A stretch of DNA of 64,000 nucleotides from Heliorestis convoluta (GCF_009649955.1 NZ_CP045875.1:1159501-1223500); one strand, 5' to 3'; shown: positions 1-64,000, numbered from the stretch's first letter. The notes: generated by a model from the sequence alone, not told the origin. Numbers and translations are program-made.

Positions 1-228
1 TTTATTCAGTGCTAGCAAAAAATTATAATCAAGGTTCAGCCTATTGGCTAAGGCTCTTAAAGTAGCATTGTCTGGGGAGATACCGTCATCTTTTTCAATT
101 CTAGATATAGTAGAGTGACTAATTTGTATGTCTTTGGCTAGCTCTCGCTGGCTTAGGCCTGTTGCTTGTCTTTTTTGTGCGATATAAGTTCCTAAAGTTA
201 TTGCTTCGTTTGAAAAATTATCAGACAT
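1..228 (-). CDS. XRE-family repressor, partial (cut at window edge)
   Basis: The reading frame starts at ATG 228 with an upstream GAAGGAGGTG-type ribosome binding site and stays open to position 1. The roughly 76 visible residues begin MSDNFSNEAITLGTYIAQKR and contain a helix-turn-helix (LSQRELAKDIQISHSTISRI, about residues 25-44) followed by a fourth and fifth helix, as in Cro/C1 proteins. It is divergent from the early phage genes, the classic position of a lytic-gene repressor. The C-terminus, which would show whether a peptidase or dimerisation domain exists, is outside the window. Confidence 0.85.
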   Translation of the reverse strand, partial: MSDNFSNEAITLGTYIAQKRQATGLSQRELAKDIQISHSTISRIEKDDGISPDNATLRALANRLNLDYNFLLALNK

Positions 229-382
229 AATAGCACCTCCTTCACAGTGCTATTGTAACACAAGTGTAACACCGATGCAACAATGACGGAAAGTGTCAGA
301 TAAAGTGTTGATTAAAAGCAACGTGTCGTGATATAGTCTTAGTGTCACATCAAATCAACATCCAAGGAAGGAGAAAAAAGCT
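229..382. promoter_or_regulatory. Divergent repressor/early promoter region
   Basis: A good sigma-70 promoter faces right: TTGATT at 308-313 and TATAGT at 332-337 with an 18 bp spacer, leading to the gene at 383. The region repeats GTGTAACA- and GTGTC/GTGTTG-like words (about 255-275, 288-310 and 321-350) that could be repressor operators. The operators are inferred from repetition and position. Confidence 0.6.
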
Positions 383-628
383 TTGAAAGCACCGTCTAAC
401 AACATTCGATTAAACTTGTCCAACTTTTTGCAACTACAAGGCGAACTAACGGAAGTAGAAATGGCCAAGAAGTTAAAGGTTAGCCGCTCGCAACTATGGA
501 GGATCAAAAAGAAAAACAGCGCAGTTGGTCAAGAGTTCATTGTCAAATTCAAAAAAGCATACCCGAAAGAGCCTTTTGAGGCATATTTTTTTGTTGAAAG
601 TGTTGAATTAAATCAACATGTTGAATAA
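383..628 (+). CDS. Small HTH protein, Cro-like
   Basis: An 81-residue protein starts at TTG 383 behind a clear AAGGAAGGAG site. Residues 24-45 (EVEMAKKLKVSRSQLWRIKK) read as a helix-turn-helix. It is the first gene to the right of the divergent promoter, so a Cro-like or early-switch role is likely by position. The TTG start would keep expression low. No further domain is visible, and an excisionase-like role cannot be excluded. Confidence 0.7.
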   Translation: MKAPSNNIRLNLSNFLQLQGELTEVEMAKKLKVSRSQLWRIKKKNSAVGQEFIVKFKKAYPKEPFEAYFFVESVELNQHVE

Positions 629-658
629 GAGTTACAAATGATTGGTGAGGTGCAGAAA

Positions 659-1042
659 GTGAATATCAAAGTAGAAGTAAGCCTGAAAGCCCCTGACTTG
701 GTTGAGTCAATTGAGCGCTTGATTAGGGTTCTTCCTTATTCTTCGATTATAAATGAAGAAAAAGAAAAGCCCGCAGAGCAAGGGGTAACAGAACCGAAAC
801 AACAAGAGCAGCCAAAGCCATCATCTAAGAATAAGCAACAAGCAAAAGAAGTGGCAAATGTAAAAGAAGGACAAGCCCCCGAGGTCACATTGGAACAAGT
901 CCGGTCAAAACTGGCCGCTCTGTCGCAAGAAGGGAAGCAAGCGGAAGTGAAAGCTCTCATCACAGAGTTTAACGCTAAAAAACTTAGTGATATTCCCCGA
1001 GAAAGATATGCCGAATTGCTAGAGCGGGCGGGGGGATTGTAG
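659..1042 (+). CDS. Phage early protein of unknown function with charged linker
   Basis: I choose GTG 659 (MNIKVEVSLKAPDLVESIER) because GAGGTG lies 7 bases upstream. An in-frame ATG at 638 lacks a good site. The N-terminal ~30 residues look like a small beta/alpha element, then comes a lysine/glutamine/proline-rich linker, then a helical tail (about residues 85-127, rich in E, K and A). Proteins of this layout sit directly before Cas4-like nucleases in clostridial prophages and are sometimes labelled rRNA-biogenesis-like, which is not a real functional call. It overlaps the next gene by one base. Confidence 0.6.
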   Translation: MNIKVEVSLKAPDLVESIERLIRVLPYSSIINEEKEKPAEQGVTEPKQQEQPKPSSKNKQQAKEVANVKEGQAPEVTLEQVRSKLAALSQEGKQAEVKALITEFNAKKLSDIPRERYAELLERAGGL

Positions 1043-2196
1043 TGACAGAACACGCCTTATTGTCCGCATCGGGCGCTCACCGATGGCTGGCTTGTACAAA
1101 GGCACCAAGGCTTGAAGCAGCTATGGAAGAAGAATCGTCTTTTTACGCTAATGAAGGAACTTTGGCTCATAACATAGCTGAACTAAAGATTGCAAAAGAG
1201 CTAGGAATTATTTCCAAGCAGAAGTACGGGAGAAAATTGAAAGAGCTACGAGCTGACCCTCTTTTTACCGATGAAATGAACAAGGCAACCGAACTACATA
1301 AAGACTTCTGCCTTGAACGTTTCTACGAAGCTAAAGCAGTAACCCAAGACGCAGTCATCTTGCTAGAGCAACGCCTTGATTTTAGTCCATGGGTCCCCGA
1401 AGGCTTTGGTACGGCCGACACAACCATTATTGGTGATAAGAATTTAGAAATTATCGATCTGAAATATGGCAAGGGGATCGCCGTCAGTGCCTTTGAGAAC
1501 ACGCAAATGAAGCTTTATGCGCTGGGTGCAATCAATCAATTTGGCTTTTTATATGACATCGAAACCATCTCGATGACCATCAGTCAACCCAGGCTTGACA
1601 GCTTCTCTACTTATGAAATGTCAGTAGAAGAGCTTCTCAAGTGGGCCGATGAGGTGGTCAAGCCTAAAGCAGAACAAGCTTTTAAAGGAGAAGGAGATTT
1701 TCAAGTCGGTGATCACTGCCGCTTTTGTAAAATTAGAGCCCTTTGCAGGGCCAGAGCAGAGGAGAATCAAAAGCTTGCCTGCCTCGATTTCCAAAAGCCG
1801 CCGTTTTTGACGGATGAAGAAGTAGTAGAAGTGTTAACGTCTATCGATGAACTTTTGAGCTGGGCCAAAGATGTGCAGGAGTATGCTTTAACAATGGCCA
1901 TTGATGAAAACAAACAGTGGCCAGGCTTGAAGCTTGTAGAAGGCAGAGGCACCCGTAAGTACACAGATGAAGATGAAGTAATCAAAGCTTTACAATCTGC
2001 CGGTTATGATGACGAATCAATCTACAAAAAGTCCATAAAGACCATTACAGCACTGGAAAAAGAACTGGGTAAAAAAAGATTCAACGAACTTATCGGAGCT
2101 TTGGTAACAAAAGCACCAGGTAAGATCAAATTGGTGCCCGAGGATGATCAAAGACCAGAGATCAAAGCGTCCCCACAAGCGGACTTCAATAATTAG
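1042..2196 (+). CDS. DUF2800 family Cas4/RecB-like nuclease
   Basis: This 384-residue protein matches the phage DUF2800 pattern: an N-terminal Cys in a CTKAPRLE context, a PD-(D/E)XK core (IIDLKYGKG near residue 140, followed by QMKLYALGA), and a Cys cluster CRFCKIRALC near residues 229-238. Together these suggest a Cas4/AddB-like nuclease with an iron-sulfur cluster, acting in phage recombination or end processing. It starts at GTG 1042 and heads the replication block with the SSB-like gene 11 bases downstream. Family assignment is from pattern recognition. Confidence 0.8.
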   Translation: MTEHALLSASGAHRWLACTKAPRLEAAMEEESSFYANEGTLAHNIAELKIAKELGIISKQKYGRKLKELRADPLFTDEMNKATELHKDFCLERFYEAKAVTQDAVILLEQRLDFSPWVPEGFGTADTTIIGDKNLEIIDLKYGKGIAVSAFENTQMKLYALGAINQFGFLYDIETISMTISQPRLDSFSTYEMSVEELLKWADEVVKPKAEQAFKGEGDFQVGDHCRFCKIRALCRARAEENQKLACLDFQKPPFLTDEEVVEVLTSIDELLSWAKDVQEYALTMAIDENKQWPGLKLVEGRGTRKYTDEDEVIKALQSAGYDDESIYKKSIKTITALEKELGKKRFNELIGALVTKAPGKIKLVPEDDQRPEIKASPQADFNN

Positions 2197-2207
2197 GAGG
2201 AAAAAGA

Positions 2208-2747
2208 ATGAACAAAATCGTCATTGGAACAAAAGAAAACCCCGTCAGATTCAGCTACGCCAACGTGCATCAACCGGTCAGCGTGAATGGAAGCGACTTG
2301 AAGTATTCGGTGAGCATCATCATTCCCAAGTCCGACAAGAAGACCATTAAAAAAGTGAATGATGCGATTCAAAAGGTTAAACAAGAGAATAAAGACAAAT
2401 TCGGTGGCAAGATCCCAGCCAATCTAAAAACCCCGCTCCGCGATGGGGATGTTGATCGAGAAGGTGATGAGGCTTACGCAAACGCTTACTTCATCAACGC
2501 CAACAGCAAAATAAAACCGGGCATTGTAGATGCTGATTTGAACCCAATTCTAGATCAAAGTGAATTCTACTCCGGTTGCTTTGGACGAGTGAGCATTACG
2601 CTGTATCCCTTTAATGTAAATGGGAATCGTGGGATCGCGGCAGGGTTGCAAAACATCATGAAAACAGAAGACGGCGAGCCTTTAGGCGGCAGAAGCAGTG
2701 CTGAAAACGATTTTTCAGATGAAGATGACGACGACGTTTTAGGTTAA
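2208..2747 (+). CDS. DUF2815 family SSB-like protein
   Basis: The 179-residue protein has an OB-fold-like beta-rich body and ends in a strongly acidic tail (DFSDEDDDDVLG), the hallmark of single-stranded DNA binding proteins that recruit partners through the C-terminus. The ribosome binding site AGGAGG precedes ATG 2208 by 9 bases. It lies between the Cas4-like nuclease and the DNA polymerase, as DUF2815 genes usually do, and its stop overlaps the polymerase start (TAATG). A role in coating phage replication intermediates is inferred. Confidence 0.8.
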   Translation: MNKIVIGTKENPVRFSYANVHQPVSVNGSDLKYSVSIIIPKSDKKTIKKVNDAIQKVKQENKDKFGGKIPANLKTPLRDGDVDREGDEAYANAYFINANSKIKPGIVDADLNPILDQSEFYSGCFGRVSITLYPFNVNGNRGIAAGLQNIMKTEDGEPLGGRSSAENDFSDEDDDDVLG

Positions 2748-4702
2748 TGGCCATGAAGACCTTGGCCATTGATATAGAAACATACAGTAGTGTAGACCTC
2801 ACCCAAAGTGGGGTCTATGCCTACTGTGAAGCCCACGATTTTGAGGTTTTACTTTTCGCCTACGCTATTGATGATGCAGAAGTAGAGATAGTTGATCTTG
2901 CTTCAGGCGAGAAAATACCTGAGGAAATTCGTAAAGCTATCACCGATCCCGCTGTTATCAAAACAGCTTACAATGCCAATTTTGAACGGACCTGTTTAGC
3001 AGCTTATCTGAATCAACCGATGCCGTCAGAGCAATGGAGATGCTCGGCTGTTCATGCCTTGCTGCTAGGGCTACCAGGCAACCTCGATGGCGTGGCCCAA
3101 TGCTTAAAGTTAAAAGAACAAAAGATAAAAGAAGGGAAAGCCTTAATTCGCTATTTCTCCATACCTTGTCAACCGACAAAAACAAACGAAGGCAGAACAA
3201 GAAATCTACCAAAGCACGATCAAGAAAAATGGAGATCCTTCAAAGCCTACTGTCAACAGGACGTTGAAGTGGAGCGGCAAATCCGCAAGAAGTTAGAAGC
3301 TTTTCCTATACCGAAAGAGGAACAAAAGCTCTGGGAGTTAGATCAGAAGATCAACGACAAAGGGGTCCGAATCGATAAAGAGCTAGTTGAACAGGCCATA
3401 ACGGCAGACCAGGCTATTCAGAGCCAGCTTTTAGAAGAAGCGATCCGTTTGACAGGGTTAGAAAACCCGAACAGCCCGGCGCAATTAAAGGGCTGGCTAC
3501 TCCAGCAAGGCATAGAAGTAGATAGCTTGTCCAAAAAGAACGTCAAAACCTTACTTGATGAAGCAGAAAACCCAACCGTTAAGAGGTTGTTAGAACTACG
3601 GCAAGCCATGGCTAAAACGTCCGTCAAAAAATATGAAGCCATGAATCGCTCTATGTGCAAAGATGAACGGATCAGAGGTTTGCTACAGTTTTACGGTGCC
3701 AACCGCACAGGGCGCTGGGCCGGTCGACTTGTCCAAATTCAAAACCTACCTAAAAACAACATTAGCGACTTGCATGTGGCCAGAGAGCTTCTCAAAGCGG
3801 GAAACCATGAAACAATGGAGCTTCTTTTTGATAAGGTGCCGGAAATACTTTCTCAGTTAATCAGAACAGCCTTTGTTCCTTCAAAGGGATGTCGTTTTAT
3901 TGTTGCAGACTTTGCAGCTATCGAAGCCCGCGTCATCGCTTGGCTGGCAGGAGAGTCTTGGCGGCTCGAGGTCTTTCAAAGTCATGGAAAGATTTACGAA
4001 GCTTCAGCAGCTCAAATGTTCAATGTATCGATTGAACAAATCGACAAAGGCAGTCCACTGAGACAGAAAGGAAAAATAGCAGAATTGGCGCTCGGCTATG
4101 GCGGTTCGAAGGGGGCCTTGATGCAGATGGGGGCTTTGGAGATGGGACTTACAGAAGAGGAACTTCCCGAGCTTGTTACCGCATGGCGAGAAGCCAACCC
4201 CAATATCGTAAAGCTTTGGTGGGCTATAGAAGCAGCGGCCATTAAAGCAGTAAAAGAAAAAAACGTCATCAAGATGCAGTATGGTCTTACCTTTCATTAC
4301 AGCAAGGGGATTTTATTTATCACGTTGCCTTCAGGACGCTCGCTTGCTTATGTAAGACCGAAAATCGGCAAAGATGAACGTTTTGGCAAAGAACAATTGA
4401 CCTATGAAGGAACTGAGCAAGGAACCAAACAGTGGGGACGAATCGCAACCTATGGAGGAAAGCTCACGGAAAACATCATCCAAGCTATAGCAAGAGATTG
4501 CTTGGCAACATCCATGCTTCGACTAAGTGATGCAGGGTATAAGATCAACTTCCATGTCCATGATGAAGTCATTCTCGATGTTCCATACGACGTAGGCTCA
4601 AAAGTTGAAGTTGAAAAAGTGATGAGTCAACCCATTGAATGGGCACCAGGGTTACCTTTAGAAGCTGATAGCTTCGAAACGGATTATTACAAGAAAGATT
4701 AA
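2747..4702 (+). CDS. Phage family A DNA polymerase
   Basis: The 651-residue enzyme carries a 3'-5' exonuclease start (LAIDIETYSS, residues 5-14) and polymerase motifs in order: motif A with VADFAAIEARVIAWLAGE (about 385-402), motif B/O-helix RQKGKIAELALGYGG (about 440-455), and motif C FHVHDEVILDV (about 604-614). No 5' nuclease domain is present, as is usual for phage Pol I relatives. It should copy the phage genome together with the SSB-like and VapE-like proteins. ATG 2747 overlaps the previous stop, so translation is likely coupled. ATG 2753 is an alternative start. Confidence 0.93.
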   Translation: MAMKTLAIDIETYSSVDLTQSGVYAYCEAHDFEVLLFAYAIDDAEVEIVDLASGEKIPEEIRKAITDPAVIKTAYNANFERTCLAAYLNQPMPSEQWRCSAVHALLLGLPGNLDGVAQCLKLKEQKIKEGKALIRYFSIPCQPTKTNEGRTRNLPKHDQEKWRSFKAYCQQDVEVERQIRKKLEAFPIPKEEQKLWELDQKINDKGVRIDKELVEQAITADQAIQSQLLEEAIRLTGLENPNSPAQLKGWLLQQGIEVDSLSKKNVKTLLDEAENPTVKRLLELRQAMAKTSVKKYEAMNRSMCKDERIRGLLQFYGANRTGRWAGRLVQIQNLPKNNISDLHVARELLKAGNHETMELLFDKVPEILSQLIRTAFVPSKGCRFIVADFAAIEARVIAWLAGESWRLEVFQSHGKIYEASAAQMFNVSIEQIDKGSPLRQKGKIAELALGYGGSKGALMQMGALEMGLTEEELPELVTAWREANPNIVKLWWAIEAAAIKAVKEKNVIKMQYGLTFHYSKGILFITLPSGRSLAYVRPKIGKDERFGKEQLTYEGTEQGTKQWGRIATYGGKLTENIIQAIARDCLATSMLRLSDAGYKINFHVHDEVILDVPYDVGSKVEVEKVMSQPIEWAPGLPLEADSFETDYYKKD

Positions 4703-4742
4703 GATCATCTCTAAACTATCTCAGTCATGGCAGGTGAACTCT

Positions 4743-7151
4743 ATGATTGCAAACCCCCAAAAAGTAAAAAGTCTGGAACACGACGGACTCCTAACCATCG
4801 CCATCGGCCGATCAAGAAAAGATAGAAGCTGGAAAAATCGAGAGATGTCCTGGCTTGAACTGGTCAATCGATTGAGCAACACCATAAGAACGCCTGAAAA
4901 GTATGAAGAGTATAAGAAACTCTCCAAAGCAAAGCAAGATGAAGTCAAAGATGTAGGAGGTTTCGTTGGCGGCACCTTAAAAGGAGGCAGGCGAAAAAAC
5001 AACAGCGTAGTATGGCGACAGTTGATAACCCTTGACGCCGATTATGTAAAAGGAGATTTATGGGCATCTGTGGAGACTATCTTTGGCCACGGATGCGCCA
5101 TCTACTCCACCCATAAACATCATCCGACCAAGCCAAGACTGAGATTGGTCATTCCGCTGTTGAGGCCTGTGACTGCCGATGAATATGTACCGATTGCCAG
5201 AAGAATTGCAGCAGATTTAGGCATTGACTTTTTTGATGATACAACTTTCCAGGTCCATCGACTCATGTACTGGCCTTCCACACCAGCAGACGGCGACTTT
5301 GTTTTTAAGGTCTTGGACGAGCCTTGGGTTGATCCTGATGTTATCCTAGCTAGATACCCTGATTGGCAAGATTCATCCTTCTGGCCGGAAAGCTCAAGAA
5401 CGCTCAGTGAGAGGAAGAAGCTGGCTGATAAACAAGGTGACCCCAAAGGGAAAGCCGGCATTGTCGGTGCCTTTTGCCGGACCTACTCGGTCACAGAGGT
5501 GATTGAAAAATACCTAAGCGATCGATATACACCTTGCGACGATCCGAATCGCTACACCTACTCAGCTGGTTCAACATCCGGTGGCTTGGTGATATATGAA
5601 AATGGAGATTTTGCATATTCTCATCACTCTACTGATCCCATCGGAGGAAAGCTTTGTAACGCCTTTGATTTGGCCCGTATCCATTTATTTGGCGACCTCG
5701 ACGAATCAGTGAAAGAAGGCACGCCGATTAATCGCCTACCCTCTTATCAAGCAATGACAGAAGAAGCCTTAAAGGACAAGCAAGTCAAGCTTACGATGGG
5801 CAAAGAGCAGTTGAATCTGGCAGAAGAAGAATTTCAAGAAGAAGAGTTAGAATGGCTTACGGAACTAACGAGAGATCAGAAGGGGAACGTTTTATCGACT
5901 GCACCAAACGTCATCCTTATTCTCGAAAATGATCGGGCACTTAAAGAGCGGATCGCCTTGAACGATTTTGTCCATCGCGTTGTTATCAAAGACGATCTTC
6001 CTTGGCGAAGCAGAGCAAGAGGGGACTATTGGACAGACAGCGATGATGCCAGCTTGCGAAACTACCTTTACTCTCTGTATGGCATCAAAGGTGCCGGTAT
6101 CATTGCCGATGCTTGGAGCGAAGTTGCTGTAAAGCATGCTTTTCATCCTATAAAAGACTATTTAAGCAGCCTTGTTTGGGATGGTCGTAAGCGAATTGAA
6201 AGAATCATGATTGATTACCTCGGTGCTGATGACAACGAATGCGTGCGCACATTTACCCGAAAAATCTTAGTTGCCGCTGTTACTAGGATCTACCGCCCCG
6301 GTGCTAAGTTTGACTATTCTGTCGTTCTTGTGGGACCCCAAGGAATCGGCAAAAGCTACATCATAAAGCGATTAGGCAAAGACTGGCACTCCGACTCTTT
6401 CATTACTGTAAAAGGCAAAGAAGCCTACGAACAGTTGCAAGGTGTTTGGATCTTAGAGATGGCCGAGCTGACAGCGACTAAAAAAGTAGATGTAGAAGCA
6501 GTTAAGCATTTTATTTCTAAGTCCGAGGATACCTTCAGAGTTGCTTATGGCAGGCACAATGAAACGTTCAAAAGGCAATGCGTCTTCTTCGGAACCACCA
6601 ACGATTATGACTTCTTAAATGATCCCACTGGAAACCGACGCTTCTTACCGATTACCGTCAACGGCGGTGGTAGCAAAAATATGTGGGTTGATTTAACAGA
6701 TGAAGAAGTAGACCAGATTTGGGCTGAAGCCAAGGTTTTGTATGAACAAGGTGAGTCATTGGCTCTAAGCAAAGAGATCGAAGAAAAAGCACAAATGATT
6801 CAAGCTGCCCATACACAAGAGAACCCAATTGCTGAAAGTATCAGAACCTATCTGGAAACATCCGTCCCTACAAACTGGTACGAATTAGACATTGGAACAC
6901 GAAGAGCCTATCTCCATTTACGGCAAGGTGATAGTCAGCCTGAAAAAACAATGAAACTAAATAAGGTCTGCGCCCAGATGGTTTGGGAGGAGCTTTTCCA
7001 AAAAGATATCTCAACGATGACGAGATATGATGCCAAAGAAATCAACATGATCATTCTACATACACCAGGCTGGAAAAGAGTAAGTTCAGTACGCTTTGAT
7101 CAAACATATGGAATGCAAAAAGGATTCCGACGTGAAAATGTATACTTGTAA
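4743..7151 (+). CDS. VapE-type primase/helicase
   Basis: The protein has about 802 residues from ATG 4743 (AGGTG at a good distance; GTG 4734 is a weaker alternative). The N-terminal half resembles phage/plasmid primase domains. The C-terminal half is a virulence-associated E (VirE/VapE) ATPase with Walker A VGPQGIGKS (about residue 535), an ILEMAE Walker-B-like strand, and the sensor region GTTNDYDFLNDPTGNRRF. It is expected to prime and unwind at the phage origin. The origin may be the GTATAC-rich stretch directly downstream. Confidence 0.88.
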   Translation: MIANPQKVKSLEHDGLLTIAIGRSRKDRSWKNREMSWLELVNRLSNTIRTPEKYEEYKKLSKAKQDEVKDVGGFVGGTLKGGRRKNNSVVWRQLITLDADYVKGDLWASVETIFGHGCAIYSTHKHHPTKPRLRLVIPLLRPVTADEYVPIARRIAADLGIDFFDDTTFQVHRLMYWPSTPADGDFVFKVLDEPWVDPDVILARYPDWQDSSFWPESSRTLSERKKLADKQGDPKGKAGIVGAFCRTYSVTEVIEKYLSDRYTPCDDPNRYTYSAGSTSGGLVIYENGDFAYSHHSTDPIGGKLCNAFDLARIHLFGDLDESVKEGTPINRLPSYQAMTEEALKDKQVKLTMGKEQLNLAEEEFQEEELEWLTELTRDQKGNVLSTAPNVILILENDRALKERIALNDFVHRVVIKDDLPWRSRARGDYWTDSDDASLRNYLYSLYGIKGAGIIADAWSEVAVKHAFHPIKDYLSSLVWDGRKRIERIMIDYLGADDNECVRTFTRKILVAAVTRIYRPGAKFDYSVVLVGPQGIGKSYIIKRLGKDWHSDSFITVKGKEAYEQLQGVWILEMAELTATKKVDVEAVKHFISKSEDTFRVAYGRHNETFKRQCVFFGTTNDYDFLNDPTGNRRFLPITVNGGGSKNMWVDLTDEEVDQIWAEAKVLYEQGESLALSKEIEEKAQMIQAAHTQENPIAESIRTYLETSVPTNWYELDIGTRRAYLHLRQGDSQPEKTMKLNKVCAQMVWEELFQKDISTMTRYDAKEINMIILHTPGWKRVSSVRFDQTYGMQKGFRRENVYL

Positions 7152-7405
7152 ACTTTGAACAAGATTGAAAGTATACATCGAAACCCTTATGCCTACTACG
7201 CTTTATACCATGTATGCTATGTATACCTTTTCTACTATAAAAAAGAAAATAGAAGGAATAGAGAGTACCATAGAAAGGCTATACCCTCTAATCGCCATAT
7301 AAGTATAAGTCCACTTATAAAAGGTATACAGGGTTTACAAATCGCTGAAAGCCCTATGAACAAAGGGATTGAGATGTATACCTTCTTTGTAGGGGTGTCT
7401 CATTG
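7140..7405. repeat. GTATAC-rich inter-gene region, candidate origin or operator array
   Basis: Five exact GTATAC palindromes occur at 7140, 7171, 7221, 7324 and 7376, with near matches TTATACCA at 7204 and CTATACCC at 7279. The stretch between the VapE-type gene and the VRR-NUC gene has an open frame but no convincing ribosome binding site, and its amino acid content is odd (Tyr/Ile/Arg rich), so I treat it as non-coding. Iterons for replication initiation or binding sites of a regulator are both possible. Confidence 0.5.
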
Positions 7406-7684
7406 ATGAAGGAACTGAATATAGAAAAAAGGCTGAAAAAGAAAGTAAAGGAACATGGCGGGTTGGCTTTTAAGCTTCTTTCGCCTGGTTGCGCAGGTGT
7501 GCCTGATCGCTTGGTGCTTTTTAAGAATTCTAAGATCGCTTTTGTAGAAGTGAAAGCACCTACGAAAAGGCTACGAGCTTTGCAACAAAAGCGCAAAGAA
7601 CAACTAGAACTATTGGGCTTTCCCGTTTACACCGTTGATAACTACGAGGCCATTGATGCTCTGATAAAGGAGCTGGTCCTTTGA
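7406..7684 (+). CDS. VRR-NUC domain nuclease
   Basis: This small protein of about 92 residues has the VRR-NUC core of PD-(D/E)XK nucleases: GCAGVPDRLVLF (about residues 27-38), then IAFVEVKAP (about 42-51) and a Gln-rich helix. ATG 7406 is preferred over TTG 7403. VRR-NUC genes next to a SNF2-like helicase form a standard replication or recombination pair in Firmicutes prophages, here with overlapping stop and start. The product may act on branched DNA, which is known for the family rather than shown here. Confidence 0.88.
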   Translation: MKELNIEKRLKKKVKEHGGLAFKLLSPGCAGVPDRLVLFKNSKIAFVEVKAPTKRLRALQQKRKEQLELLGFPVYTVDNYEAIDALIKELVL

Positions 7685-9078
7685 TTTATAAACCATATAA
7701 CTACCAAGCCTATGCTACAAACTGGATTATCGAAAAAAAGAAATCAGCTCTTTTTCTTGAGATGGGCATGGGTAAGTCTGTTGCCACCTTAACGGCCATT
7801 CATGAACTGCTCTATGACTACTTTGATATTTCCAAAGTCTTGGTGATTGCTCCACTGCGTGTGGCCAGCACCACTTGGGAAGAAGAAGTGAAAAAGTGGG
7901 AACACCTCAAAGGCTTGAGAATTTCCAAAGTACTTGGTAGTGAAAAACAAAGAGTAGCGGCCCTTAGGAAAAAAGCTGATATCTATATCATCAACAGAGA
8001 AAATGTGACCTGGCTTGTGAAGCATTATCAACATAATTGGCCCTTTGATATGGTCGTCATTGATGAGCTTTCAAGCTTTAAGTCTTCCAAGGCTCTCCGT
8101 TTCAGAGCCTTAAAAAAAGTGCGACCTTTGATCAAGCGACTTGTTGGCTTAACTGGAACGCCGGCACCGAACGGGCTAATCGATTTATGGCCACAGATTT
8201 ATTTGTTAGACGGTGGCGAGAGGTTAGGAAGAACCTTAACGAGCTATCGGGAGAAATATTTTTTACCTGATAAGCGAAACCAGATGGTCGTTTACTCTTG
8301 GAAGTTGAAAAAAGGTGCCAGCGATGAGATTTATGAAAAGCTTTCAGATATTTGTTTGAGCATGGAGGCCAAAGATTATCTCGAGCTACCAGAAAGAATC
8401 GAAAACATTATTTCAGTAGAACTACCTCAAAAAGCGAAAGAGCAGTATGAGCGACTGGAAAAAGAATTGATCTTGTCCATGAAAGATAGCGATGTGTTGG
8501 CCGGCTCAGCGGCTGTACTCGTTAACAAGTTGTTACAAATCGCCAATGGGGCTGTCTACGATGAAACAGGAAAAGCAATCGAGATTCACGATGAAAAACT
8601 AAAAGCTTTAGATGAGTTGATTGAAGCAGCGAGCGGAAAGCCCGTACTCGTCTTTTACGGTTACCAACATGATAAGGACAGGCTCTTAGAGCATTTGAAG
8701 AAAGTAAAGCCCAGAGTGCTTCAATCTGACCAAGACATCAAGAGTTGGAATCAAGGTGAAATCCCCGTTCTCTTAGCCCACCCTGCCTCAGCCGGACACG
8801 GGCTTAATCTTCAAACAGGTGGAAATATCATCATCTGGTTCGGACTTACCTGGAGCCTAGAGCTCTACCAACAAGCCAACGCCCGACTGCACCGACAAGG
8901 ACAAAAGCAAACAGTCGTGATCCATCATATCCTTGCCAAAGATACCATCGACGAGCGCGTGATGAAAGCGCTAGAAAGAAAAGACACCAGTCAACGAGCC
9001 CTGATGGAAGCGGTCAAAGCGACGATTGATCAACAAAAGGAGGAGAACAGAGATGACCAACAGTCTCTACAACAGTGA
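7681..9078 (+). CDS. SNF2-family DEAD/DEAH helicase
   Basis: The 465-residue ATPase starts at TTG 7681, overlapping the nuclease stop. Motif I is LEMGMGKS (about residues 22-29), motif II VIDELSS, motif III LTGTPAPNG, and the C-terminal lobe ends with the SNF2 signature QQANARLHRQGQK (about 400-412). It is a double-stranded DNA translocase thought to work with the VRR-NUC protein in phage replication or recombination. The C-terminal tail is charged. Confidence 0.9.
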   Translation: MIYKPYNYQAYATNWIIEKKKSALFLEMGMGKSVATLTAIHELLYDYFDISKVLVIAPLRVASTTWEEEVKKWEHLKGLRISKVLGSEKQRVAALRKKADIYIINRENVTWLVKHYQHNWPFDMVVIDELSSFKSSKALRFRALKKVRPLIKRLVGLTGTPAPNGLIDLWPQIYLLDGGERLGRTLTSYREKYFLPDKRNQMVVYSWKLKKGASDEIYEKLSDICLSMEAKDYLELPERIENIISVELPQKAKEQYERLEKELILSMKDSDVLAGSAAVLVNKLLQIANGAVYDETGKAIEIHDEKLKALDELIEAASGKPVLVFYGYQHDKDRLLEHLKKVKPRVLQSDQDIKSWNQGEIPVLLAHPASAGHGLNLQTGGNIIIWFGLTWSLELYQQANARLHRQGQKQTVVIHHILAKDTIDERVMKALERKDTSQRALMEAVKATIDQQKEENRDDQQSLQQ

Positions 9079-9469
9079 AGGCTATAAAGACCCTACCGCT
9101 TTTGAAGCCTTAAACAATATAGAGCGAGAGCAAAAGAGAAAAGTTGTTTTTATCTGCAGTCCCTTCGCTGGCGACATTGAAGGCAACACTGAACGAGCCA
9201 AACGCTACGGCCGCTTTGCTGTCACCGAAAGAGTCGTCCCTATCATTCCTCATCTTATGTACCCGCAGTTTCTCTTTGATGATGATCCAGCTGAACGGCT
9301 CCTTGGCATTGAGATGGGCATGGTTCTACTTACTAAATGCCATGAGCTTTGGGTTTTCGGTGGACACATATCTTCCGGCATGGCCGTAGAAATCGAAGAA
9401 GCAAAGAGACAAAACATACCGATTCGTTACTTCACCAGTTCCTGCAAACCGAGAGGAGGTTATCGTTAA
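9053..9469 (+). CDS. DUF4406-like, nucleoside deoxyribosyltransferase fold
   Basis: The 138-residue protein starts at ATG 9053 behind AAAGGAGG, inside the 3' end of the helicase gene. It has a Rossmann-like opening VVFICSPFAGD with AERLLGIEMG and ELWVFGGHISSGMAVEIEEA, the pattern of DUF4406 and the nucleoside 2-deoxyribosyltransferase superfamily. In phages these may salvage or modify nucleotides. The substrate is unknown, so the enzymatic role is inferred from fold resemblance only. Confidence 0.75.
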   Translation: MTNSLYNSEGYKDPTAFEALNNIEREQKRKVVFICSPFAGDIEGNTERAKRYGRFAVTERVVPIIPHLMYPQFLFDDDPAERLLGIEMGMVLLTKCHELWVFGGHISSGMAVEIEEAKRQNIPIRYFTSSCKPRGGYR

Positions 9470-9470
9470 G

Positions 9471-9701
9471 ATGGACGAGTCCAATTGCTTTGGCTACTAC
9501 AAAGGCAAATGCCAAATCCTCAACGTGAGAAAATGCCAAGACCCTGAATGCGCTTTTTATAAAACGAAGAAACAATTTGAGCAAGACAGACAAAAAGCCC
9601 TTGAACGAATAAACTCTCTTGATGAATTGACTCGAGAGCGAATCATCGAACTCTACTACGACGGCCGCATGGACTTGCTAGAAGGAGAGGAGGCGAGCTA
9701 A
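9471..9701 (+). CDS. Small Cys-containing phage protein
   Basis: A 76-residue protein has four or five Cys in its first 33 residues (NCFGYYKGKC, then RKCQDPECAFY), which could bind a metal, followed by a charged helical tail. It is one base after the previous stop with a GGAGG site upstream, and is tightly linked to the sigma-like gene. I recognise it only as a common small gene of clostridial phages; function unknown. Confidence 0.65.
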   Translation: MDESNCFGYYKGKCQILNVRKCQDPECAFYKTKKQFEQDRQKALERINSLDELTRERIIELYYDGRMDLLEGEEAS

Positions 9702-10124
9702 GTGAATGCCAAAGAATACTTATCTCAAGCCCTTTGGCTCGATCAGATGATCAACAGCAAGCTAGAACAACTAGAGTACTTAAAGAGTATGACAACGAAA
9801 GTAAGCAGAAGCATCGGACAAGAAAAAGTATCCGGTGGCAAAAGCATCAACTCTACGATGGAACAAGCCATCATCAAAGTGGTCGATCTGGGAGAAGAGA
9901 TCAACCGCGACATTGACCGCTTCGTCGATTTGAAACGAGAGATCCTGATTACAATCAACGAGGTTAGCGATCTGAACTACCGCCTGCTTTTAGAACTGCG
10001 CTACATCAGCGGCAAGTCCTGGGATGAGATTGCATTGACCCTAGGCTACGACCGCAGTTGGGTCTTTCGAGTCCATGGCAGAGCCTTAAAAGAAATTGAA
10101 GCGCTTTTGAAAAGAAGCGACTAA
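9702..10124 (+). CDS. DUF1492/ArpU-like sigma factor-related late regulator
   Basis: The 140-residue protein ends in a sigma-70 region 4-like helix-turn-helix (LLLELRYISGKSWDEIALTL then RSWVFRVHGRAL, about residues 92-130) after a helical N-terminus. Proteins of this kind in Firmicutes phages sit at the end of the early block and are thought to turn on packaging and structural genes. GTG 9702 follows GGAGAGGAGG. Its 3' end runs into three AGCGACT direct repeats. Confidence 0.8.
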   Translation: MNAKEYLSQALWLDQMINSKLEQLEYLKSMTTKVSRSIGQEKVSGGKSINSTMEQAIIKVVDLGEEINRDIDRFVDLKREILITINEVSDLNYRLLLELRYISGKSWDEIALTLGYDRSWVFRVHGRALKEIEALLKRSD

Positions 10125-10143
10125 AAGCGACTGTAAGCGACTC
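10115..10143 (+). repeat. Three AAGCGACT direct repeats
   Basis: AAGCGACT occurs three times at exact 10 bp spacing, starting in the last codons of the sigma-like gene and continuing past its stop. The helical phasing suggests a protein binding site, perhaps for late gene control. No function is proven. Confidence 0.5.
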
Positions 10144-10169
10144 GAAAATCTGCTAATCTATAAAGTGAC

Positions 10170-10306
10170 CAGGCATAGAAAAAACACAAGAGTACCACAT
10201 GCTGTAGCATAAGCCTAAGCTAGATCACCCCGATTCTTAGGAAACGCAGCATTCTTGAAAAACCGGCCCTTGAAGCAAAAACGCTCGAGGGCTTTTTCTA
10301 TGCCTG
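10170..10306. repeat. 14 bp perfect inverted repeat enclosing a terminator
   Basis: CAGGCATAGAAAAA at 10170-10183 is exactly complementary to the sequence at 10293-10306. The loop contains the terminator at 10266-10297, whose T-run is part of the right arm, so the long stem and the terminator are mutually exclusive structures. This is the geometry of a terminator/antiterminator switch, ahead of the HNH and late region. Confidence 0.55.
10266..10297 (+). terminator. Rho-independent terminator after early operon
   Basis: GCCCTTGAAGC pairs with GCTCGAGGGC and is followed by TTTTT. Confidence 0.75.
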
Positions 10307-10329
10307 CAAACAAGAAAAGGTGATCCATC

Positions 10330-10719
10330 ATGCCCTGGAAACCAAAACGCATCTGCAGCTATGCAGGCTGCAACGAACTGACCCATGACCGCTATTGCGA
10401 TAGCCATAAACGACAAATCGCTAAAGAGCAGAACCAGAAAAACAGCAAGCTCTACACCTACCGATGGCACAAAAAGAGCAGAGCCTTCTTGCGAGCCCAT
10501 CCCCTCTGCGCCCACTGCCTGCAAGCCGGTCGAGTCACTGAAGCCACCGAAGTCGATCACATCATCCCCCACAATGGTGACCTCAAACGTTTCTGGGACC
10601 AGAACAACTGGCAGAGCTTATGCAAGAAATGTCACAGCAAAAAGACAGCTCAAGAAGACGGCGGCTTTGGCAACCCCATCAAGAACCCCCTAGGGAACAA
10701 GCGCACCAAGAACCTCTAG
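10330..10719 (+). CDS. HNH endonuclease
   Basis: The 129-residue protein has a zinc-type HNH core: CSYAGCNEL near the start, CAHCLQAGRVTEATEVDHI (about 58-76) with the catalytic DH, a central Asn (FWDQNNWQSLC), and CKKCHSKKT. HNH proteins beside terminase genes in HK97-like phages are part of the cos-cleaving packaging complex. Here a methyltransferase and two small genes come between it and the terminase. ATG 10330 follows AAAGGTGATCC. Confidence 0.9.
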   Translation: MPWKPKRICSYAGCNELTHDRYCDSHKRQIAKEQNQKNSKLYTYRWHKKSRAFLRAHPLCAHCLQAGRVTEATEVDHIIPHNGDLKRFWDQNNWQSLCKKCHSKKTAQEDGGFGNPIKNPLGNKRTKNL

Positions 10720-11302
10720 GCAAGAACTCCTAAAGGTACAACTCGCGCCGAGATTCCCCAGAGGAACGTACCCCTAGGGGGTTATCATCTTACCAGAAGG
10801 CCCCAACCCCAAACGCGCCTTGGTCGTCTGTTAGAATTCGCGAAAATCGTAAGGGGGGTATCTAAGGGCTTCTTGGCTCTTTAGAAAGTTTGGGGATAGG
10901 GCCAAAAACCTTAGAAAATCAAGGCCTGCAGCCTTTTAGGAAATTTCAAGACGGGAGTGCTTCTTCTTCCGATTCATAGTGAATAAAGGCACACTTTTCA
11001 GCCTTTTTACGCTTTTTTCTGCACAATTTGAGTGCTATTTGACCAAAAGTATTGACTGATCACAACCGACTTCAGTATGATTTTGCACTTTATCTGACTA
11101 TGACTTTCGCTCATTCTGCGCTCAATTTACAACCTATCTGCACTCGTTATTGTTCTAAACTCTTTTCGCTCGAAGCTTCACTGCTCGAGCTTTTTTTGTT
11201 GCCTAAAAAGATTCATTCAACAGAAGCTCCCAAAGGGGTATACGCAAAAGAACTACCCTAGATGATTGACTCAAAAGAACACATAAAGGAGGCCAACCTT
11301 TG
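10720..11302. other. 583 bp non-coding region, possible packaging-site region
   Basis: No convincing gene is visible. The left part has GC-rich runs (CCCCTAGGGGG near 10770, then CCCCAACCCC), and the right part is AT-rich. A terminator lies at 11168-11197. An HNH gene immediately upstream makes a cos site plausible here, but I see no terminase-binding repeats that would prove it. Confidence 0.4.
11168..11197 (+). terminator. Rho-independent terminator
   Basis: GCTCGA pairs with TCGAGC across an 11-base loop and is followed by seven T residues. Confidence 0.7.
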
Positions 11303-12571
11303 ATGGACGCCATGACGATCCGCAAAGTGCCGGTCAAGAATCTAAAACCGGCCAAGTACAACCCTCGCCAAGACCTCAAGCCCGGCGACCCAGCTTACGA
11401 AAAGCTAAAGCGCTCCATCAGCGAGTTTGGCTATGTAGAGCCTATCATCTGGAACGAAAAGACAGGGCACATCGTCGGCGGCCATCAGCGCTACAAAGTT
11501 TTAGTTGCCGAAGGCTATACAGAAGTAGAATGTGTTGTCGTCAACTTATCACCGGAAAGAGAAAAAGCCCTCAACGTAGCCTTAAACAAAGTAACAGGCG
11601 ACTGGGAATATGAAGCCCTGGCCGACTTACTCAAAGAGCTGGACGAACAAGACTTTGATGTAACCTTAACCGGCTTTGATGCTGCCGAGATTGACGATCT
11701 CTTCAACCAGGTACACGACAAAGAAGCGAAAGAAGATGACTATGACGTCAACAAAGCCTTAGAAGAAGGGACCTTTGTCCAAAGCGGCGATCTTTGGCTC
11801 TTAGGCCGCCACCGCTTGTTCTGCGGCGACGCCACCAAAGCAGAAGATTTGCGCCTTTTGATGGATGGCAAAAAAGCCAACTTGCTCCTAACCGATCCGC
11901 CTTACAACGTGGACTTTGAAAGCGCCAGTGGCTTGAAGATTCAAAACGACAAGCAAGATAATGAAGCCTTCTATCAATTTCTTCTCTCTGCCTTTACCAA
12001 CATGGCCGAAAACATGGCCCCAGGCGCCTCGGCTTATGTCTTTCATGCCGACACAGAAGGGCTGAACTTTAGAAAAGCTTTCATAGAAGCCGGCTTTCAC
12101 TTAAGCGGCGTCTGTATCTGGAAGAAAAACTCCTTGGTCCTCGGCCGCAGCCCCTATAACTGGATACACGAACCGATTCTCTTTGGTTGGAAAAAAGGCG
12201 GCAAGCACCGCTGGTACACAGGCCGCTCAGAAACAACGGTCTGGAACTACGACAAACCAAAGAAAAACAGCGATCACCCCACCATGAAGCCCGTCCCGCT
12301 CCTATGCTATCCAATCAAAAACTCCTCACAAGTCAACGCCATCGTCCTCGACCCCTTTGGCGGCAGTGGCTCTACGCTCATTGCTTGCGAACAGATTGAT
12401 AGAATTTGTTTCACCCTAGAGTTAGACCCCAAGTACGCCACTGTCATTGTGAAAAGATACATCGAGCAAGTGGGCACTGATGAAGAAGTCTTTGTCCTGC
12501 GCGATGGCGTTAAGACCGCTTTTGCTGATTTACCAAAGCCGAAAGCGAAAGAAGATGCATTGCTGGCTTAG
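11303..12571 (+). CDS. ParB-domain DNA methyltransferase (N4-cytosine/N6-adenine)
   Basis: The 422-residue protein starts at ATG 11303 with AAAGGAGG 10 bases upstream. Residues ~5-75 form a ParB/sulfiredoxin-like domain (IVGGHQRYKVL). From about residue 175 an amino-methyltransferase follows with motif IV DPPYNVDF and, near the C-terminus, motif I LDPFGGSGST. Motif IV before motif I marks the beta class. In phages this fusion usually protects DNA from host restriction or modifies packaging sites. No cognate restriction gene is present. Confidence 0.9.
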   Translation: MDAMTIRKVPVKNLKPAKYNPRQDLKPGDPAYEKLKRSISEFGYVEPIIWNEKTGHIVGGHQRYKVLVAEGYTEVECVVVNLSPEREKALNVALNKVTGDWEYEALADLLKELDEQDFDVTLTGFDAAEIDDLFNQVHDKEAKEDDYDVNKALEEGTFVQSGDLWLLGRHRLFCGDATKAEDLRLLMDGKKANLLLTDPPYNVDFESASGLKIQNDKQDNEAFYQFLLSAFTNMAENMAPGASAYVFHADTEGLNFRKAFIEAGFHLSGVCIWKKNSLVLGRSPYNWIHEPILFGWKKGGKHRWYTGRSETTVWNYDKPKKNSDHPTMKPVPLLCYPIKNSSQVNAIVLDPFGGSGSTLIACEQIDRICFTLELDPKYATVIVKRYIEQVGTDEEVFVLRDGVKTAFADLPKPKAKEDALLA

Positions 12572-12711
12572 CTTTTTGCTGAGTCTTTTTAGCTATATCT
12601 CTTAACTCAAATTTTTGAAAACCCATGAAGTTGCTATCGATGAAAACCTATGGCAATATGCTACTACCTTCAGCCAATCCTGATGGACTATGTGGAAGTG
12701 GAGTGAAGCCC

Positions 12712-13026
12712 ATGAGAGCACTTTTTGGGAGAAAGTTCAGCAACCTGAGAGAGTTGAGAGAAGCCACGGAGGGAGCCCTCGAGGTAAGACAAAAAGGACA
12801 ACCCTACAAAGTTACCAAAGAAGTGGTCCTTCAAGATGAGGAATTTCGCGCTTTTGCCAGTGACTTCTTTGCCGACCAAGACTGGATCAGCCCAGAAAGC
12901 GGAGGCGTAACCCCACAAGGAGAGGTTCGCTGCATCCGCGTGATCAACGCCAAAACTGGAACAAAAGTTCTAGTGAACAGCGAAGGCTATGAATTCCCTC
13001 GCTACACAGCTCTAGAACTCACCTAA
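12712..13026 (+). CDS. Small phage protein, DUF6329-like
   Basis: I choose ATG 12712 (MRALFGRKFSNLRELREATE) because the conserved part starts there. An ATG at 12625 would add residues with no visible pattern. The protein of about 104 residues ends RVINAKTGTKVLVNSEGYEF, a tail I associate with DUF6329-type proteins next to terminases. Function is unknown. A GTGGAGTG stretch upstream may serve as ribosome binding site. Confidence 0.6.
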   Translation: MRALFGRKFSNLRELREATEGALEVRQKGQPYKVTKEVVLQDEEFRAFASDFFADQDWISPESGGVTPQGEVRCIRVINAKTGTKVLVNSEGYEFPRYTALELT

Positions 13027-13053
13027 AAACATGCATCTTATCGCTAGAATTGG

Positions 13054-13113
13054 CTTGCTATTTCCTGTGCTTTGAGTGATATATGTACTACCAAAACACA
13101 GGAGGTCATGCCG
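13054..13113 (+). promoter_or_regulatory. Leader hairpin with GAGTGATATATGTA motif
   Basis: CTTGCTATTT (13054-13063), ten bases, then GAGTGATATATGTA (13074-13087). CCTGTG (13064-13069) pairs with CACAGG (13097-13102), which would bury the GGAGG at 13101-13105 used by the next gene. The same two words with the same 10-base spacing recur at 30494 ahead of the recombinase operon. Confidence 0.55.
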
Positions 13114-13986
13114 ATGAGCAGAAAAGAGCTGGTCCAAAAACTAGGTGACTACTTAGGCGTCAAACCAAAGTATCTCAGCGCCCCAACTTTTGCTTACGAG
13201 ATTGTCACCGAAGAAGAAAGCTACAGGATCGACCGAGAAGGGACGATCACAAAAGCTACAGGGGAAGTGATAACCATCGAGGAGATTCTGAACCCGCCTG
13301 CGCCCGAAGTTGAGCCCGACCAAGGGGCTGAACAGCAAGAGTCGAGTCAAAGCCCCATGGAAAACCCGAACCTATTACCCTTCGACTGCATGGAAGTAAA
13401 GATTCCCTTCGCCGACCACAGCGGGACAACCCTGAGAAACTTGATCAACATGCTTTACAGCAAAGAGCACTTAATCAGAAAAGCCTTTGAAGTGAACGAG
13501 CCGCTCATGGATGCAACGTTTGCCGAAGACTTGAGCCAATACGAAATCAAGAGCTTAGAAGATTTGGAAAGAGCGCTGAAAGAACTGGGCAGAGACCGCT
13601 ACCCAGCTTTAGACTTCGATTTTACAGAAAAGACCTACGCCATCAAGCTGGTCACAGACAACTTAACGCCCGAGAGAATCGCCGCTTTTCAAGACCTCAT
13701 CGCCCTGGTTCACCAGCAAGCACAAAAACAAAAACGCGCCTCTTTCAAGCAAGTGCAAGAAGAGAACCCCAAATACGCTTTTAGAACCTGGCTCATTCGC
13801 ATCGGCATGATCGGCAGTGACTACAAGAAAAGTCGCAAAGTGCTTACGGAAAAGCTAGCAGGAAACGGTGCCTTTAGAAAGCCAACGCCGCCAAGCAAGA
13901 TTGAAGGCCTGCTCGATGGGGTCTTAGAAGAAAAAGAGCAAGCAGCAGAAGCGACAGAAGAGAAGAGCGACGAGTCAAACACCTAA
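13114..13986 (+). CDS. Phage protein, so-called virulence-related family
   Basis: The 290-residue protein starts at ATG 13114, 8 bases after GGAGG; ATG 13108 is too close to it. The N-terminus (MSRKELVQKLGDYLGVKPKY) and the Pro-rich linker followed by a folded domain (about residues 90-270) match a protein common before terminases in clostridial prophages and often labelled virulence-related without evidence. The C-terminal 25 residues are Glu/Ala rich. Function unknown. A leader hairpin may control its translation. Confidence 0.65.
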   Translation: MSRKELVQKLGDYLGVKPKYLSAPTFAYEIVTEEESYRIDREGTITKATGEVITIEEILNPPAPEVEPDQGAEQQESSQSPMENPNLLPFDCMEVKIPFADHSGTTLRNLINMLYSKEHLIRKAFEVNEPLMDATFAEDLSQYEIKSLEDLERALKELGRDRYPALDFDFTEKTYAIKLVTDNLTPERIAAFQDLIALVHQQAQKQKRASFKQVQEENPKYAFRTWLIRIGMIGSDYKKSRKVLTEKLAGNGAFRKPTPPSKIEGLLDGVLEEKEQAAEATEEKSDESNT

Positions 13987-14036
13987 ATAGCGAAACCACA
14001 TACCAAAAAAATAAAACCGACCTACTATCAATCCAA

Positions 14037-14067
14037 GGAGCTTTCCAAAAAGGAGAGTTCCTTTTTT
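14037..14067 (+). terminator. Rho-independent terminator before terminase genes
   Basis: GGAGCTTTCC and GGAGAGTTCC pair (with G-U and one mismatch) around AAAAA and are followed by TTTTTT. Confidence 0.6.
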
Positions 14068-14107
14068 CATGGCCAGATCTCGCCAACCATTGGAGGAGGT
14101 GAAAGTT

Positions 14108-14614
14108 ATGGCAGGTAGAGGACGGCCCCCTAAACCGACGGCCCTCAAAGAACTAGAAGGCAACCCAGGCAAACGACCACTCAACAAAAACGAACCGAAG
14201 CCGCCGAAAAAGGCGCCCAAATGCCCGTCATGGCTCGAGCCTGAAGCCAAGAAAGAATGGCGCAGACTGGCCAAAGAACTAGAAGCCATGGGCTTATTGA
14301 CCCAAATCGATCTGGCCGTTTTTGCCGGCTACTGTCAAGCCTACGCTCGCTGGAAAGAAGCAGAAGAATTTATCTCCAAACATGGCTCAATTCTCAAAAC
14401 CAGCTCCGGCTACATCCAACAGATTCCCCAGGTTTCAATTGCCCAACAGAACCTAAAACAGATGCGCAACTTTTGCTCTGAATTGGGCCTCAGTCCATCG
14501 GCCAGAAGCCGCTTAAACATTGAAAACCGCGGTGGCACCATTGAAGGCGATGAGATGGCAGAACTCTTGGCTTCCATCCCTAAAGCCGACGATTTTGTTA
14601 AGTCATCAGATTAA
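14108..14614 (+). CDS. terS: Terminase small subunit, P27 family
   Basis: The 168-residue protein starts at ATG 14108 behind GGAGGAGGTG. It opens MAGRGRPPKPTALKELEGNP, the standard P27-family start, followed by a helical core with a DLAVFAGYCQAYARW segment. It should recognise the packaging site and recruit the large subunit encoded 25 bases downstream. Family and role are well supported by sequence pattern and context. Confidence 0.93.
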   Translation: MAGRGRPPKPTALKELEGNPGKRPLNKNEPKPPKKAPKCPSWLEPEAKKEWRRLAKELEAMGLLTQIDLAVFAGYCQAYARWKEAEEFISKHGSILKTSSGYIQQIPQVSIAQQNLKQMRNFCSELGLSPSARSRLNIENRGGTIEGDEMAELLASIPKADDFVKSSD

Positions 14615-14639
14615 AAAGAGGCAGAAAGGAGAGGAGGCT

Positions 14640-16196
14640 ATGCCCTATAGCGAAGCCCATGCCAATCACGCCATCAACTTTATCCAGCAATTGCGATTGA
14701 CCAAAGGCAAATGGGCAGGAAAACCTTTTATCCTTCTGCCTTGGGAGCTGGACTTGGTCAAACGCTTGTTTGGAACGCTGCGAGAAGACGGCACTCGTCA
14801 ATACCGCACAGCCTATGTAGAGATCGGCAAGAAAAACGGCAAGTCCGAACTAGGAGCGGCCATTGCGCTGTATATGCTTTTAGCCGATGGCGAGTCCAAT
14901 GCCGAAGTTTATGTAGCCGCCTGTGATCGCCAACAAGCCAGCATCATTTTTAACACAAGCGTCAATTTCGTCGAAGGCAACAGGACTTTATCGAGATTGA
15001 CCAACATCGTTCGCTCCACCAAGCGCATCGTCTACCCCAGAACAGGCAGTTTCTTTCAAGTCTTAAGCTCTGACGTCAAATCCAAATCAGGTATCAACGC
15101 TTCTTGCGTCATCTTAGATGAAATCTGGACCTACCCCAACGAGGATCTGGCCAAGATGCTCACCACCGGCTCTGGCGATGCTCGTAGCCAACCTCTTTTT
15201 TTATACCTAACAACAGCGGGGAACAAGCTTTCCGGTTATGGTTGGGACATGCACTGCAAAGCCAAAGACATTTTAGACGGAAAAAGAGTCGACGCCACTT
15301 TCTTATCGATCATCTATGGCTTAGAAGAAGATGCCGACATAGAAGACGAAGCGAACTGGTACAAAGCCAACCCGAGTCTTGGCCACACCATTCAAATCGA
15401 GCGGGTGCGTGAACATTACCAGCAAGTCAAAGACGACCCAGCCGACTTGGCACTATTTAAGCAACTGCGCCTCAATATGTGGCTCAAGCAAGAGATCAAA
15501 TGGATGCCCATGGACAAATGGGACGCTTGCAACTTTGCTGTTGATCCAGAAGCTTTGCAAGGCCGTCCCTGTTACGGCGGCTTAGACTTATCGTCGACCA
15601 GCGATATCACCGCTTTTGTCCTCGTCTTTCCACCGCTCGATGAAGAAGACAAGTATCAGGTGTTGTCCTTTTTCTGGCTGCCGGAAGAAACGCTGCCCCA
15701 ACGAGCCAAACGCGATGGTGTGCCTTATCCTATCTGGAACGACCAAGGCCTTTTGAACTTAACCGAAGGCAATGTGGTTCACTACGGCTTTATCGAAAAA
15801 TACATCGAAAAGCTAGGCGAAAAATACAACATCAAAGAAATCGTCTACGACCGCTGGGGCGCCACCCAAATGAGCCAGAACCTAGAAGCCATGGGCTTTA
15901 CAGTCGTGCCTTTCCGCCAAGGTTTCAAAGATATGTCTCCACCGACAAAAGAACTAATGCGTCTTGTCTTAAGCAAACAAATCGCCCACGGCGGCCACCC
16001 CGTCCTACGCTGGATGGCTGATAACATCTTTGTCAAAAGCGATCCGGATGGCAATATCAAAGTAGACAAAGAAAAGTCGACCGAGAAAATCGATGGCATC
16101 GTCGCTTTGATCATGGGTTTAGCTCGAGCGACGGTACACTCATCAGAAGCAAGTGACTCGATCTATGACCAACGAGATATGATCATTTTGGAGTGA
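14640..16196 (+). CDS. terL: Terminase large subunit
   Basis: The 518-residue packaging motor starts at ATG 14640 after GGAGAGGAGG. Walker A is EIGKKNGKSE (residues 61-70), Walker B CVILDEIW (about 156-163), and the nuclease domain starts at CYGGLDLSSTSDITAF (about 310) with further acidic residues in VYDRWG and the C-terminal STEKIDGIVALIMGL. It belongs to the Terminase_1 (HK97/P27-partner) type and cuts and translocates DNA with the HNH protein and portal. Confidence 0.95.
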   Translation: MPYSEAHANHAINFIQQLRLTKGKWAGKPFILLPWELDLVKRLFGTLREDGTRQYRTAYVEIGKKNGKSELGAAIALYMLLADGESNAEVYVAACDRQQASIIFNTSVNFVEGNRTLSRLTNIVRSTKRIVYPRTGSFFQVLSSDVKSKSGINASCVILDEIWTYPNEDLAKMLTTGSGDARSQPLFLYLTTAGNKLSGYGWDMHCKAKDILDGKRVDATFLSIIYGLEEDADIEDEANWYKANPSLGHTIQIERVREHYQQVKDDPADLALFKQLRLNMWLKQEIKWMPMDKWDACNFAVDPEALQGRPCYGGLDLSSTSDITAFVLVFPPLDEEDKYQVLSFFWLPEETLPQRAKRDGVPYPIWNDQGLLNLTEGNVVHYGFIEKYIEKLGEKYNIKEIVYDRWGATQMSQNLEAMGFTVVPFRQGFKDMSPPTKELMRLVLSKQIAHGGHPVLRWMADNIFVKSDPDGNIKVDKEKSTEKIDGIVALIMGLARATVHSSEASDSIYDQRDMIILE

Positions 16197-16206
16197 TAGC
16201 AAAGCG

Positions 16207-17451
16207 ATGTTCAACTTTCTCAAGAACCTCTTCAAAGCCCGCGACAAACCGCAAGCACCGCAAGATGCCGTCAGCACAGCGCCCAGATTCTTCATGGGCC
16301 AAAGCGTAGCCGGCAAAGTGGTCAATGAGCGCAGTTCCATGCAAACAACAGCCGTCTTTGCCTGTGTCCGCATTATTGCTGAAACGGTCGCTTCCTTGCC
16401 TCTGCACACTTACCGCTATCTCGGTGATGGCAAAGAAAAAATGGTCGACCACCCTTTATATCGCCTTCTCCATGATGAACCGAACGAAGAGATGACCTCC
16501 TTTACCCTCCGGGAAACGATCATGACCCACCTTCTTTTATGGGGCAACGCTTATTTGCAGATCATACGCAACGGTCGCGGTGATGTTTTGGCTCTCTATC
16601 CTTTACTGCCTGATAAGATGACTGTGGACCGAGATAGTAAAGGCAAGCTCTATTACAGCTACAACAAAGAAGGCCAGACTCATTACCTTCGCTCCGATGA
16701 TATATTGCACATTCCAGGACTTGGCTTTGATGGAGTCATGGGTTACTCACCGATTGCCCTAGCCAAAAACGCCATTGGTTTAAGCCTTGCTGCCGAAGAA
16801 TATGGCGGCAAGTTCTTTGCCAACAACGCTAGACCGAGCGGGATTTTATCGACCGCCGGGACCATCAAAGACCCCAGCAAAGTAAGAGATGCCTGGCAAG
16901 CTGCTTACGGCGGCAGTGGCAACAGCAACAAAGTGGCTGTCTTAGAAGAAGGTCTGCAATATCAACCCATCAGCATGCCCAACTCCGATGCGCAGTTTTT
17001 AGAGACCCGCAAGTTCCAGATTGAAGAGATCTGCCGCATCTTTCAGGTCCCGCCCCACATGGTCGCCGACTTAAGCAAGAGCTCTTTTAGCAACATCGAA
17101 AACCAATCGATCAGCTTTGTCGTTCACACCGTCAGACCCTGGCTCGTCCGAATCGAGCAAGCCATGAACCGCAAACTCTTCAAAGCAGAAGAAAAAGGTC
17201 AATGCTTCGTCTCCTTCAACGCTTCTGCTCTTATGCGTGGCGATTACAAATCACGCATGGACGGCTACGCCATTGGCATTCAAAACGGCTTCTTTTCCGT
17301 TAACGATGTGCGGCGCATGGAGAACTTAGACCCCATTCCTGCCGAAGAAGGTGGCGATCTCTACCTGACTAACGGAAATATGTTGCCTTTGAAAATGGCC
17401 GGGGCTTATGCGAAGAAGGCCTTGCAGGAGAGTGGGGTAGAGGGTGATTAA
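16207..17451 (+). CDS. Portal protein, HK97 family
   Basis: The 414-residue protein has the usual portal length and motifs: VFACVRIIAETVASLPLH (about 56-73), PLYRLLHDEPNEEMTSF, WGNAYLQI, and the C-terminal LDPIPAEEGGDLYL. It forms the dodecameric ring through which DNA enters the head. It lies 10 bases after terL. Confidence 0.95.
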   Translation: MFNFLKNLFKARDKPQAPQDAVSTAPRFFMGQSVAGKVVNERSSMQTTAVFACVRIIAETVASLPLHTYRYLGDGKEKMVDHPLYRLLHDEPNEEMTSFTLRETIMTHLLLWGNAYLQIIRNGRGDVLALYPLLPDKMTVDRDSKGKLYYSYNKEGQTHYLRSDDILHIPGLGFDGVMGYSPIALAKNAIGLSLAAEEYGGKFFANNARPSGILSTAGTIKDPSKVRDAWQAAYGGSGNSNKVAVLEEGLQYQPISMPNSDAQFLETRKFQIEEICRIFQVPPHMVADLSKSSFSNIENQSISFVVHTVRPWLVRIEQAMNRKLFKAEEKGQCFVSFNASALMRGDYKSRMDGYAIGIQNGFFSVNDVRRMENLDPIPAEEGGDLYLTNGNMLPLKMAGAYAKKALQESGVEGD

Positions 17452-17485
17452 GATGCTTATAGGTCATCAATTAGGCAAATAATGG

Positions 17486-17514
17486 TTGAGCTTGTTCGCC
17501 CTATAGAGCATACT
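17486..17514 (+). promoter_or_regulatory. Candidate promoter of inserted AbrB-like gene
   Basis: TTGAGC (17486-17491), a 17 bp spacer, and CATACT (17509-17514). Together with the terminator after the gene, this is the layout of a self-contained extra gene in a phage operon. Confidence 0.45.
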
Positions 17515-17552
17515 AGAAACCAAGAAGCAGGGTGAATAGGAGATGCTTGCAA

Positions 17553-17813
17553 ATGGAAATCGCGAAAGTCATGGCTAAAGGTCAAGTAACCATACCGATG
17601 AGTGTCAGAAAGAAACTCAATCTCAAAGAAGGGGATAAAGTCGCTTTCATAGAGAAAGACGGGGTTATACTGATTGCCAACTCAACGATGATGGCACTTC
17701 TGCAAGTGCAAGATGCCTTTGAAGGTGAAGCAAAAAGGATTGGCCTTGAGTCTGAAGAAGATGTTGTAGCCTTGGTCAAAGAAGTCAGAAGAGAAATGCG
17801 TGAAGATAAGTAG
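17553..17813 (+). CDS. AbrB/MazE-type DNA-binding protein (moron)
   Basis: The 86-residue protein starts at ATG 17553 (GGAG 10 bases upstream) and opens with a SpoVT/AbrB swapped-hairpin domain: AKVMAKGQVTIPMSVRKKLN (about residues 4-23) and GDKVAFIEKDGVILI. The C-terminal half is helical and charged, as in antitoxins. It lies between portal and protease genes with its own candidate promoter and terminator, so it was probably inserted as a lysogenic accessory gene. No toxin gene is adjacent. Confidence 0.8.
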   Translation: MEIAKVMAKGQVTIPMSVRKKLNLKEGDKVAFIEKDGVILIANSTMMALLQVQDAFEGEAKRIGLESEEDVVALVKEVRREMREDK

Positions 17814-17857
17814 GCTAAAACATCAAAAAAACTAACTTTATAAAAAAGCTTTCCCCC

Positions 17858-17886
17858 AAGACGTTTATCACAACGTCTTTTTTTAT
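17858..17886 (+). terminator. Terminator behind AbrB-like gene
   Basis: AAGACGTT, loop TATCAC, AACGTCTT, followed by a T-run. Confidence 0.85.
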
Positions 17887-17908
17887 TGCCCAAAAAGGAG
17901 GCTACGAG

Positions 17909-18757
17909 ATGGACAAATTCTGGCGCTGGGCAACCAACGAAGCCAGTGAAAAACCGATACGAACCCTGCACATGGAAGGCTATATTGCTGAAACCTCCTG
18001 GTTCGACGATGACATCACGCCCAAGCAATTTAAGACCGAACTATACGAAGGAGGTGATCCTTCTGATGACATCATAGTGAAGATTCACTCGCCCGGCGGT
18101 GATTGCTTTGCAGCTGCTCAAATCTACAACATGCTCAAAGAATACCCGGGACGAGTAAGCGTCCACGTCGATGGCCTCGCCGCCAGTGCCGCTTCTGTCA
18201 TCGCCATGGCCGGAGACGAAGTTTGCCTTTCACCTCTATCTGTTTTGATGATCCACAATCCTGCCATGTTCATCGCTGGTGAAGTATCTGATCTTGAAGC
18301 CGGCATCAACTTGTTAAGCGAAGTCAAAGAAAGCATCATCAACGCCTATCAACTGAAAACTGGACTTTCTCGAACCAAGATTTCTCACATGATGAATGCC
18401 GAAACATGGATGAGCGCCCACAAAGCCATCGAATTAAAGTTTGCCGACCGATTGCTCTATACACAAGAACCAACCGATGAAGTCTCCGGCGCTTTTATCT
18501 TTGACAAGCTAACCGTCACCAACGCACTGATCAACAAGTTGCCTGCTACGAAACGAAAGGAGCCTCATCAAAAAAGGCAAAATCATGAAGCTCTTGATAG
18601 AGACAGCTCTGACAGAACCACGCCTGAAAGAACGACTCGTGATAGAGATGATAGAGCCGCTCCCGATAAAGAAATCCCTGATAAGACCATCCCCATCATC
18701 CCCATCCCCATCGCTCAGCTGCACAAGCGGCTGGAACTGATCAAAAACTGGAGGTAA
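17909..18757 (+). CDS. ClpP-like head maturation protease
   Basis: The 282-residue protein shows the ClpP/crotonase fold: SPGGDCFAAAQIYNML (about 53-68), the catalytic Ser in VDGLAASAASVIAMAG (about 83-98) and the His in VLMIHNPAMF (about 110). It should process the capsid and its scaffold. The C-terminal 70 residues are highly charged, with repeated DRD, SDRTT and IPI stretches, and are probably a disordered scaffold-like tail. ATG 17909 follows AAAGGAGG. Confidence 0.93.
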   Translation: MDKFWRWATNEASEKPIRTLHMEGYIAETSWFDDDITPKQFKTELYEGGDPSDDIIVKIHSPGGDCFAAAQIYNMLKEYPGRVSVHVDGLAASAASVIAMAGDEVCLSPLSVLMIHNPAMFIAGEVSDLEAGINLLSEVKESIINAYQLKTGLSRTKISHMMNAETWMSAHKAIELKFADRLLYTQEPTDEVSGAFIFDKLTVTNALINKLPATKRKEPHQKRQNHEALDRDSSDRTTPERTTRDRDDRAAPDKEIPDKTIPIIPIPIAQLHKRLELIKNWR

Positions 18758-18761
18758 AACA

Positions 18762-19958
18762 ATGAGTCGAATGCAAGAACTAAGAGAAAAAAGAGCCAAA
18801 GTCTGGGATCAAGCCAAGAAGTTTTTAGACGAGCGCCGCCAAGAAAACGGCCTCATTTTTCCCGAAGACAACGCCACTTATGAAAAGATGGAGCAAGAAG
18901 TGGTTGACCTCGGCAAAGAAATCGAGCGCCTCGAGCGCCAAGAACGACTGGACCGCGAACTAGCCACCGCCACATCGCAAGCTTTATCTCATCGCCCCGA
19001 ACAAAGAGGAGCAGAAAAAACAGGTCGCGCCACAGAAAACTACAAAGAAGCCTTTTGGGGCGCCATGCGCAACAAAGTAAACCCTTCGGTGCAAAATGCG
19101 CTGCAGATCGGCCAAGATTCTGAAGGCGGCTATCTCGTACCCGATGAATACGAGCGCCAGTTAATTTCCGCTTTAGAAGAAGCAAACGTACTGCGCCAGC
19201 TCTGCCATGTCATCAGCACCAGCCACGGTGATCGCAAGATTCCTGTCGTAGCCAGCCAAGGCACGGCCGCTTGGATGGATGAAGCAGGGCCTTTTACCGA
19301 AAGCGACGACACTTTCAGCCAAGTGAGCCTTTCTGCCTACAAAGTCGGTACGATGCTCAAAGTCTCGGACGAACTTTTACAGGACGCCTTTTTTGACCTA
19401 GAAAACTACATTGCCGATGAGTTTGCCCGCCGAATCGGAGCGGCCGAAGAAGAAGCCTTTCTTTTAGGCAATGGCCAGAACAAACCGACAGGACTTTTAC
19501 ACAATACTGGCGGCGCCCCTATTGGCGTCAAAGCCGCCAGTGCTACAGCCATCACCATGGATGAGATCATCGATCTCTACCACAGCTTGCCTGCCCCCTA
19601 TCGCAAAAAAGCCACCTTCGTTCTCAATGACAGCACCATCAAAAAGATCCGCAAGCTCAAAGACGGACAAGGCCAGTACTTGTGGCAGCCATCGGTAACA
19701 GCCGGCACGCCAGACACCATCTTAAACCGCCCTGTCGTCACATCCCAGTTCATGCCCGAAGGCGGCGCCGGACAAAAAACGATCCTCTTTGGAGATTTCA
19801 GCTACTATTGGATTGCCGATCGCCAAGGCCGTACCTTTAAGCGTTTGAACGAACTCTATGCCGCCAACGGACAAGTCGGTTTCTTAGCTTGGCAGCGCTT
19901 AGACGGCAAACTGATCCTACCTGAAGCCATGGTAGCATTGCAGCAAAAGTCAGCCTAA
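18762..19958 (+). CDS. Major capsid protein, HK97 family
   Basis: The 398-residue protein has an N-terminal coiled coil (residues ~1-75, rich in E, R and K), the delta-domain usually removed by the protease, then the HK97 fold beginning around SEGGYLVPDEYERQ (about 124), with IPVVASQGTAAWMDEAG and the C-terminal VGFLAWQRLDGKLILPEA. It is the shell subunit. It lies 4 bases after the protease with GGAGG upstream. Confidence 0.96.
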   Translation: MSRMQELREKRAKVWDQAKKFLDERRQENGLIFPEDNATYEKMEQEVVDLGKEIERLERQERLDRELATATSQALSHRPEQRGAEKTGRATENYKEAFWGAMRNKVNPSVQNALQIGQDSEGGYLVPDEYERQLISALEEANVLRQLCHVISTSHGDRKIPVVASQGTAAWMDEAGPFTESDDTFSQVSLSAYKVGTMLKVSDELLQDAFFDLENYIADEFARRIGAAEEEAFLLGNGQNKPTGLLHNTGGAPIGVKAASATAITMDEIIDLYHSLPAPYRKKATFVLNDSTIKKIRKLKDGQGQYLWQPSVTAGTPDTILNRPVVTSQFMPEGGAGQKTILFGDFSYYWIADRQGRTFKRLNELYAANGQVGFLAWQRLDGKLILPEAMVALQQKSA

Positions 19959-19983
19959 AGGATTGAAGAAAAAAGGTGAGGCC

Positions 19984-20547
19984 ATGGACGTAATAACCCT
20001 TCAAGAGCATCAGCAACAGATTCTTACCTTAGATGAAGTTAAGATGCACTTGAGAGTTGAGTCGGATTTAGAAGATGCCTATATAGAAAGCCTGATCGCC
20101 TCGGCCATTGACTTTTGCGAAAACTTCACCAGACGAAGCCTCATCGAGCGGCACGTCCTTTTCATCGGTCACCACTTTCCCCAAGGGTCGATTCAATTGC
20201 CCCTTTTCCCTGTGCAAGAGATTGTAAAAATCACCTATCAGGATAGAAATGATGTAACCAAAGAACTGCCGGCCAGTGACTACAACAGCGCCTTGCTTTT
20301 AGAGCCACCGCTAATTGCACCGCGAAAACCCTGGCCGACAGACCTTTCTTTTTTGCCCGGCTCTTTGCGCATTGAAGCATTGGTAGGCTATAAAAAAGTG
20401 CCTCTTAGCATCAAGCAAGCCATACTCCTTCTTTGCGGCCACTTTTATGAAAACCGAGAAGTGATGCGCGATAACTATGTTCACGGCAGTGAGATTCCCT
20501 TTTCCGTATCGGCTCTGCTTTACCCCTATAAAGTCTTGAGGTGGTAG
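19984..20547 (+). CDS. Head-tail connector, gp6-like
   Basis: The 187-residue protein is assigned to ATG 19984, 8 bases after GGTGAG. LDEVKMHLRVESDLEDAYIE and ALVGYKKVPLSIKQAILLL are typical of phage gp6/gp15-like connector proteins that join the portal ring to the tail. The order connector, adaptor, gp10, tail completion, major tail is conserved in HK97-like siphophages. Confidence 0.88.
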   Translation: MDVITLQEHQQQILTLDEVKMHLRVESDLEDAYIESLIASAIDFCENFTRRSLIERHVLFIGHHFPQGSIQLPLFPVQEIVKITYQDRNDVTKELPASDYNSALLLEPPLIAPRKPWPTDLSFLPGSLRIEALVGYKKVPLSIKQAILLLCGHFYENREVMRDNYVHGSEIPFSVSALLYPYKVLRW

Positions 20548-20549
20548 CC

Positions 20550-20885
20550 TTGATCGGCCAACTAAAAGAGCGCATCACTTTCCAGAAAAAGATTCTATCC
20601 AAAACAACCAACGGCTTTGAAGTTGAATCGTGGCAAGATGTCTGCACCCTTTGGGCCGCTGTTTCGAACCTGCGAGGCCGTGAGTTTTTTGCCGCCGCTG
20701 CTGTGCAAGCCGAAAAGACGGTCAAGTTTACGATTCGCTATCAAAAAGATATCGATAGCTCCATGCGCATTCTCTTTCATGGAAAAGTCTACAACATCAC
20801 CGCCCTAGACAATATCAACTACGAGAACAAGTACATGGAGATCAAAGCCCGTGAGGTGATACAAGATGACCAGGGTAGAGCTTGA
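20550..20885 (+). CDS. Head closure/adaptor protein
   Basis: The protein of about 111 residues starts with LIGQLKERITFQKK and has SWQDVCTLWAAVSNLRGREF and a C-terminal beta-rich domain, matching SPP1 gp16-type head closure proteins. TTG 20550 lies 7-8 bases after GAGGTGG; GTG 20541 overlaps that site and is less likely. It overlaps the next gene by 20 bases. Confidence 0.82.
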   Translation: MIGQLKERITFQKKILSKTTNGFEVESWQDVCTLWAAVSNLRGREFFAAAAVQAEKTVKFTIRYQKDIDSSMRILFHGKVYNITALDNINYENKYMEIKAREVIQDDQGRA

Positions 20886-21237
20886 AGGAGTCAATGAACT
20901 GTTACGAGAGCTAGAGAAGCTAGGCCAAAAAGGCAGCCGCATCGAAAACAGCGCATTAAGAAAAGCAGGCGATAAAGTCCAAAGTGCCATCCAAGAAGAA
21001 GCGCCTACAAGAACAGGCACCTTAAAAAGAAGCATCAGACGCTCCAATGTAAGAACAGAAGGCACAGAAAAGTATGTAAAAGTAGACCCCGGCAAAGAAG
21101 GATGGTACGGCCGCTTCGTCGAGTTTGGCACTGTAAAAATGTCGGCCAATCCTTTTATGTCCAGGGGTTATGAAAAGTCTAAAAAAGAGGCCGCTCAAAC
21201 CATCGCTTCTGAAATGAGAAAAGGGCTGGGGTTATGA
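20866..21237 (+). CDS. HK97 gp10-like tail component
   Basis: The 123-residue protein contains LEGVNELLRELEKLGQKGSR, EEAPTRTGTLKRSI and GRFVEFGTVKMSANPFM, the diagnostic segments of HK97 gp10 family proteins, which act at the head-tail joining or tail completion step. ATG 20866 lies within the preceding gene after a GAGGTGATAC site. Confidence 0.92.
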   Translation: MTRVELEGVNELLRELEKLGQKGSRIENSALRKAGDKVQSAIQEEAPTRTGTLKRSIRRSNVRTEGTEKYVKVDPGKEGWYGRFVEFGTVKMSANPFMSRGYEKSKKEAAQTIASEMRKGLGL

Positions 21238-21577
21238 CGATCAACCAGGAAATATTATCAGCCTTTCAAGCCTCTCTGTGCCAGTCTCATTCCAGACCTA
21301 CAGCGGCAAAGCTGACACCTACATCACTTTTTTCACCTACTTAGACAAAGCAGAACAACATGCCGATGATCGAGAAGTTGCTACTGGCCATTATGTTCAA
21401 ATCGATATTTGGAGCAAAGGCGACTATACAGTCTTGGTGCAAGAAGTACAGCGTCAGATGGAAGAGGCAGGCTTTCAAAAGATCAGCTTCACGGACCTCT
21501 ATGAAAAAGACTTAAAAATCTACCACAAAGTGATGCGCTATGTAAAAGTAAAGGAGACATCCCTATGGCCCAAGTAG
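21234..21577 (+). pseudogene. Tail completion protein (DUF3168-like) with apparent frameshift
   Basis: ATG 21234 overlaps the previous stop and reads MTINQEILSAFQASL, then the frame turns into nonsense and stops. From about 21270 the -1 frame continues as VPVSFQTYSGKADTYITFFT to the stop at 21577. The two parts together give the length (about 114 residues) and pattern of tail completion proteins. No standard slippery heptamer is present at the junction, so a one-base indel or sequence error is more likely than programmed frameshifting. GTG 21278 could start the second part alone. Confidence 0.65.
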
Positions 21578-22137
21578 GACTGAAAGATTTACACTTTGCC
21601 CTTTTAATAGAAGATAGTCAGGGCAACCTCACTTATGAAGCGCCGGAACCTTTAATTGGCGCCATCAATGCTACCATCAACCCGACCGTCAACAGCCAAG
21701 AGCTTTATGCAGACGATCAACTCTGGGAGTCAGTCTCTGCTTTAGGAAAAATTGACGTAGAAATTGAAACAGCCGATCTGCCCTTACAAGCTCGCGCCAA
21801 AATAGGCGGCCACAACATTGAAAATGGCGTCTTAATCGAAAAAGCGAGCGACATAGCGCCTTATCTGGCCCTTGGTTTTAAGAGTCTAAAGTCCAACGGC
21901 GCCTACCGCTATCTCTGGCTCTTAAAAGGAACAGCCGAACCCATGGCTGAGGACTACTCCACCAAAGCCGATAGTATCGACCATAAAACACCGAAGTTAA
22001 AGCTCACTTTCATGCCTCGCGCCCATGATGGACAGTGGAAACATACAGCCGATGAAGACAACGACGATTTTACCGGCGCAGACACTTGGTTTGATAAAGT
22101 GCCAGGCGATATGTCAGAAGAGGGCAGTGGCTACTAA
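21565..22137 (+). CDS. Major tail protein, phi13-like
   Basis: The 190-residue protein (MAQVGLKDLHFALL, LIGAINATINPT, LYADDQLWES) matches phi13-type major tail tube proteins. It should polymerise into the tail tube around the tape measure protein. GGAG lies 7-9 bases before ATG 21565, overlapping the end of the previous gene. Confidence 0.9.
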   Translation: MAQVGLKDLHFALLIEDSQGNLTYEAPEPLIGAINATINPTVNSQELYADDQLWESVSALGKIDVEIETADLPLQARAKIGGHNIENGVLIEKASDIAPYLALGFKSLKSNGAYRYLWLLKGTAEPMAEDYSTKADSIDHKTPKLKLTFMPRAHDGQWKHTADEDNDDFTGADTWFDKVPGDMSEEGSGY

Positions 22138-22289
22138 GAGCGTTTTTGTAGAGGCACTTTATTGATTTTTAAGAGTCCTTTAATGCTCCTGAAGAGTTAC
22201 TTAAGCGTTTTTTAAGTGGCTTTCCCAAGAATTCTTTCTAAGGGTCTTTGTTATGAATCTTTTATAAGAATAGAGAGGTGGACTCATCT

Positions 22290-22589
22290 GTGAAGATAGA
22301 ATTAAAAATCGACGGCAAGAACCGAACCTTTATAGCCGACTTTATCAGCGCCCGCATGGTCCGGCGAACGATAGAGCTGTCCAAAAGCCTCAACTTTGAA
22401 GAGATCACAGCCGATGAGTTAGACATTTTGATCGACTATCTCGTTCAGCTTTTTGGCAACCAATTTACCATCGACGATGTTTACGACGGCCTGCCTTCAA
22501 AAGAACTGATTCCTACTTTGATGGGATGCATCCAAGAAGTAGTCGGTGAAATGGGGACAGTGACCCAAGGTGATCCAAAAAAGATCTAA
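22290..22589 (+). CDS. Tail assembly chaperone, G-type
   Basis: The 99-residue protein is assigned to GTG 22290 (reads MKIELKIDGKNRTFIADFIS when started there), because GAGGTGG lies at a good distance. Position and size fit the G protein of lambda-like G/GT chaperones that load the tape measure protein. Near its end, codons CCA AAA AAG contain the heptamer A-AAA-AAG at 22577-22583, which would shift ribosomes by -1 into the next frame. Confidence 0.85.
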   Translation: MKIELKIDGKNRTFIADFISARMVRRTIELSKSLNFEEITADELDILIDYLVQLFGNQFTIDDVYDGLPSKELIPTLMGCIQEVVGEMGTVTQGDPKKI

Positions 22590-22756
22590 AAGGGGCGCCC
22601 ATGGACCCCCAGGATTTTATGGATCAATTTTATCTATCTCTCTTAGAGCAAGGCTGGACATTACCTGAAATCGACCAAATGGACATTTTCTACTATCTCC
22701 AACTCTTAAAACGCAAGATGGAAAAGCCCCAAAGCTATATCGATGAAATTCTCTAG
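22583..22756 (+). CDS. T part of tail chaperone, reached by -1 frameshift
   Basis: After a -1 shift on A-AAA-AAG the frame continues through DLKGAPMDPQDFMDQFYLSL to the stop at 22754-22756, adding about 57 residues to the G part (total about 155). An internal ATG at 22601 could also start a free 51-residue protein. This is the conserved G/GT arrangement of long-tailed phages, placed just before the tape measure gene as expected. The frame relation was checked by codon counting. Confidence 0.8.
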   Translation, partial: DLKGAPMDPQDFMDQFYLSLLEQGWTLPEIDQMDIFYYLQLLKRKMEKPQSYIDEIL

Positions 22757-22801
22757 CACCTTCCAAAAGGTGTATTTTTTATGCCTCAAGGAGGTGGTGA
22801 G

Positions 22802-25324
22802 ATGTCCGACATCGGTAGCTTAACGGTACGGATTGGCTTAGACTCCATGGGCTTTCAAAACGGCATCAGCCTTCTAAACCGAGAAATGCGCAGAGTACAA
22901 GCCGAGTTTAAGCTGGCCAGTGCTCAGATGGGGAACCACGGTAGTGCGCTCGATAGACTGCGCCTACAATCACAGTCTTTGACGAAGCAAAAAGAAATCC
23001 AAAAACAAAGAGTATCTGTTTTAGAACAAGCCCATAGAAAAGCCGTTGAAACAAAAGGCAAAGACGCCAAAGCGACAGCGGAGTTAGAGATCAAGCTAAA
23101 CAACGCCAAAGCGAAACTCGTGCAGTTAGAGCAAGACGTAGCAAAAGTCAATCGAGAAATCGAGATTCAATCGTCGCAGTGGCACAAACTCGGCAAAAGC
23201 TTAGAGCCCGTAGGTAAGTCCATGGAAGATGTCGGCAAGAAGATGGAAAGTGTGGGGCAAGGCCTGACCACCAAAGTTACCTTACCCCTTGCCGGCATTG
23301 GCGCTGCCGCGATCAAGATCGGCTCAGACTTTCAAGCTGAGATGAGCAAAGTGCAGGCTATCTCCGGGGCCACCGGTGAAGATCTGGAAAAGCTGAGCAA
23401 CAAAGCAAAAGAGATGGGCTCTAGCACTAAGTTTAGCGCCAGTCAATCGGCAGAAGCCTTAAACTACATGGCCATGGCCGGTTGGGACACCAACCAAATG
23501 CTAGAAGGCCTCGATGGCGTCATGATGCTCGCCGCCGCCAGTGGAGAAAGCTTAGCTTCTGTATCTGACATATTAACCGATGCCCTCACCGCCTTTGGCA
23601 TGCAAGCGAGCGAAGCCGGCGAATTTGCTGACTTGCTAGCCAGTGCTTCCAGTAACGCCAACACCAACGTAGGCATGCTGGGTGAGTCTTTCAAATACGT
23701 CGCCCCGATTTTTGGTTCTTTAGGCTACTCTGCTGAAGACGCAGCCTTGGCTTTGGGGCTCATGGCCAATGCGGGGATTAAAGGCAGTCAATCGGGTACA
23801 TCTTTGCGCGGTGCCATCACTCGTTTGGGGAAACCAACAGCCGCTGCCGGAGCGCTACTTCGAGAGCTTGGTGTGTCTATGACCGATGCCCATGGCGAGT
23901 TGCTTCCTTTTAAAGGAGTAATGGATCAGCTCCGATCCTCTTTTGGCAACCTCTCTCAAGAACAGCAAGCTCAATACGCGGCCACCATTTTTGGTCAAGA
24001 AGCGATGAGCGGTATGCTCGCGATCATCAATGCTACCGAAGAGGACTATCAAAAACTGACCGACGCTACAAGAAACTACAATGGCGCTGCTGCCGAAATG
24101 GCAGAGATTATGCAAGACAACTTGCAAGGACAATTGACCATTCTCAAGTCTCAACTAGAAGGGGTGGCCATTGAGATTTTTGAAATCTTACTGCCTCATC
24201 TGATGCGACTCGTTTCGCTGTTGCAAAAAGTGGTAGCCTGGTTTGCCAACTTAAGCCCAGCTACCCAAGAGATCATCGTCAAAATAGCTCTTCTAGTGGC
24301 TGCTTTAGGACCAGCTTTGATTATCGGCGGCAAGATCGTCGCTTCAGCCGGCGCCGTTATCAGCGCTTTTAGTAAAATTTCTATTGCCTTAGCGGGAAAA
24401 ACAACGGCCATCGCAGGCGCTTCTGCCGCTGCCAGCGCTCTAATAGCCATCAAAGGTTTCTTAGCCGCCGCTTTTACAGCTTTAACAGGACCTATCGGAA
24501 TTGCTATCGCTGCTTTTATAGCTATCACCGCCGTTGGCATCACCCTTTGGAAGAACTGGGATACCATCCAAGAAAAAGCCGCTGCTCTCGGTGAAGCCAT
24601 TGCTTTGCGCTGGGAGATGATGCGCGACTTTACGGCACAAACATTTGGCCATATCAATAGTACCATAGCTTCAACCTGGGAGAGCGTCAGTACGAGAACG
24701 ACAGAGCTGTGGAATGGGCTGCAAAACAGCACTACAACCGCTTGGAGCCAGATCCAAGGAACGATTGAAGCCAACGGTGGCGGGATTCGAGGCGTCTTAC
24801 TAACCTATACCCAAGCTTACCAAAGCCTCTGGAGAGAAGCCCTCTCTATGATGGATCGTCTAACAAGCGGAACATTCTCTGCCATTGCCAATCATGTAAG
24901 CCATGCTTTTACGCGCATTAGAAGTTCCATTCACGATGGCATCGATAGCATTCGCCAGTGGAACGCCACAACAGTACGCGAGAAAGTGTTCAGCGTTACG
25001 GAACGAGTCCGACAAGTCTTCACCGGCGGAGCCCAATCAGGCGCAGTAGCTCGCAACTATAGCGGTACGAGCTTTTTCCAAGGCGGCTGGACCATGGTGG
25101 GAGAGCTGGGGCCAGAACTGGTGCAACTGCCACGAGGATCGAAAATCTACTATGACCAGCAAACGAAGCAAATGCTTGATCAAGGTTCATCTCACTCCGG
25201 TGGTTCTGGCTTCAACATAACAATTGAGCAGTTTATCAACAACTCAAGCCAAGACATTGAGCGACTGGCTTATGAACTGGAGTTTTATCGCCAGAGAATT
25301 GCGCTAGGAAGGGGGCGGAGGTAA
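22802..25324 (+). CDS. Tail tape measure protein
   Basis: The 840-residue protein starts at ATG 22802 behind AAGGAGGTGG. An N-terminal coiled coil (about 15-140) is followed by the TP901-type core (SALNYMAMAGWDTNQMLEGL, about 225-245), hydrophobic segments around 500-590, and a C-terminal domain. It sets tail length and may form the membrane channel during DNA injection. A tail of about 840 residues suggests a flexible tail of common siphophage length. Confidence 0.95.
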   Translation: MSDIGSLTVRIGLDSMGFQNGISLLNREMRRVQAEFKLASAQMGNHGSALDRLRLQSQSLTKQKEIQKQRVSVLEQAHRKAVETKGKDAKATAELEIKLNNAKAKLVQLEQDVAKVNREIEIQSSQWHKLGKSLEPVGKSMEDVGKKMESVGQGLTTKVTLPLAGIGAAAIKIGSDFQAEMSKVQAISGATGEDLEKLSNKAKEMGSSTKFSASQSAEALNYMAMAGWDTNQMLEGLDGVMMLAAASGESLASVSDILTDALTAFGMQASEAGEFADLLASASSNANTNVGMLGESFKYVAPIFGSLGYSAEDAALALGLMANAGIKGSQSGTSLRGAITRLGKPTAAAGALLRELGVSMTDAHGELLPFKGVMDQLRSSFGNLSQEQQAQYAATIFGQEAMSGMLAIINATEEDYQKLTDATRNYNGAAAEMAEIMQDNLQGQLTILKSQLEGVAIEIFEILLPHLMRLVSLLQKVVAWFANLSPATQEIIVKIALLVAALGPALIIGGKIVASAGAVISAFSKISIALAGKTTAIAGASAAASALIAIKGFLAAAFTALTGPIGIAIAAFIAITAVGITLWKNWDTIQEKAAALGEAIALRWEMMRDFTAQTFGHINSTIASTWESVSTRTTELWNGLQNSTTTAWSQIQGTIEANGGGIRGVLLTYTQAYQSLWREALSMMDRLTSGTFSAIANHVSHAFTRIRSSIHDGIDSIRQWNATTVREKVFSVTERVRQVFTGGAQSGAVARNYSGTSFFQGGWTMVGELGPELVQLPRGSKIYYDQQTKQMLDQGSSHSGGSGFNITIEQFINNSSQDIERLAYELEFYRQRIALGRGRR

Positions 25325-26031
25325 TGTTGAGTTTTACTTTTGACGGCAAAGAAAGTTATAAAGACTTTGGACTAGTCATTGTCAAAAGACCGACTTTGCC
25401 ATCGCCAAAAAGAAGAGTGCACTTCATGGACATTCCAGGGCGCCACTCTGCTGTGCGCTACGATGAAAAGACCTACGAAGACATCACCGTCCTGGTCGAA
25501 TGCGCTTTGCTAGCTAGAAAGAATCTTGTCAACCGCCTCGACGCCATCAAAGGCTGGCTCTTTGCAGCCGGCGAAAGCGATCTTATCTTTTCTTTTCAAG
25601 ATGATAAAAAATATCGAGCCCAAGTAGTCAATGCCATCGACTTCACACAAGTCTATCGATACGCTTCTACCTTTCCCATACTTTTTCATTGCCGCCCTTT
25701 CAAATACGCACTTGTAAACAATATGATTACAATTACAGCAAGTGGTCAAGATGTTTACAATCCCGGTACCGTAGAGAGCGAGCCGGTGCTGACCATTTTT
25801 GGCCAAGGCAATGTGACAGTGACCATCAACGGGGAGAGAATCGAGCTTTTTGATGTGAATGGCAAAATCATTGTCAACGCAGAACTCAAAGATTGCTATG
25901 ACGATGCGCTTCAAAACCGCAACAACCAGATGGCCGGCAATTTTCCGATTCTGAAGCGAGGCGACAACCACATTACTTGGACAGGCAACGTTCAAAAAAT
26001 AGAGCTTCTCCCGAACTGGCGGTGGCTCTAA
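25324..26031 (+). CDS. Distal tail protein (Dit)
   Basis: The 235-residue protein starts with LSFTFDGKESYKDFGLVIVK and has PGRHSAVRYDEKTYEDITV and FPILFHCRPFKYAL, the Dit/siphovirus tail component pattern. Dit forms the hub at the tail tip below the tape measure protein. It overlaps the tape measure stop and is followed by the Tal-like gene (TAATG overlap). Confidence 0.9.
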   Translation: MLSFTFDGKESYKDFGLVIVKRPTLPSPKRRVHFMDIPGRHSAVRYDEKTYEDITVLVECALLARKNLVNRLDAIKGWLFAAGESDLIFSFQDDKKYRAQVVNAIDFTQVYRYASTFPILFHCRPFKYALVNNMITITASGQDVYNPGTVESEPVLTIFGQGNVTVTINGERIELFDVNGKIIVNAELKDCYDDALQNRNNQMAGNFPILKRGDNHITWTGNVQKIELLPNWRWL

Positions 26032-27653
26032 TGATCCTTGTCTATGACAAAAAGGAAAGCAACTTTTCTAGAAACGGCTTAGCTGTGTTACAAGAATGCG
26101 AAAGCTGCACCATCATGGAAAAGCTAAATGGCCTCTATGAATTGAATCTTGCCTATCCTCTGCACTTGAAAAAAGCGGCTTACTTACAACCCTTTAATAT
26201 CATCAAAGCAGAAGGCCAGCTTTTTCGCCTGTACCACGTAGAAAAAGACAGCCGCAGAAATCTTCTTTATGCCAAAGGGCGCCATATCTTTTACGATCTG
26301 GCCCATTTTTTTATTGAAGACAAAAGAGCCGTTGATAAAACTTGTCTAGAAGTAATGAACATGGTGTTGCAAGAGACGGGTCTTTCTGGTTTGTATCAAA
26401 TTGATAGTGATATTAGTGACAAGCAGACGCAGTATGTAATCCAAAAAAATGGGGCAGAAGCATTTTTCCTCATCGTTAACCGCTGGCGTGGCGAGCTTTA
26501 TCGAGATAACTTTTCCATCACCATCAAAAAGCCTCAGCCTAATAACAAGGGCGTGACAGTGCAGTACGGTAAAAACGTTCTCGGCATCACAGAAAAAATT
26601 AGCGCTGATGAAGTGGTCACCGCTCTTTACCCTGTCGGAGCTAGGGGCTTAACTTTGCCTGAAAAATATGTCACCGCTGCGTTAATTGGCAACACCACTC
26701 TAAGTGGCGGCACTGCTTCAAGTGAAACCAACACGCCTAGTGGCGGTACTATGCCAAGTGACAGCACCACATCAAATGACACAACTATGTCAAGCGGCAG
26801 TACTACAACAGGTCAAACCGCTATCACAAATGACACCACTACGCCAAGTTACAGCACTACGTCAATGAACCCTGACGACTATCCTAGCTTCCCACTGATC
26901 AAGAAAGTAGAATTTCTCGACGCAGAAGATGAGGAAACCTTGAGGCAAGAAGCGCTAGACTATCTAGCCAAGCACAGCACCTTTAGCGTCAACTATCAAA
27001 TCGATTTCATTCAACTTGCCCAAACAGCAGAATATGAAAATTACCAATCGCTCTTACAAGTCAAAGTAGGAGACACCGTTACAGTCAAGCACAAGCTTTT
27101 AGGCTTAGATTTTACGATCAAAGTGATCGCCCTAGAGAAAGATTTGCTGAGCGCCCAAAACAGCAAAGTGGAGCTGGGCGAGCCTCTTTATACCTTGGAT
27201 CAATACATCGAAGAGTTCAAAGAAAATGTGCACCACTCTTTTGAGAAGGTCGATTATTCTTTTGAGAGGGTGGATCATTCTTTTGAAGCAGTGAATCATT
27301 CTGTAGGGGGCATCCAAGAACAGATTGAGCAACTAGGCAAATCTTCTACCATCGTCAAAAGCTTGACCATGGATAGCCACTTTTTTTACGTGACCTATGC
27401 AGTAGAAAAAGGCGATGTTCGTCAATTTAGTGCCAAGTACAGCTACAGCACTGACGGCAGTGGACAGATTACCAGCATCACCTTGGATGAGATTTTTACA
27501 GAGTTTTTGCTAAAAGAAGTATCCACTCTGCTCGTCGAGACTGAGACTTTTGAAGTCACTTATGTGGATGGCACTATGGCGACTTACAATTATTCAACCG
27601 ATAGCACCGGTCGCATTACAGGGATTGAAAAAGTGGAGGGGGAGACGCCATGA
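26031..27653 (+). CDS. Tail-associated lysin-like (Tal) hub protein
   Basis: The 540-residue protein starts at ATG 26031. Its N-terminal ~220 residues match phage minor structural/prophage endopeptidase tail proteins (FNIIKAEGQLFRLYHVEKD, VVTALYPVGARGLTLPEKYV). A Ser/Thr/Gly-rich low-complexity insert of about 58 residues (26692-26866) follows, then a second domain, and then short 7-residue repeats (HSFEKVD, YSFERVD, HSFEAVN; about 27232-27305) likely to form a trimeric coiled coil. The insert is unusual for this family. Confidence 0.8.
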   Translation: MILVYDKKESNFSRNGLAVLQECESCTIMEKLNGLYELNLAYPLHLKKAAYLQPFNIIKAEGQLFRLYHVEKDSRRNLLYAKGRHIFYDLAHFFIEDKRAVDKTCLEVMNMVLQETGLSGLYQIDSDISDKQTQYVIQKNGAEAFFLIVNRWRGELYRDNFSITIKKPQPNNKGVTVQYGKNVLGITEKISADEVVTALYPVGARGLTLPEKYVTAALIGNTTLSGGTASSETNTPSGGTMPSDSTTSNDTTMSSGSTTTGQTAITNDTTTPSYSTTSMNPDDYPSFPLIKKVEFLDAEDEETLRQEALDYLAKHSTFSVNYQIDFIQLAQTAEYENYQSLLQVKVGDTVTVKHKLLGLDFTIKVIALEKDLLSAQNSKVELGEPLYTLDQYIEEFKENVHHSFEKVDYSFERVDHSFEAVNHSVGGIQEQIEQLGKSSTIVKSLTMDSHFFYVTYAVEKGDVRQFSAKYSYSTDGSGQITSITLDEIFTEFLLKEVSTLLVETETFEVTYVDGTMATYNYSTDSTGRITGIEKVEGETP

Positions 27654-28717
27654 CCTACCGCAGCAACTTTAACAACCCCTTGGTTCTTTGGACTGCTTTT
27701 GGCGGTCGAGGCACGCTTCTTCCTCCCAAGCCTATCTTGCAATGGCAAAAGAAATACTACAATGACTTTGGTTATAGTCGCCATCAAAGTGAAAATAGAA
27801 TTTCCGTACACAACAATGGCCAAGCCCAGATTTGTGTTTACCACGCCCGAACGCCCTATATGTCTTATTTTAATCATGGGACGAAACGATGGACTGTGGT
27901 CAGCGTGCCCTGGTGGAGTCATGGCGTACCGGAAATTCTCTGGGCTGGTGATGGCGTCTTTCTAGCCAAGATTACCGGCTTTGGCAATATCATCGCTTCT
28001 TTTAACGGCATTACTTGGCACAATGGTGGCTACTGCCTCAATGCGCAAAATGAGATGCTCACAGGCGCTTACGATATGAACCGAAATAGCGGTGTGGTAG
28101 GCTGGTGGTTCGTGCGCTCGCCTCTTTATTACAGTTTTGACTCCCTAACAGAAAGAACGGAGTGGACTTTGGTCGGTGCCGATGGCTTTTCTGTTCCCGT
28201 CTTTAACTCTCTTACAGCCCACAAAGGCCTCTTTGTTGGCGTTGTGGACAATCGGCGTAAGATTGCAGCGGCCAGTACGGCAAGTCCTGGTACATGGAAT
28301 ACCACGATTGATCAAGATGAACAGAGCAGCAACTACGCTTTTGTCCGCTCTGTTCATAAGAAGCTTTTTGTGCGACGCTATCGATCAGTTAGTTTTACCA
28401 GCCATCAGATTCATCTTTGCGTGCTCAATGATAGCGCCACGGAAGTGACGGAAACGAACCTATCTTTTGTTGGTTCCTTAGATGACAATCGGGCGCCCAA
28501 TCCGGAAAACATCATCTGGATGGAGCAGTGGGGAAGATACCTGCTCTTTACCGAGAGCAGAATCTACCTATCCGCCGATGGCCTTGAATGGGAAAGCTGG
28601 GAGCAAACAGGCTTTACCACCGCTTCTGATCATGCTTTTCGAGGCGCTATCTATGTGCCTGGTGACGGTTTTTATATCACTGTAAATGGTGGATATGTTT
28701 ATTTTGCTTCCTATTAA
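27650..28717 (+). CDS. Putative tail tip/receptor-binding protein
   Basis: This 355-residue protein is rich in Trp, Tyr, Asn and Gly with repeated short strands (for example GITWHNGGYCLN and SADGLEWESWEQ), suggesting a beta-propeller or other repeated beta structure resembling sialidase/BNR folds. It overlaps the Tal-like gene by 4 bases and precedes the lysis genes, where receptor-binding proteins usually lie. No catalytic signature is visible; the role is inferred from position. Confidence 0.6.
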   Translation: MTYRSNFNNPLVLWTAFGGRGTLLPPKPILQWQKKYYNDFGYSRHQSENRISVHNNGQAQICVYHARTPYMSYFNHGTKRWTVVSVPWWSHGVPEILWAGDGVFLAKITGFGNIIASFNGITWHNGGYCLNAQNEMLTGAYDMNRNSGVVGWWFVRSPLYYSFDSLTERTEWTLVGADGFSVPVFNSLTAHKGLFVGVVDNRRKIAAASTASPGTWNTTIDQDEQSSNYAFVRSVHKKLFVRRYRSVSFTSHQIHLCVLNDSATEVTETNLSFVGSLDDNRAPNPENIIWMEQWGRYLLFTESRIYLSADGLEWESWEQTGFTTASDHAFRGAIYVPGDGFYITVNGGYVYFASY

Positions 28718-28996
28718 TATAGAGGAGATTATGCAGCAAGCTCACTTTAACAGAAAAGGATCATTAGACAGATAAAAGCTACAAAAATAGGGACTTGTTG
28801 AAATCGCTAGCTATAGTATGCAAACCGATACCTAATGCCCAATACCCAACATCCAATGCCTATACGGACTTTACAGGTGCCTGATGACAAGACTGTCAGA
28901 GGCATCTTTTTATATAGAAGAAATAGAAGAACTTAAAAGAAGCTAAAAGAAACAAGAACAGATTACCAGGAGTGAAAGAGAAGGAGGTGCTTTACC
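28718..28996 (+). terminator. Non-coding gap with terminator between tail and lysis genes
   Basis: No gene is visible in this 279 bp. At about 28877-28912 a hairpin (TGCCTGATGACA with TGTCAGAGGCA) is followed by TTTTT, a rho-independent terminator closing the tail operon. Confidence 0.7.
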
Positions 28997-29443
28997 TTGG
29001 TAAATGGAGAATTTTTAGGATACGTGAAGATGGCTTTTGCGGCTGTCGGCGCTTTCCTCGGCTGGTTTCTAGGCAGTTATGATGGCTTTTTGTACGCCTT
29101 GATTATGTTCATCGTGCTAGATTACATCACCGGCCTTATGGTTGCTTACGTTACCAAAGAGATTTCCAGTCATATTGGCTCTAAAGGTATCTTCAAAAAG
29201 GTCGTTATCTTTATCCTCGTTGGTGTTGCTCAGATTATTGATAGCCAGATTATCGGTGAGGGCTCTGTGATTCGCACAGCCGTCATCTTTTTTTATCTCT
29301 CCAATGAAGGGATTAGCATCATAGAAAACGCTGGCAAACTGGGACTGCCTATACCGGCCAAGCTCAGAGATTCAATGGATCAACTCAAGGACAAAGAGGA
29401 GGAAAGAGATGAACCTAGGCCTGAAAATCGGAACGATACTTAA
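28997..29443 (+). CDS. Phage holin (toxin secretion/phage lysis family)
   Basis: The 148-residue protein starts at TTG 28997 behind AAGGAGGTG. It has several hydrophobic helices (about 8-30, 32-48, 70-85 and 93-112), the motif LDYITGLMVAYVTKEISS, and a charged C-terminus, the pattern of the phage_holin_4_1 family. It should open the membrane for the amidase encoded by the overlapping next gene. Confidence 0.9.
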   Translation: MVNGEFLGYVKMAFAAVGAFLGWFLGSYDGFLYALIMFIVLDYITGLMVAYVTKEISSHIGSKGIFKKVVIFILVGVAQIIDSQIIGEGSVIRTAVIFFYLSNEGISIIENAGKLGLPIPAKLRDSMDQLKDKEEERDEPRPENRNDT

Positions 29444-30434
29444 CAGCAAATATATGACCAATAACGATTGCTTCCGAGCCGGTCGAAAAATCAGCCCCAA
29501 AGGCATTATGATTCACTCCACAGCTACGCCTGGTGTAAGGGCCGCCGCTTGGTTTAACCTCTGGAACAAATCCTATCAAGCCGGCGAAACAAACCGCCAA
29601 GTTTGTGTCCATGCTTTTGTAGACGACCAAGAAATCTGGCAGTACCTCCCCTGGGACCACCGAGGCTGGCATGCCGGTGGGGAAGCCAATAACAGCCACA
29701 TTGGAATTGAGATTTGTGAACCTGGGGGCTTTCAATATGCTGGCAGTACCATGGTCGGTTATGATGTGGCCAAGCAAGAAGCCTACTTTAGAAAGGCTTG
29801 GCAAAATGCAGTGGACCTGACAGCATGGCTTTGTCGGAAGTTTAACCTGACAGAACGAGATGTCATTGGCCATGCTGAAGGGCACAGAATAGGCATTGCC
29901 AGCAATCATGCCGATCCGCTCCATTGGTTTGCCCAACATAAAGAGTCCATGGACAGTTTTCGCGCTGCAGTAAAAAAAGCGTTAGATGAGGAGCAAGCAG
30001 AAAGACCGCTCGGCATAACAGTCGGCACTGTCGTAGCCATAAAGCCTGGTACAAGGCACTATTACCCCGGCGGCCCTGCCATTCCCGATTGGGTGATCCA
30101 GGGAAGCTACCATAAAGTAACGCAGACCCTTTCTCGCGGAAAGCCTGTTGTCCGAGGTGGCAAAGAATGCGTTCTCTTAGGCAAAAAAGTAAACAAAAAG
30201 ACAGAAGCAGAATCAGCCGGCATCATGACGTGGATTGATAAAGGCGCCCTGATCATCATCGTGCCTACGGCTAAGGAGACCGAAGAACGAGAACCGCTGG
30301 CAACGAAGGCTGTGCCGGAAGAAGATAAAACGTACTACCGCGTGCAGGTTGGTGCTTTTACGAAACGAGAAAATGCTGAGGCGCTATTGAAGCAGTTGGA
30401 AGCGGCGGGGTTTGAGGGGTATATTCGGAGCTGA
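29409..30434 (+). CDS. N-acetylmuramoyl-L-alanine amidase with SPOR domain (endolysin)
   Basis: The 341-residue endolysin has an Amidase_2 domain (about 5-175) with zinc ligands in IMIHSTATPG, CVHAFVDD and VIGHAEGHRIG, a middle SH3-like beta domain (about 200-265), and a C-terminal SPOR domain (YYRVQVGAFTKRENAEALLK) for peptidoglycan binding. It starts inside the holin gene after AGAGGAGGAA. The C-terminus is short for SPOR, so the last strand may be trimmed. Confidence 0.94.
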   Translation: MNLGLKIGTILNSKYMTNNDCFRAGRKISPKGIMIHSTATPGVRAAAWFNLWNKSYQAGETNRQVCVHAFVDDQEIWQYLPWDHRGWHAGGEANNSHIGIEICEPGGFQYAGSTMVGYDVAKQEAYFRKAWQNAVDLTAWLCRKFNLTERDVIGHAEGHRIGIASNHADPLHWFAQHKESMDSFRAAVKKALDEEQAERPLGITVGTVVAIKPGTRHYYPGGPAIPDWVIQGSYHKVTQTLSRGKPVVRGGKECVLLGKKVNKKTEAESAGIMTWIDKGALIIIVPTAKETEEREPLATKAVPEEDKTYYRVQVGAFTKRENAEALLKQLEAAGFEGYIRS

Positions 30435-30458
30435 TGTTTTGACATTGGCTCCTTTTTT
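30427..30458 (+). terminator. Terminator of lysis genes
   Basis: GGAGC pairs with GCTCC (with an inner GATGT/ACATT pairing) and is followed by TTTTTT. It overlaps the amidase stop codon. Confidence 0.65.
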
Positions 30459-30493
30459 CTTCTATATAAATAGCGGTTTTATCCAATCATGGT

Positions 30494-30527
30494 CTTGCTA
30501 TTTGAACGCTTCTGAGTGATATATGTA
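30494..30527 (+). promoter_or_regulatory. Conserved CTTGCTATTT/GAGTGATATATGTA leader motif
   Basis: CTTGCTATTT, a 10-base spacer and GAGTGATATATGTA repeat the element at 13054 with identical spacing, here 118 bases before the recombinase operon. CTTG and CAAG flank it as a short stem. GAGTGATAGATA variants recur at 41228 and 49914 before other recombinase genes. Confidence 0.5.
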
Positions 30528-30644
30528 ACAAGCTGAAAACCTTTTATAGATGCCCCATACTCATTTTTATTTGACAGCTGATTGAATGGAACAAAGCTTA
30601 TGACTTGATAATTCGGCTAAAACAGATGAAAGGAGGAAAGGACG

Positions 30645-32303
30645 ATGAACAATACACTATTTAGCCAAACTGGTAGCAATGGCCTCGACCTTGATTTTTT
30701 AATAAACACTCAAACGTCGATTTTAGGTCCAAACCATGCAATCCATAAGGCTACAGTACTTGCAGAACAACCAAAAAGATTGAGAGTAGCTTGTTATTGC
30801 CGGGTCAGCACTACCTTAGATTCGCAAGAAGGTTCTCTTGAAAACCAGACGCTTCATTATACAAGCTATATCAGAGCCAACCCAGATTGGCATTTTGTAG
30901 GTGTGTACTCCGACACGAAATCAGGAACAAAAGTGGAACAGAGAAAAGGTTTCAAGAAGATGATTAGACATGCTCTTGAAGGCAAGATAGACATGATAAT
31001 TTGCAAATCTATTTCAAGGTTTGCAAGGAATGTTCTAGATGCCCTGAACATTGTCAGAAAGCTAAAAGAAAAAGGCGTCCAAGTTGTGTTTGAAAGAGAG
31101 AACATCAAAACAGGCAACATGCAAAGTGAGTTTATCTTAACAATGCTCGCAGCAACGGCCCAGGAAGAAAGCAGAAGTATTTCAGAAAACGTGACCTGGT
31201 CTTATGAGAAACGCTTCCAGCAAGGAGAGCCGGTCTTTACAAGAATGCTTGGATACAAAAAAGATAAAGACAACAACTGGATTGTAATAGATGAAGAAGC
31301 GAAAATCGTCAGAGAAGCCTTTGAGCAATGCCTTCAAGGAAGAAACCCTGCACAGATAGCCAAAAGCTTTATACGAAAAGGATATCAGAAAGTTAATGAC
31401 AGAACAGACTGGTCAGCCCTTGCCGTTAGAGATATATTGAAGAATGAGCGATACACAGGAGATGTGCTATGTCGCAAATACTATGTGCAAAATCATCTGG
31501 GCAAGCGAATCGCGAACGATGGAAGCAAGACGCAGTATTTAATCTATGATCATCACGAAGCTATCATCGAAAAAGAGATTTATGAAAAAGTACAAGAAAA
31601 GTTAATGGAAAAGACAAAGAAGAAACCAAGTGGTAAGAGAAAGCGCTACTCTTTTTCAGGCAGGAGTATCTGCGGCTACTGTGGCGGGAAGTTGCAGCGC
31701 TTCATCTGCAGAGGCATTGTTACCTGGCGATGCGGAACTCACACTAAAAGCAAAAACCTATGCGCCATGACAGGTATCAGAGAAGAGATGATTGTAAAGG
31801 CCATGATCAGAGGCTTTATGGAGCGATATCAAAGCAGAGATTATCAGAAAAAACAGGACCTTGCTACAAAGCTGATTGAAGAACTTCAAGGTGTAAATTC
31901 TGCAACAGACTCTGCCTACAACCAAATCCGATTAGAGCTGGAGCGGATTTTGTATAAAGAAAACCTGGTGGTTTTGAACCCGGAAGTCCAAGATAAAGAT
32001 GGGCAATTAAAAGCTCTAAATGAGAAACGGACAAAAATTGAAGAGCAAATGGCTGCCAAAGAAGCTTGGTGGATCTTATTAGAAGAAGACTCTGAGTATC
32101 GACAAAGGGCCATAGAAACCTTAGAGAACTTACGAGCTGTAAAGGTATCTCTAAAAGAGTTGAAAGAACATCTAAATAACAATGATTTTTTAAGAGCATG
32201 GGTGGTACGTGTGAAAGCACTATCGCCCATTTCTTTTTCCCTAAATTGGTTTGATGGAGAAGAGACTTTGGTTGAATTTAATGAAGGAGTTGAAGGGAGA
32301 TGA
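30645..32303 (+). CDS. Large serine recombinase 1 (module 1)
   Basis: The 552-residue protein starts at ATG 30645 after AAAGGAGGAAAGG. The resolvase-type catalytic domain begins at LRVACYCRVSTTL, with the nucleophile Ser at residue 55, and continues to about 190 (CKSISRFARN, MLAATAQEESRSISEN). The recombinase domain (YKKDKDNNWIVIDEEAKIVR onward) and a zinc ribbon (CGYCGGK to WRCGTHTKSKNLC) follow, then a coiled coil. All catalytic residues I can identify are present. It overlaps the next recombinase gene by four bases (ATGA), so the proteins are probably made together and may work as a heteromeric integrase. Confidence 0.95.
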   Translation: MNNTLFSQTGSNGLDLDFLINTQTSILGPNHAIHKATVLAEQPKRLRVACYCRVSTTLDSQEGSLENQTLHYTSYIRANPDWHFVGVYSDTKSGTKVEQRKGFKKMIRHALEGKIDMIICKSISRFARNVLDALNIVRKLKEKGVQVVFERENIKTGNMQSEFILTMLAATAQEESRSISENVTWSYEKRFQQGEPVFTRMLGYKKDKDNNWIVIDEEAKIVREAFEQCLQGRNPAQIAKSFIRKGYQKVNDRTDWSALAVRDILKNERYTGDVLCRKYYVQNHLGKRIANDGSKTQYLIYDHHEAIIEKEIYEKVQEKLMEKTKKKPSGKRKRYSFSGRSICGYCGGKLQRFICRGIVTWRCGTHTKSKNLCAMTGIREEMIVKAMIRGFMERYQSRDYQKKQDLATKLIEELQGVNSATDSAYNQIRLELERILYKENLVVLNPEVQDKDGQLKALNEKRTKIEEQMAAKEAWWILLEEDSEYRQRAIETLENLRAVKVSLKELKEHLNNNDFLRAWVVRVKALSPISFSLNWFDGEETLVEFNEGVEGR

Positions 32304-33940
32304 CGACACAGGGGAAAAACTCGGCAAGAGTTAAGGTTATTCCTGCCAAAGTAAGGGCAATCAGACAAGATGAAACTTCTCAACAGCAGAAAAAGAGAAT
32401 TGCTGTATACGTCAGAGTTTCTACCGAATCGGACATGCAAGCGAGCAGTTATAAGTTACAAGTAGCGCACTATACAGATTATGTACAAAAGAACCCCGCT
32501 TGGACTTTGGTTAAAGTTTACGCCGATGAAGGAATTTCCGGTACATCTACCAAAAACAGAAGTCAATTTTTGCAGATGATCCAGGACTGTAAAGACGGCT
32601 TGATTGACTATGTAATAACGAAATCTATAAGTAGATTCGCACGAAACACTCTGGATTGTTTGCATTTTATTAGAACACTTAAAAATTTATCGCCACCTGT
32701 GGGGGTTTACTTTGAAAAAGAAAATTTAGATACCTTAGATAGCAAAAGCGAACTCTTTTTAACCATACTTTCTTCCATGGCCCAAGAAGAATCGAGGTCT
32801 GTGTCAGAAAATACCAAATGGGCGGTACAGAAAAGATTTCAACAAGGGAAAGCCCATTGCCCAACCACCTACTTCTTAGGATACGATACGGATGAACAAG
32901 GGAACATCGTTATCAATGAAGAGCAAGCGGCTGTAGTCAGAAGAATTTTTCGAGAGTACTTAGAAGGCAAAGGCGCAACGATAATCGCAAAAGGGCTGAT
33001 GCAAGACGGCATTCTTACCGCCAGAGGCAATGCAACGTGGACGGGAAACGCCATTCTAAAAATCTTAAAACAGGAGAAGTACTATGGTGCCGTACTCTGC
33101 CAGAAGTCAGTCACCATAGACTTCCTGAACCACAAGCGCGTCCCCAACCGAGATATCTTGCCACAATACTACATTAAGGACCACCACCCGGCCATTATAT
33201 CGGAAGAAGAATTCCAGGCTGTTCAACAGGAGATAAAACGCCGATACAACATGCGCAAAGATCCCGATGGCAAGTATCGAATGAACTACAGTGGAAAAGC
33301 CCCTTTTTCCAATAAACTTTTCTGCGGCCATTGCGGCAGGCCTGTGGTCAGACGCAGACTAACATCCCAAACAAATGGCGAGAAGTATCTTTTCTCAGCC
33401 TGGCAATGTCGAGTACCGGTAGGGAGAGACCCAGACTTTAAAGGCTGCAATGGAAGGTACGTTTGGGAGATAGATTTAGAAGATTGTTTCACAGAGCTTC
33501 TACGTGAAATGCGCAACAACAGGGATGAAGTTATGGCAGAGGCAGAGCAGGCCATAGCAGATAAAAGGTTATCGGAAAAGGAACAAGCAAGATTTGAGGA
33601 GCTTGAAAAACAACTTGAAGCGGTAACAAATAGAATTAGCGATCTAGCCTCGAGAGAAATGGGCAGTGCAGACGCCCTTTACGATGCCACCTTACGGCAC
33701 CTGATTTTCGAGCAAGAAATCCTCAAACAAGAATATGATGCACTCAAAGATAAAAAAGAGGGAAGCTTATACTTCCAGAAACACTTGGAGGTACTTTTAG
33801 AATACCTTGACCAGCTACCGAAACGATTTAGCGATGAAATCTTCATCAAAACGGTAGAGCGAGGCATTCTCGATAGAGACAAAAAAGTCACCTTTGAATT
33901 CAAATGCGGCATTGCCCGCAAAAAACCAGTAGGCAGATAA
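32300..33940 (+). CDS. Large serine recombinase 2 (module 1)
   Basis: The 546-residue recombinase has its nucleophile at Ser41 (IAVYVRVSTESDMQ), DEGISGTSTKNR, ITKSISRFARNTLD, SSMAQEESRSVSEN, a recombinase domain, zinc ribbon (CGHCGRPVVRRR with a later Cys pair) and coiled-coil tail. It is the only full-length member of this subfamily in the window; truncated relatives lie at 39860, 48691 and 52069. The stop is followed directly by the left arm of an inverted repeat that hides the ribosome binding site of the fused recombinase. Confidence 0.95.
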   Translation: MTTQGKNSARVKVIPAKVRAIRQDETSQQQKKRIAVYVRVSTESDMQASSYKLQVAHYTDYVQKNPAWTLVKVYADEGISGTSTKNRSQFLQMIQDCKDGLIDYVITKSISRFARNTLDCLHFIRTLKNLSPPVGVYFEKENLDTLDSKSELFLTILSSMAQEESRSVSENTKWAVQKRFQQGKAHCPTTYFLGYDTDEQGNIVINEEQAAVVRRIFREYLEGKGATIIAKGLMQDGILTARGNATWTGNAILKILKQEKYYGAVLCQKSVTIDFLNHKRVPNRDILPQYYIKDHHPAIISEEEFQAVQQEIKRRYNMRKDPDGKYRMNYSGKAPFSNKLFCGHCGRPVVRRRLTSQTNGEKYLFSAWQCRVPVGRDPDFKGCNGRYVWEIDLEDCFTELLREMRNNRDEVMAEAEQAIADKRLSEKEQARFEELEKQLEAVTNRISDLASREMGSADALYDATLRHLIFEQEILKQEYDALKDKKEGSLYFQKHLEVLLEYLDQLPKRFSDEIFIKTVERGILDRDKKVTFEFKCGIARKKPVGR

Positions 33941-34053
33941 CCAATAAAAATCTCCTTTCAAACTAGAGAAAGACTTGCATTTTCTCTAGAAATGAGCGAC
34001 TAATGACATGCCTCAAAGCTGTCGCTCAAGTAGAAAGGAGATTTTTTTATTGG
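33941..34053 (+). promoter_or_regulatory. Multi-branched hairpin hiding the RBS of the fused recombinase
   Basis: The 19-base arm at 33941-33959 (starts CCAATAAAAATCTCC) is complementary to 34033-34053, which contains the AAAGGAG and the TTG start. Inside are two perfect hairpins, 33963-33989 (CTAGAGAAA/TTTCTCTAG) and 33994-34027 (GAGCGAC/GTCGCTC). The arm begins directly after the upstream stop codon, so terminating ribosomes could open it (translational coupling). Confidence 0.7.
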
Positions 34054-37000
34054 ACCAAAACGAAAAGAGAATGTGGATTCAAACCCTTTGGGAGCCCATC
34101 CATGAAATCAAGCAAAGCGCACTGGAAAGCGAAAGACAGGGCATCAAAGTGGCCGCTTATTGCCGAGTGAGCAGCAAAGACGAGTCCATCACATCGTTAA
34201 AGAACCAGATCGATCATTACACCCTTTTTATAAAAAACAAAGCAAACTGGAAGTTTGTCGGCATCTATTTTGACGCCGGTGCCAGCGCCGCCAACTACAA
34301 AAATAGAAGGGGCTTTCAAAGACTCTTGCGGCATTGTGAAGAAGGGAAAATTGACTTTATACTGACCAAAAATGTATCGAGGTTTTCGAGAAACACAGAA
34401 GAGCTTTTAAGAATTGTGAAAGAACTTAAAGAGCGGAACATTGGCATCTTCTTCGAAAGGGAAAACATCGACACATCCATCGAATACAATAAATTTCTTC
34501 TTAGCACTTATTCTGCTTTGGCCCAAAAAGAGATCGAGAGCATGTCTGAGCTAACGAGGTGGGGCTTTGAAAAACAGTTCATGAAAGGAAAACCCAAGTA
34601 CTCACGCATGCTCGGTTACGATGTCGTTAAAAGCAATGAAGAATCGCACCTTCAAATCAATGAGAAAGAAGCAGAGGCTGTTAGAAGCATCTTCAATATG
34701 TTTATAAAAGGACTTTCACTATCCGAAATTGCACGCCAGTTGATCCAAGAAGGCGTTAAAACGTCCGCCGACAAGGATTTATGGAGAGGAAGCACTGTTA
34801 AAAACATACTGACCAATGTGACCTATACAGGAAACAAGCTCACGCGTGTAAGAACTAAAGATATCTTTACCAACAAAACAAGCCGAGGAGCAAGAGACCA
34901 AATTCTCATTGAAAACTGCCACCGGCCTATTATCAGCCCAGAAGTTTTCGACTTGGCCCAGAAGCGACTGGAAGAAATAAAACCGAAAGAGATAGCGGCG
35001 AAGCCAAAAAAGAAAAAAGCTTTGTCAGGAAGGATGAAGTGCGGTCATTGCGGTTATAGGCTCTCAAACTATCCCACAAGAGGCGTGAACTATTGGAAAT
35101 GCGACCCCAGCGATTCAGGTGTATGCCACTTCAAATCGCTAAAAGAAGAGGCCTTACGCAAGATGATGCTAAAGGCCATGGAAGAAAAATATGATTTTCA
35201 ACAGCCTGGCCTACTCCAAAGACTGGGCAAGGAGCTAGAGCGGGTTAACCAAGATGATCACTTTGAATTTCTCAGGCTTAAATATATTACAGAAATAGAG
35301 CTCGCCAAACAGGAGCAGATATTGCTAGATCATCATCAAGACATCGACCAAATGGAACAAGCCTACTTTGCCTTTGAAGAAAAAGCGGCAAAATTAGAAG
35401 ACGATCGAAAGTATCGTAACGTAACGATTGAATGGTTGCAAAAAACCAGCAGCGTCGATGAATGGCTGGAAAAGGTTACGATTGAACATTTGCGATCTTG
35501 GATCATTGAAATGACAATCTACTCTACCGATGATTATCGAGTCTATTGGATTGATGATCAGCAAACCATGATCGGCGACTGCACGCTCTATGGCAAGGCG
35601 GAGCTAAGACCGAAGCTGGTAAAAGAACAGGAAAAAATGATTTCCAAGGAAAGCATAACCCTTCCCAAGGAGGCTCCAGTAGATATGGATACTAATAGAG
35701 AGGTTATTAAGATCGAACCGAGCCAAAGCGCTCTTACCAAGCAAGCGATTCAGTCAGCGAAAAATGTAGAGCTTATGAATCCCTTTCAAGCACTAGGCAA
35801 GCCCAGACTACGCACGGCCGCCTATTGCAGGGTATCAACAGATCAGCTAGATCAGAAGACAAGCTTAAAAACCCAGGTCGCCTATTACACCTATCTGATT
35901 CTAAAAGATCCAACCTACGAATTTACCGGCATTTTTGCAGACGAAGGGATCTCCGGGAAGTCACTTAAAAACAGAACAGAATTGTTGAAGCTGTTAGAAG
36001 AATGCAAAGCCGGAAACATCGATTTGATTCTTACCAAATCCATTTCAAGATTTAGCAGAAATACGCTGGATTGTTTAGAAATGGTCAGAATGCTACGCTC
36101 TTTACAGCAACCTGTGTATGTGTACTTTGAAAAAGAGAACATCCATACCAAAGACGCTACCAGTGAAATGATGATCTCGATTTTTGGCAGCATCGCGCAA
36201 GAAGAAAGCATTGGTTTAGGCGAGTCAATTGCCTGGGGAAAAAGAAAGTATGCAGCGCGAGGAATTGTAAAAACGGGAACCGTCTGTTATGGCTACAAGT
36301 TTGACAAGAACAAAAGGTGGGTCATTGACGAGGAAGAGGCCAAGATCGTGAGGAGGATTTTTCAAGATACTTTGGCCGGAAAAAGTTATAACCAGATTGT
36401 CAAAGAATTGACCGAAGAAGGCATCAAAAGCCCCAAAGGGAAAGCGAAATGGTACACATCGAGAATCAAAGCGATATTAGAAAACGAAGCCTATCGAGGC
36501 AATTATGTTTACCAACGGACCTTTACAGCTGATAGCATAGAAGCAAAAATTGTCCCTAACAATGGAGAGTATCCTCAGTACTTTATTGAAGACCACCATG
36601 AAGCGATTGTTTCCAGTAGCGATTGGGAAAAGGTTCAATCCATACTGGAAGAGCGCTCAGCGAAATTCAAAAATAGAAATCGAAAGAAATACCCTAAAGA
36701 AAACCTTAAAAATCCCGCTTTTGTGAATGCCTTTACCTGTGGTGACTGCGGGAGCTTGATCGGCCATAGACGGTATGTTGAAAAGACTTACGAAATGCAC
36801 GGTTGGGTATGCAACTTGGCCGATAAGCTTTATGTAGCCAACCGGTGCAAGTCAGGAAGATTTCAGCAAAAGCTTATAGAACTTAACTTCATGAAAACGC
36901 TGCTTTCTATCAAGAGGGACAAGGCATTTAAGAAGGCAATGGATGAGCTGATAAAAAAGACCGATTTGAATCAAGAGGAACTGCGTTTAGAGGAAGCGCT

Positions 37001-37685
37001 TCAAGATAGAATCGAGCTTTTCAACCAGCAGCTTTACGAGGCCGTGAATGAAGAACTCAATAAAGAGGGACAAGACTCTCGAAAAGTAGATGAACTAACA
37101 GAGGAACTCGTAAAGCTACATAATGAGCTAAAGAGCTATTCAGAGCGAAAACGGCAAGCACAACAATACAAGCAAGAGCTCAATTGGCTTTGGAAACAGC
37201 TACGAAAGATAGACGACAAAGCCATTGAAAGCCTCGATGTACTTCGGAAAGACCGAGAAGTTCCTTTTCGCAAGGACATCTTCACCAGGATTGTGGAGAG
37301 TGGAAAAATCTTCAGCGATGGCAAGATTATCTATAAGCTCAAGCTGGGTCTTGAGTGGTCGATTGATTTTAAGAATGAAGATTTCAAGAAACTCATCTCA
37401 AAGCAAAAAGCAGCCGAGCGCAGGGCGAAGAAAGAAGCCTTTTTAGAAGGGCCAGAAGTTAAAGCACTTTTAGAGTTTTGCCAAGAGCCAAAGCCTTTTT
37501 CAGAGCTCTTTAAGTTTATGAATAGGATGCTACCTATATCAGAAGCTCATTTTAGAGTAACGGTGTTGAACGTGCTCTTAGAGCAAGGCAGGGTGAAGAG
37601 GAAGTTCCCGGAAAAGCGTAGCCGCAGGATGATGATTTATTATTCTGTAGAAGGGGTTGGGGATGAGGGAAGGGTTAATTTTTAG
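34050..37685 (+). CDS. Fused double large serine recombinase (module 1)
   Basis: Starting at TTG 34050 (AAAGGAG upstream), this 1,211-residue protein carries two complete recombinase units. Unit one: catalytic domain with Ser41 (VAAYCRVSSKDE), recombinase domain, zinc ribbon (CGHCGYRL to CDPSDSGVCHF), coiled coil. A polar linker (about 530-580) leads to unit two with Ser596 (AAYCRVSTDQLDQ), recombinase domain, zinc ribbon (CGDCGSLIGHRR) and coiled coil. A C-terminal winged-helix-like domain (FRVTVLNVLLEQGRVKRKF, about 1170-1205) follows. Usual members are 450-550 residues with one unit. Both active sites look intact. A nearly identical copy lies at 53032. Confidence 0.93.
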   Translation: MDQNEKRMWIQTLWEPIHEIKQSALESERQGIKVAAYCRVSSKDESITSLKNQIDHYTLFIKNKANWKFVGIYFDAGASAANYKNRRGFQRLLRHCEEGKIDFILTKNVSRFSRNTEELLRIVKELKERNIGIFFERENIDTSIEYNKFLLSTYSALAQKEIESMSELTRWGFEKQFMKGKPKYSRMLGYDVVKSNEESHLQINEKEAEAVRSIFNMFIKGLSLSEIARQLIQEGVKTSADKDLWRGSTVKNILTNVTYTGNKLTRVRTKDIFTNKTSRGARDQILIENCHRPIISPEVFDLAQKRLEEIKPKEIAAKPKKKKALSGRMKCGHCGYRLSNYPTRGVNYWKCDPSDSGVCHFKSLKEEALRKMMLKAMEEKYDFQQPGLLQRLGKELERVNQDDHFEFLRLKYITEIELAKQEQILLDHHQDIDQMEQAYFAFEEKAAKLEDDRKYRNVTIEWLQKTSSVDEWLEKVTIEHLRSWIIEMTIYSTDDYRVYWIDDQQTMIGDCTLYGKAELRPKLVKEQEKMISKESITLPKEAPVDMDTNREVIKIEPSQSALTKQAIQSAKNVELMNPFQALGKPRLRTAAYCRVSTDQLDQKTSLKTQVAYYTYLILKDPTYEFTGIFADEGISGKSLKNRTELLKLLEECKAGNIDLILTKSISRFSRNTLDCLEMVRMLRSLQQPVYVYFEKENIHTKDATSEMMISIFGSIAQEESIGLGESIAWGKRKYAARGIVKTGTVCYGYKFDKNKRWVIDEEEAKIVRRIFQDTLAGKSYNQIVKELTEEGIKSPKGKAKWYTSRIKAILENEAYRGNYVYQRTFTADSIEAKIVPNNGEYPQYFIEDHHEAIVSSSDWEKVQSILEERSAKFKNRNRKKYPKENLKNPAFVNAFTCGDCGSLIGHRRYVEKTYEMHGWVCNLADKLYVANRCKSGRFQQKLIELNFMKTLLSIKRDKAFKKAMDELIKKTDLNQEELRLEEALQDRIELFNQQLYEAVNEELNKEGQDSRKVDELTEELVKLHNELKSYSERKRQAQQYKQELNWLWKQLRKIDDKAIESLDVLRKDREVPFRKDIFTRIVESGKIFSDGKIIYKLKLGLEWSIDFKNEDFKKLISKQKAAERRAKKEAFLEGPEVKALLEFCQEPKPFSELFKFMNRMLPISEAHFRVTVLNVLLEQGRVKRKFPEKRSRRMMIYYSVEGVGDEGRVNF

Positions 37686-37774
37686 CACGAGAACTCCCTC
37701 AGATTTCCCTTGATATAAGTCTGCTCTAGAGCAATACTCTTACTACCAAAATGAATGGATTGGGGAGGGGGAAA

Positions 37775-37858
37775 ATGGTGATGGCCAGCAAGAAGGAAAG
37801 GAAACAATTGACACCAAGCCTCTCTCTCAAATCTGTTCAGAGCCCTGTGCCGATGTAA
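37775..37858 (+). CDS. 27-residue basic leader peptide (copy 1)
   Basis: ATG 37775 follows GGGGAGGGGG directly and encodes MVMASKKERKQLTPSL plus a short tail ending SPVPM. The stop codon lies in the loop of the following terminator. Copies at 46340 and 56757 keep the MxMAxxKERKQLxPSL pattern despite base changes. The start region can pair with ATTTCCC about 70 bases upstream. In the second copy both arms have changed together (TTTCTC and GAGAA), which supports the pairing. Translation-sensing attenuation is inferred. Confidence 0.5.
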   Translation: MVMASKKERKQLTPSLSLKSVQSPVPM

Positions 37859-37880
37859 AGTCAGCACAGGGTTTTTCTTT
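37843..37880 (+). terminator. Terminator overlapping leader peptide stop (copy 1)
   Basis: CCCTGTGC pairs with GCACAGGG and TTTTTCTTTT follows. The peptide stop TAA is in the loop, 50 bases before the 94-residue protein gene. Confidence 0.85.
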
Positions 37881-37908
37881 TCATTTAAATAGGATGGGAG
37901 TGTTTCAG

Positions 37909-38190
37909 ATGAGTACTGTAAGAGTGAAAACATTCATCGATGTGATCGAATTGGCCCCACTTAAAAGCGGCCAGGGCGTAACTGATCACATTGTAGCAAG
38001 CATGGGGGCATACCGAGAGGAACTGCGCACTTTAAAAGAAGAGGCGAGAACAGCTTTTCAGCTTCGGCAAATACCGGGACTTGAAGTTAAGGAGAACATG
38101 GTTTTGGTCTGCGACACCGGCAGATACAAGATCACCAGGGTGAAAAGAAAGGATGATATGTACTTAGAGGCCTTGGTTGAAAGGGATTGA
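37909..38190 (+). CDS. Unknown small protein of the recombinase array (copy 1)
   Basis: The 93-residue protein starts at ATG 37909 after GGGAGTGTTTC. It opens MSTVRVKTFIDVIELAPLKS and ends in a compact beta-like part (ENMVLVCDTGRYKITRVKRK). Paralogues at 46464 and 56892 each follow the same leader peptide and terminator. I do not recognise the family. Its constant place after a recombinase module suggests an accessory role such as directionality or regulation, which is inference only. Confidence 0.75.
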   Translation: MSTVRVKTFIDVIELAPLKSGQGVTDHIVASMGAYREELRTLKEEARTAFQLRQIPGLEVKENMVLVCDTGRYKITRVKRKDDMYLEALVERD

Positions 38191-38320
38191 GTACTTGGTT
38201 CTTTTGGCTACTATTCGTTCCGTTACTTCTACCGAACAATCTCGAGGAAATGATTTGAAAAATTTTGCAAATGATTATAAGGGCCGTACAATGGGGATTC
38301 AGGAATTGATCAGAAACGCC

Positions 38321-38358
38321 ACAAGCCGCCACCCTGTTTTGGGATGACGGCTTGTTTA
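38321..38358. terminator. Bidirectional terminator
   Basis: ACAAGCCG pairs with CGGCTTGT with an inner CCC/GGG pairing; it lies between convergent genes (small protein on plus, VapC-like on minus). Confidence 0.6.
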
Positions 38359-38375
38359 TGCGAAAGTAACTTTAG

Positions 38376-38828
38376 CTACGGTTCCTGGTACGGGACGCTT
38401 ATTTTGAGATCCGGATGTTCTACGTAATGGTAGTCATCGGGATTCCGTGTAAGCAAAGGAAGCTTATAATGGATAGCTGTTGCAGCAATATAACAATCCT
38501 CGATATGATGCTCCCGATATTCATAAGATTGTCGGGATAGCATTCCTGCTACTTGAGCGACATCGGCTGTTGTTGAGAGAATACCAACAAATCGTGGAAG
38601 CTTATCGATTATCCTGGCTTCTTCTTCTATGGATAAATGGGGGTATTGAAGTAGTTCCTTCAATGTGTGGCATGAAGTAAAAAGAGGCTGGTCATCTAAA
38701 ATGAGAGATTCAATCAGCTCTTTAGCAGACTCCTGACAAAAACGTTGTTTTTCGTTTTTTGGGCGGGACCTACGAAAGTGCCGAATCCAATCAATTAAAA
38801 TGTTTGTATCTAAAAGATAGCCGTTCAT
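38376..38828 (-). CDS. vapC: VapC-like PIN-domain toxin
   Basis: The 150-residue protein starts MNGYLLDTNILIDWI, the standard PIN N-terminus with the first catalytic Asp, and has further acidic residues in ISVPY-preceding segments (HIEDCYIAATAIHYKLPLLT, with the later Asp in TRNPDDYHYV). PIN toxins cut tRNA or other RNA. It lies 3 bases after a small basic partner gene. This is cargo between recombinase modules 1 and 2 and may stabilise the array. Confidence 0.88.
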   Translation of the reverse strand: MNGYLLDTNILIDWIRHFRRSRPKNEKQRFCQESAKELIESLILDDQPLFTSCHTLKELLQYPHLSIEEEARIIDKLPRFVGILSTTADVAQVAGMLSRQSYEYREHHIEDCYIAATAIHYKLPLLTRNPDDYHYVEHPDLKISVPYQEP

Positions 38829-38831
38829 GAG

Positions 38832-39029
38832 TTATCTGCTTTCATCTTTGTCAAAGAAAGAGGTGTCTTTGTCGCCCCACATACCAAGCAAACTGTAGGC
38901 AGCTCGTAAGCGGCGCTGAATTCTTCTCTCCTTTGGGTCTTTAGTTAAAGCTTCACGAAACTGTTTCCCACGCAGAGACTTTTTGCGGATTATGTTTCTG
39001 TTTTTGGTCTCTCTGATGACAGTTTTCAT
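38832..39029 (-). CDS. Antitoxin-like partner of the PIN protein
   Basis: The 65-residue, strongly basic protein starts at ATG 39029 behind AAGGAGG and directly precedes the VapC-like gene. Its sequence (KSLRGKQFREALTKDPKERR) is helical. It has no clear AbrB or RHH pattern, so the antitoxin role rests on size and gene order. A minus-strand promoter candidate lies near 39464, with a terminator-like hairpin between. Confidence 0.65.
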   Translation of the reverse strand: MKTVIRETKNRNIIRKKSLRGKQFREALTKDPKERRIQRRLRAAYSLLGMWGDKDTSFFDKDESR

Positions 39030-39240
39030 TTCTCTTTCTCCTCCTTTTCTTTCAACCCCTCAAAAATCGCATTCCAAGGTAGCACGCAGTTTGAAACCTT
39101 CTTAACTTAAATTATACGTTACAGAGAGTAGCAACGCAATTCAAGGATAAAAAACAAGAAAAAACACTTGGTCACAAGTCAGACTACCGAAGCGAACCGG
39201 GGACCTGGGCCTCCATGGGTACCACCCTGCATTGGTGAAA

Positions 39241-39464
39241 TAAAAATTAAAAGAGGACTAGACGCATCTAGTCCCCTTAAGTGCAAGCCGAAGCTTACAC
39301 CGCAATTCATATATTACACCCCAGTACTGCATGTAGAGACAGTAAGTTTCCCTTGGTTTAAGACCATTTGAACTCGACCACTTATTAGCCGCATGTCGAG
39401 TAGCGACAAGTATTTGATTCATATCTTCTGACTAGACCTTATAGCAACTCTGGGGAAATGTCAA
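39241..39464 (-). ncRNA. Candidate minus-strand small RNA (copy A)
   Basis: On the minus strand, TTGACA (39464-39459) and TAAGGT (39441-39436, 17 bp spacer; TATAAG overlaps it) form a promoter. A hairpin CTCGAC/GTCGAG follows, and a perfect stem GGACTAGA/TCTAGTCC (39274-39255) with a T-rich tail would end the transcript after about 180 bases. The promoter and first hairpin are conserved at 57322-57427. It may also act as a leader of the toxin pair. Confidence 0.4.
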
Positions 39465-39472
39465 GGCTAGAT

Positions 39473-39577
39473 TTATTTTGAAATCACCAGATAAACGAAG
39501 AATACGATCATCGCCCATAAAGGCACGCTGATTAGCGTACCAACAATCAAGCCTTTGAAAAAGTTGAAGCCTTCCAA
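39473..39577 (-). CDS. 34-residue single-helix membrane peptide (copy A)
   Basis: TTG 39577 lies about 8 bases after GAGGGGG on the minus strand and encodes MEGFNFFKGLIVGTLISVPL followed by a hydrophobic stretch (WAMIVFFVYLV) and SK. It is a one-helix membrane peptide like type I toxins and holin-like toxins in size, but without a family match I can name. Homologues at 48342 and 57436 keep EG(F/L)(N/K)FFKGL(I/L)VGT and a TTG start. Confidence 0.6.
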   Translation of the reverse strand: MEGFNFFKGLIVGTLISVPLWAMIVFFVYLVISK

Positions 39578-39698
39578 TTCAATATCCCCCTCTATGCTCT
39601 TACGTTTAGTTTGGCAAAAAACATGCTTTCCTAAACCAAACAAAGAGAGGGGTTGGTATGGTGAGGTGAAAAAACCAAATCGTTGTTCCTCTAACGAA

Positions 39699-39859
39699 GC
39701 TCATCACCTTAACCGGTGGTGGGCTTTTTTTGATCTATAAAGCATACTCATGCAAAACCATATTCCGGGCAAAAAAGGGTCAGAGCATCACTATATCTAG
39801 TGACCCGGAATTTAGCCTGATACTAGATATAGTTATTTTATCCTTGGATCATCAAGGGG
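39699..39859 (+). other. Boundary element RBE-A
   Basis: A non-coding element of 161 bp. It opens with a terminator (GCTCATCACC/GGTGGTGGGC, T7; 39699-39731), has GATCTATAAAGCATACTC, then a small hairpin CACTA/TAGTG, ACTAGATATAGT (also a perfect 12 bp complement of ACTATATCTAGT upstream), and ends CCTTGGATCATCAAGGGG. The next base begins a recombinase sequence cut at the codon equivalent to residue 120 of recombinase 2. Three relatives end at equivalent points at 48690, 52068 and 59164. Confidence 0.7.
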
Positions 39860-41194
39860 TGCCTCAAATTCATAAGAGAGCTTAAGGCGTTGGGGATAGG
39901 CATTTACTTCGAAAAAGAGAACATCGACACCTTAGACACAAAAAGCGAACTGTTCCTTACCATCCTCTCCTCCATGGCACAGGAAGAGTCCAGAAGCATA
40001 AGTCTCAACACAAAATGGTCGATCATGAAGAGATTCCAACGAGGCAACGCCCATATCCCAACAACCTACTTTCTAGGCTACGACACTGATGAAAATGGCA
40101 ACCTTGTCATCAACGAAGAAGAAGCGGCCGTCATCCGAAGAATCTACTCCGAATGCCTCGCTGGAAAAGGAGCAGCCTTGATCGCCAAAGGCTTAATGAA
40201 AGACGGTATTTTAACAGCCAGAGGCAATAAAAAATGGACACCCGATGCGGTCTATAAGATCTTGACGAATGAAAAATTTACAGGCTCGGCCTTAACTAAC
40301 AAAACAATAACCATTGATTACTTATCCCACAAACGAATCCGGAATGATGGCAGAGAACAACAATATTTCATTAAAGAGCATCACCCCGCCATCATTTCAG
40401 AAGAAGATTGGAATGCCGTCCAGCAAGAGCTAAAACGAAGAAACGACATGCTCAGAAACCCCGATGGAAAATACGCACAAAACTATTCCAACAGATCATG
40501 CTTTTCCAACATACTCTACTGCGCCGAGTGCGGCCACCCCATCGTGCGAAGGCGAATGAGCTCACAGAAAAATGGAGAGAAGTACCTTTTCACCGCCTGG
40601 CACTGCCGAACGAAAACGCACCCCCAAAAATACAAAGAGGACTGCAAAGCAAGGTACGTCTGGGAATCTGCTCTGGAAAGTGAGTTCATGACTTTGCTAA
40701 GAGACTTAAAAGCAGGAAAGGCTGAATTGCTCCAAGATGCTCAGCAAGTCATTGATGAACACGACCTCAGCCCAACAGAAAAAGAGCGCCAATTAAATCT
40801 TGCAACACAGATTAAGCAAATCAATGAGCAGATACAAAAGCTCACAGAACAAAGCAACTCTTCTCTTGCCAACATTTATGAAGCTTCAATCAACCACTTA
40901 TACTACGAGCAAGAGCTACTACAAGCCGAGTACGATGAACTCGATGAGAGGCGACAAACAAGCAAAGATATGGAGCGTCACTTGGAAACATTACTTTCCT
41001 ATTTAGACAGCCTCGATGAACGAGAAAGCTTTGATGAACAAGAAAGCTTAGAACAAGAACAAGAAGAACCGGCCTTCCAAGAAGAAATCTTCCGACAGGT
41101 CGTGCAAAAAGGCATCATTAACAAAGACCTGAAAGTGACCCTAGAATTCAAATGTGGCATTACCCGAAGCTTTATAGCTAACCGGAAAAAATAA
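39860..41194 (+). pseudogene. 5'-truncated serine recombinase 2-like gene (module 2)
   Basis: The frame begins directly after RBE-A with CLKFIRELKALGIGIYFEKE and continues intact through recombinase domain, zinc ribbon (CAECGHPIVRRR) and coiled coil to 41194. The first ~119 residues, including the nucleophilic Ser, are missing, so it cannot cut DNA. TTG 39890 could start a 434-residue remnant. The absence of further damage suggests either recent loss or retained DNA-binding function. Its stop precedes another RBS-hiding inverted repeat. Confidence 0.85.
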
Positions 41195-41197
41195 AAT

Positions 41198-41311
41198 AAA
41201 GAACCCCCTTGAACTTCTAGCAAGATTGAGTGATAGATAACGTACCTCCCCAGTACCAACAGGTGAGGGAAGAACGCCAAACTTGATTAGAAGAGGAGGG
41301 GGTTTTTCTTT
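41198..41311 (+). promoter_or_regulatory. RBS-hiding inverted repeat before module 2 fused recombinase
   Basis: AAAGAACCCCCT (41198-41209) pairs with AGGGGGTTTTTCTTT (41297-41311), extended by CTTCTA/TAGAAG and CAAG/CTTG, burying GAGGAGGGGG and TTG 41310. The loop holds GAGTGATAGATA (41228) and an ACCT/AGGT hairpin. The sequence is unrelated to the 33941 stem but the architecture is the same. Confidence 0.65.
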
Positions 41312-44300
41312 GTCCGAGGACATTCTAAAAAACCATGAGTGGAAGGAAGTTCTCTGGAAACCCTTAGCCCAGGAAAAAGCAAGCCTACTAGGATCAGAGC
41401 AAAAGATCATCCGAGTTGCCGCTTACGCCAGAACGAGCAAAAAAATCAGCGTGCAATTGCAGTCCTTAGAAATTCAAATTGACTACTTCACAAGGTTTGT
41501 TCAAAAGAAGCCACAGTTTAAGCTCGTTTCAATTTATTACGATGAAGGTGTTTCTGGCACCAAAATGGACAACCGCTTAGGCCTGACCCGCTTGTTGCGC
41601 CATTGTCGAGAAGGAAAAATTGATTACATTGTCACCAAAAGCATATCCAGATTTTCACGGAACGTAAAAGAGCTTATGGAAGTGGTGAAAGAATTACAAA
41701 AGCTCAATGTGGGTTTGTATTTCCAAAAAGAAAACCTCGACACTTCAAAAGAGTACAACGAATTTTTACTGGCCACCTATGCGGCCCTTGCTCAAAACGA
41801 AGTAGAAACCTTAGGCCAAAACGTCAGCTGGGGCTATGAGCAAAGAACCTTACGAGGCGTGCCTAAGTTTGAGCGGATTCTCGGGTACCATGTTTTCCAC
41901 TATCAAAAAAAGCCCCACATCACCGTTGACGAAGAAGAAGCAAAGTACGTTAAAAAAGTCTATCAATTATATCTAGAAGGAAAAAACTACAATGAAATCG
42001 CCCAATATTTGATGTTGCAAAAAGTGATCAGCTCAAGAGGAAGCGCTGTTTGGGACGGAACAACGGTCAAAAAAAATTCTAACCAATGTGACCTATACGG
42101 GAAATCGACTTGCCACATTTAAGTCCAATGATCTTCTAACCAAAGGCAAAGCAACAGAGAGACAGAGCTATTACATTGAGAACAACCATCAAGCCATTAT
42201 TGACCGGTCCACCTTTGAAGAAGTGCAAAAGCGTATCCAAGCGACAGAGTACAAAAAGAATATGAAAAAAGCAGAGTTTCGCTCCTTATCCAGTCGCATC
42301 CTCTGCGGGCTATGCGGATGTAATTATCAGTTCTTAAGGGACTATGCCACCCCTTGTTGGCGCTGTAGAAAAAGTAAATATGGCATGGAAATATGCTCTT
42401 CTTACAGGCTCTATGAATCAGAATTGCTTGAGCTGATGAAAGAAGCCTTTAAGAAGCGCTTTGATAACCAGTCATTGAAGGATATCTTCTACCCAATGAA
42501 ACGACATCATGAACAAGATCAGTACGAACAGCGCCGATTGCTCTACTTCAGCCGGCTCCGATTGATCAGAGAGATGGAAAAAAAGGCGCTAGAAAGTGAA
42601 TTGCCTGTAATCCAGGACAAAAAGAAAGAGCTAGAAGAGGAGCTTTTTACTTTTGAAAGGCACCTCAAAAAGATAGAAAAGGACAGGTCTTATCGGGAAG
42701 AATCCATCGCTTGGATGAAAAGCATTTCTTCTCTCGATGACTTTTTTGAAGAAGCTACCATCGATCGCTTACGAGCATGGATCGTTAGCATGACGATTTA
42801 TTCAAAAGATTTGTTTCTCGTTCAATGGTATGACCAGCAAGAAACACAGGTAGGAGAAGGCGATACACCTGAACCGCCTAAGACCTGGAGGAATCTAAAC
42901 CACACTAATGAGCAACGAAAGAAGGAGGAAGGTGTGATAGTCCAGGGGAAAGAGGTTAGCCAGAATGAAGTGTTAGCCCAGAGCGAAGCACTTGTGCAGG
43001 GTGTTTTGATTGACCAGGGCGATGGGCGTATTCAGAGTGATGTGATACCCAAAGATGATACACTCATCCAAGGCGATACTTTTAGCCAGAGCGATGCACC
43101 TGTGCAGGATAATGTGATTGTCAAAGATGATGAGCTCACCCAGAGTAATGTGATAGCCCCAGATGATGCATTCATCCAGAGTGATGTAATAACCCAAGGT
43201 GATACTCTTGCTCAGAATAATACTTCTATCCATGACAATGCACCTGCTCCAACCCATAGAGCAAAGATTAGCACACCAGCAAAGGGTTATCTAACGCGCC
43301 AAATAAAAAAAGAAAACATCATCAAAGTGGAGCAGGCTGTTCAAAGAAAGCAGCTAGAAAAGCCAAAACTAAGAACGGCCAGCTACTGCAGGGTATCAAC
43401 GGAAAAAGACCCCCAGCAGATCAGTCTAGAATCGCAAGTTGCCTACTACACTTATCTGATCTTGAAAAACCCTGATATGATCTTTGCCGGGATCTTTGCC
43501 GACAAAGGGCTGTCGGGAACACAAACCAAAAACAGAACAGAGTTTAATCGGCTTATGCAAAAATGCAAAGAAGGAAAAGTCGATCTCATACTGACCAAAT
43601 CCATATCAAGGTTTTCTAGAAATACGGTCGACGCCCTTTCTTGGGTAAGAATGCTAAAGTCACTGGATCCACCCGTACATATCCACTTTGAGCGAGAGAA
43701 CATCAACACAGCCGATGAAGACAGTGAATTGATGCTAACAATTCTAACCAGTATGGCCCAAGAAGAAGCGATCAGCTTAGGAATCAGTAGCCAGTGGGCA
43801 AAACAAAAGTTAGCCGAACAAGGCATTATCAATGTGGGCCGAGCCCCTTATGGATACGACCTTGATGAAGAGAAAAACTGGGTCATCAACCCTGAACAAG
43901 CAGCCGTGGTTAGAAGAATCTTTCAATCTTACTTAAGCGGCAAGGGCACCAGAACAATTGCCCGAGAATTAAGCGAAGAGAAGATCGAATCAGCCAGCGG
44001 AAATAACTACTGGCATCAAAATGCTGTCCATCGGATCTTACAGTCCATCATCTACAGAGGCTGTTACTTATACCAAAAGACCTACTCACAAGATGCAATT
44101 ACACAAAAAAGATTGGTTAACAAAGGGGAGCTTCCCCAGTATTACATCGAGGACCATCATCCAGCCATTATCACACCGGAGGTTTGGGACGCCGTTCAAG
44201 AACTGAGAGAATCCAAAAAAATAAATATAAAGATCATGCCAGAAGAAAGAAGGGAGCCACAAAACTTTCATAAAATATTTAGGTGCGGTCAATGCGGAGG

Positions 44301-44976
44301 AATCCTGAGCCATCATTTGCGGTACAACTACCAAGATCCGAAGAAAGGTGCAAAGCACTACTGGAGATGCATTGTCAGTAGAGGGAAAAACTACTCTGCC
44401 AAGTGCAATGCTCAGAGCTTTCGGCAAGAGTATCTAGTGCATAACTTTATGACCGCATTGCTGGAGATGAAATCAAATGAACGATTTCAGATAGAGGCAG
44501 AAGCTGTAGCAACCAAGACAGACTTAACAAGTGAAGAACTTGCTGAAGTGAAAGCAATAGAAGCAAAGATGGAGCAACTCAACCAAGAACTTTATGAAGC
44601 CGTAGACGAGGAGTTAAACAAAGCAGGCCAAGACACCAAAAAGGTCGAAGCGTTAACAGACCAGATCGTAAAATGCAAAGAGCAGCTAGATGAGTATGAA
44701 GAGCGAAAAGAAAAGGCTGAAAAGTATCGAGATGAACTAAAGTGGCTCATGAAAGAATTAGAAGGCTTGGAGGAGTTTGATCCGCTCAAGCACCGGGTAG
44801 CCTTTCGAGCAGATATCTTCGAGCGCCTTGTAGAAAGTGGAGTCGTTCATCCCGACGGCAGGATTGTCTATACACTAAGCACAGGAGTTGAGTGGGAGTG
44901 CTATCTTGAAGAGAAGCGATCCTATAAGTTGAAGGTGAAACAGCAGAGGATGGAAAGGGTTCTTAAGAAAAAGTGA
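41310..44976 (+). pseudogene. Fused double serine recombinase with frameshift in an A8 tract (module 2)
   Basis: TTG 41310 opens a fused recombinase (first Ser43 in VAAYARTSKK). At about 42069-42076 a run of eight A replaces the seven needed for codons AAA AAA ATT, and the frame is lost after 251 residues. The rest (TYTGNRLATFKS onward) is intact from 42088 to 44976 with the second unit (CRVSTEKDPQQ), zinc ribbon and coiled coil. Without the extra base the product would be 1,221 residues. Slippage on A8 could restore some full-length protein. The two units are joined by an 18-copy hexapeptide linker. Confidence 0.85.
42931..43254 (+). repeat. 18 degenerate hexapeptide (18 bp) repeats in recombinase linker
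   Basis: The 324 bp encode exactly 18 six-residue units such as GVIVQG, DTLIQG, DTFSQS, DAFIQS and DVITQG. Position 5 is Gln in 13 of 18 and position 1 is mostly Asp or Asn. They join the two recombinase units; the linkers of the other two fused proteins lack them. Confidence 0.8.
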
Positions 44977-44988
44977 ATCAATAGAGAA

Positions 44989-45041
44989 AGCCCACTAAGT
45001 TAGCTGTGTAGGATTTAGATAGCTACTTGGTGGGCTTTTTA
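44989..45041 (+). terminator. Array-type terminator (module 2)
   Basis: AGCCCAC pairs with GTGGGCT around an inner TTAGCT/AGCTA hairpin, followed by TTTTT. Related long hairpins sit at 48246, 50424 and 60479. Confidence 0.8.
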
Positions 45042-45156
45042 TTTCGTTATTATCGAGTTGTTGGAGAATCTCGGAACCTTGATAGTAGAGTGCTTTTGCG
45101 TGACATAAACAAGACTGAGTTAAAGCTCTTGTAAAAAAAATGTTTACCTTTCTTTT

Positions 45157-45181
45157 GTCTTAATTCCGTCATAATTAAGAC
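45157..45181. promoter_or_regulatory. 9 bp palindromic operator candidate
   Basis: GTCTTAATT, seven bases, AATTAAGAC is a perfect inverted repeat 52 bases before the next gene; AAGACTGA(G/A)TTAA also occurs twice nearby. Likely a repressor site of the following two-gene unit. Confidence 0.6.
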
Positions 45182-45232
45182 TGAATTAACGTAGAATAAA
45201 AGTAACTTAAAGGGAAGGGAGGATAGCATTAT

Positions 45233-45778
45233 ATGAATGTGTACGAATCACGGGCTGTACTTCGTTATCCAGTAGAAAAAGCCGATATTCGTAAAGACGA
45301 AAAGACTTTGCATGAAGCCGCGAAACACTTTAATGAAAAAGCGGTAAATCGCAAAATTATGGCCATATCGGCAATTTGTGAGACACAAATTGATTTTCTT
45401 ATTGCTTTTTATGGTGATAAGAACAAGAGTCCTACGGGCTATGATCTTGTAGAATTTACCAAGTTCTTGCAAGCGGGAGGCTTTTCCAAGTTTTCAAGAC
45501 ACGACGGCAAACTTTTTGCTATTCTACCGAATCTGACCAGAAAAGCCACACTCCAGGAATTGAAAGAAGCATTGAAAAAGAACAATGACCCTATTGCAGA
45601 AAGCCTTTACCACGATGGTTATGAAGAAGCTATCACAATCCAAGACAAATCGGCAGTTACAGATGCGACGATACTTGCTACTGTTCAATTTCTATTAGCT
45701 GCTTCCTTATACGATCCTCGCAAAGAAGAAGATGCTCAACAAATTCGCGAAATAGCCAAAAAGTGGATCATGGGTTAA
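45233..45778 (+). CDS. Unknown protein, first gene of a two-gene cargo unit
   Basis: The 181-residue protein starts at ATG 45233 after AAGGGAGG. It begins MNVYESRAVLRYPVEKADIR and is mostly helical and charged, with no signal peptide or membrane helix. I do not recognise the family. It is followed 39 bases later by a 107-residue protein, and a palindromic operator lies upstream, so the pair resembles an autoregulated stability or defence unit. That reading is inference. Confidence 0.7.
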   Translation: MNVYESRAVLRYPVEKADIRKDEKTLHEAAKHFNEKAVNRKIMAISAICETQIDFLIAFYGDKNKSPTGYDLVEFTKFLQAGGFSKFSRHDGKLFAILPNLTRKATLQELKEALKKNNDPIAESLYHDGYEEAITIQDKSAVTDATILATVQFLLAASLYDPRKEEDAQQIREIAKKWIMG

Positions 45779-45817
45779 GAGATTGGTGAGAAATGATTAA
45801 CTGAGGGAGTGATTTAT

Positions 45818-46141
45818 GTGCCTGCTAGCCAATATAACGCGTTAAAAGGTCATCCAAACTTGCTGAATGGGTTGCGTAACGAAGTCTTTGATGTAGTGCA
45901 GCAGTACGGGTCAATGTCGAAACCGTTGACAGCGCATGAGATTGTCGGCCGAATTCACCAACCCATCTCTGTGCAAGCAATAGCTATGGTCTTGCAAACC
46001 GTTAACAAACATCGAAACACAGCTTCAGTTGCTTCAGCAGTAGCCGCACAGCTTTCGAGAGAAAACTTGCTAGTTCAAGCGGTGAAAAAGTGTCCGGTTA
46101 CAAGCAAATCAATGCCTGCTTGGTATGTTGAAACAACATAA
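45818..46141 (+). CDS. Unknown protein, second gene of the cargo unit
   Basis: The protein of about 107 residues is assigned to GTG 45818 (GAGGGAG 11 bases upstream; GTG 45809 is too close). The segment LTAHEIVGRIHQPISVQAIAMVL (about 36-58) looks like a winged-helix or helix-turn-helix. It may regulate the operator at 45157. The family is not recognised. Confidence 0.6.
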   Translation: MPASQYNALKGHPNLLNGLRNEVFDVVQQYGSMSKPLTAHEIVGRIHQPISVQAIAMVLQTVNKHRNTASVASAVAAQLSRENLLVQAVKKCPVTSKSMPAWYVETT

Positions 46142-46166
46142 GCTTAGATAAGACGGGGCATTTCTA

Positions 46167-46203
46167 GTACATCACCCAGCGAAATGGTGATGTGCTTTTT
46201 TTT
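46167..46203 (+). terminator. Terminator of the two-gene unit
   Basis: GTACATCACC pairs with GGTGATGTGC, followed by eight T residues. Confidence 0.85.
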
Positions 46204-46339
46204 GCTCTTTAAAGGTTCAGTGACCTACGGGCCCGGTTTTTTTAGTTCCTAGCACGAGAACCCCTCGGATTTCTCTTGATATAGGCCTGCTCTAGAGCGA
46301 TACTCTTACTACCAAAACGAATGGGTTCGGGAGGGGAGA

Positions 46340-46444
46340 ATGATGATGGCCGGCAAGAAGGAAAGAAAACAACTGTCACCAAGTCTCTCTCTCAAGAATC
46401 TGTTCAGCCCTGTGCCGATCTGCACAGGTTTTTCTTTTGCCTAA
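46340..46444 (+). CDS. Basic leader peptide (copy 2, 34 residues)
   Basis: Three consecutive ATG codons (46340-46348) follow GGGAGGGGAG. The peptide opens MMMAGKKERKQLSPSLSLKN. A deletion in the terminator loop removed the stop found in the other copies, so the frame runs through the terminator to TAA 46442-46444. The upstream block starts TAGCACGAGAAC as behind the fused recombinases, although no recombinase precedes it here. Confidence 0.45.
   Translation: MMMAGKKERKQLSPSLSLKNLFSPVPICTGFSFA
46409..46438 (+). terminator. Terminator in leader (copy 2)
   Basis: CCTGTGC, loop CGATCT, GCACAGG, then TTTTTCTTTT. Confidence 0.8.
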
Positions 46445-46463
46445 AAAGAAGGGAGTGTCCAAG

Positions 46464-46757
46464 ATGGGTATTGGAAGAGTGAAAACATTCATCGATGTGA
46501 TTGAATTGGCTCCACTCAAAAGCGGCCAGGGAGTGGCCGATCACATTGTAGCAAGCATGGGAGCGTATCGAGTGGAACTGCATGCTTCAACAGAAGAGGG
46601 GAGAACAGCTTTTCAGATCCGGGAAATACCGGGACTTGAAGTTAAGGAGAACATGATTTTGGTCTGCGACACCGGCAGATACAGGATCACCGAGATTAAG
46701 CGAAAGGAAGATATGTATCTAGAGGCTTTGGTTCAAAAGGATTGTAAATCGGTATGA
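46464..46757 (+). CDS. Unknown small protein of the recombinase array (copy 2)
   Basis: The 97-residue protein from ATG 46464 (GGGAGTGTCC upstream) begins MGIGRVKTFIDVIELAPLKS and is clearly homologous to the protein at 37909, with changes spread over its length (for example EITEIKRKEDMYLEALVQKD-type end). Divergence with conserved frame suggests selection on the protein. Function unknown. Confidence 0.75.
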   Translation: MGIGRVKTFIDVIELAPLKSGQGVADHIVASMGAYRVELHASTEEGRTAFQIREIPGLEVKENMILVCDTGRYRITEIKRKEDMYLEALVQKDCKSV

Positions 46758-46815
46758 ATATGTATTGATATGAATAACTTGTTTTGAATGAAAAAGTAAT
46801 AAATGGAGGGTTTCA

Positions 46816-48141
46816 ATGACATTAAGCGATGTCAGAAGGAAGTCAGGAAAAACCGTTAATGATGTAGCGAACGAAACGAAAATAAGCATTGAACGATTGA
46901 TTGCCTTTGAGGAAGGAAGAAGAAAGCCGACAGACAAAGAAGCTACTCTTCTCGCAAAGTGTTTCAATGTAAAAATATCGCTAATAAGAGAGGTTATTGA
47001 AAAAGATGAAAAGAGTCTAAAACTTCTAATGAATAGTGTGGTGATGCACGGTAACGTTCCATCAGCTGATAACTACGGAAGAGAGACAATGGACGCGTTT
47101 GTGTTATTAATAAATGATTTATGGCCGATGATTGACAAAAGTGTCACTTTCTATATCGGGCGGTCAGATGAAATATCTGTGGAAATGAGAATAAAAGAAT
47201 GGAAGCAACAGTTAAGAAATATTTTAACTGAAGGAAATAGAGATCATTGCTTGACAAGAAAGTCTTTTCCATTCACAACATATGGTTTTGATAATCCATC
47301 AACTTGTTGGGTAGAATTGTATGACTGTGACGAAACAGTTGATGGCATTCATACGGTAGTCTTAGATGGTATGAATGGAACAAGTGTTACTCAAGGGGCA
47401 GAAACTTTTATTAGAGACTTGATAGAGATAATTCTTAAATCAAAAGGTTGGGCATCAGGAAGCATGTTGAAGAACGATGAAAAAAGTGAAAAGTATCTTT
47501 TTGATACGACTGATATGAACGTTAGATTTTTACAGAGGATATATATAGATAAAGAAGAAAAATTTCAAGAAATCAAAATTAAAGAAGGTGAAGCTTTATT
47601 TCTGCCAAGTGAATTAAAGCTAAAACCATTTATAGATGATGAGGTATACCGTACTTACCGCATAATGAAGAGAGCAAGAGATTTGCCAGAGCCATCATTT
47701 AGAGGCCAAGACGATTATAGATGCAAAGGAGATAGATGTGGTAACTGTCCAATGTCTACAGGTATACCACCAGATGAACAAAATGGATGCTCATATTGTC
47801 GCGGTATAGCAAAAGCATGGTTGGTAAGGGAATGGCTCTTGGAAAAGTTTTCAGACGAGGAAATAAGAAGTATAAGAACATATGATCAATTGTTTAAGAA
47901 ACATAATCAAATAGCTGATGAATTGAAAGATTCATTTTGCGGCGGAAATGAAAAAAATGCAAAATTAACTTACTACCATTCTTACATTTTCGGTAACTAT
48001 GGCGGAAGTGATAACCTTGTCGTTTCTGAATCAGGATATACAAATGGAAGACACAGGACCAAAATTGCACAGGCTCTGGATTTAGTTGTTCCTGTTCATT
48101 GGGAAACTAAGGAGAAAATGAATGGCGAGTTAATAGAATGA
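46816..48141 (+). CDS. HTH protein with Cys cluster, unknown (possible defence cargo)
   Basis: The 441-residue protein has an XRE-type HTH at residues ~5-55 (SGKTVNDVANETKISIERLI) and a long C-terminal part with a Cys cluster CKGDRCGNCP, then CSYC about 13 residues later, which may bind zinc or an iron-sulfur cluster. The gene is visibly more AT-rich than the recombinases and sits alone between modules, signs of separate acquisition. I do not recognise the family. A regulatory or defence role is possible but not shown. AATGGAGGG precedes ATG 46816. Confidence 0.7.
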   Translation: MTLSDVRRKSGKTVNDVANETKISIERLIAFEEGRRKPTDKEATLLAKCFNVKISLIREVIEKDEKSLKLLMNSVVMHGNVPSADNYGRETMDAFVLLINDLWPMIDKSVTFYIGRSDEISVEMRIKEWKQQLRNILTEGNRDHCLTRKSFPFTTYGFDNPSTCWVELYDCDETVDGIHTVVLDGMNGTSVTQGAETFIRDLIEIILKSKGWASGSMLKNDEKSEKYLFDTTDMNVRFLQRIYIDKEEKFQEIKIKEGEALFLPSELKLKPFIDDEVYRTYRIMKRARDLPEPSFRGQDDYRCKGDRCGNCPMSTGIPPDEQNGCSYCRGIAKAWLVREWLLEKFSDEEIRSIRTYDQLFKKHNQIADELKDSFCGGNEKNAKLTYYHSYIFGNYGGSDNLVVSESGYTNGRHRTKIAQALDLVVPVHWETKEKMNGELIE

Positions 48142-48245
48142 TTATGTTGATATAAAGTGCTCTTGTTATCAACGGTGTTAAATAGATGTACGTAAATAAT
48201 CAATGAGTGCAGTCGCACAACTGAGAAACAAGTCAACAAGAAATA

Positions 48246-48300
48246 GCACCCCACCGAGTCGGTTCTAAGCATATCGAGCCTACTTGGTGGGGCATTTTTC
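48246..48300 (+). terminator. Array-type terminator after the HTH/Cys protein
   Basis: GCACCCCACC pairs with GGTGGGGC around GTCGGTTC-containing inner sequence, followed by ATTTTT. It is related in layout to those at 44989, 50424 and 60479. Confidence 0.65.
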
Positions 48301-48341
48301 ACACCTATCATGTGAAAAAAAGAGCTATACAAATGATGCAC

Positions 48342-48458
48342 TTATGTCAAAGCAACTCGGTAAAGAAAAAAAATAAGCAGTGTCCACAGAGGAATGCTTA
48401 TGAATGTTCCAACGATAAGCCCTTTAAAAAAGTTAAGGCCCTCATCTGTTTCTAGCAA
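48342..48458 (-). CDS. 38-residue single-helix membrane peptide (copy B)
   Basis: TTG 48458 follows AAAGGGGTA on the minus strand and encodes MLETDEGLNFFKGLIVGTFI followed by SIPLWTLLIFFLYRV. It matches copies A and D in 20 or more positions although the DNA has diverged, which supports real coding. Confidence 0.6.
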   Translation of the reverse strand: MLETDEGLNFFKGLIVGTFISIPLWTLLIFFLYRVALT

Positions 48459-48532
48459 GGTTAGTACCCCTTTTTATTCTTATTCTTAACGAATAAGGGG
48501 CCTTCTTAAACCAAGATTGAGGGACGCTTCTA

Positions 48533-48690
48533 GCTCATCACCTAGCCGCGGTGGCGGGCTTTTTATCTACGAAGTATATTGATAAAAACAATCGTTTAAC
48601 GAAGAGAACGCTAGACTGCCACTACATCTAGTAATCCCAAGCTTAATCCGATACTATATCTAGATTTTTTATCTAACTCGGATCATGGGG
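48533..48690 (+). other. Boundary element RBE-B
   Basis: This 158 bp relative of RBE-A opens with the terminator GCTCATCACC/GGTGGCGGGC, continues TATCTACGAAGTATATTG, has a CTAGA/TCTAG stem (about 48611-48636), GATACTATATCTAGAT, and ends CGGATCATGGGG. Recombinase sequence (WGIMKRFQRG) begins within about ten bases, equivalent to residue 174 of recombinase 2. Confidence 0.7.
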
Positions 48691-49821
48691 TACTCGCTGG
48701 GGCATCATGAAGCGTTTTCAACGAGGCATAGCCCACGTTCCAACAACATACTTCCTAAGCTACGACACTGATGAAAAGGGCAACATTGTCATCAACGAAA
48801 AAGAAGCTGCCGTAGTCAGAAGAATATTTTCAGAATACCTCGCTGGAAAAGGAGCATCCCTGATAGCCAAAGGTTTAATGCGAGACTACATCTTAACAGC
48901 CAGAGGCAATAAAAAATGGACAGCCGATGCGGTGCAGAAGATACTCAAAAACGAAAAGCATTGTGGAAATACGGTTACCTCGAAGACAATAACCGTCGAT
49001 TACTTATCCCACAAAAGAATTCGAAATGATGGCAGGGAGCAACAATATTTCATCAAAAATCATCACCCAGCCATTATTTCAGAAGAAGAATGGGAGGCGG
49101 TTCAGCAGGAGTTGAAGCGAAGAAATAAAATGCTTCGCGATCCTGATGGGAAATACGCTCAAAACTATTCGAACCGGTCCTACTTTTCTAATAAGCTTTA
49201 CTGCGGTGAGTGCGGCCACCCAGTTGTCAGGAGAAGGCTTAGCTCACAGAAAAATGGAGAGAAATATTATTTCACAGCCTGGCAATGCCGCACGAGGATA
49301 CACCCGAAAATTTACGTTGCTGATTGCAAAGCAAGATACATCAGGGAAAGCGCACTTGAAGAAGCATTTATGAAAGCGCTTCATGACTTAAAAGAAGAGA
49401 AGGATCAAGTCACTAGCGAAGTCAACGAAATCATAGCCGAATACGACCTAAGCGATATGGAAAAGGCACGACTCATCATCGTAGAGGAACAGCTAGACAC
49501 AATTAATAACCGCATCCATGAATTGACCGAAAATCGAAACTCCACGATTGCAGATGTGTATGAAGCAAACATCCGGCATTTATATTACGAACAAGAAGCA
49601 TTACAAGCTGAACTAGAAGATCTACATGAAAAGCAAGAGGAAAGCAAGCACCTGAAAAGCAATTAGAAGAGCTATTGAGTCTACTAGATGAGCTTGAAAA
49701 TGATCGAAGCTTTAGAGCCGATATCTTTCAACAAACAGCCAATAGCGGAATTCTCAGCAAAGACCGAGAAGTTGTATTTGAATTTAAGTGTGGCATCAGC
49801 AGAAAGGTTAAAGCAAAGTAA
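48691..49821 (+). pseudogene. Truncated and frameshifted serine recombinase 2-like gene (module 3)
   Basis: The sequence starts at the equivalent of residue 174 of recombinase 2 and reads KRFQRGIAHVPTTYFLSYDT through a zinc ribbon (CGECGHPVVRRR). Near 49648 the frame shifts by one base. The other frame continues EKQLEELLSLLDELEND to the conserved end FEFKCGISRKVKAK and stop 49819-49821. The whole catalytic domain is missing, so it is inactive as a recombinase. Confidence 0.85.
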
Positions 49822-49869
49822 GGCTTAGAAAACAAGTACCCTGAAGCAAATGAATGCCCTGGTCAAACG

Positions 49870-49954
49870 AATACCCCCTTTCTTCAAAAACCACTTGCAA
49901 AGCAGTTGGTTATGAGTGATAGATAGGACACTCAAAAATGAAGAAGGGGGTATT
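49870..49954 (+). promoter_or_regulatory. RBS-hiding inverted repeat (module 3)
   Basis: AATACCCCCTTTCTTCA (49870-49886) pairs with TGAAGAAGGGGGTATT (49939-49954) with one bulge, burying GAAGGGGG before TTG 49959. Inside are an AACCA/TGGTT hairpin and GAGTG/CACTC (49914-49933) with the GAGTGATAGATA word. Confidence 0.65.
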
Positions 49955-49958
49955 TACT

Positions 49959-50441
49959 TTGAAAAAAACCCGAGTCGCCTGTTACTGCCGAGTGAGCTCC
50001 AAGGAAGAAGAACTACTAAACTCCTTAGAAAACCAAGTGCAGTACTACACAAGGTACATCGAAGAACAGCTGGACTGGAGAATGGCCGGCCTTTATATCG
50101 ATAAAGGCATATCAGGCAAAGGCAAGAAAAAAAGAACGGGCTTTTTACGCATGTTACGGCACTGTGCTGAAGGGCGCATTGACTTAATCATCACCAAAAG
50201 CGTTTCAAGATTTGCGAGAAATACGCAAGACTTTTTAGAGGTAGTCAACGACCTCAAAGAAAAAGGCATAGACATCTATTTTGAGAAAGAGGACATCCAT
50301 ACTCTATCAGCGGACAGTTCTTTTTTGCTATCCACACTGGCAGCGGTGGCCCAGGAAGAACTAAGGAGCATGTCCGAAAATAAAATATGGTCCAAAGAAA
50401 AGAGAGCTACCCAAGGAAAGTGGAAAAAACCACCGAGTTAG
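49959..50441 (+). pseudogene. 3'-truncated fused-recombinase gene (module 3)
   Basis: TTG 49959 opens a catalytic domain with intact nucleophile (VACYCRVSSKEEELL), ITKSVSRFARNTQDF and AAVAQEELRSMSEN. After about 155 residues it runs into the conserved terminator and ends as a 160-residue fragment. Everything from the recombinase domain of unit one through all of unit two is gone. A free catalytic domain could still interact with full-length partners, but this is speculation. Confidence 0.8.
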
Positions 50442-50474
50442 CCTCTATGGTTTAGATGGCTACTTGGTGGTTTC
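50424..50474 (+). terminator. Array-type terminator (module 3)
   Basis: AAACCACC pairs with GGTGGTTT around a GTTAGCC/GGCTAC inner stem; nearly identical to the one at 60479. Confidence 0.8.
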
Positions 50475-50544
50475 TTGCATGTCTTAATAATGTAACAAGG
50501 ATTGCGGTTAAATACCTTTTTAAGCGGAAAAACTATTAAGAAAA

Positions 50545-50596
50545 GTTACAAAAACGTAACATAATCCTTGAGTTTTTCATATCAAGAAGATATACT
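50545..50596 (+). promoter_or_regulatory. Promoter and palindromic operator of the XRE-ImmA unit
   Basis: TTGAGT (50568-50573), a 17 bp spacer and TATACT (50591-50596) form a strong promoter. GTTAC-AAAAA-CGTAAC (50545-50560) lies just upstream and is a likely XRE binding site. Confidence 0.7.
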
Positions 50597-50618
50597 TTAC
50601 TTAAAGGGGAGTGGAGAG

Positions 50619-50969
50619 ATGAACTCGGTTTTAGGAGCAAGAATAAGATCTTTGCGTGAATCCAAGGGACTCACACAAGAGCAAGTTGCTGAAAGAATGA
50701 ACTGTACAAGACAAAAGTATGCCAGGATTGAGAAAGGCTTGGTAGACATCTCTTATGCCAGTATTATAACGATTGCTCAGATCTTAGAAGTTTCTCCAGA
50801 TCAGATAACTTCAGCAGTAAATAATGAGGCTCAAAAAGAACCGATGTTTAGAGATAATGGCGCTTCTGAGAAAGGTGATAAATTTCAATTTCTCGATGAA
50901 ATGATTGATACTTTCTATGCCCATCGAAAGCTATATAAGAGTGTAAGGCAGGTAGATGGCGATGAATAA
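50619..50969 (+). CDS. XRE-family regulator (ImmR-like)
   Basis: The 116-residue protein starts at ATG 50619 after GGGGAGTGGAG. An HTH at about residues 6-60 (GLTQEQVAERMNCTRQKYAR) is followed by a helical tail. It overlaps the next gene by 14 bases. Together they form the ImmR/ImmA-type pair known from mobile elements, in which the protease removes the repressor to induce the element. Confidence 0.88.
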   Translation: MNSVLGARIRSLRESKGLTQEQVAERMNCTRQKYARIEKGLVDISYASIITIAQILEVSPDQITSAVNNEAQKEPMFRDNGASEKGDKFQFLDEMIDTFYAHRKLYKSVRQVDGDE

Positions 50970-51765
50970 AAATCGACAACTTGCAATTGAAAAAATAGCT
51001 GATACTGTTAGAGCTGAATGCAAAGTAACAGGATATGGCTTTCAAAATATCTTTGAAGCAGCTGAAAAATCAGGGTATCAGGTTATTAGATACCCTATTG
51101 GCAAAGATGAATTTTTGGGTTTTGCTATGATCAAAGAGGGTGAGCGAATTGTTTTTTCAAACTCATCATTGATACTGTCAAGAGAAATTTTTTCTATTGC
51201 TCATGAGCTGGGACACCAAAAGTTACATTTGTCGGAACAAGGCTTGACCCTTATCAAAGATGACGATTTCACCGATAGAGATGAATACGAGGTTGAGGCC
51301 AATTATTTTGCCGCTTCGCTAATGATGCCTAGGGAAAAAGTGGACAAATTCATTAGGCAAGAGTTGAATGATAAGAGCAGTGATAAGTGGAATGGCCTAG
51401 ATATAGCCCGGATACAGACCGCCTTTAATGTTAGTTATGACATGGCTTTGATTCGGTTAAAATCCTTAGGAAAACTAAGCGAAAGCCAGGTGCAGTATCT
51501 AAAAAATGAAAAAGGTGAGCATACTGCCACGAAGCTACTCAAAGCCATTAATGGTAATGCTGACTTGTGCAGGTCAACAGAAGCGAAGAAAGTCCCCGCT
51601 GAGTATCTGGAATGGGTCATTTCAAACTACAACGAAAAACTGATCCCACGCAAAAGCCTGCAGGCTGCTTTAAGTTATGTAGATTTAGACGTAGAAGATA
51701 TAGGCGGGCTATCAGAGGAAAAAGCTGTAGAAGATGACAGCATTTTTGCAAAGATAGGAACATAG
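50956..51765 (+). CDS. ImmA/IrrE-family metallopeptidase
   Basis: The 269-residue protein has the zinc motif HELGH in FSIAHELGHQKLHLSE (about 80-95) with the third ligand Glu in EVEANYFAASLMMP (about 112-125), the ImmA signature. A C-terminal part of about 100 residues is of unknown role. It probably cleaves the XRE repressor encoded just upstream. The pair sits between modules 3 and 4 and may have come from a separate integrative element. Confidence 0.92.
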   Translation: MAMNKNRQLAIEKIADTVRAECKVTGYGFQNIFEAAEKSGYQVIRYPIGKDEFLGFAMIKEGERIVFSNSSLILSREIFSIAHELGHQKLHLSEQGLTLIKDDDFTDRDEYEVEANYFAASLMMPREKVDKFIRQELNDKSSDKWNGLDIARIQTAFNVSYDMALIRLKSLGKLSESQVQYLKNEKGEHTATKLLKAINGNADLCRSTEAKKVPAEYLEWVISNYNEKLIPRKSLQAALSYVDLDVEDIGGLSEEKAVEDDSIFAKIGT

Positions 51766-51905
51766 ATGCGAAGCAAAGAATTCAAAGATTGAATAACTAT
51801 TTGAGGTCCAATGACCATTTTTGAAGACACCTCTGAGCCTCGCAGGCTTAGTCGGATATAAGGGAAGGTATCCCCAAAATATCAAAACGAAATTCCTTCA
51901 ACGAA

Positions 51906-52068
51906 GCTCATCACCTTAACCGGTGGTGGGCTTTTATTTTTTATCTACGAAGCATATTGATAAAAGTAATCGTTTAACGAAGAGAACGCTAGACTACCAG
52001 TACATCTAGCAACCCAAATCCCAGCCCGATACTATATCTAGATTTTTTATCTAAATCGGATCATGGGG
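51906..52068 (+). other. Boundary element RBE-C
   Basis: A 163 bp element, close to RBE-B in its right half: terminator GCTCATCACC/GGTGGTGGGC, TATCTACGAAGCATATTG, a perfect GCTAGA/TCTAGC stem (about 51990-52012), GATACTATATCTAGAT and the end CGGATCATGGGG. From 52070 the sequence is the duplicated recombinase 2 (equivalent to residue 264). The 140 bp before it (51766-51905) hold no visible gene. Confidence 0.7.
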
Positions 52069-52921
52069 CGCCGTACTCTGCCAGAAGTCAGTCACCATAG
52101 ACTTCCTGAACCACAAGCGCGTCCCCAACCGAGATATTTTGCCTCAATACTACATTAAGGACCACCACCCGGCCATTATATCGGAAGAAGAATTCCAGGC
52201 TGTTCAACAGGAGATCAAACGCAGATACAACATGCGCAAAGATCCCGATGGCAAGTATCGAATGAACTATAGCGGAAAAGCCCCTTTTTCCAATAAACTT
52301 TTCTGCGGCCATTGCGGCAGGCCTGTGGTCAGACGCAGACTAACATCCCAAACAAATGGCGAGAAGTATCTTTTCTCAGCCTGGCAATGTCGAGTACCCG
52401 TAGGGAGAGACCCAGACTTTAAAGGTTGCAATGGAAGGTACGTTTGGGAGGTTGATTTGGAAGATTGTTTCACAGAGCTTCTACGTGAAATGCGCAACAA
52501 TAGGGATGAAGTTATAGCAGATGCAGAGCAGGCCATAGCAGATAAAAGGTTATCGGAAAAGGAGCAAGCAAGATTTGAAGAGCTTGAAAAACAACTTGAA
52601 GCGGTAACAAATAGAATTAGCGACCTAGCCTCGAGAGAAATGGGCAGTGCAGACGCCCTTTACGATGCCACCTTACGGCACCTGATTTTCGAGCAAGAAA
52701 TCCTCAAACAAGAATATGATGCGCTCAAAGATAAAAAAGAGGGAAGCTTATACTTCCAGAAACACTTGGAGGTACTTTTAGAATACCTTGACCAGCTACC
52801 TAAACGATTTAGCGATGAAATCTTCATCAAAACAGTAGAGCGAGGTATTCTCGATAGAGACAAAAAAGTCACCTTTGAATTCAAATGCGGCATTGTCCGC
52901 AAAAAACCAGTAGGCAGATAA
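52069..52921 (+). pseudogene. 5'-truncated copy of recombinase 2 (module 4)
   Basis: From AVLCQKSVTIDFLNHK to the end, this matches recombinase 2 of module 1 with only about five amino acid changes in some 280 residues. It lacks the first ~263 residues including the catalytic domain. The junction with RBE-C is sharp at GGGG 52065-52068. A TTG at 52139 could start a 260-residue zinc-ribbon/coiled-coil remnant. Confidence 0.9.
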
Positions 52922-53035
52922 CCAATAAAAATCTCCTTTCAAACTAGAGAAAGACTTGCATTTTCTCTAGAAATGAGCGACTAATGACATGCCTCAAAGC
53001 TGTCGCTCAAGTAGAAAGGAGATTTTTTTTATTGG
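52922..53035 (+). promoter_or_regulatory. RBS-hiding multi-branched hairpin (module 4)
   Basis: The same structure as at 33941, with outer arm, CTAGAGAAA/TTTCTCTAG and GAGCGAC/GTCGCTC hairpins all conserved; the right arm has eight instead of seven T residues before the TTG start. Confidence 0.7.
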
Positions 53036-56000
53036 ACCAAAACGAAAAGAGAATGTGGATACAAACCCTTTGGGAGCCTATCCATGAAATCAAGCAAAGC
53101 GCACTGGAAAGCGAAAGACAGGGCATCAAAGTGGCCGCTTATTGCCGGGTGAGCAGCAAAGATGAGGCCATTACTTCATTAAAGAACCAGATCGATCACT
53201 ACACCCTTTTTATAAAAAACAAAGCAAACTGGAAGTTTGTCGGCATCTATTTTGACGCCGGTGCCAGCGCCGCCAACTACAAAAACAGAAGAGGCTTTCA
53301 ACGACTCTTGCGCCATTGTGAAGAAGGAAAAATTGACTTTATACTGACCAAAAACGTATCGAGGTTTTCGAGAAACACAGAAGAGCTTTTAAAAATTGTG
53401 AAAGAACTTAAAGAGTGGAACATTGGCATCTTCTTCGAAAGGGAAAACATCGACACATCCATTGAATACAATAAATTCCTACTTAGCACCTATTCCGCTT
53501 TGGCCCAAAAAGAAATCGAGAGCATGTCTGAGCTAACGAGGTGGGGATTTGAAAAACAGTTCATGCAAGGAAAACCCAAGTACTCACGCATGCTCGGTTA
53601 CGATGTCGTTAAAAGCAATGAAGAATCGCACCTTCAAATCAATGAGAAAGAAGCAGAAGCTGTTAGAAGCATTTTCAACATGTTTATAAAGGGACTCTCC
53701 CTTTCCGAAATTGCACGCCAGTTGATCCAAGAAGGCGTAAAAACGTCTGCCGGCAAGGATTTATGGAGAGGAAGCACTGTTAAAAACATACTGACCAATG
53801 TGACCTATACAGGAAACAAGCTCACGCGTGTAAGAACCAAAGATATCTTTACCAACAAAACAAGCAAAGGAGCAAGAGACCAAATTCTCATTGAAAACTG
53901 CCACCAGCCCATTATCAGCCCAGAAGTTTTCGATCTAGCCCAGAAGCGACTGGAAGAAATAAAACCGAAAGAGATAGCGGCGAAGCCAAAAAATAAAAAA
54001 GCTTTATCAGGAAGGATGAAGTGCGGTCATTGCGGTTATAGGCTTTCAAACTATCCAACAAGAGGCGTGAACTATTGGAAATGCGACCCCAGCGATGCAG
54101 GTGTATGCCACTTCAAATCCCTAAAAGAAGAGGCCTTACGCAAGATGATGCTAAAGGCCATGCAAAAGAAGTATGATTTTCAACAGCCTGGCCTGCTCCA
54201 AAGACTGGCCAAGGAGATAGAGCGGATCAATCAAGATGATCACTTTGAATTTCTCCGGCTTAAATATATTACAGAAATAGAGCTCGCCAAGCAGGAGCAG
54301 ATATTGCTAGATCATCATCAAGACATCGACCCAATGGAACAAGCCTACTTTGCCTTCGAAGAAAAAGCGGCCAAACTGGAAGACGATCGAAAGTATCGTA
54401 ACGCAACGATTGAATGGTTGCAAAAAATCAACAGCGTCGATGAATGGCTGGAAAAGGTTACGATCGAACATTTGCGATCTTGGGTAATTGAAATGACAAT
54501 CTACTCTACCGATGATTATCGAGTCTATTGGGTTGATGATCAGCAAACCATGATCGGCGACTGCACGCCCTATGGCAAGGCGGAGCTAAGACCGAAGCTG
54601 GTAAAAGAACATGAAAAAATGATTTCCAAGGAAAGCATAACCCTTCCCAAGGAGGTAGACGTATCTGTGGATACAAACAGAGAGGTTATTAAGATCGAGC
54701 CGAGTCAAAGCGCTCTTAGCATGAAGGCGATTCAGTCAGCGAAAAATGTAGAGCTTATGAATCCCTTTCAAGCACTAGGCAAGCCCAGACTACGCACGGC
54801 CGCCTATTGCAGGGTATCAACAGATCAACTAGATCAGAAGACAAGCTTAAAAACCCAGGTCGCCTATTACACCTATCTGATTCTAAAAGATCCAACCTAC
54901 GAATTCGCCGGCATTTTTGCAGACGAAGGAATCTCCGGGAAGTCTCTGAAAAACAGGACAGAATTGTTGAAGCTGTTAGAAGAATGCAAAGCCGGGAACA
55001 TCGATTTGATTCTTACCAAATCCATTTCAAGATTTAGCAGAAATACGCTTGATTGTTTAGAAATGGTCAGAATGCTACGCTCTTTACAGCACCCTGTGTA
55101 TGTTTATTTTGAAAAAGAGAACATTCATACCAAAGACCCCACCAGTGAAATGATGATCTCTATTTTTGGTAGCATCGCGCAAGAAGAAAGCATTGGTTTA
55201 GGCGAGTCAATTGCCTGGGGAAAAAGAAAGTATGCAGCGCGAGGAATTGTAAAAACGGGAACCCTCTGTTTCGGCTACAAGTTTGACAAGAACAAAAGGT
55301 GGGGCATTGACGAGGAAGAAGCCAAGATCGTGAAGAGAATTTATCAAGATACCTTGGACGGAAAAAGTTATAACCAGATTGTCAAAGAATTGACCGAAGA
55401 AGGCATCAAAAGCCCCAAAGGGAAAGCGAAATGGTACACATCGAGAATCAAAGCAATATTAGAAAACGAAGCCTATCGAGGCAATTATGTTTACCAACGA
55501 ACCTATACAGCCGATAGCATAGAAGCAAAAATTGTCCCTAACAACGGGGAGTTTCCTCAGTACTTTATTGAAGACCACCATGAAGCGATTGTTTCCAGTA
55601 GCGATTGGGAAAAAGTCCAATCCATACTGGAAGAGCGGTCAGAGAAGTTCAAGAATAGAAATCGAAAGAAATATCCGAAAGAAAACCTTAAAAATCCCGC
55701 TTTTGTGAATGCCTTTACCTGTGGTGACTGCGGGAGCTTGATCGGCCATAGACGGTATGTTGAAAAGACCTACGAAATGCACAGTTGGATCTGCAACTTG
55801 GCTAATAAGCTTTATGTGGCCAACCGGTGTAAGGCGGGAAGATTTCAGCAAAAGTTTATAGAGCTTAACTTCATGAAAACGCTGCTTTCTATCAAGAGGG
55901 ACAAGGCATTTAAGAAGGCAATGGATGAGCTGATAAAAATGACCGATTTGAATCAAGAGGAACTGTGTTTAGAGGAAGAGCTTCAGGAAAGAATCGAGTT

Positions 56001-56667
56001 TTTTAACCAGCAGCTTTACGAGGCTGTGAATGAAGAACTCAATAAAGACGGACAAGACTCTCAAAAAGTCGATGAACTAACAGAGGAACTCGTAAAGCTA
56101 CATAATGAGCTCAAGAGCTATTCAGAGCGAAAACGGCAAGCACAACAATACAAGCAAGAGCTCAATTGGCTTTGGAAACAGCTACGAAAGATAGACGACA
56201 AAGCCATTGAAAGCCTCGAGGTACTCCGGAAAGACCAAGAAGTTCCTTTTCGCGAGGACATCTTCGCCAGGATTGTGGAGAGTGGAAAAATCTTCACCGA
56301 TGGCAAGATGGTCTATAAGCTCAAGCTGGGTCTTGAGTGGTCGATTGATTTTAAGAATGGAGATTACAAGAAACTCATCTCAGAGCAAAAAGCAGCCGAG
56401 CGCAGGGCGAAGAAAGAAGCCTTCTTAAAAGGGCCAGAAGTTAAAGCACTTTTAGAGTTTTGCCAAGAGCCAAAGCCTTTTTCAGAGCTCTTTAAGTTTA
56501 TGAATGGAATGCTGTCTATATCAGAATCGCATTTTAGAGAAACGGTGTTGAACGTTCTTTTAGAGCAAGGCAGGATGAAGAGGAAGTTCCCGGAAAAGCG
56601 CAACCGCGCAATGATGATTTATTATTCTGTGGAAGGGGTTGGGGATGAGGGAAGGGTTAATTTTTAG
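53032..56667 (+). CDS. Fused double large serine recombinase (module 4)
   Basis: This 1,211-residue paralogue of the protein at 34050 has the same length and layout: Ser41 (CRVSSKDEAITS), recombinase domain, zinc ribbon, coiled coil, linker, Ser596 (CRVSTDQLDQ), second recombinase domain, zinc ribbon (CGDCGSLIGHRR) and winged-helix-like C-terminus. Differences are scattered and mostly conservative, with no frame damage, so it is probably expressed or recently duplicated. It starts at TTG 53032 inside the right arm of the hairpin. Confidence 0.93.
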   Translation: MDQNEKRMWIQTLWEPIHEIKQSALESERQGIKVAAYCRVSSKDEAITSLKNQIDHYTLFIKNKANWKFVGIYFDAGASAANYKNRRGFQRLLRHCEEGKIDFILTKNVSRFSRNTEELLKIVKELKEWNIGIFFERENIDTSIEYNKFLLSTYSALAQKEIESMSELTRWGFEKQFMQGKPKYSRMLGYDVVKSNEESHLQINEKEAEAVRSIFNMFIKGLSLSEIARQLIQEGVKTSAGKDLWRGSTVKNILTNVTYTGNKLTRVRTKDIFTNKTSKGARDQILIENCHQPIISPEVFDLAQKRLEEIKPKEIAAKPKNKKALSGRMKCGHCGYRLSNYPTRGVNYWKCDPSDAGVCHFKSLKEEALRKMMLKAMQKKYDFQQPGLLQRLAKEIERINQDDHFEFLRLKYITEIELAKQEQILLDHHQDIDPMEQAYFAFEEKAAKLEDDRKYRNATIEWLQKINSVDEWLEKVTIEHLRSWVIEMTIYSTDDYRVYWVDDQQTMIGDCTPYGKAELRPKLVKEHEKMISKESITLPKEVDVSVDTNREVIKIEPSQSALSMKAIQSAKNVELMNPFQALGKPRLRTAAYCRVSTDQLDQKTSLKTQVAYYTYLILKDPTYEFAGIFADEGISGKSLKNRTELLKLLEECKAGNIDLILTKSISRFSRNTLDCLEMVRMLRSLQHPVYVYFEKENIHTKDPTSEMMISIFGSIAQEESIGLGESIAWGKRKYAARGIVKTGTLCFGYKFDKNKRWGIDEEEAKIVKRIYQDTLDGKSYNQIVKELTEEGIKSPKGKAKWYTSRIKAILENEAYRGNYVYQRTYTADSIEAKIVPNNGEFPQYFIEDHHEAIVSSSDWEKVQSILEERSEKFKNRNRKKYPKENLKNPAFVNAFTCGDCGSLIGHRRYVEKTYEMHSWICNLANKLYVANRCKAGRFQQKFIELNFMKTLLSIKRDKAFKKAMDELIKMTDLNQEELCLEEELQERIEFFNQQLYEAVNEELNKDGQDSQKVDELTEELVKLHNELKSYSERKRQAQQYKQELNWLWKQLRKIDDKAIESLEVLRKDQEVPFREDIFARIVESGKIFTDGKMVYKLKLGLEWSIDFKNGDYKKLISEQKAAERRAKKEAFLKGPEVKALLEFCQEPKPFSELFKFMNGMLSISESHFRETVLNVLLEQGRMKRKFPEKRNRAMMIYYSVEGVGDEGRVNF

Positions 56668-56756
56668 CACGAGGACTCCCTCAGATTTCCCTTGATATAA
56701 GTCTGCTTTAGAGCAATACTCTTACTGCCAAAATGAATGGGTTGGGGAGGGGGAAA

Positions 56757-56840
56757 ATGGTGATGGCCAGAGAGAAGGAAAGAAAACAACTGAAACCAAG
56801 TCTCACTCAAGAACCTGTACAAAACCCTGTGCCGATGTAA
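56757..56840 (+). CDS. 27-residue basic leader peptide (copy 3)
   Basis: ATG 56757 after GGGGAGGGGG encodes MVMAREKERKQLKPSLTQEP with end NPVPM and stop in the terminator loop. Compared with copy 1 the reading frame is kept despite several substitutions and small indels in multiples of three. Confidence 0.5.
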   Translation: MVMAREKERKQLKPSLTQEPVQNPVPM

Positions 56841-56866
56841 AAGTCAGCACAGGGTTTTTCTTTTTA
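56825..56866 (+). terminator. Terminator in leader (copy 3)
   Basis: CCCTGTGC pairs with GCACAGGG, then TTTTTCTTTTT. Confidence 0.85.
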
Positions 56867-56891
56867 TTTAAATAGGAAGGGAGTGTTTCAG

Positions 56892-57167
56892 ATGAGTACT
56901 GGAAGAGTGAAAACATTCATCGATGTGATTGAATTGCTCAAAAGCGGCCAGGGAGTAACCGATCACATTGTAGCGAGCATGGGGGCGTATCGAGAAGAAC
57001 AGTGCGCATTAACAGAAGAGACGAGAACAGCTTTTCAGATCCGGCAAATACCTGGACTTGAAGTTAAGGAGAACATGGTTTTGGTTTGCGACACCGGCAG
57101 ATACAAGATCACCAGGGTGAAGAGAAAGGGAGATATGTACTTAGAGGCTTTGGTTGAAAGGGATTGA
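56892..57167 (+). CDS. Unknown small protein of the recombinase array (copy 3)
   Basis: The 91-residue protein from ATG 56892 matches the one at 37909 but lacks two residues (a 6 bp deletion turns ELAPLKS into ELLKS), so the frame is kept. Context is identical: fused recombinase, leader peptide, terminator, this gene. Function unknown. Confidence 0.75.
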   Translation: MSTGRVKTFIDVIELLKSGQGVTDHIVASMGAYREEQCALTEETRTAFQIRQIPGLEVKENMVLVCDTGRYKITRVKRKGDMYLEALVERD

Positions 57168-57293
57168 ATTTAATAGGAATATGAATTGCGATAGTTAATT
57201 AACCACATTTTGACCGCCCTTGGAAAAGCGCATGCTCCAGAACGAAATGGTCTTTAAAACAAAAATACGAGATGGTGCAGGCACCTTCTCGCT

Positions 57294-57427
57294 AAAAACT
57301 CATACGAGTTTTTGTTCCTCGGGCTCATTTGAACTCGACCACGTATTAGCCGCATGTCGAGAGTAGCGACAAGCAGTTGATACATATCTTTTGACTAGAC
57401 CTTATAGCAACTCTGGGGAAATGTCAA
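57294..57427 (-). ncRNA. Candidate minus-strand small RNA (copy D)
   Basis: TTGACA (57427-57422 on minus) and the following 100 bases, with the CTCGAC/GTCGAG hairpin, match copy A. A perfect AAAAACTC/GAGTTTTT stem (57294-57313) would terminate it. The rest of 57168-57435 shows a GAGATGGTGC/GCACCTTCTC hairpin (about 57270) and no gene. Confidence 0.4.
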
Positions 57428-57435
57428 GGCTGGAT

Positions 57436-57540
57436 TTATGGTGAAAACACCAGATAAACGAAGAATACGATCATCGCCCATAAAGGTACGCTGATCAGAG
57501 TACCAACAAGTAAGCCCTTAAAAAATTTGAAGCCTTCCAA
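57436..57540 (-). CDS. 34-residue single-helix membrane peptide (copy D)
   Basis: TTG 57540 (GAAGGGG upstream on minus) encodes MEGFKFFKGLLVGTLISVPL followed by the same hydrophobic stretch as copy A, ending FSP. A longer frame exists upstream, but the conservation between copies starts at this TTG. Confidence 0.6.
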   Translation of the reverse strand: MEGFKFFKGLLVGTLISVPLWAMIVFFVYLVFSP

Positions 57541-57744
57541 TTCAAAAACCCCTTCTATGCTCTTACGTTTAGTTTGGCAAAAAACATGCTTTCCTAAACC
57601 AAACAAAGAGAGGGGTTGGTATGGTGAGGTGAAAAAGCCAAATCGTTTCAAGTGGTCAGAAAAATTCAAACCGTGAACAGAATCCACTACGGTCTATGGT
57701 GGGTTCTCCTAGTTGAACAACCCTGGTAAATCAATAGAAATTTG

Positions 57745-58740
57745 CTAATGCTTTTTATTGATTCGCTTAACTTCACGGTCAAAGTCGCTTTCAAATTTGC
57801 GGTCCTGAACAATCCTGAATTTTTCATACTCTGCTTCTGCTAGTTCTTTAGCAACTTTTGCTGAAACTTTTCCCGCATTATTTAATATCTCATAATCATT
57901 AAATTGTAGGAATGCATCAAGACGCTTGATCCAATCTACCATGTTCATTGGGACTTGACGCTCTGCTTGCAGTTCAGCATAGTCTAAGTACATTGTAACT
58001 ATTCTATTAAGTTGTTTTAACTCATCTTCTCTTAAATAATTCTTTGCAACACCCACATCGGATTTTAGAATCTTGCCTTCTGGTGCATTTTTCCATGTGG
58101 TTAACCCCATGTTTGGCTGACTACTATCTGCGCGTGAATTTATAATCTCTGCTGCGGTATGACCAGTAATAGCCCAATGAAGTTTATTTTGTACAGTGGC
58201 GTAAAAGTCTTTTGTTATTGAAGCATTAGGATCGTAATCAATAGAACATTGAGCGTAAATATCTGTAATTTTTTGATAAAATCTTCTTTCAGAAGCACGT
58301 ATTTCCCTGATGCGTTCCAATAATTCTTCAAAATAATCTTTACCCCAATGCTGGCCTTGCTTTAGCCTTCTGTCATCTAAAGCAAAACCTTTAGTAATAT
58401 ATTCACGTAATATTTCCGTAGCCCAAATACGAAACCTAGTAGCTTGATAAGAGTTTACACGGTATCCTACTGCTATAATGGCATCGAGATGATAAAATTG
58501 AGTTTTATAAGTTTTGCCGTCTTCTGCAGTATGTGCAAATTTTGCACATACTGAATTCTTGTCAAGTTCACCTTCGGCAAAGATATTACTTAGGTGTTTA
58601 GTTATAACGCTGCGATCAACACCAAAGATTTCTGCCATACGTTTTTGAGAAAGCCAAAGCGTTTCATCCCTAAATAAAACCTCAACCTTCATATCACCTT
58701 CCGAGGTGGTGTAAAATATAATCTCATGAGAATCAGTCAC
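57745..58740 (-). CDS. rhuM: RhuM family protein
   Basis: The 331-residue protein is assigned to GTG 58740, 9 bases after AAGGAG. It opens MTDSHEIIFYTTSEGDMKVE and has LFRDETLWLSQKRMAEIFGV, VITKHLSNIFAEGELD and RVNSYQATRFRIWATEILRE, typical of RhuM proteins of pathogenicity and mobile islands. The biochemical role is unsettled. It is inserted between the membrane-peptide block and the terminator of RBE-D, which are directly adjacent in copy A. The flanking 58801-59002 show nothing I can identify. Confidence 0.9.
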   Translation of the reverse strand: MTDSHEIIFYTTSEGDMKVEVLFRDETLWLSQKRMAEIFGVDRSVITKHLSNIFAEGELDKNSVCAKFAHTAEDGKTYKTQFYHLDAIIAVGYRVNSYQATRFRIWATEILREYITKGFALDDRRLKQGQHWGKDYFEELLERIREIRASERRFYQKITDIYAQCSIDYDPNASITKDFYATVQNKLHWAITGHTAAEIINSRADSSQPNMGLTTWKNAPEGKILKSDVGVAKNYLREDELKQLNRIVTMYLDYAELQAERQVPMNMVDWIKRLDAFLQFNDYEILNNAGKVSAKVAKELAEAEYEKFRIVQDRKFESDFDREVKRINKKH

Positions 58741-59002
58741 TCTATTGAACTCCTTCCCGTATTTAATCGTAATATTTACAATAGTTTTTAAGCAAAACAT
58801 AAATTTGTTAGATAATTAGTTTGACACTTTTTGCCATGTTCCTGCATGGTGGAATGAATAATACGGCTTAAATTTGATTATGGTGGTCCGAACTATTCGT
58901 TCTTAATTAGCAAAGATAATAGAATAGACTAAAGTTAGAGTTAAAGTTAGGCTGGATAGACATAAGCTATTAAATATGTAATAGGAAGAAACTCGTCACA
59001 AA

Positions 59003-59164
59003 GCTCATCACCTTAACTGGTGGTGGGCTTTTTTTTGATCTATAAAGCATACTCATGCACAACCATATTCCGGGCAAAAAAGGGCAAGATCAGCACTACA
59101 TATAGTGTCTTGGAGCAAATCTTGATACTAGATATAGTGATTTTATCCTTGGATCATCAAGGGG
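59003..59164 (+). other. Boundary element RBE-D
   Basis: A 162 bp element very similar to RBE-A: terminator GCTCATCACC/GGTGGTGGGC with T8, GATCTATAAAGCATACTC, hairpin CACTA/TAGTG, GATACTAGATATAGTG and the end CCTTGGATCATCAAGGGG. The middle variable part differs. It abuts the second unit of a fused recombinase gene (ALEHIRMLKG). Confidence 0.7.
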
Positions 59165-60469
59165 GCACTTGAACATATTCGCATGCTCAAAGGACTCCCC
59201 AACCCCGTGCATATCTTTTTTGAAAAAGAGAGCATCAACACAGAAGATGAAAAAAGTGAAATAATGCTAACCATATTAAGCACCTTGGCTCAAGAAGAAG
59301 CTAGAAATATTTCAGAGAACGTAAAATGGGGCTTCAGAAAGTTAGCCGAGCGAGGGATCGTGAAAGTACCGGGCTATCTCTTTTATGGATTCGACTCTGA
59401 TGAGAATGGGAACTGGATTATCAACGAAGAACAGGCGAAAGTGATTAGAAGGATTATCGATGAATACCTAAAGGGCCAAAGCTATAGAGCGATCGCCAAA
59501 GGTTTAACAGAAGATGACATATTGAGCCCCGGTGGCAAGAAAGCATGGAACGCGACAACCATAAAGGATATTTTGCGTTCAGAGAAAAATGTGGGCCATG
59601 TCACATTTCAAAAAACCTTCGTTACTGATTACCTTTCATCAAAGCGTAAAAGAAATGAAGGAGAACTGCCGCAATACATTATCGAAAATCATCATACACC
59701 CATCATTGAACAGGAAGTATATGAAGCGGTTCAGCAGGAGATGGAACGACGAAGAAATCATGAGAAAAAAGAAACGAGGCATAAAAGTGAATTCTTTAAT
59801 GTTCTTTACTGCGCTCACTGTGGAAGCCTAATGTGGCACAACTTTTCGAGTTCAAAAATGATAGATGGTAAACGAAAGAAGTACCATTACTGGAGATGTG
59901 CCGCAGCGTCAGGAGACGTATTTACGATAAAGTGTGAAGTAAAAAGTTACCGAGAAGAGATACTAAAACAAACCTTTATGACTATGCTAAAGGAAATGAA
60001 AGAAAACCCACAGCTATCCATTGAAGCAAAGGGAGCCATAAAAGAAATGGACCTCAATGAAGAAGAGCAAAAACACATGGACAATCTGCACCATGACAAA
60101 AAAGAACATTACAATGAGCTCTACAATATCGTTGAAGAACTAGGCGTTATTGATACCCAAAGCCCAGAGATACAGGAAAGGACAGACAAAATCATCGCCC
60201 TTGAAAAAGAGCTAGAAGGGTATAACGAAAGAATAGAAAAAGCGAAAGACATGCAAAAGGAGCTAGATTGGCTATTGGCAGAGTTAAGTCAACTCCAAAG
60301 AATCACAAAGAAGTCAAAATTCCGAGATGATATATTCCGGCGACTTATCAAACGTGGGGAAGTCTACGCAGACGGCCGCATTGTTTACGACCTTAGCTTG
60401 GGGATAAAATGGACGGCCTATGGCGCTGAGCAGAAGATGCCGAAAAGTAAGGATAGGAATAGGAAGTGA
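59165..60469 (+). pseudogene. 5'-truncated second unit of a fused recombinase (module 5)
   Basis: The frame enters directly from RBE-D with ALEHIRMLKGLPNPVHIFFE and continues undamaged through the recombinase domain, zinc ribbon (CAHCGSLMWHNF) and coiled coil to 60469. It corresponds to the C-terminal unit of the fused proteins but lacks the first ~115 residues of that unit with the nucleophile. TTG 59183 could begin a 428-residue product. Confidence 0.85.
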
Positions 60470-60478
60470 GGGGATTGA

Positions 60479-60532
60479 AAAAACCACCGAGTTAGCCTCT
60501 AGGGTTTAGATGGCTACTTGGTGGTTTTTTTC
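60479..60532 (+). terminator. Array-type terminator (module 5)
   Basis: AAACCACC pairs with GGTGGTTT around GTTAGCC/GGCTAC, followed by T7. No gene is visible in 60533-60770. Confidence 0.85.
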
Positions 60533-60770
60533 TGTATAATAGTATTAAGGTTATTAGGTACGCGATGTGTCAGAGAAAAATTAAGATGACTCGGTCCTGT
60601 AAGAATGGTAGCGGGGAAAGAAACACTGTTTTAATATGCCAAGAGGGAGGCAACTTCAGAAAAAACTCTCAAACAGAAGGATTTCAGATGTTTTCCAAAG
60701 AAAAAATAACCAAAGGAATATACACTATACATCAAGCTTGAGGCAACTTAAATTAATTGAGGTGAGAGCG

Positions 60771-61025
60771 TTGAAGTGGCAAGAAGTGCGTTCATTGTAT
60801 CCCAATCAATTTGTAAAATTACAAGTATTGAAGTCTCGGTTAGAAGGTACGCAGGAAATCATAGAGGACATGGCTGTAGTCGGTATGGTTCCAGATGCCA
60901 ATGCAACTCGTGAATTATTACAGTCAAAAGGCGAATATCTCGTGTATCACACCAGCCATGAGGAAATTGTCCTAAAGGTTCGTGGCGCCATTGGCTTGAG
61001 AGGAAAAGTAAGTTATGCAGATTAA
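60771..61025 (+). CDS. Small protein paired with aspartic protease
   Basis: TTG 60771 follows TTGAGGTGAG and encodes about 84 residues (MKWQEVRSLYPNQFVKLQVL to GAIGLRGKVSYAD). It overlaps the retropepsin-like gene by 11 bases. Such pairs occur in Firmicutes chromosomes, so this may be host sequence to the right of the array. Function unknown. Confidence 0.7.
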   Translation: MKWQEVRSLYPNQFVKLQVLKSRLEGTQEIIEDMAVVGMVPDANATRELLQSKGEYLVYHTSHEEIVLKVRGAIGLRGKVSYAD

Positions 61026-61164
61026 GTATCGTGACGGTTTATTGTTTGTGTCAATAAAGCTTGTTTATCAAGGTAGGTCTAAAGTAATTGATAATATGGT
61101 TATCGATACAGGATGTTGCTTCTCACCTAATTTGTCGGAACCCTTCTCACTGACAATATCGTGA
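61015..61164 (+). pseudogene. Retropepsin-like aspartic protease, cut by transposon
   Basis: ATG 61015 opens MQIKYRDGLLFVSIKLVYQG and reaches the active-site motif VIDTG, then changes after about 33 residues into unrelated sequence (CCFSPNLSEPF) and stops at 61164. Normal family members need about 100 residues more after the DTG motif. The break near 61113 coincides with the likely transposon end. Confidence 0.7.
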
Positions 61165-61301
61165 AAAACATAACGCCTACCTGCCACCTGCATGAGAGGT
61201 GAAGCGACACTCATTTTTACGGAACCGCCATTCAATGTGGATATTGTGAATAATGTGAATATCCCGCCAAGCCAAAAAAGACCTGGCGGGATTTGTATTG
61301 T

Positions 61302-62123
61302 TCAACCAATGCCCTGAACACCTCGTTGACGTGCCATATCTGCTAAGATACGACCAATCTGACTTTCTTCCACAATATCGGTTTGCGTCCGTTCGGCATC
61401 AAAGAGTGCCAATGTGCAAATGTGATTAATCATTCGAGGAATGCCTCGAGTGGAGGCATATATCTGTCGAATCGCTCCAGTTGCAAACAGAGGCGTTGTT
61501 CTTTGGGCAATCTCCATTTGGTGACGAATATAAGAAGATGTTTCCTCTTCATTGAAGCCATTAAGGTGATATTGAAGACTGACTCGTTGCGCAATGGCAT
61601 CGTAGCGATTTTTCCGCAAGGTAATTCGCAGTTCCGGCTGTCCGACCAGTATCAAAGATAATAGAGAGCGAGCATCCATACTGCTGTTCAAAATATATCG
61701 CAATTCTAGCAGCATGGCTGGCGTTACGTCTTGGGCTTCGTCGATGATCACGACCAGTTCTTTGTCGCGGGCAACTTGGGCCAGTCTTTCTTGAAAGCGA
61801 CGCTTTGCTTTGGTTACACCAAAAGGGACTTCTTCCCCAAGGTGTCGAAGCATCGATTCGTAGAAGTCACGAGGTTTCATATCAGCTTGACAGAGATAGG
61901 ATACAGAAAAGCGCATTGTGTCTAAACTATCTACCAGTTGTCGAATCAAAGTAGACTTACCACTACCTACCTCTCCTGTTAGCACACCCAAAATACGACG
62001 CTCCACCATAAGTTGAAGACGAGCAAAGCCTTCTCGGTGAGCAGCAGATTGGAAGAGTTTGTTCGAAGATAGCTCTCGAGAAAAGGGGTCTACGGTTCCT
62101 TGCAGAGTTTGTACTTCCATCAT
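61302..62123 (-). CDS. ExeA/TniB-like AAA ATPase of transposon
   Basis: The 273-residue ATPase starts at ATG 62123 after AAGAGGTG (GTG 62132 overlaps that site). Walker A is GEVGSGKST (about 37-45), Walker B LVVIIDEAQD (about 113-122), with sensor TRGIPRMINHI. It resembles ExeA/TniB ATPases that select targets and activate DDE transposases. It overlaps the transposase gene by about 160 bases, an unusually long overlap. Confidence 0.9.
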   Translation of the reverse strand: MMEVQTLQGTVDPFSRELSSNKLFQSAAHREGFARLQLMVERRILGVLTGEVGSGKSTLIRQLVDSLDTMRFSVSYLCQADMKPRDFYESMLRHLGEEVPFGVTKAKRRFQERLAQVARDKELVVIIDEAQDVTPAMLLELRYILNSSMDARSLLSLILVGQPELRITLRKNRYDAIAQRVSLQYHLNGFNEEETSSYIRHQMEIAQRTTPLFATGAIRQIYASTRGIPRMINHICTLALFDAERTQTDIVEESQIGRILADMARQRGVQGIG

Positions 62124-63528
62124 TGTTCTCACCTCTTGCAGTCACTGGCTTTGCTACAGTAAAACCGATATCGTTCCATTGTTGCCGGCGCTCCGTTTCG
62201 GCCACTTGAAAGAAATCGATACCCGATGAAGAACTTTTCTCTAAAGATGGGCTCTCTTTTTTAGAACCACCCGATGTTCTAGAAGGATCGGTACGTACTC
62301 CTTTGTGGTAGGAACTTTCTAGAACCAAGGGTTTGGCATTGTTTTTTCGCTCTCCATCAAGCCAAACCTGGATCATAGAGAGGTCAAAAGGATCAAATCG
62401 AAGGATGACCTTTTCTCCACAGAGCTCCGAGTCAACAGTATAGATATTGCCAAAAACATGGACACAAGAGGTTTTATCGACCTTTCTTTGTTCTTGCCAC
62501 AGAAAGACTTCCGTCAAGTCAACAGGACTAATTCGTCGAGGTGTTCGCTTTATTTGCTTTAATCGTTCTTGAGGCGACATTTTAGTGGCACCGTGTCGAC
62601 GTAAATGATAGTAGCCGTCGAGCCAGGCATACCAGGCTTTATTCAGATCATCTAAGGTCCGAAGCTGGCCCGCTTCAATAGCACCGTATGCTTCAGGCTT
62701 GAAGCTACTATCAACAAATTGGAAGAACTTCTCAACTTTACCACGCCCCTGGGGACGGTACGGGCGACTGTGAATTAATTGAATCGCAAGACGTCCACAG
62801 ATCCGTGCAAGATGATGAGACGAGAAGACGGCTCCGTTATCAACATAAAATTTCTCGGGCAATCCATGCTTTAGAATAGCTTTTTTAAGGCTATCTTCCA
62901 TCCGAGGTAACTTTTCATCGAAGTAAAACTGGCTATGTACAATGTAACGACTGCGATCATCAAGGATGACAAAAAGGATGGCTTTACGGCGCTTTTTGCT
63001 GTCATTGGGATCGGGGATATAAAGCGTATGTTGAAAGTCTGCCTGCCAGAGCTGGTGGACATCTTCGGCTTCAAAACGCCGATGCTCTTGCGGTATCGAT
63101 ATTTTTTCGCGCGAGACACCCGAACGTGTAAGATACCTTGCCAGTGTGCTTGCAGCTACTGTGCCTGGTTCTGTAATGCCACCTTTTTCTAACAGGTAAA
63201 TAATTTGGGCTACAGACCGTTCAGGGCGTTCTTTGCGCAATGCAATTGCTTTATCTACAATGTCTGAAGCGATAGCGTTGTAGGCTTTGGGACGACTCTT
63301 TGGCTTTAGACCTTCCCAACCCAATTGACGATAGGCCGCAATGTATCGTTCTAGCGTGCGCACGCCAATTCGACACTTGTCACTTCCAGGAATGGTGTAA
63401 CTTTGTGCCGCAATTTCTTTCAGTATTTGTGTTTGTTCCCCCACTGGCATGGCTGTTTGTCGTGAAACAATCGGGGCAATGAGGCTGTAGCGAAAAGCCG
63501 CGACTTGCTCTGCATGAAAATCTTCCAC
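61963..63528 (-). CDS. DDE transposase, Mu/TniA-like
   Basis: The 521-residue protein has N-terminal HTH domains (GVRTLERYIAAYRQLGWEGL), an rve/DDE core with Asp in WQADFQH, Asp in YVDNGAVF and Glu in GRGKVEKFF (spaced as in DDE-35E proteins), and a Mu-type C-terminal beta barrel (FGNIYTVDSELCGEKVILRF). The last ~55 residues overlap the ATPase gene and look low in structure; the functional protein may end before them. Confidence 0.92.
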   Translation of the reverse strand: MEDFHAEQVAAFRYSLIAPIVSRQTAMPVGEQTQILKEIAAQSYTIPGSDKCRIGVRTLERYIAAYRQLGWEGLKPKSRPKAYNAIASDIVDKAIALRKERPERSVAQIIYLLEKGGITEPGTVAASTLARYLTRSGVSREKISIPQEHRRFEAEDVHQLWQADFQHTLYIPDPNDSKKRRKAILFVILDDRSRYIVHSQFYFDEKLPRMEDSLKKAILKHGLPEKFYVDNGAVFSSHHLARICGRLAIQLIHSRPYRPQGRGKVEKFFQFVDSSFKPEAYGAIEAGQLRTLDDLNKAWYAWLDGYYHLRRHGATKMSPQERLKQIKRTPRRISPVDLTEVFLWQEQRKVDKTSCVHVFGNIYTVDSELCGEKVILRFDPFDLSMIQVWLDGERKNNAKPLVLESSYHKGVRTDPSRTSGGSKKESPSLEKSSSSGIDFFQVAETERRQQWNDIGFTVAKPVTARGENNDGSTNSARNRRPLFSRAIFEQTLPICCSPRRLCSSSTYGGASYFGCANRRGR

Positions 63529-63649
63529 TAAACTTTCCCTCCGTCTGTCGGTTTTTGACGGATTTTCCGTCTCCCCTCATTTTCGCGTAAAGGTAGATTT
63601 TTTTCGACGGACAGGTTTTGTGGGATTTATAGGGCGCTCAAACCAAGTC

Positions 63650-64000
63650 TTATTTTTTTTGGCTTTGAATCCACTGCAGTAAACCGCCACTCAATCTTTT
63701 GTCTTTTTGCAGGCACTCTTGCCATAAACAGAGTAGCCACCCTAGGTTTGTTCGCGGTTTTTTTGCTCCGATGGGCAGGTCTAGGAAAGGATATCGTTGT
63801 AATAGAAGTGCTCTGGTATCATTTCCCCATTGTTTTTCCCACTTTTTCCAGTGGGTAAGCCAACGTCTCACCGTTTTTACACTGTAAGAACTGGTACCGG
63901 CGATTGTTGTATCTGCAATCTTTTCTTGACTTTGACCTTCGCTTTCTTGTTCGATGGCCTTTTCTTGGATATCCAGTCCAGCTGTCTGATGAGGCAGCAT
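63650..64000 (-). CDS. Transposon-associated HTH protein, partial (cut at window edge)
   Basis: The frame is open at the right edge, and the visible 116 or more residues include a helix-turn-helix (SYSVKTVRRWLTHWKKW) and a Trp-rich C-terminus. It precedes the DDE transposase on the same strand, a position often taken by DUF6431-type proteins in such transposons. That family name is a suggestion only. Confidence 0.6.
   Translation of the reverse strand: MLPHQTAGLDIQEKAIEQESEGQSQEKIADTTIAGTSSYSVKTVRRWLTHWKKWEKQWGNDTRALLLQRYPFLDLPIGAKKPRTNLGWLLCLWQECLQKDKRLSGGLLQWIQSQKK

Follow-up and report, generated by a model that had tools for sequence, protein, structure and literature searches.

Three large serine recombinase genes, A, B and C, lie in a prophage of Heliorestis convoluta, and at the junctions between B and C we identified an inverted repeat that covers the ribosome-binding (SD) sequence of C with its 3' arm and carries a promoter-like DNA site in its loop. 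We propose, with a probability of about 0.6, that the hairpin keeps read-through transcripts of C silent and encloses a promoter of the phage late type.

Recombinase genes and junction hairpins in the prophage

The window, i.e., the whole stretch of 64,000 nucleotides analysed here, belongs to a prophage. The genome is a single contig of 3.22 Mb, and Heliorestis acidaminivorans was the closest relative found. Its gene order comprises replication genes, a DUF1492/phrog_36 regulator, terminase, structural and lysis genes and then the three recombinases. Behind the intact A-B-C trio we observed three more partial B-C pairs (39890-44976, 48707-50441 and about 52064-56667). The recombinase genes and copies considered are:

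30645-32303, + strand: recombinase A, a large serine recombinase
32300-33940, + strand: recombinase B, whose start overlaps the end of A
34050-37685, + strand: recombinase C, a fused double serine recombinase (two recombinases joined)
41310-44976, + strand: C', a frameshifted copy of C
49959-50441, + strand: C'', a truncated copy of C

Hairpins were found at four junctions, J1 (33938-34052), J2 (41198-41311), J3 (49870-49954) and J4 (52919-53034), J2 and J3 being the B-C junctions of the second and third pair. The outer stem, P1, pairs a 5' arm with the SD, and a second hairpin, P2, may lie in the loop. The elements are as follows:

33943-34049, + strand: J1 element, with P1 arms 33943-33959 and 34033-34049 and P2 33963-33989 (fold z -8.2)
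33974 (CTTG) and 33994 (GAGCGAC), + strand: J1 site, ahead of the TTG start of intact C at 34050
41202-41224, + strand: J2 P1 5' arm (AACCCCCTT plus extension; fold z -4.1), with a homologous arm in H. acidaminivorans
41208-41239, + strand: J2 bipartite promoter-like site CTTG-N16-GAGTGATAGATA in the loop, an exact site match (motif at 41228-41239)
41295-41304, + strand: J2 SD of C', which is the P1 3' arm, followed by a T run; start TTG at 41310
49870-49886, + strand: J3 P1 5' arm (fold z -6.6)
49887-49911, + strand: J3 P2 hairpin predicted by folding around CTTGC (CTTG at 49894-49897)
49894-49925, + strand: J3 bipartite site CTTG-N16-GAGTGATAGATA
49939-49954, + strand: J3 SD of C'', which is the P1 3' arm; start TTG at 49959
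52924-53030, + strand: J4 element, inverted repeat I1, ahead of intact C (TTG at 53032), with CTTG at 52955 (fold z -7.9)

The folds that hide the ribosome-binding site at J2 and J3, described in an earlier note on this DNA, are indeed present, with predicted energies of -43.9 kcal/mol for J2 (41195-41325) and -39.3 kcal/mol for J3 (49860-49970), and none of 200 shuffles was as good in either case. In J2, AACCCCCTT (41202-41210) pairs with the SD arm, and the stem is lengthened by CTTCTAgCAAG/CTTGatTAGAAG; in J3, AATACCCCCTTTCTTCA pairs with TGAAGAAGGGGGTATT. The SD is paired in the same way in J1 and J4. The loop motif named in that note, GAGTGATAGATA, was also recovered, as two exact copies in the whole window (41228 and 49914), each in the loop of one of these two junctions. 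Its description of the junctions as unrelated sequences did not hold: they are homologous and derive from diverged paralogous gene pairs, the C proteins at J2 and J3 being 44-49% identical to the J1 copy. The downstream genes, which it called fused recombinase genes, are both decayed copies of C: the C' gene is broken by a frameshift (ORFs 41283-42122 and 42088-44976) and the C'' gene is a 167-aa remnant. The H. acidaminivorans counterpart of the latter is a long open frame of 1087 aa, and the ORFs behind J1 and J4 are intact (1225 and 1227 aa). We took the TTG codons located directly after the SD as the real starts of C' and C'', since relatives share a conserved N-terminus, W..TLW[DN]P.

Conservation and covariation of the hairpin

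The same gene trio is present in Cytobacillus, Sutcliffiella and other Bacillaceae, in two genomes of the same phylum, in Youngiibacter, in a metagenome contig, in phage PV036459.1 (human faeces) and in many IMG/VR contigs. At every B-C junction examined (Heliorestis, Bacillaceae, Youngiibacter and many phages) there is an arm complementary to the SD, and an inverted repeat with its 3' arm over the SD/start of the recombinase gene was observed in 23/23 C junctions. A comparison of homologous junctions had been set beforehand, and no C junction examined lacked SD pairing.

When 25 distinct P1 arm pairs were aligned by sequence alone, 83.5% of the cells were paired and 14 cells had changes on both sides. 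The paired percentage, the number of both-side changes and the covariation score all exceeded those of 500/500 shuffles and were all maximal at the true register, so that the covariation previously suggested as evidence for the fold is borne out. The pairing energy of each 5' arm with its own SD summed to -598 kcal/mol, versus a mean of -442 and a best value of -533 kcal/mol in 100,000 permutations (0 as good), in a test that is conservative, because swaps between related sequences still pair well and kinship works against it. P2 also covaries at the C junctions: in a test on 8 sequences, 35 of 20,000 permutations did equally well. It is missing in J2 and in the relatives L149 and L152, and no such covariation was seen at other sites.

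The median z of the SD-arm duplex is -4.8 at C, compared with -1.0 for other recombinase genes and -0.4 for 142 further genes preceded by the same site. The earlier view that the structure is not a leftover transposon repeat agrees with these 142 sites, which carry the loop motif without the pairing, and with the arm sequences, which differ between families. Before recombinase A, a matching SD hairpin was sought but found no support, z in the window being -1.5; the pyrimidine-rich part of that region belongs to an intrinsic terminator.

A bipartite site in the loop

The loop motif is one half of a bipartite site, CTTG-N16-GAGTGATA (GAG[T/C/G]GA). Of 39 C junctions, 30 have a spacing of exactly 16, the remaining ones belonging mainly to one phage group with CTTG-N16-ATGCAAACAT, and the motif occurred in 0/3900 shuffled junctions. 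Spacer sequences are mostly 12-69% identical between families, and still the spacing is constant; the structural context of CTTG also varies: J1 has it in a hairpin loop, L109 in a stem, and in J2, L149 and L152 it lies next to P1. A spacing that is constant regardless of RNA structure speaks for a site that a protein recognizes on DNA. The earlier note had omitted this nature of the loop motif, which is a promoter-like DNA site used throughout these phages.

In the logo of the site, A/T tracts about 11 bp apart are centred near -27, -15 and -5, counted from CTTG. They are followed by CTTGCTATT, then TTTAGAGTGATATATG, then a stretch rich in A, and the SD comes a short way behind; the logo core is partly fixed by the search pattern, the flanks being independent of it. 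Before the late operon and recombinase A the site has the form CTTGCTATT-N7-TTTAGAGTGATATATG. The matrix, built mostly from gut phages, gives the sites of J1, J2 and J4 scores below 14, which speaks against the promoter reading. One group of phages (L103, L132-L154) has ATGCAAACATAC as the second half of the site at C, a sequence that departs widely from the consensus; in these phages GUACUUGCAAUA does not vary, and the pairing within the loop is different. Promoter function is doubtful in this group, which is the weakest point of the promoter reading, and an RNA function is conceivable there.

A scan of 30400-34200 gave no sigma-A promoter match at the site, a further point against the promoter reading. 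A sigma-A promoter farther upstream, which would place the motif in the 5'-UTR, was considered and rejected, as TTGACA was not enriched at any fixed position.

The site outside the C junctions

The promoter-like site is not restricted to C. The following features of the window bear on its use:

9702-10124, + strand: DUF1492/phrog_36 sigma-region-4-like transcription regulator, candidate activator of the sites
13054-13085, + strand: best copy of the promoter-like site (score 54.7), before an amidoligase-like gene (phrog_2443)
30494-30525, + strand: promoter-like site before recombinase A, without SD hairpin

The amidoligase-like gene opens the late region (terminase-capsid-tail), and an intrinsic terminator (30427-30452) lies just upstream of the recombinase A site. 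With at most one mismatch, the window contains 13 sites, all on the + strand, versus 3.5 expected. The exact pattern has 8 forward matches in the whole genome, mostly in or near this prophage, versus 2 for the reversed control. In IMG/VR, the pattern CTTGC-N15-GAGTGATAKATG was found in at least 120 viral stretches, compared with 2 for the same pattern one base shorter, and in these at least 120 stretches the site precedes unrelated genes without the hairpin; the genes behind the listed viral sites encode amidoligase-like proteins, small phage proteins and recombinases. A viral scan with a single protein and a plasmid search gave no useful match. In phage PV036459.1, the sites precede an amidoligase-like gene, two further genes and recombinase A, at positions syntenic with those in the window.

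The late-operon site is accompanied by an upstream regulator gene in the window (9702 and 13054) and in PV036459.1 (regulator 42098-42520, site 38704). Among the contig strands that carry the site, 32 have a DUF1492-like gene in the same orientation 2.2-7.4 kb upstream of it, and none has one downstream. This link is an association, as such genes usually sit at that place.

The hairpin is thus separable from the site and appears to have been added to it at C, since SD-arm pairing and P2 covariation are seen at C and not at other sites.

Proposed mechanism and alternative explanations

Folding predictions favour the nested promoter. In read-through RNA, the predicted probability of the SD being unpaired is at most 0.34 in 23/23 C junctions (median 0.00), and in RNA starting 36 nt after CTTG at C the predicted median is 0.60. 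At other sites the values are 0.36 for read-through and 0.64 for loop-started RNA, the gain at C versus these sites having p = 7e-7. As the loop motif is promoter-like, the mechanism shifts from a ribosome-binding site hidden until opened to one in which probably only loop-started transcripts are translated. The B-C junction would act as a read-through insulator around a promoter. The putative promoter in the loop would probably be driven by the DUF1492 sigma-like regulator of the phage. RNA coming from A and B would carry both P1 arms, which would pair and hide the SD of C, and paired P1 would perhaps also stop transcription at the following U-tract. RNA begun inside the loop would lack the 5' arm and leave the SD free, so that C would be made only when its own promoter fires.

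A promoter does not need P2, and the covariation of P2 at C stands against a promoter alone; it speaks for a regulated RNA switch. In that case the loop (ACUUGCA, GAGUGA) would be an aptamer or protein site, and P1 in the A-B-C message would open on binding of a ligand, a protein or a small RNA. The L103/L132-type phages, with 17 nearly invariant loop nucleotides and long-range helices, agree with such a switch. Yet the same halves and spacing occur at the 142 other sites without SD hairpin or P2 covariation, and it is the spacing, not the loop structure, that is kept between families. Rfam 15 gave no match at the gathering score and nothing convincing at E values up to 3. We regard the switch as rather improbable, at roughly one chance in five. 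A somewhat less probable possibility is that the hairpin serves chiefly to end the A-B message, as an intrinsic terminator or attenuator, and that the SD pairing is a by-product of its placement at the start of C. Four or more consecutive T lie behind the SD arm in 94% of C junctions versus 3% of other sites, and, as in intrinsic terminators, the U run comes directly after the stem, but the loop has 70-90 nt with inner hairpins instead of 3-10 nt, the hairpin was not listed in a terminator scan of 30400-34200 and in all families the SD lies at the centre of the pairing. Termination is compatible with the nested promoter, not opposed to it, and, given the U-tract behind the SD, the stem may double as a terminator.

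Translational coupling, in which ribosomes ending B would melt P1 and C would then be translated, fits J1, J2 and L114, where the B stop is 7-11 nt before the arm; in other relatives this distance is 17-84 nt, mostly 20-53 nt, out of reach of a terminating ribosome, and we consider coupling very unlikely. Least probable by far, and close to negligible, is a leader peptide encoded by a tiny ORF that includes GAGTGATAGATA (ATG/TTG AGT GAT AGA stop, MSDR): MSDR* can be read in J2 and J3 and a shorter MSD* in J1 and J4, but the junctions of Bacillaceae, Youngiibacter and phages have no start codon in that frame. Leader-peptide control of the erm/cat type was likewise rejected, as the loop holds no conserved short ORF among relatives, and a second candidate uORF, which reads from TTG through five codons to TGA, has early stops or no stop in several of them.

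We return to the nested promoter. A wider proposal, which we hold tentatively and at slightly less than even odds, is that one DNA stretch has two readings, as a phage late promoter in DNA and as the loop of a gene-silencing hairpin in read-through RNA, from heliobacterial prophages to Bacillaceae and phages of the human gut, with C strictly promoter-gated and the site representing an undescribed class of Firmicutes phage late promoters. If true, recombination that needs A, B and C would be confined to a defined phase of the phage cycle, and phages would shield a recombinase from their own upstream genes by the anti-read-through trick of transposons. A large group of Firmicutes phages would also gain a promoter sequence and a candidate regulator that can be tested with reporters. 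As a caution, a motif conserved in the loop of a structured leader may be a promoter in the DNA instead of an aptamer.

Comparison with known systems

This kind of device is already known from transposons; for its use with a phage recombinase and for the promoter class we found no description in the literature covered. A literature search of incomplete coverage retrieved none of the motif, of three-recombinase elements, of a phage-recombinase device or of this promoter class. In Tn10/IS10 and Tn5/IS50, an inverted repeat hides the transposase start in transcripts coming from outside, the promoter lies between the arms and the element's own transcript lacks the 5' arm. The junctions described here likewise have repeat arms over a recombinase start; between the arms lies the promoter-like site, with exact spacing in nearly every family and diverged in one phage group. 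They differ in that the gene is a large serine recombinase in a phage operon, shielded from the phage's own upstream genes and not from host transcription, in the phage late-type promoter-like site and the possible terminator, and in the arm sequences, which are free to vary between families.

In ISPpu9 and IS200, a 5'-UTR structure blocks translation of the transposase (PMC8450116 and references there); as in the junctions described here, secondary structure hides the ribosome-binding site of a mobile-element enzyme. In those elements the structure is carried by the mRNA that the element itself makes, and small RNAs modulate it, whereas the own transcript of C would lack the 5' arm. In Staphylococcus aureus, sigma-H controls a prophage integrase, and an untranslated upstream element conserved in prophages ties integration/excision to an alternative sigma factor (PMC2869324); that promoter is of a different type, and the abstract mentions no RBS-hiding hairpin.

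The Ltr promoter of Phi13 consists of a sigma-A-like TATA box and four direct repeats (PMC13123087), unlike the site CTTG-N16-GAGTGATA, which has no sigma-A match and is also located before recombinase genes. The arrangement nevertheless resembles late regulation of the RinA/Ltr/ArpU type in Gram-positive phages, where the late operon is under a regulator of about 130-140 aa whose gene immediately precedes those for packaging.

Hairpin placement and loop conservation

In three phage stretches (L122, L125 and L147), an N-terminal extension (MGKTSDDAVNKATVYQLDEIEN.., MGLFDKTKESTQ..) is fused in frame to C, the double recombinase, and, since the hairpin precedes this extension, its position follows the real start of C. 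Within one phage group (L097, L126-L154), the loop includes AGAT[TA]GTACTTGCAATA, which is invariant across diverged proteins, and CUUG pairs with a CAAG downstream; the constraint on this loop seems to exceed what a promoter alone would need.

Other copies of the promoter-like site

Weaker copies of the promoter-like site, with the pattern CTTGATATA..TCTAGAGC.ATACTC..TACTACCAAAA, were identified downstream of C genes and upstream of a small repeated gene family (..RVKTFIDVIEL..):

37709, weaker site copy
46275, weaker site copy
56691, weaker site copy

Approximately 14 kb downstream of the window (L205, G000:C1:1237469), a CTTG-N16-GAGTGATAGATA site adjoins a hairpin-like dyad, and the gene behind this site looks like a tyrosine-type integrase gene.

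Repeats and disrupted recombinase genes

A repeat of ~170 bp, composed of AGCTCATCACC..GGTGGTGGGCTTTT followed by ACTATATCTAGT..ACTAGATATAGT-like arms and ending in GATCAT..GGGG, is present in four copies:

39690-39860, ~170-bp repeat
48515-48700, ~170-bp repeat
51890-52070, ~170-bp repeat
59000-59160, ~170-bp repeat

Each copy is directly followed by a 5'-truncated recombinase gene, whose starting residue differs from gene to gene, and this looks like the product of serial insertion or accretion. At 42069-42090, C', a further copy of C, is split by a frameshift that lies at a run of eight A; either mutation or a sequencing mistake could account for this frameshift.

H. acidaminivorans (L095-L096) contains an array of B-C recombinase pairs of the same kind as that of the window, but with longer open versions of copies whose frames are disrupted in the latter. 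In a related copy from this organism, the reading frame continues beyond the frameshift point of C'.
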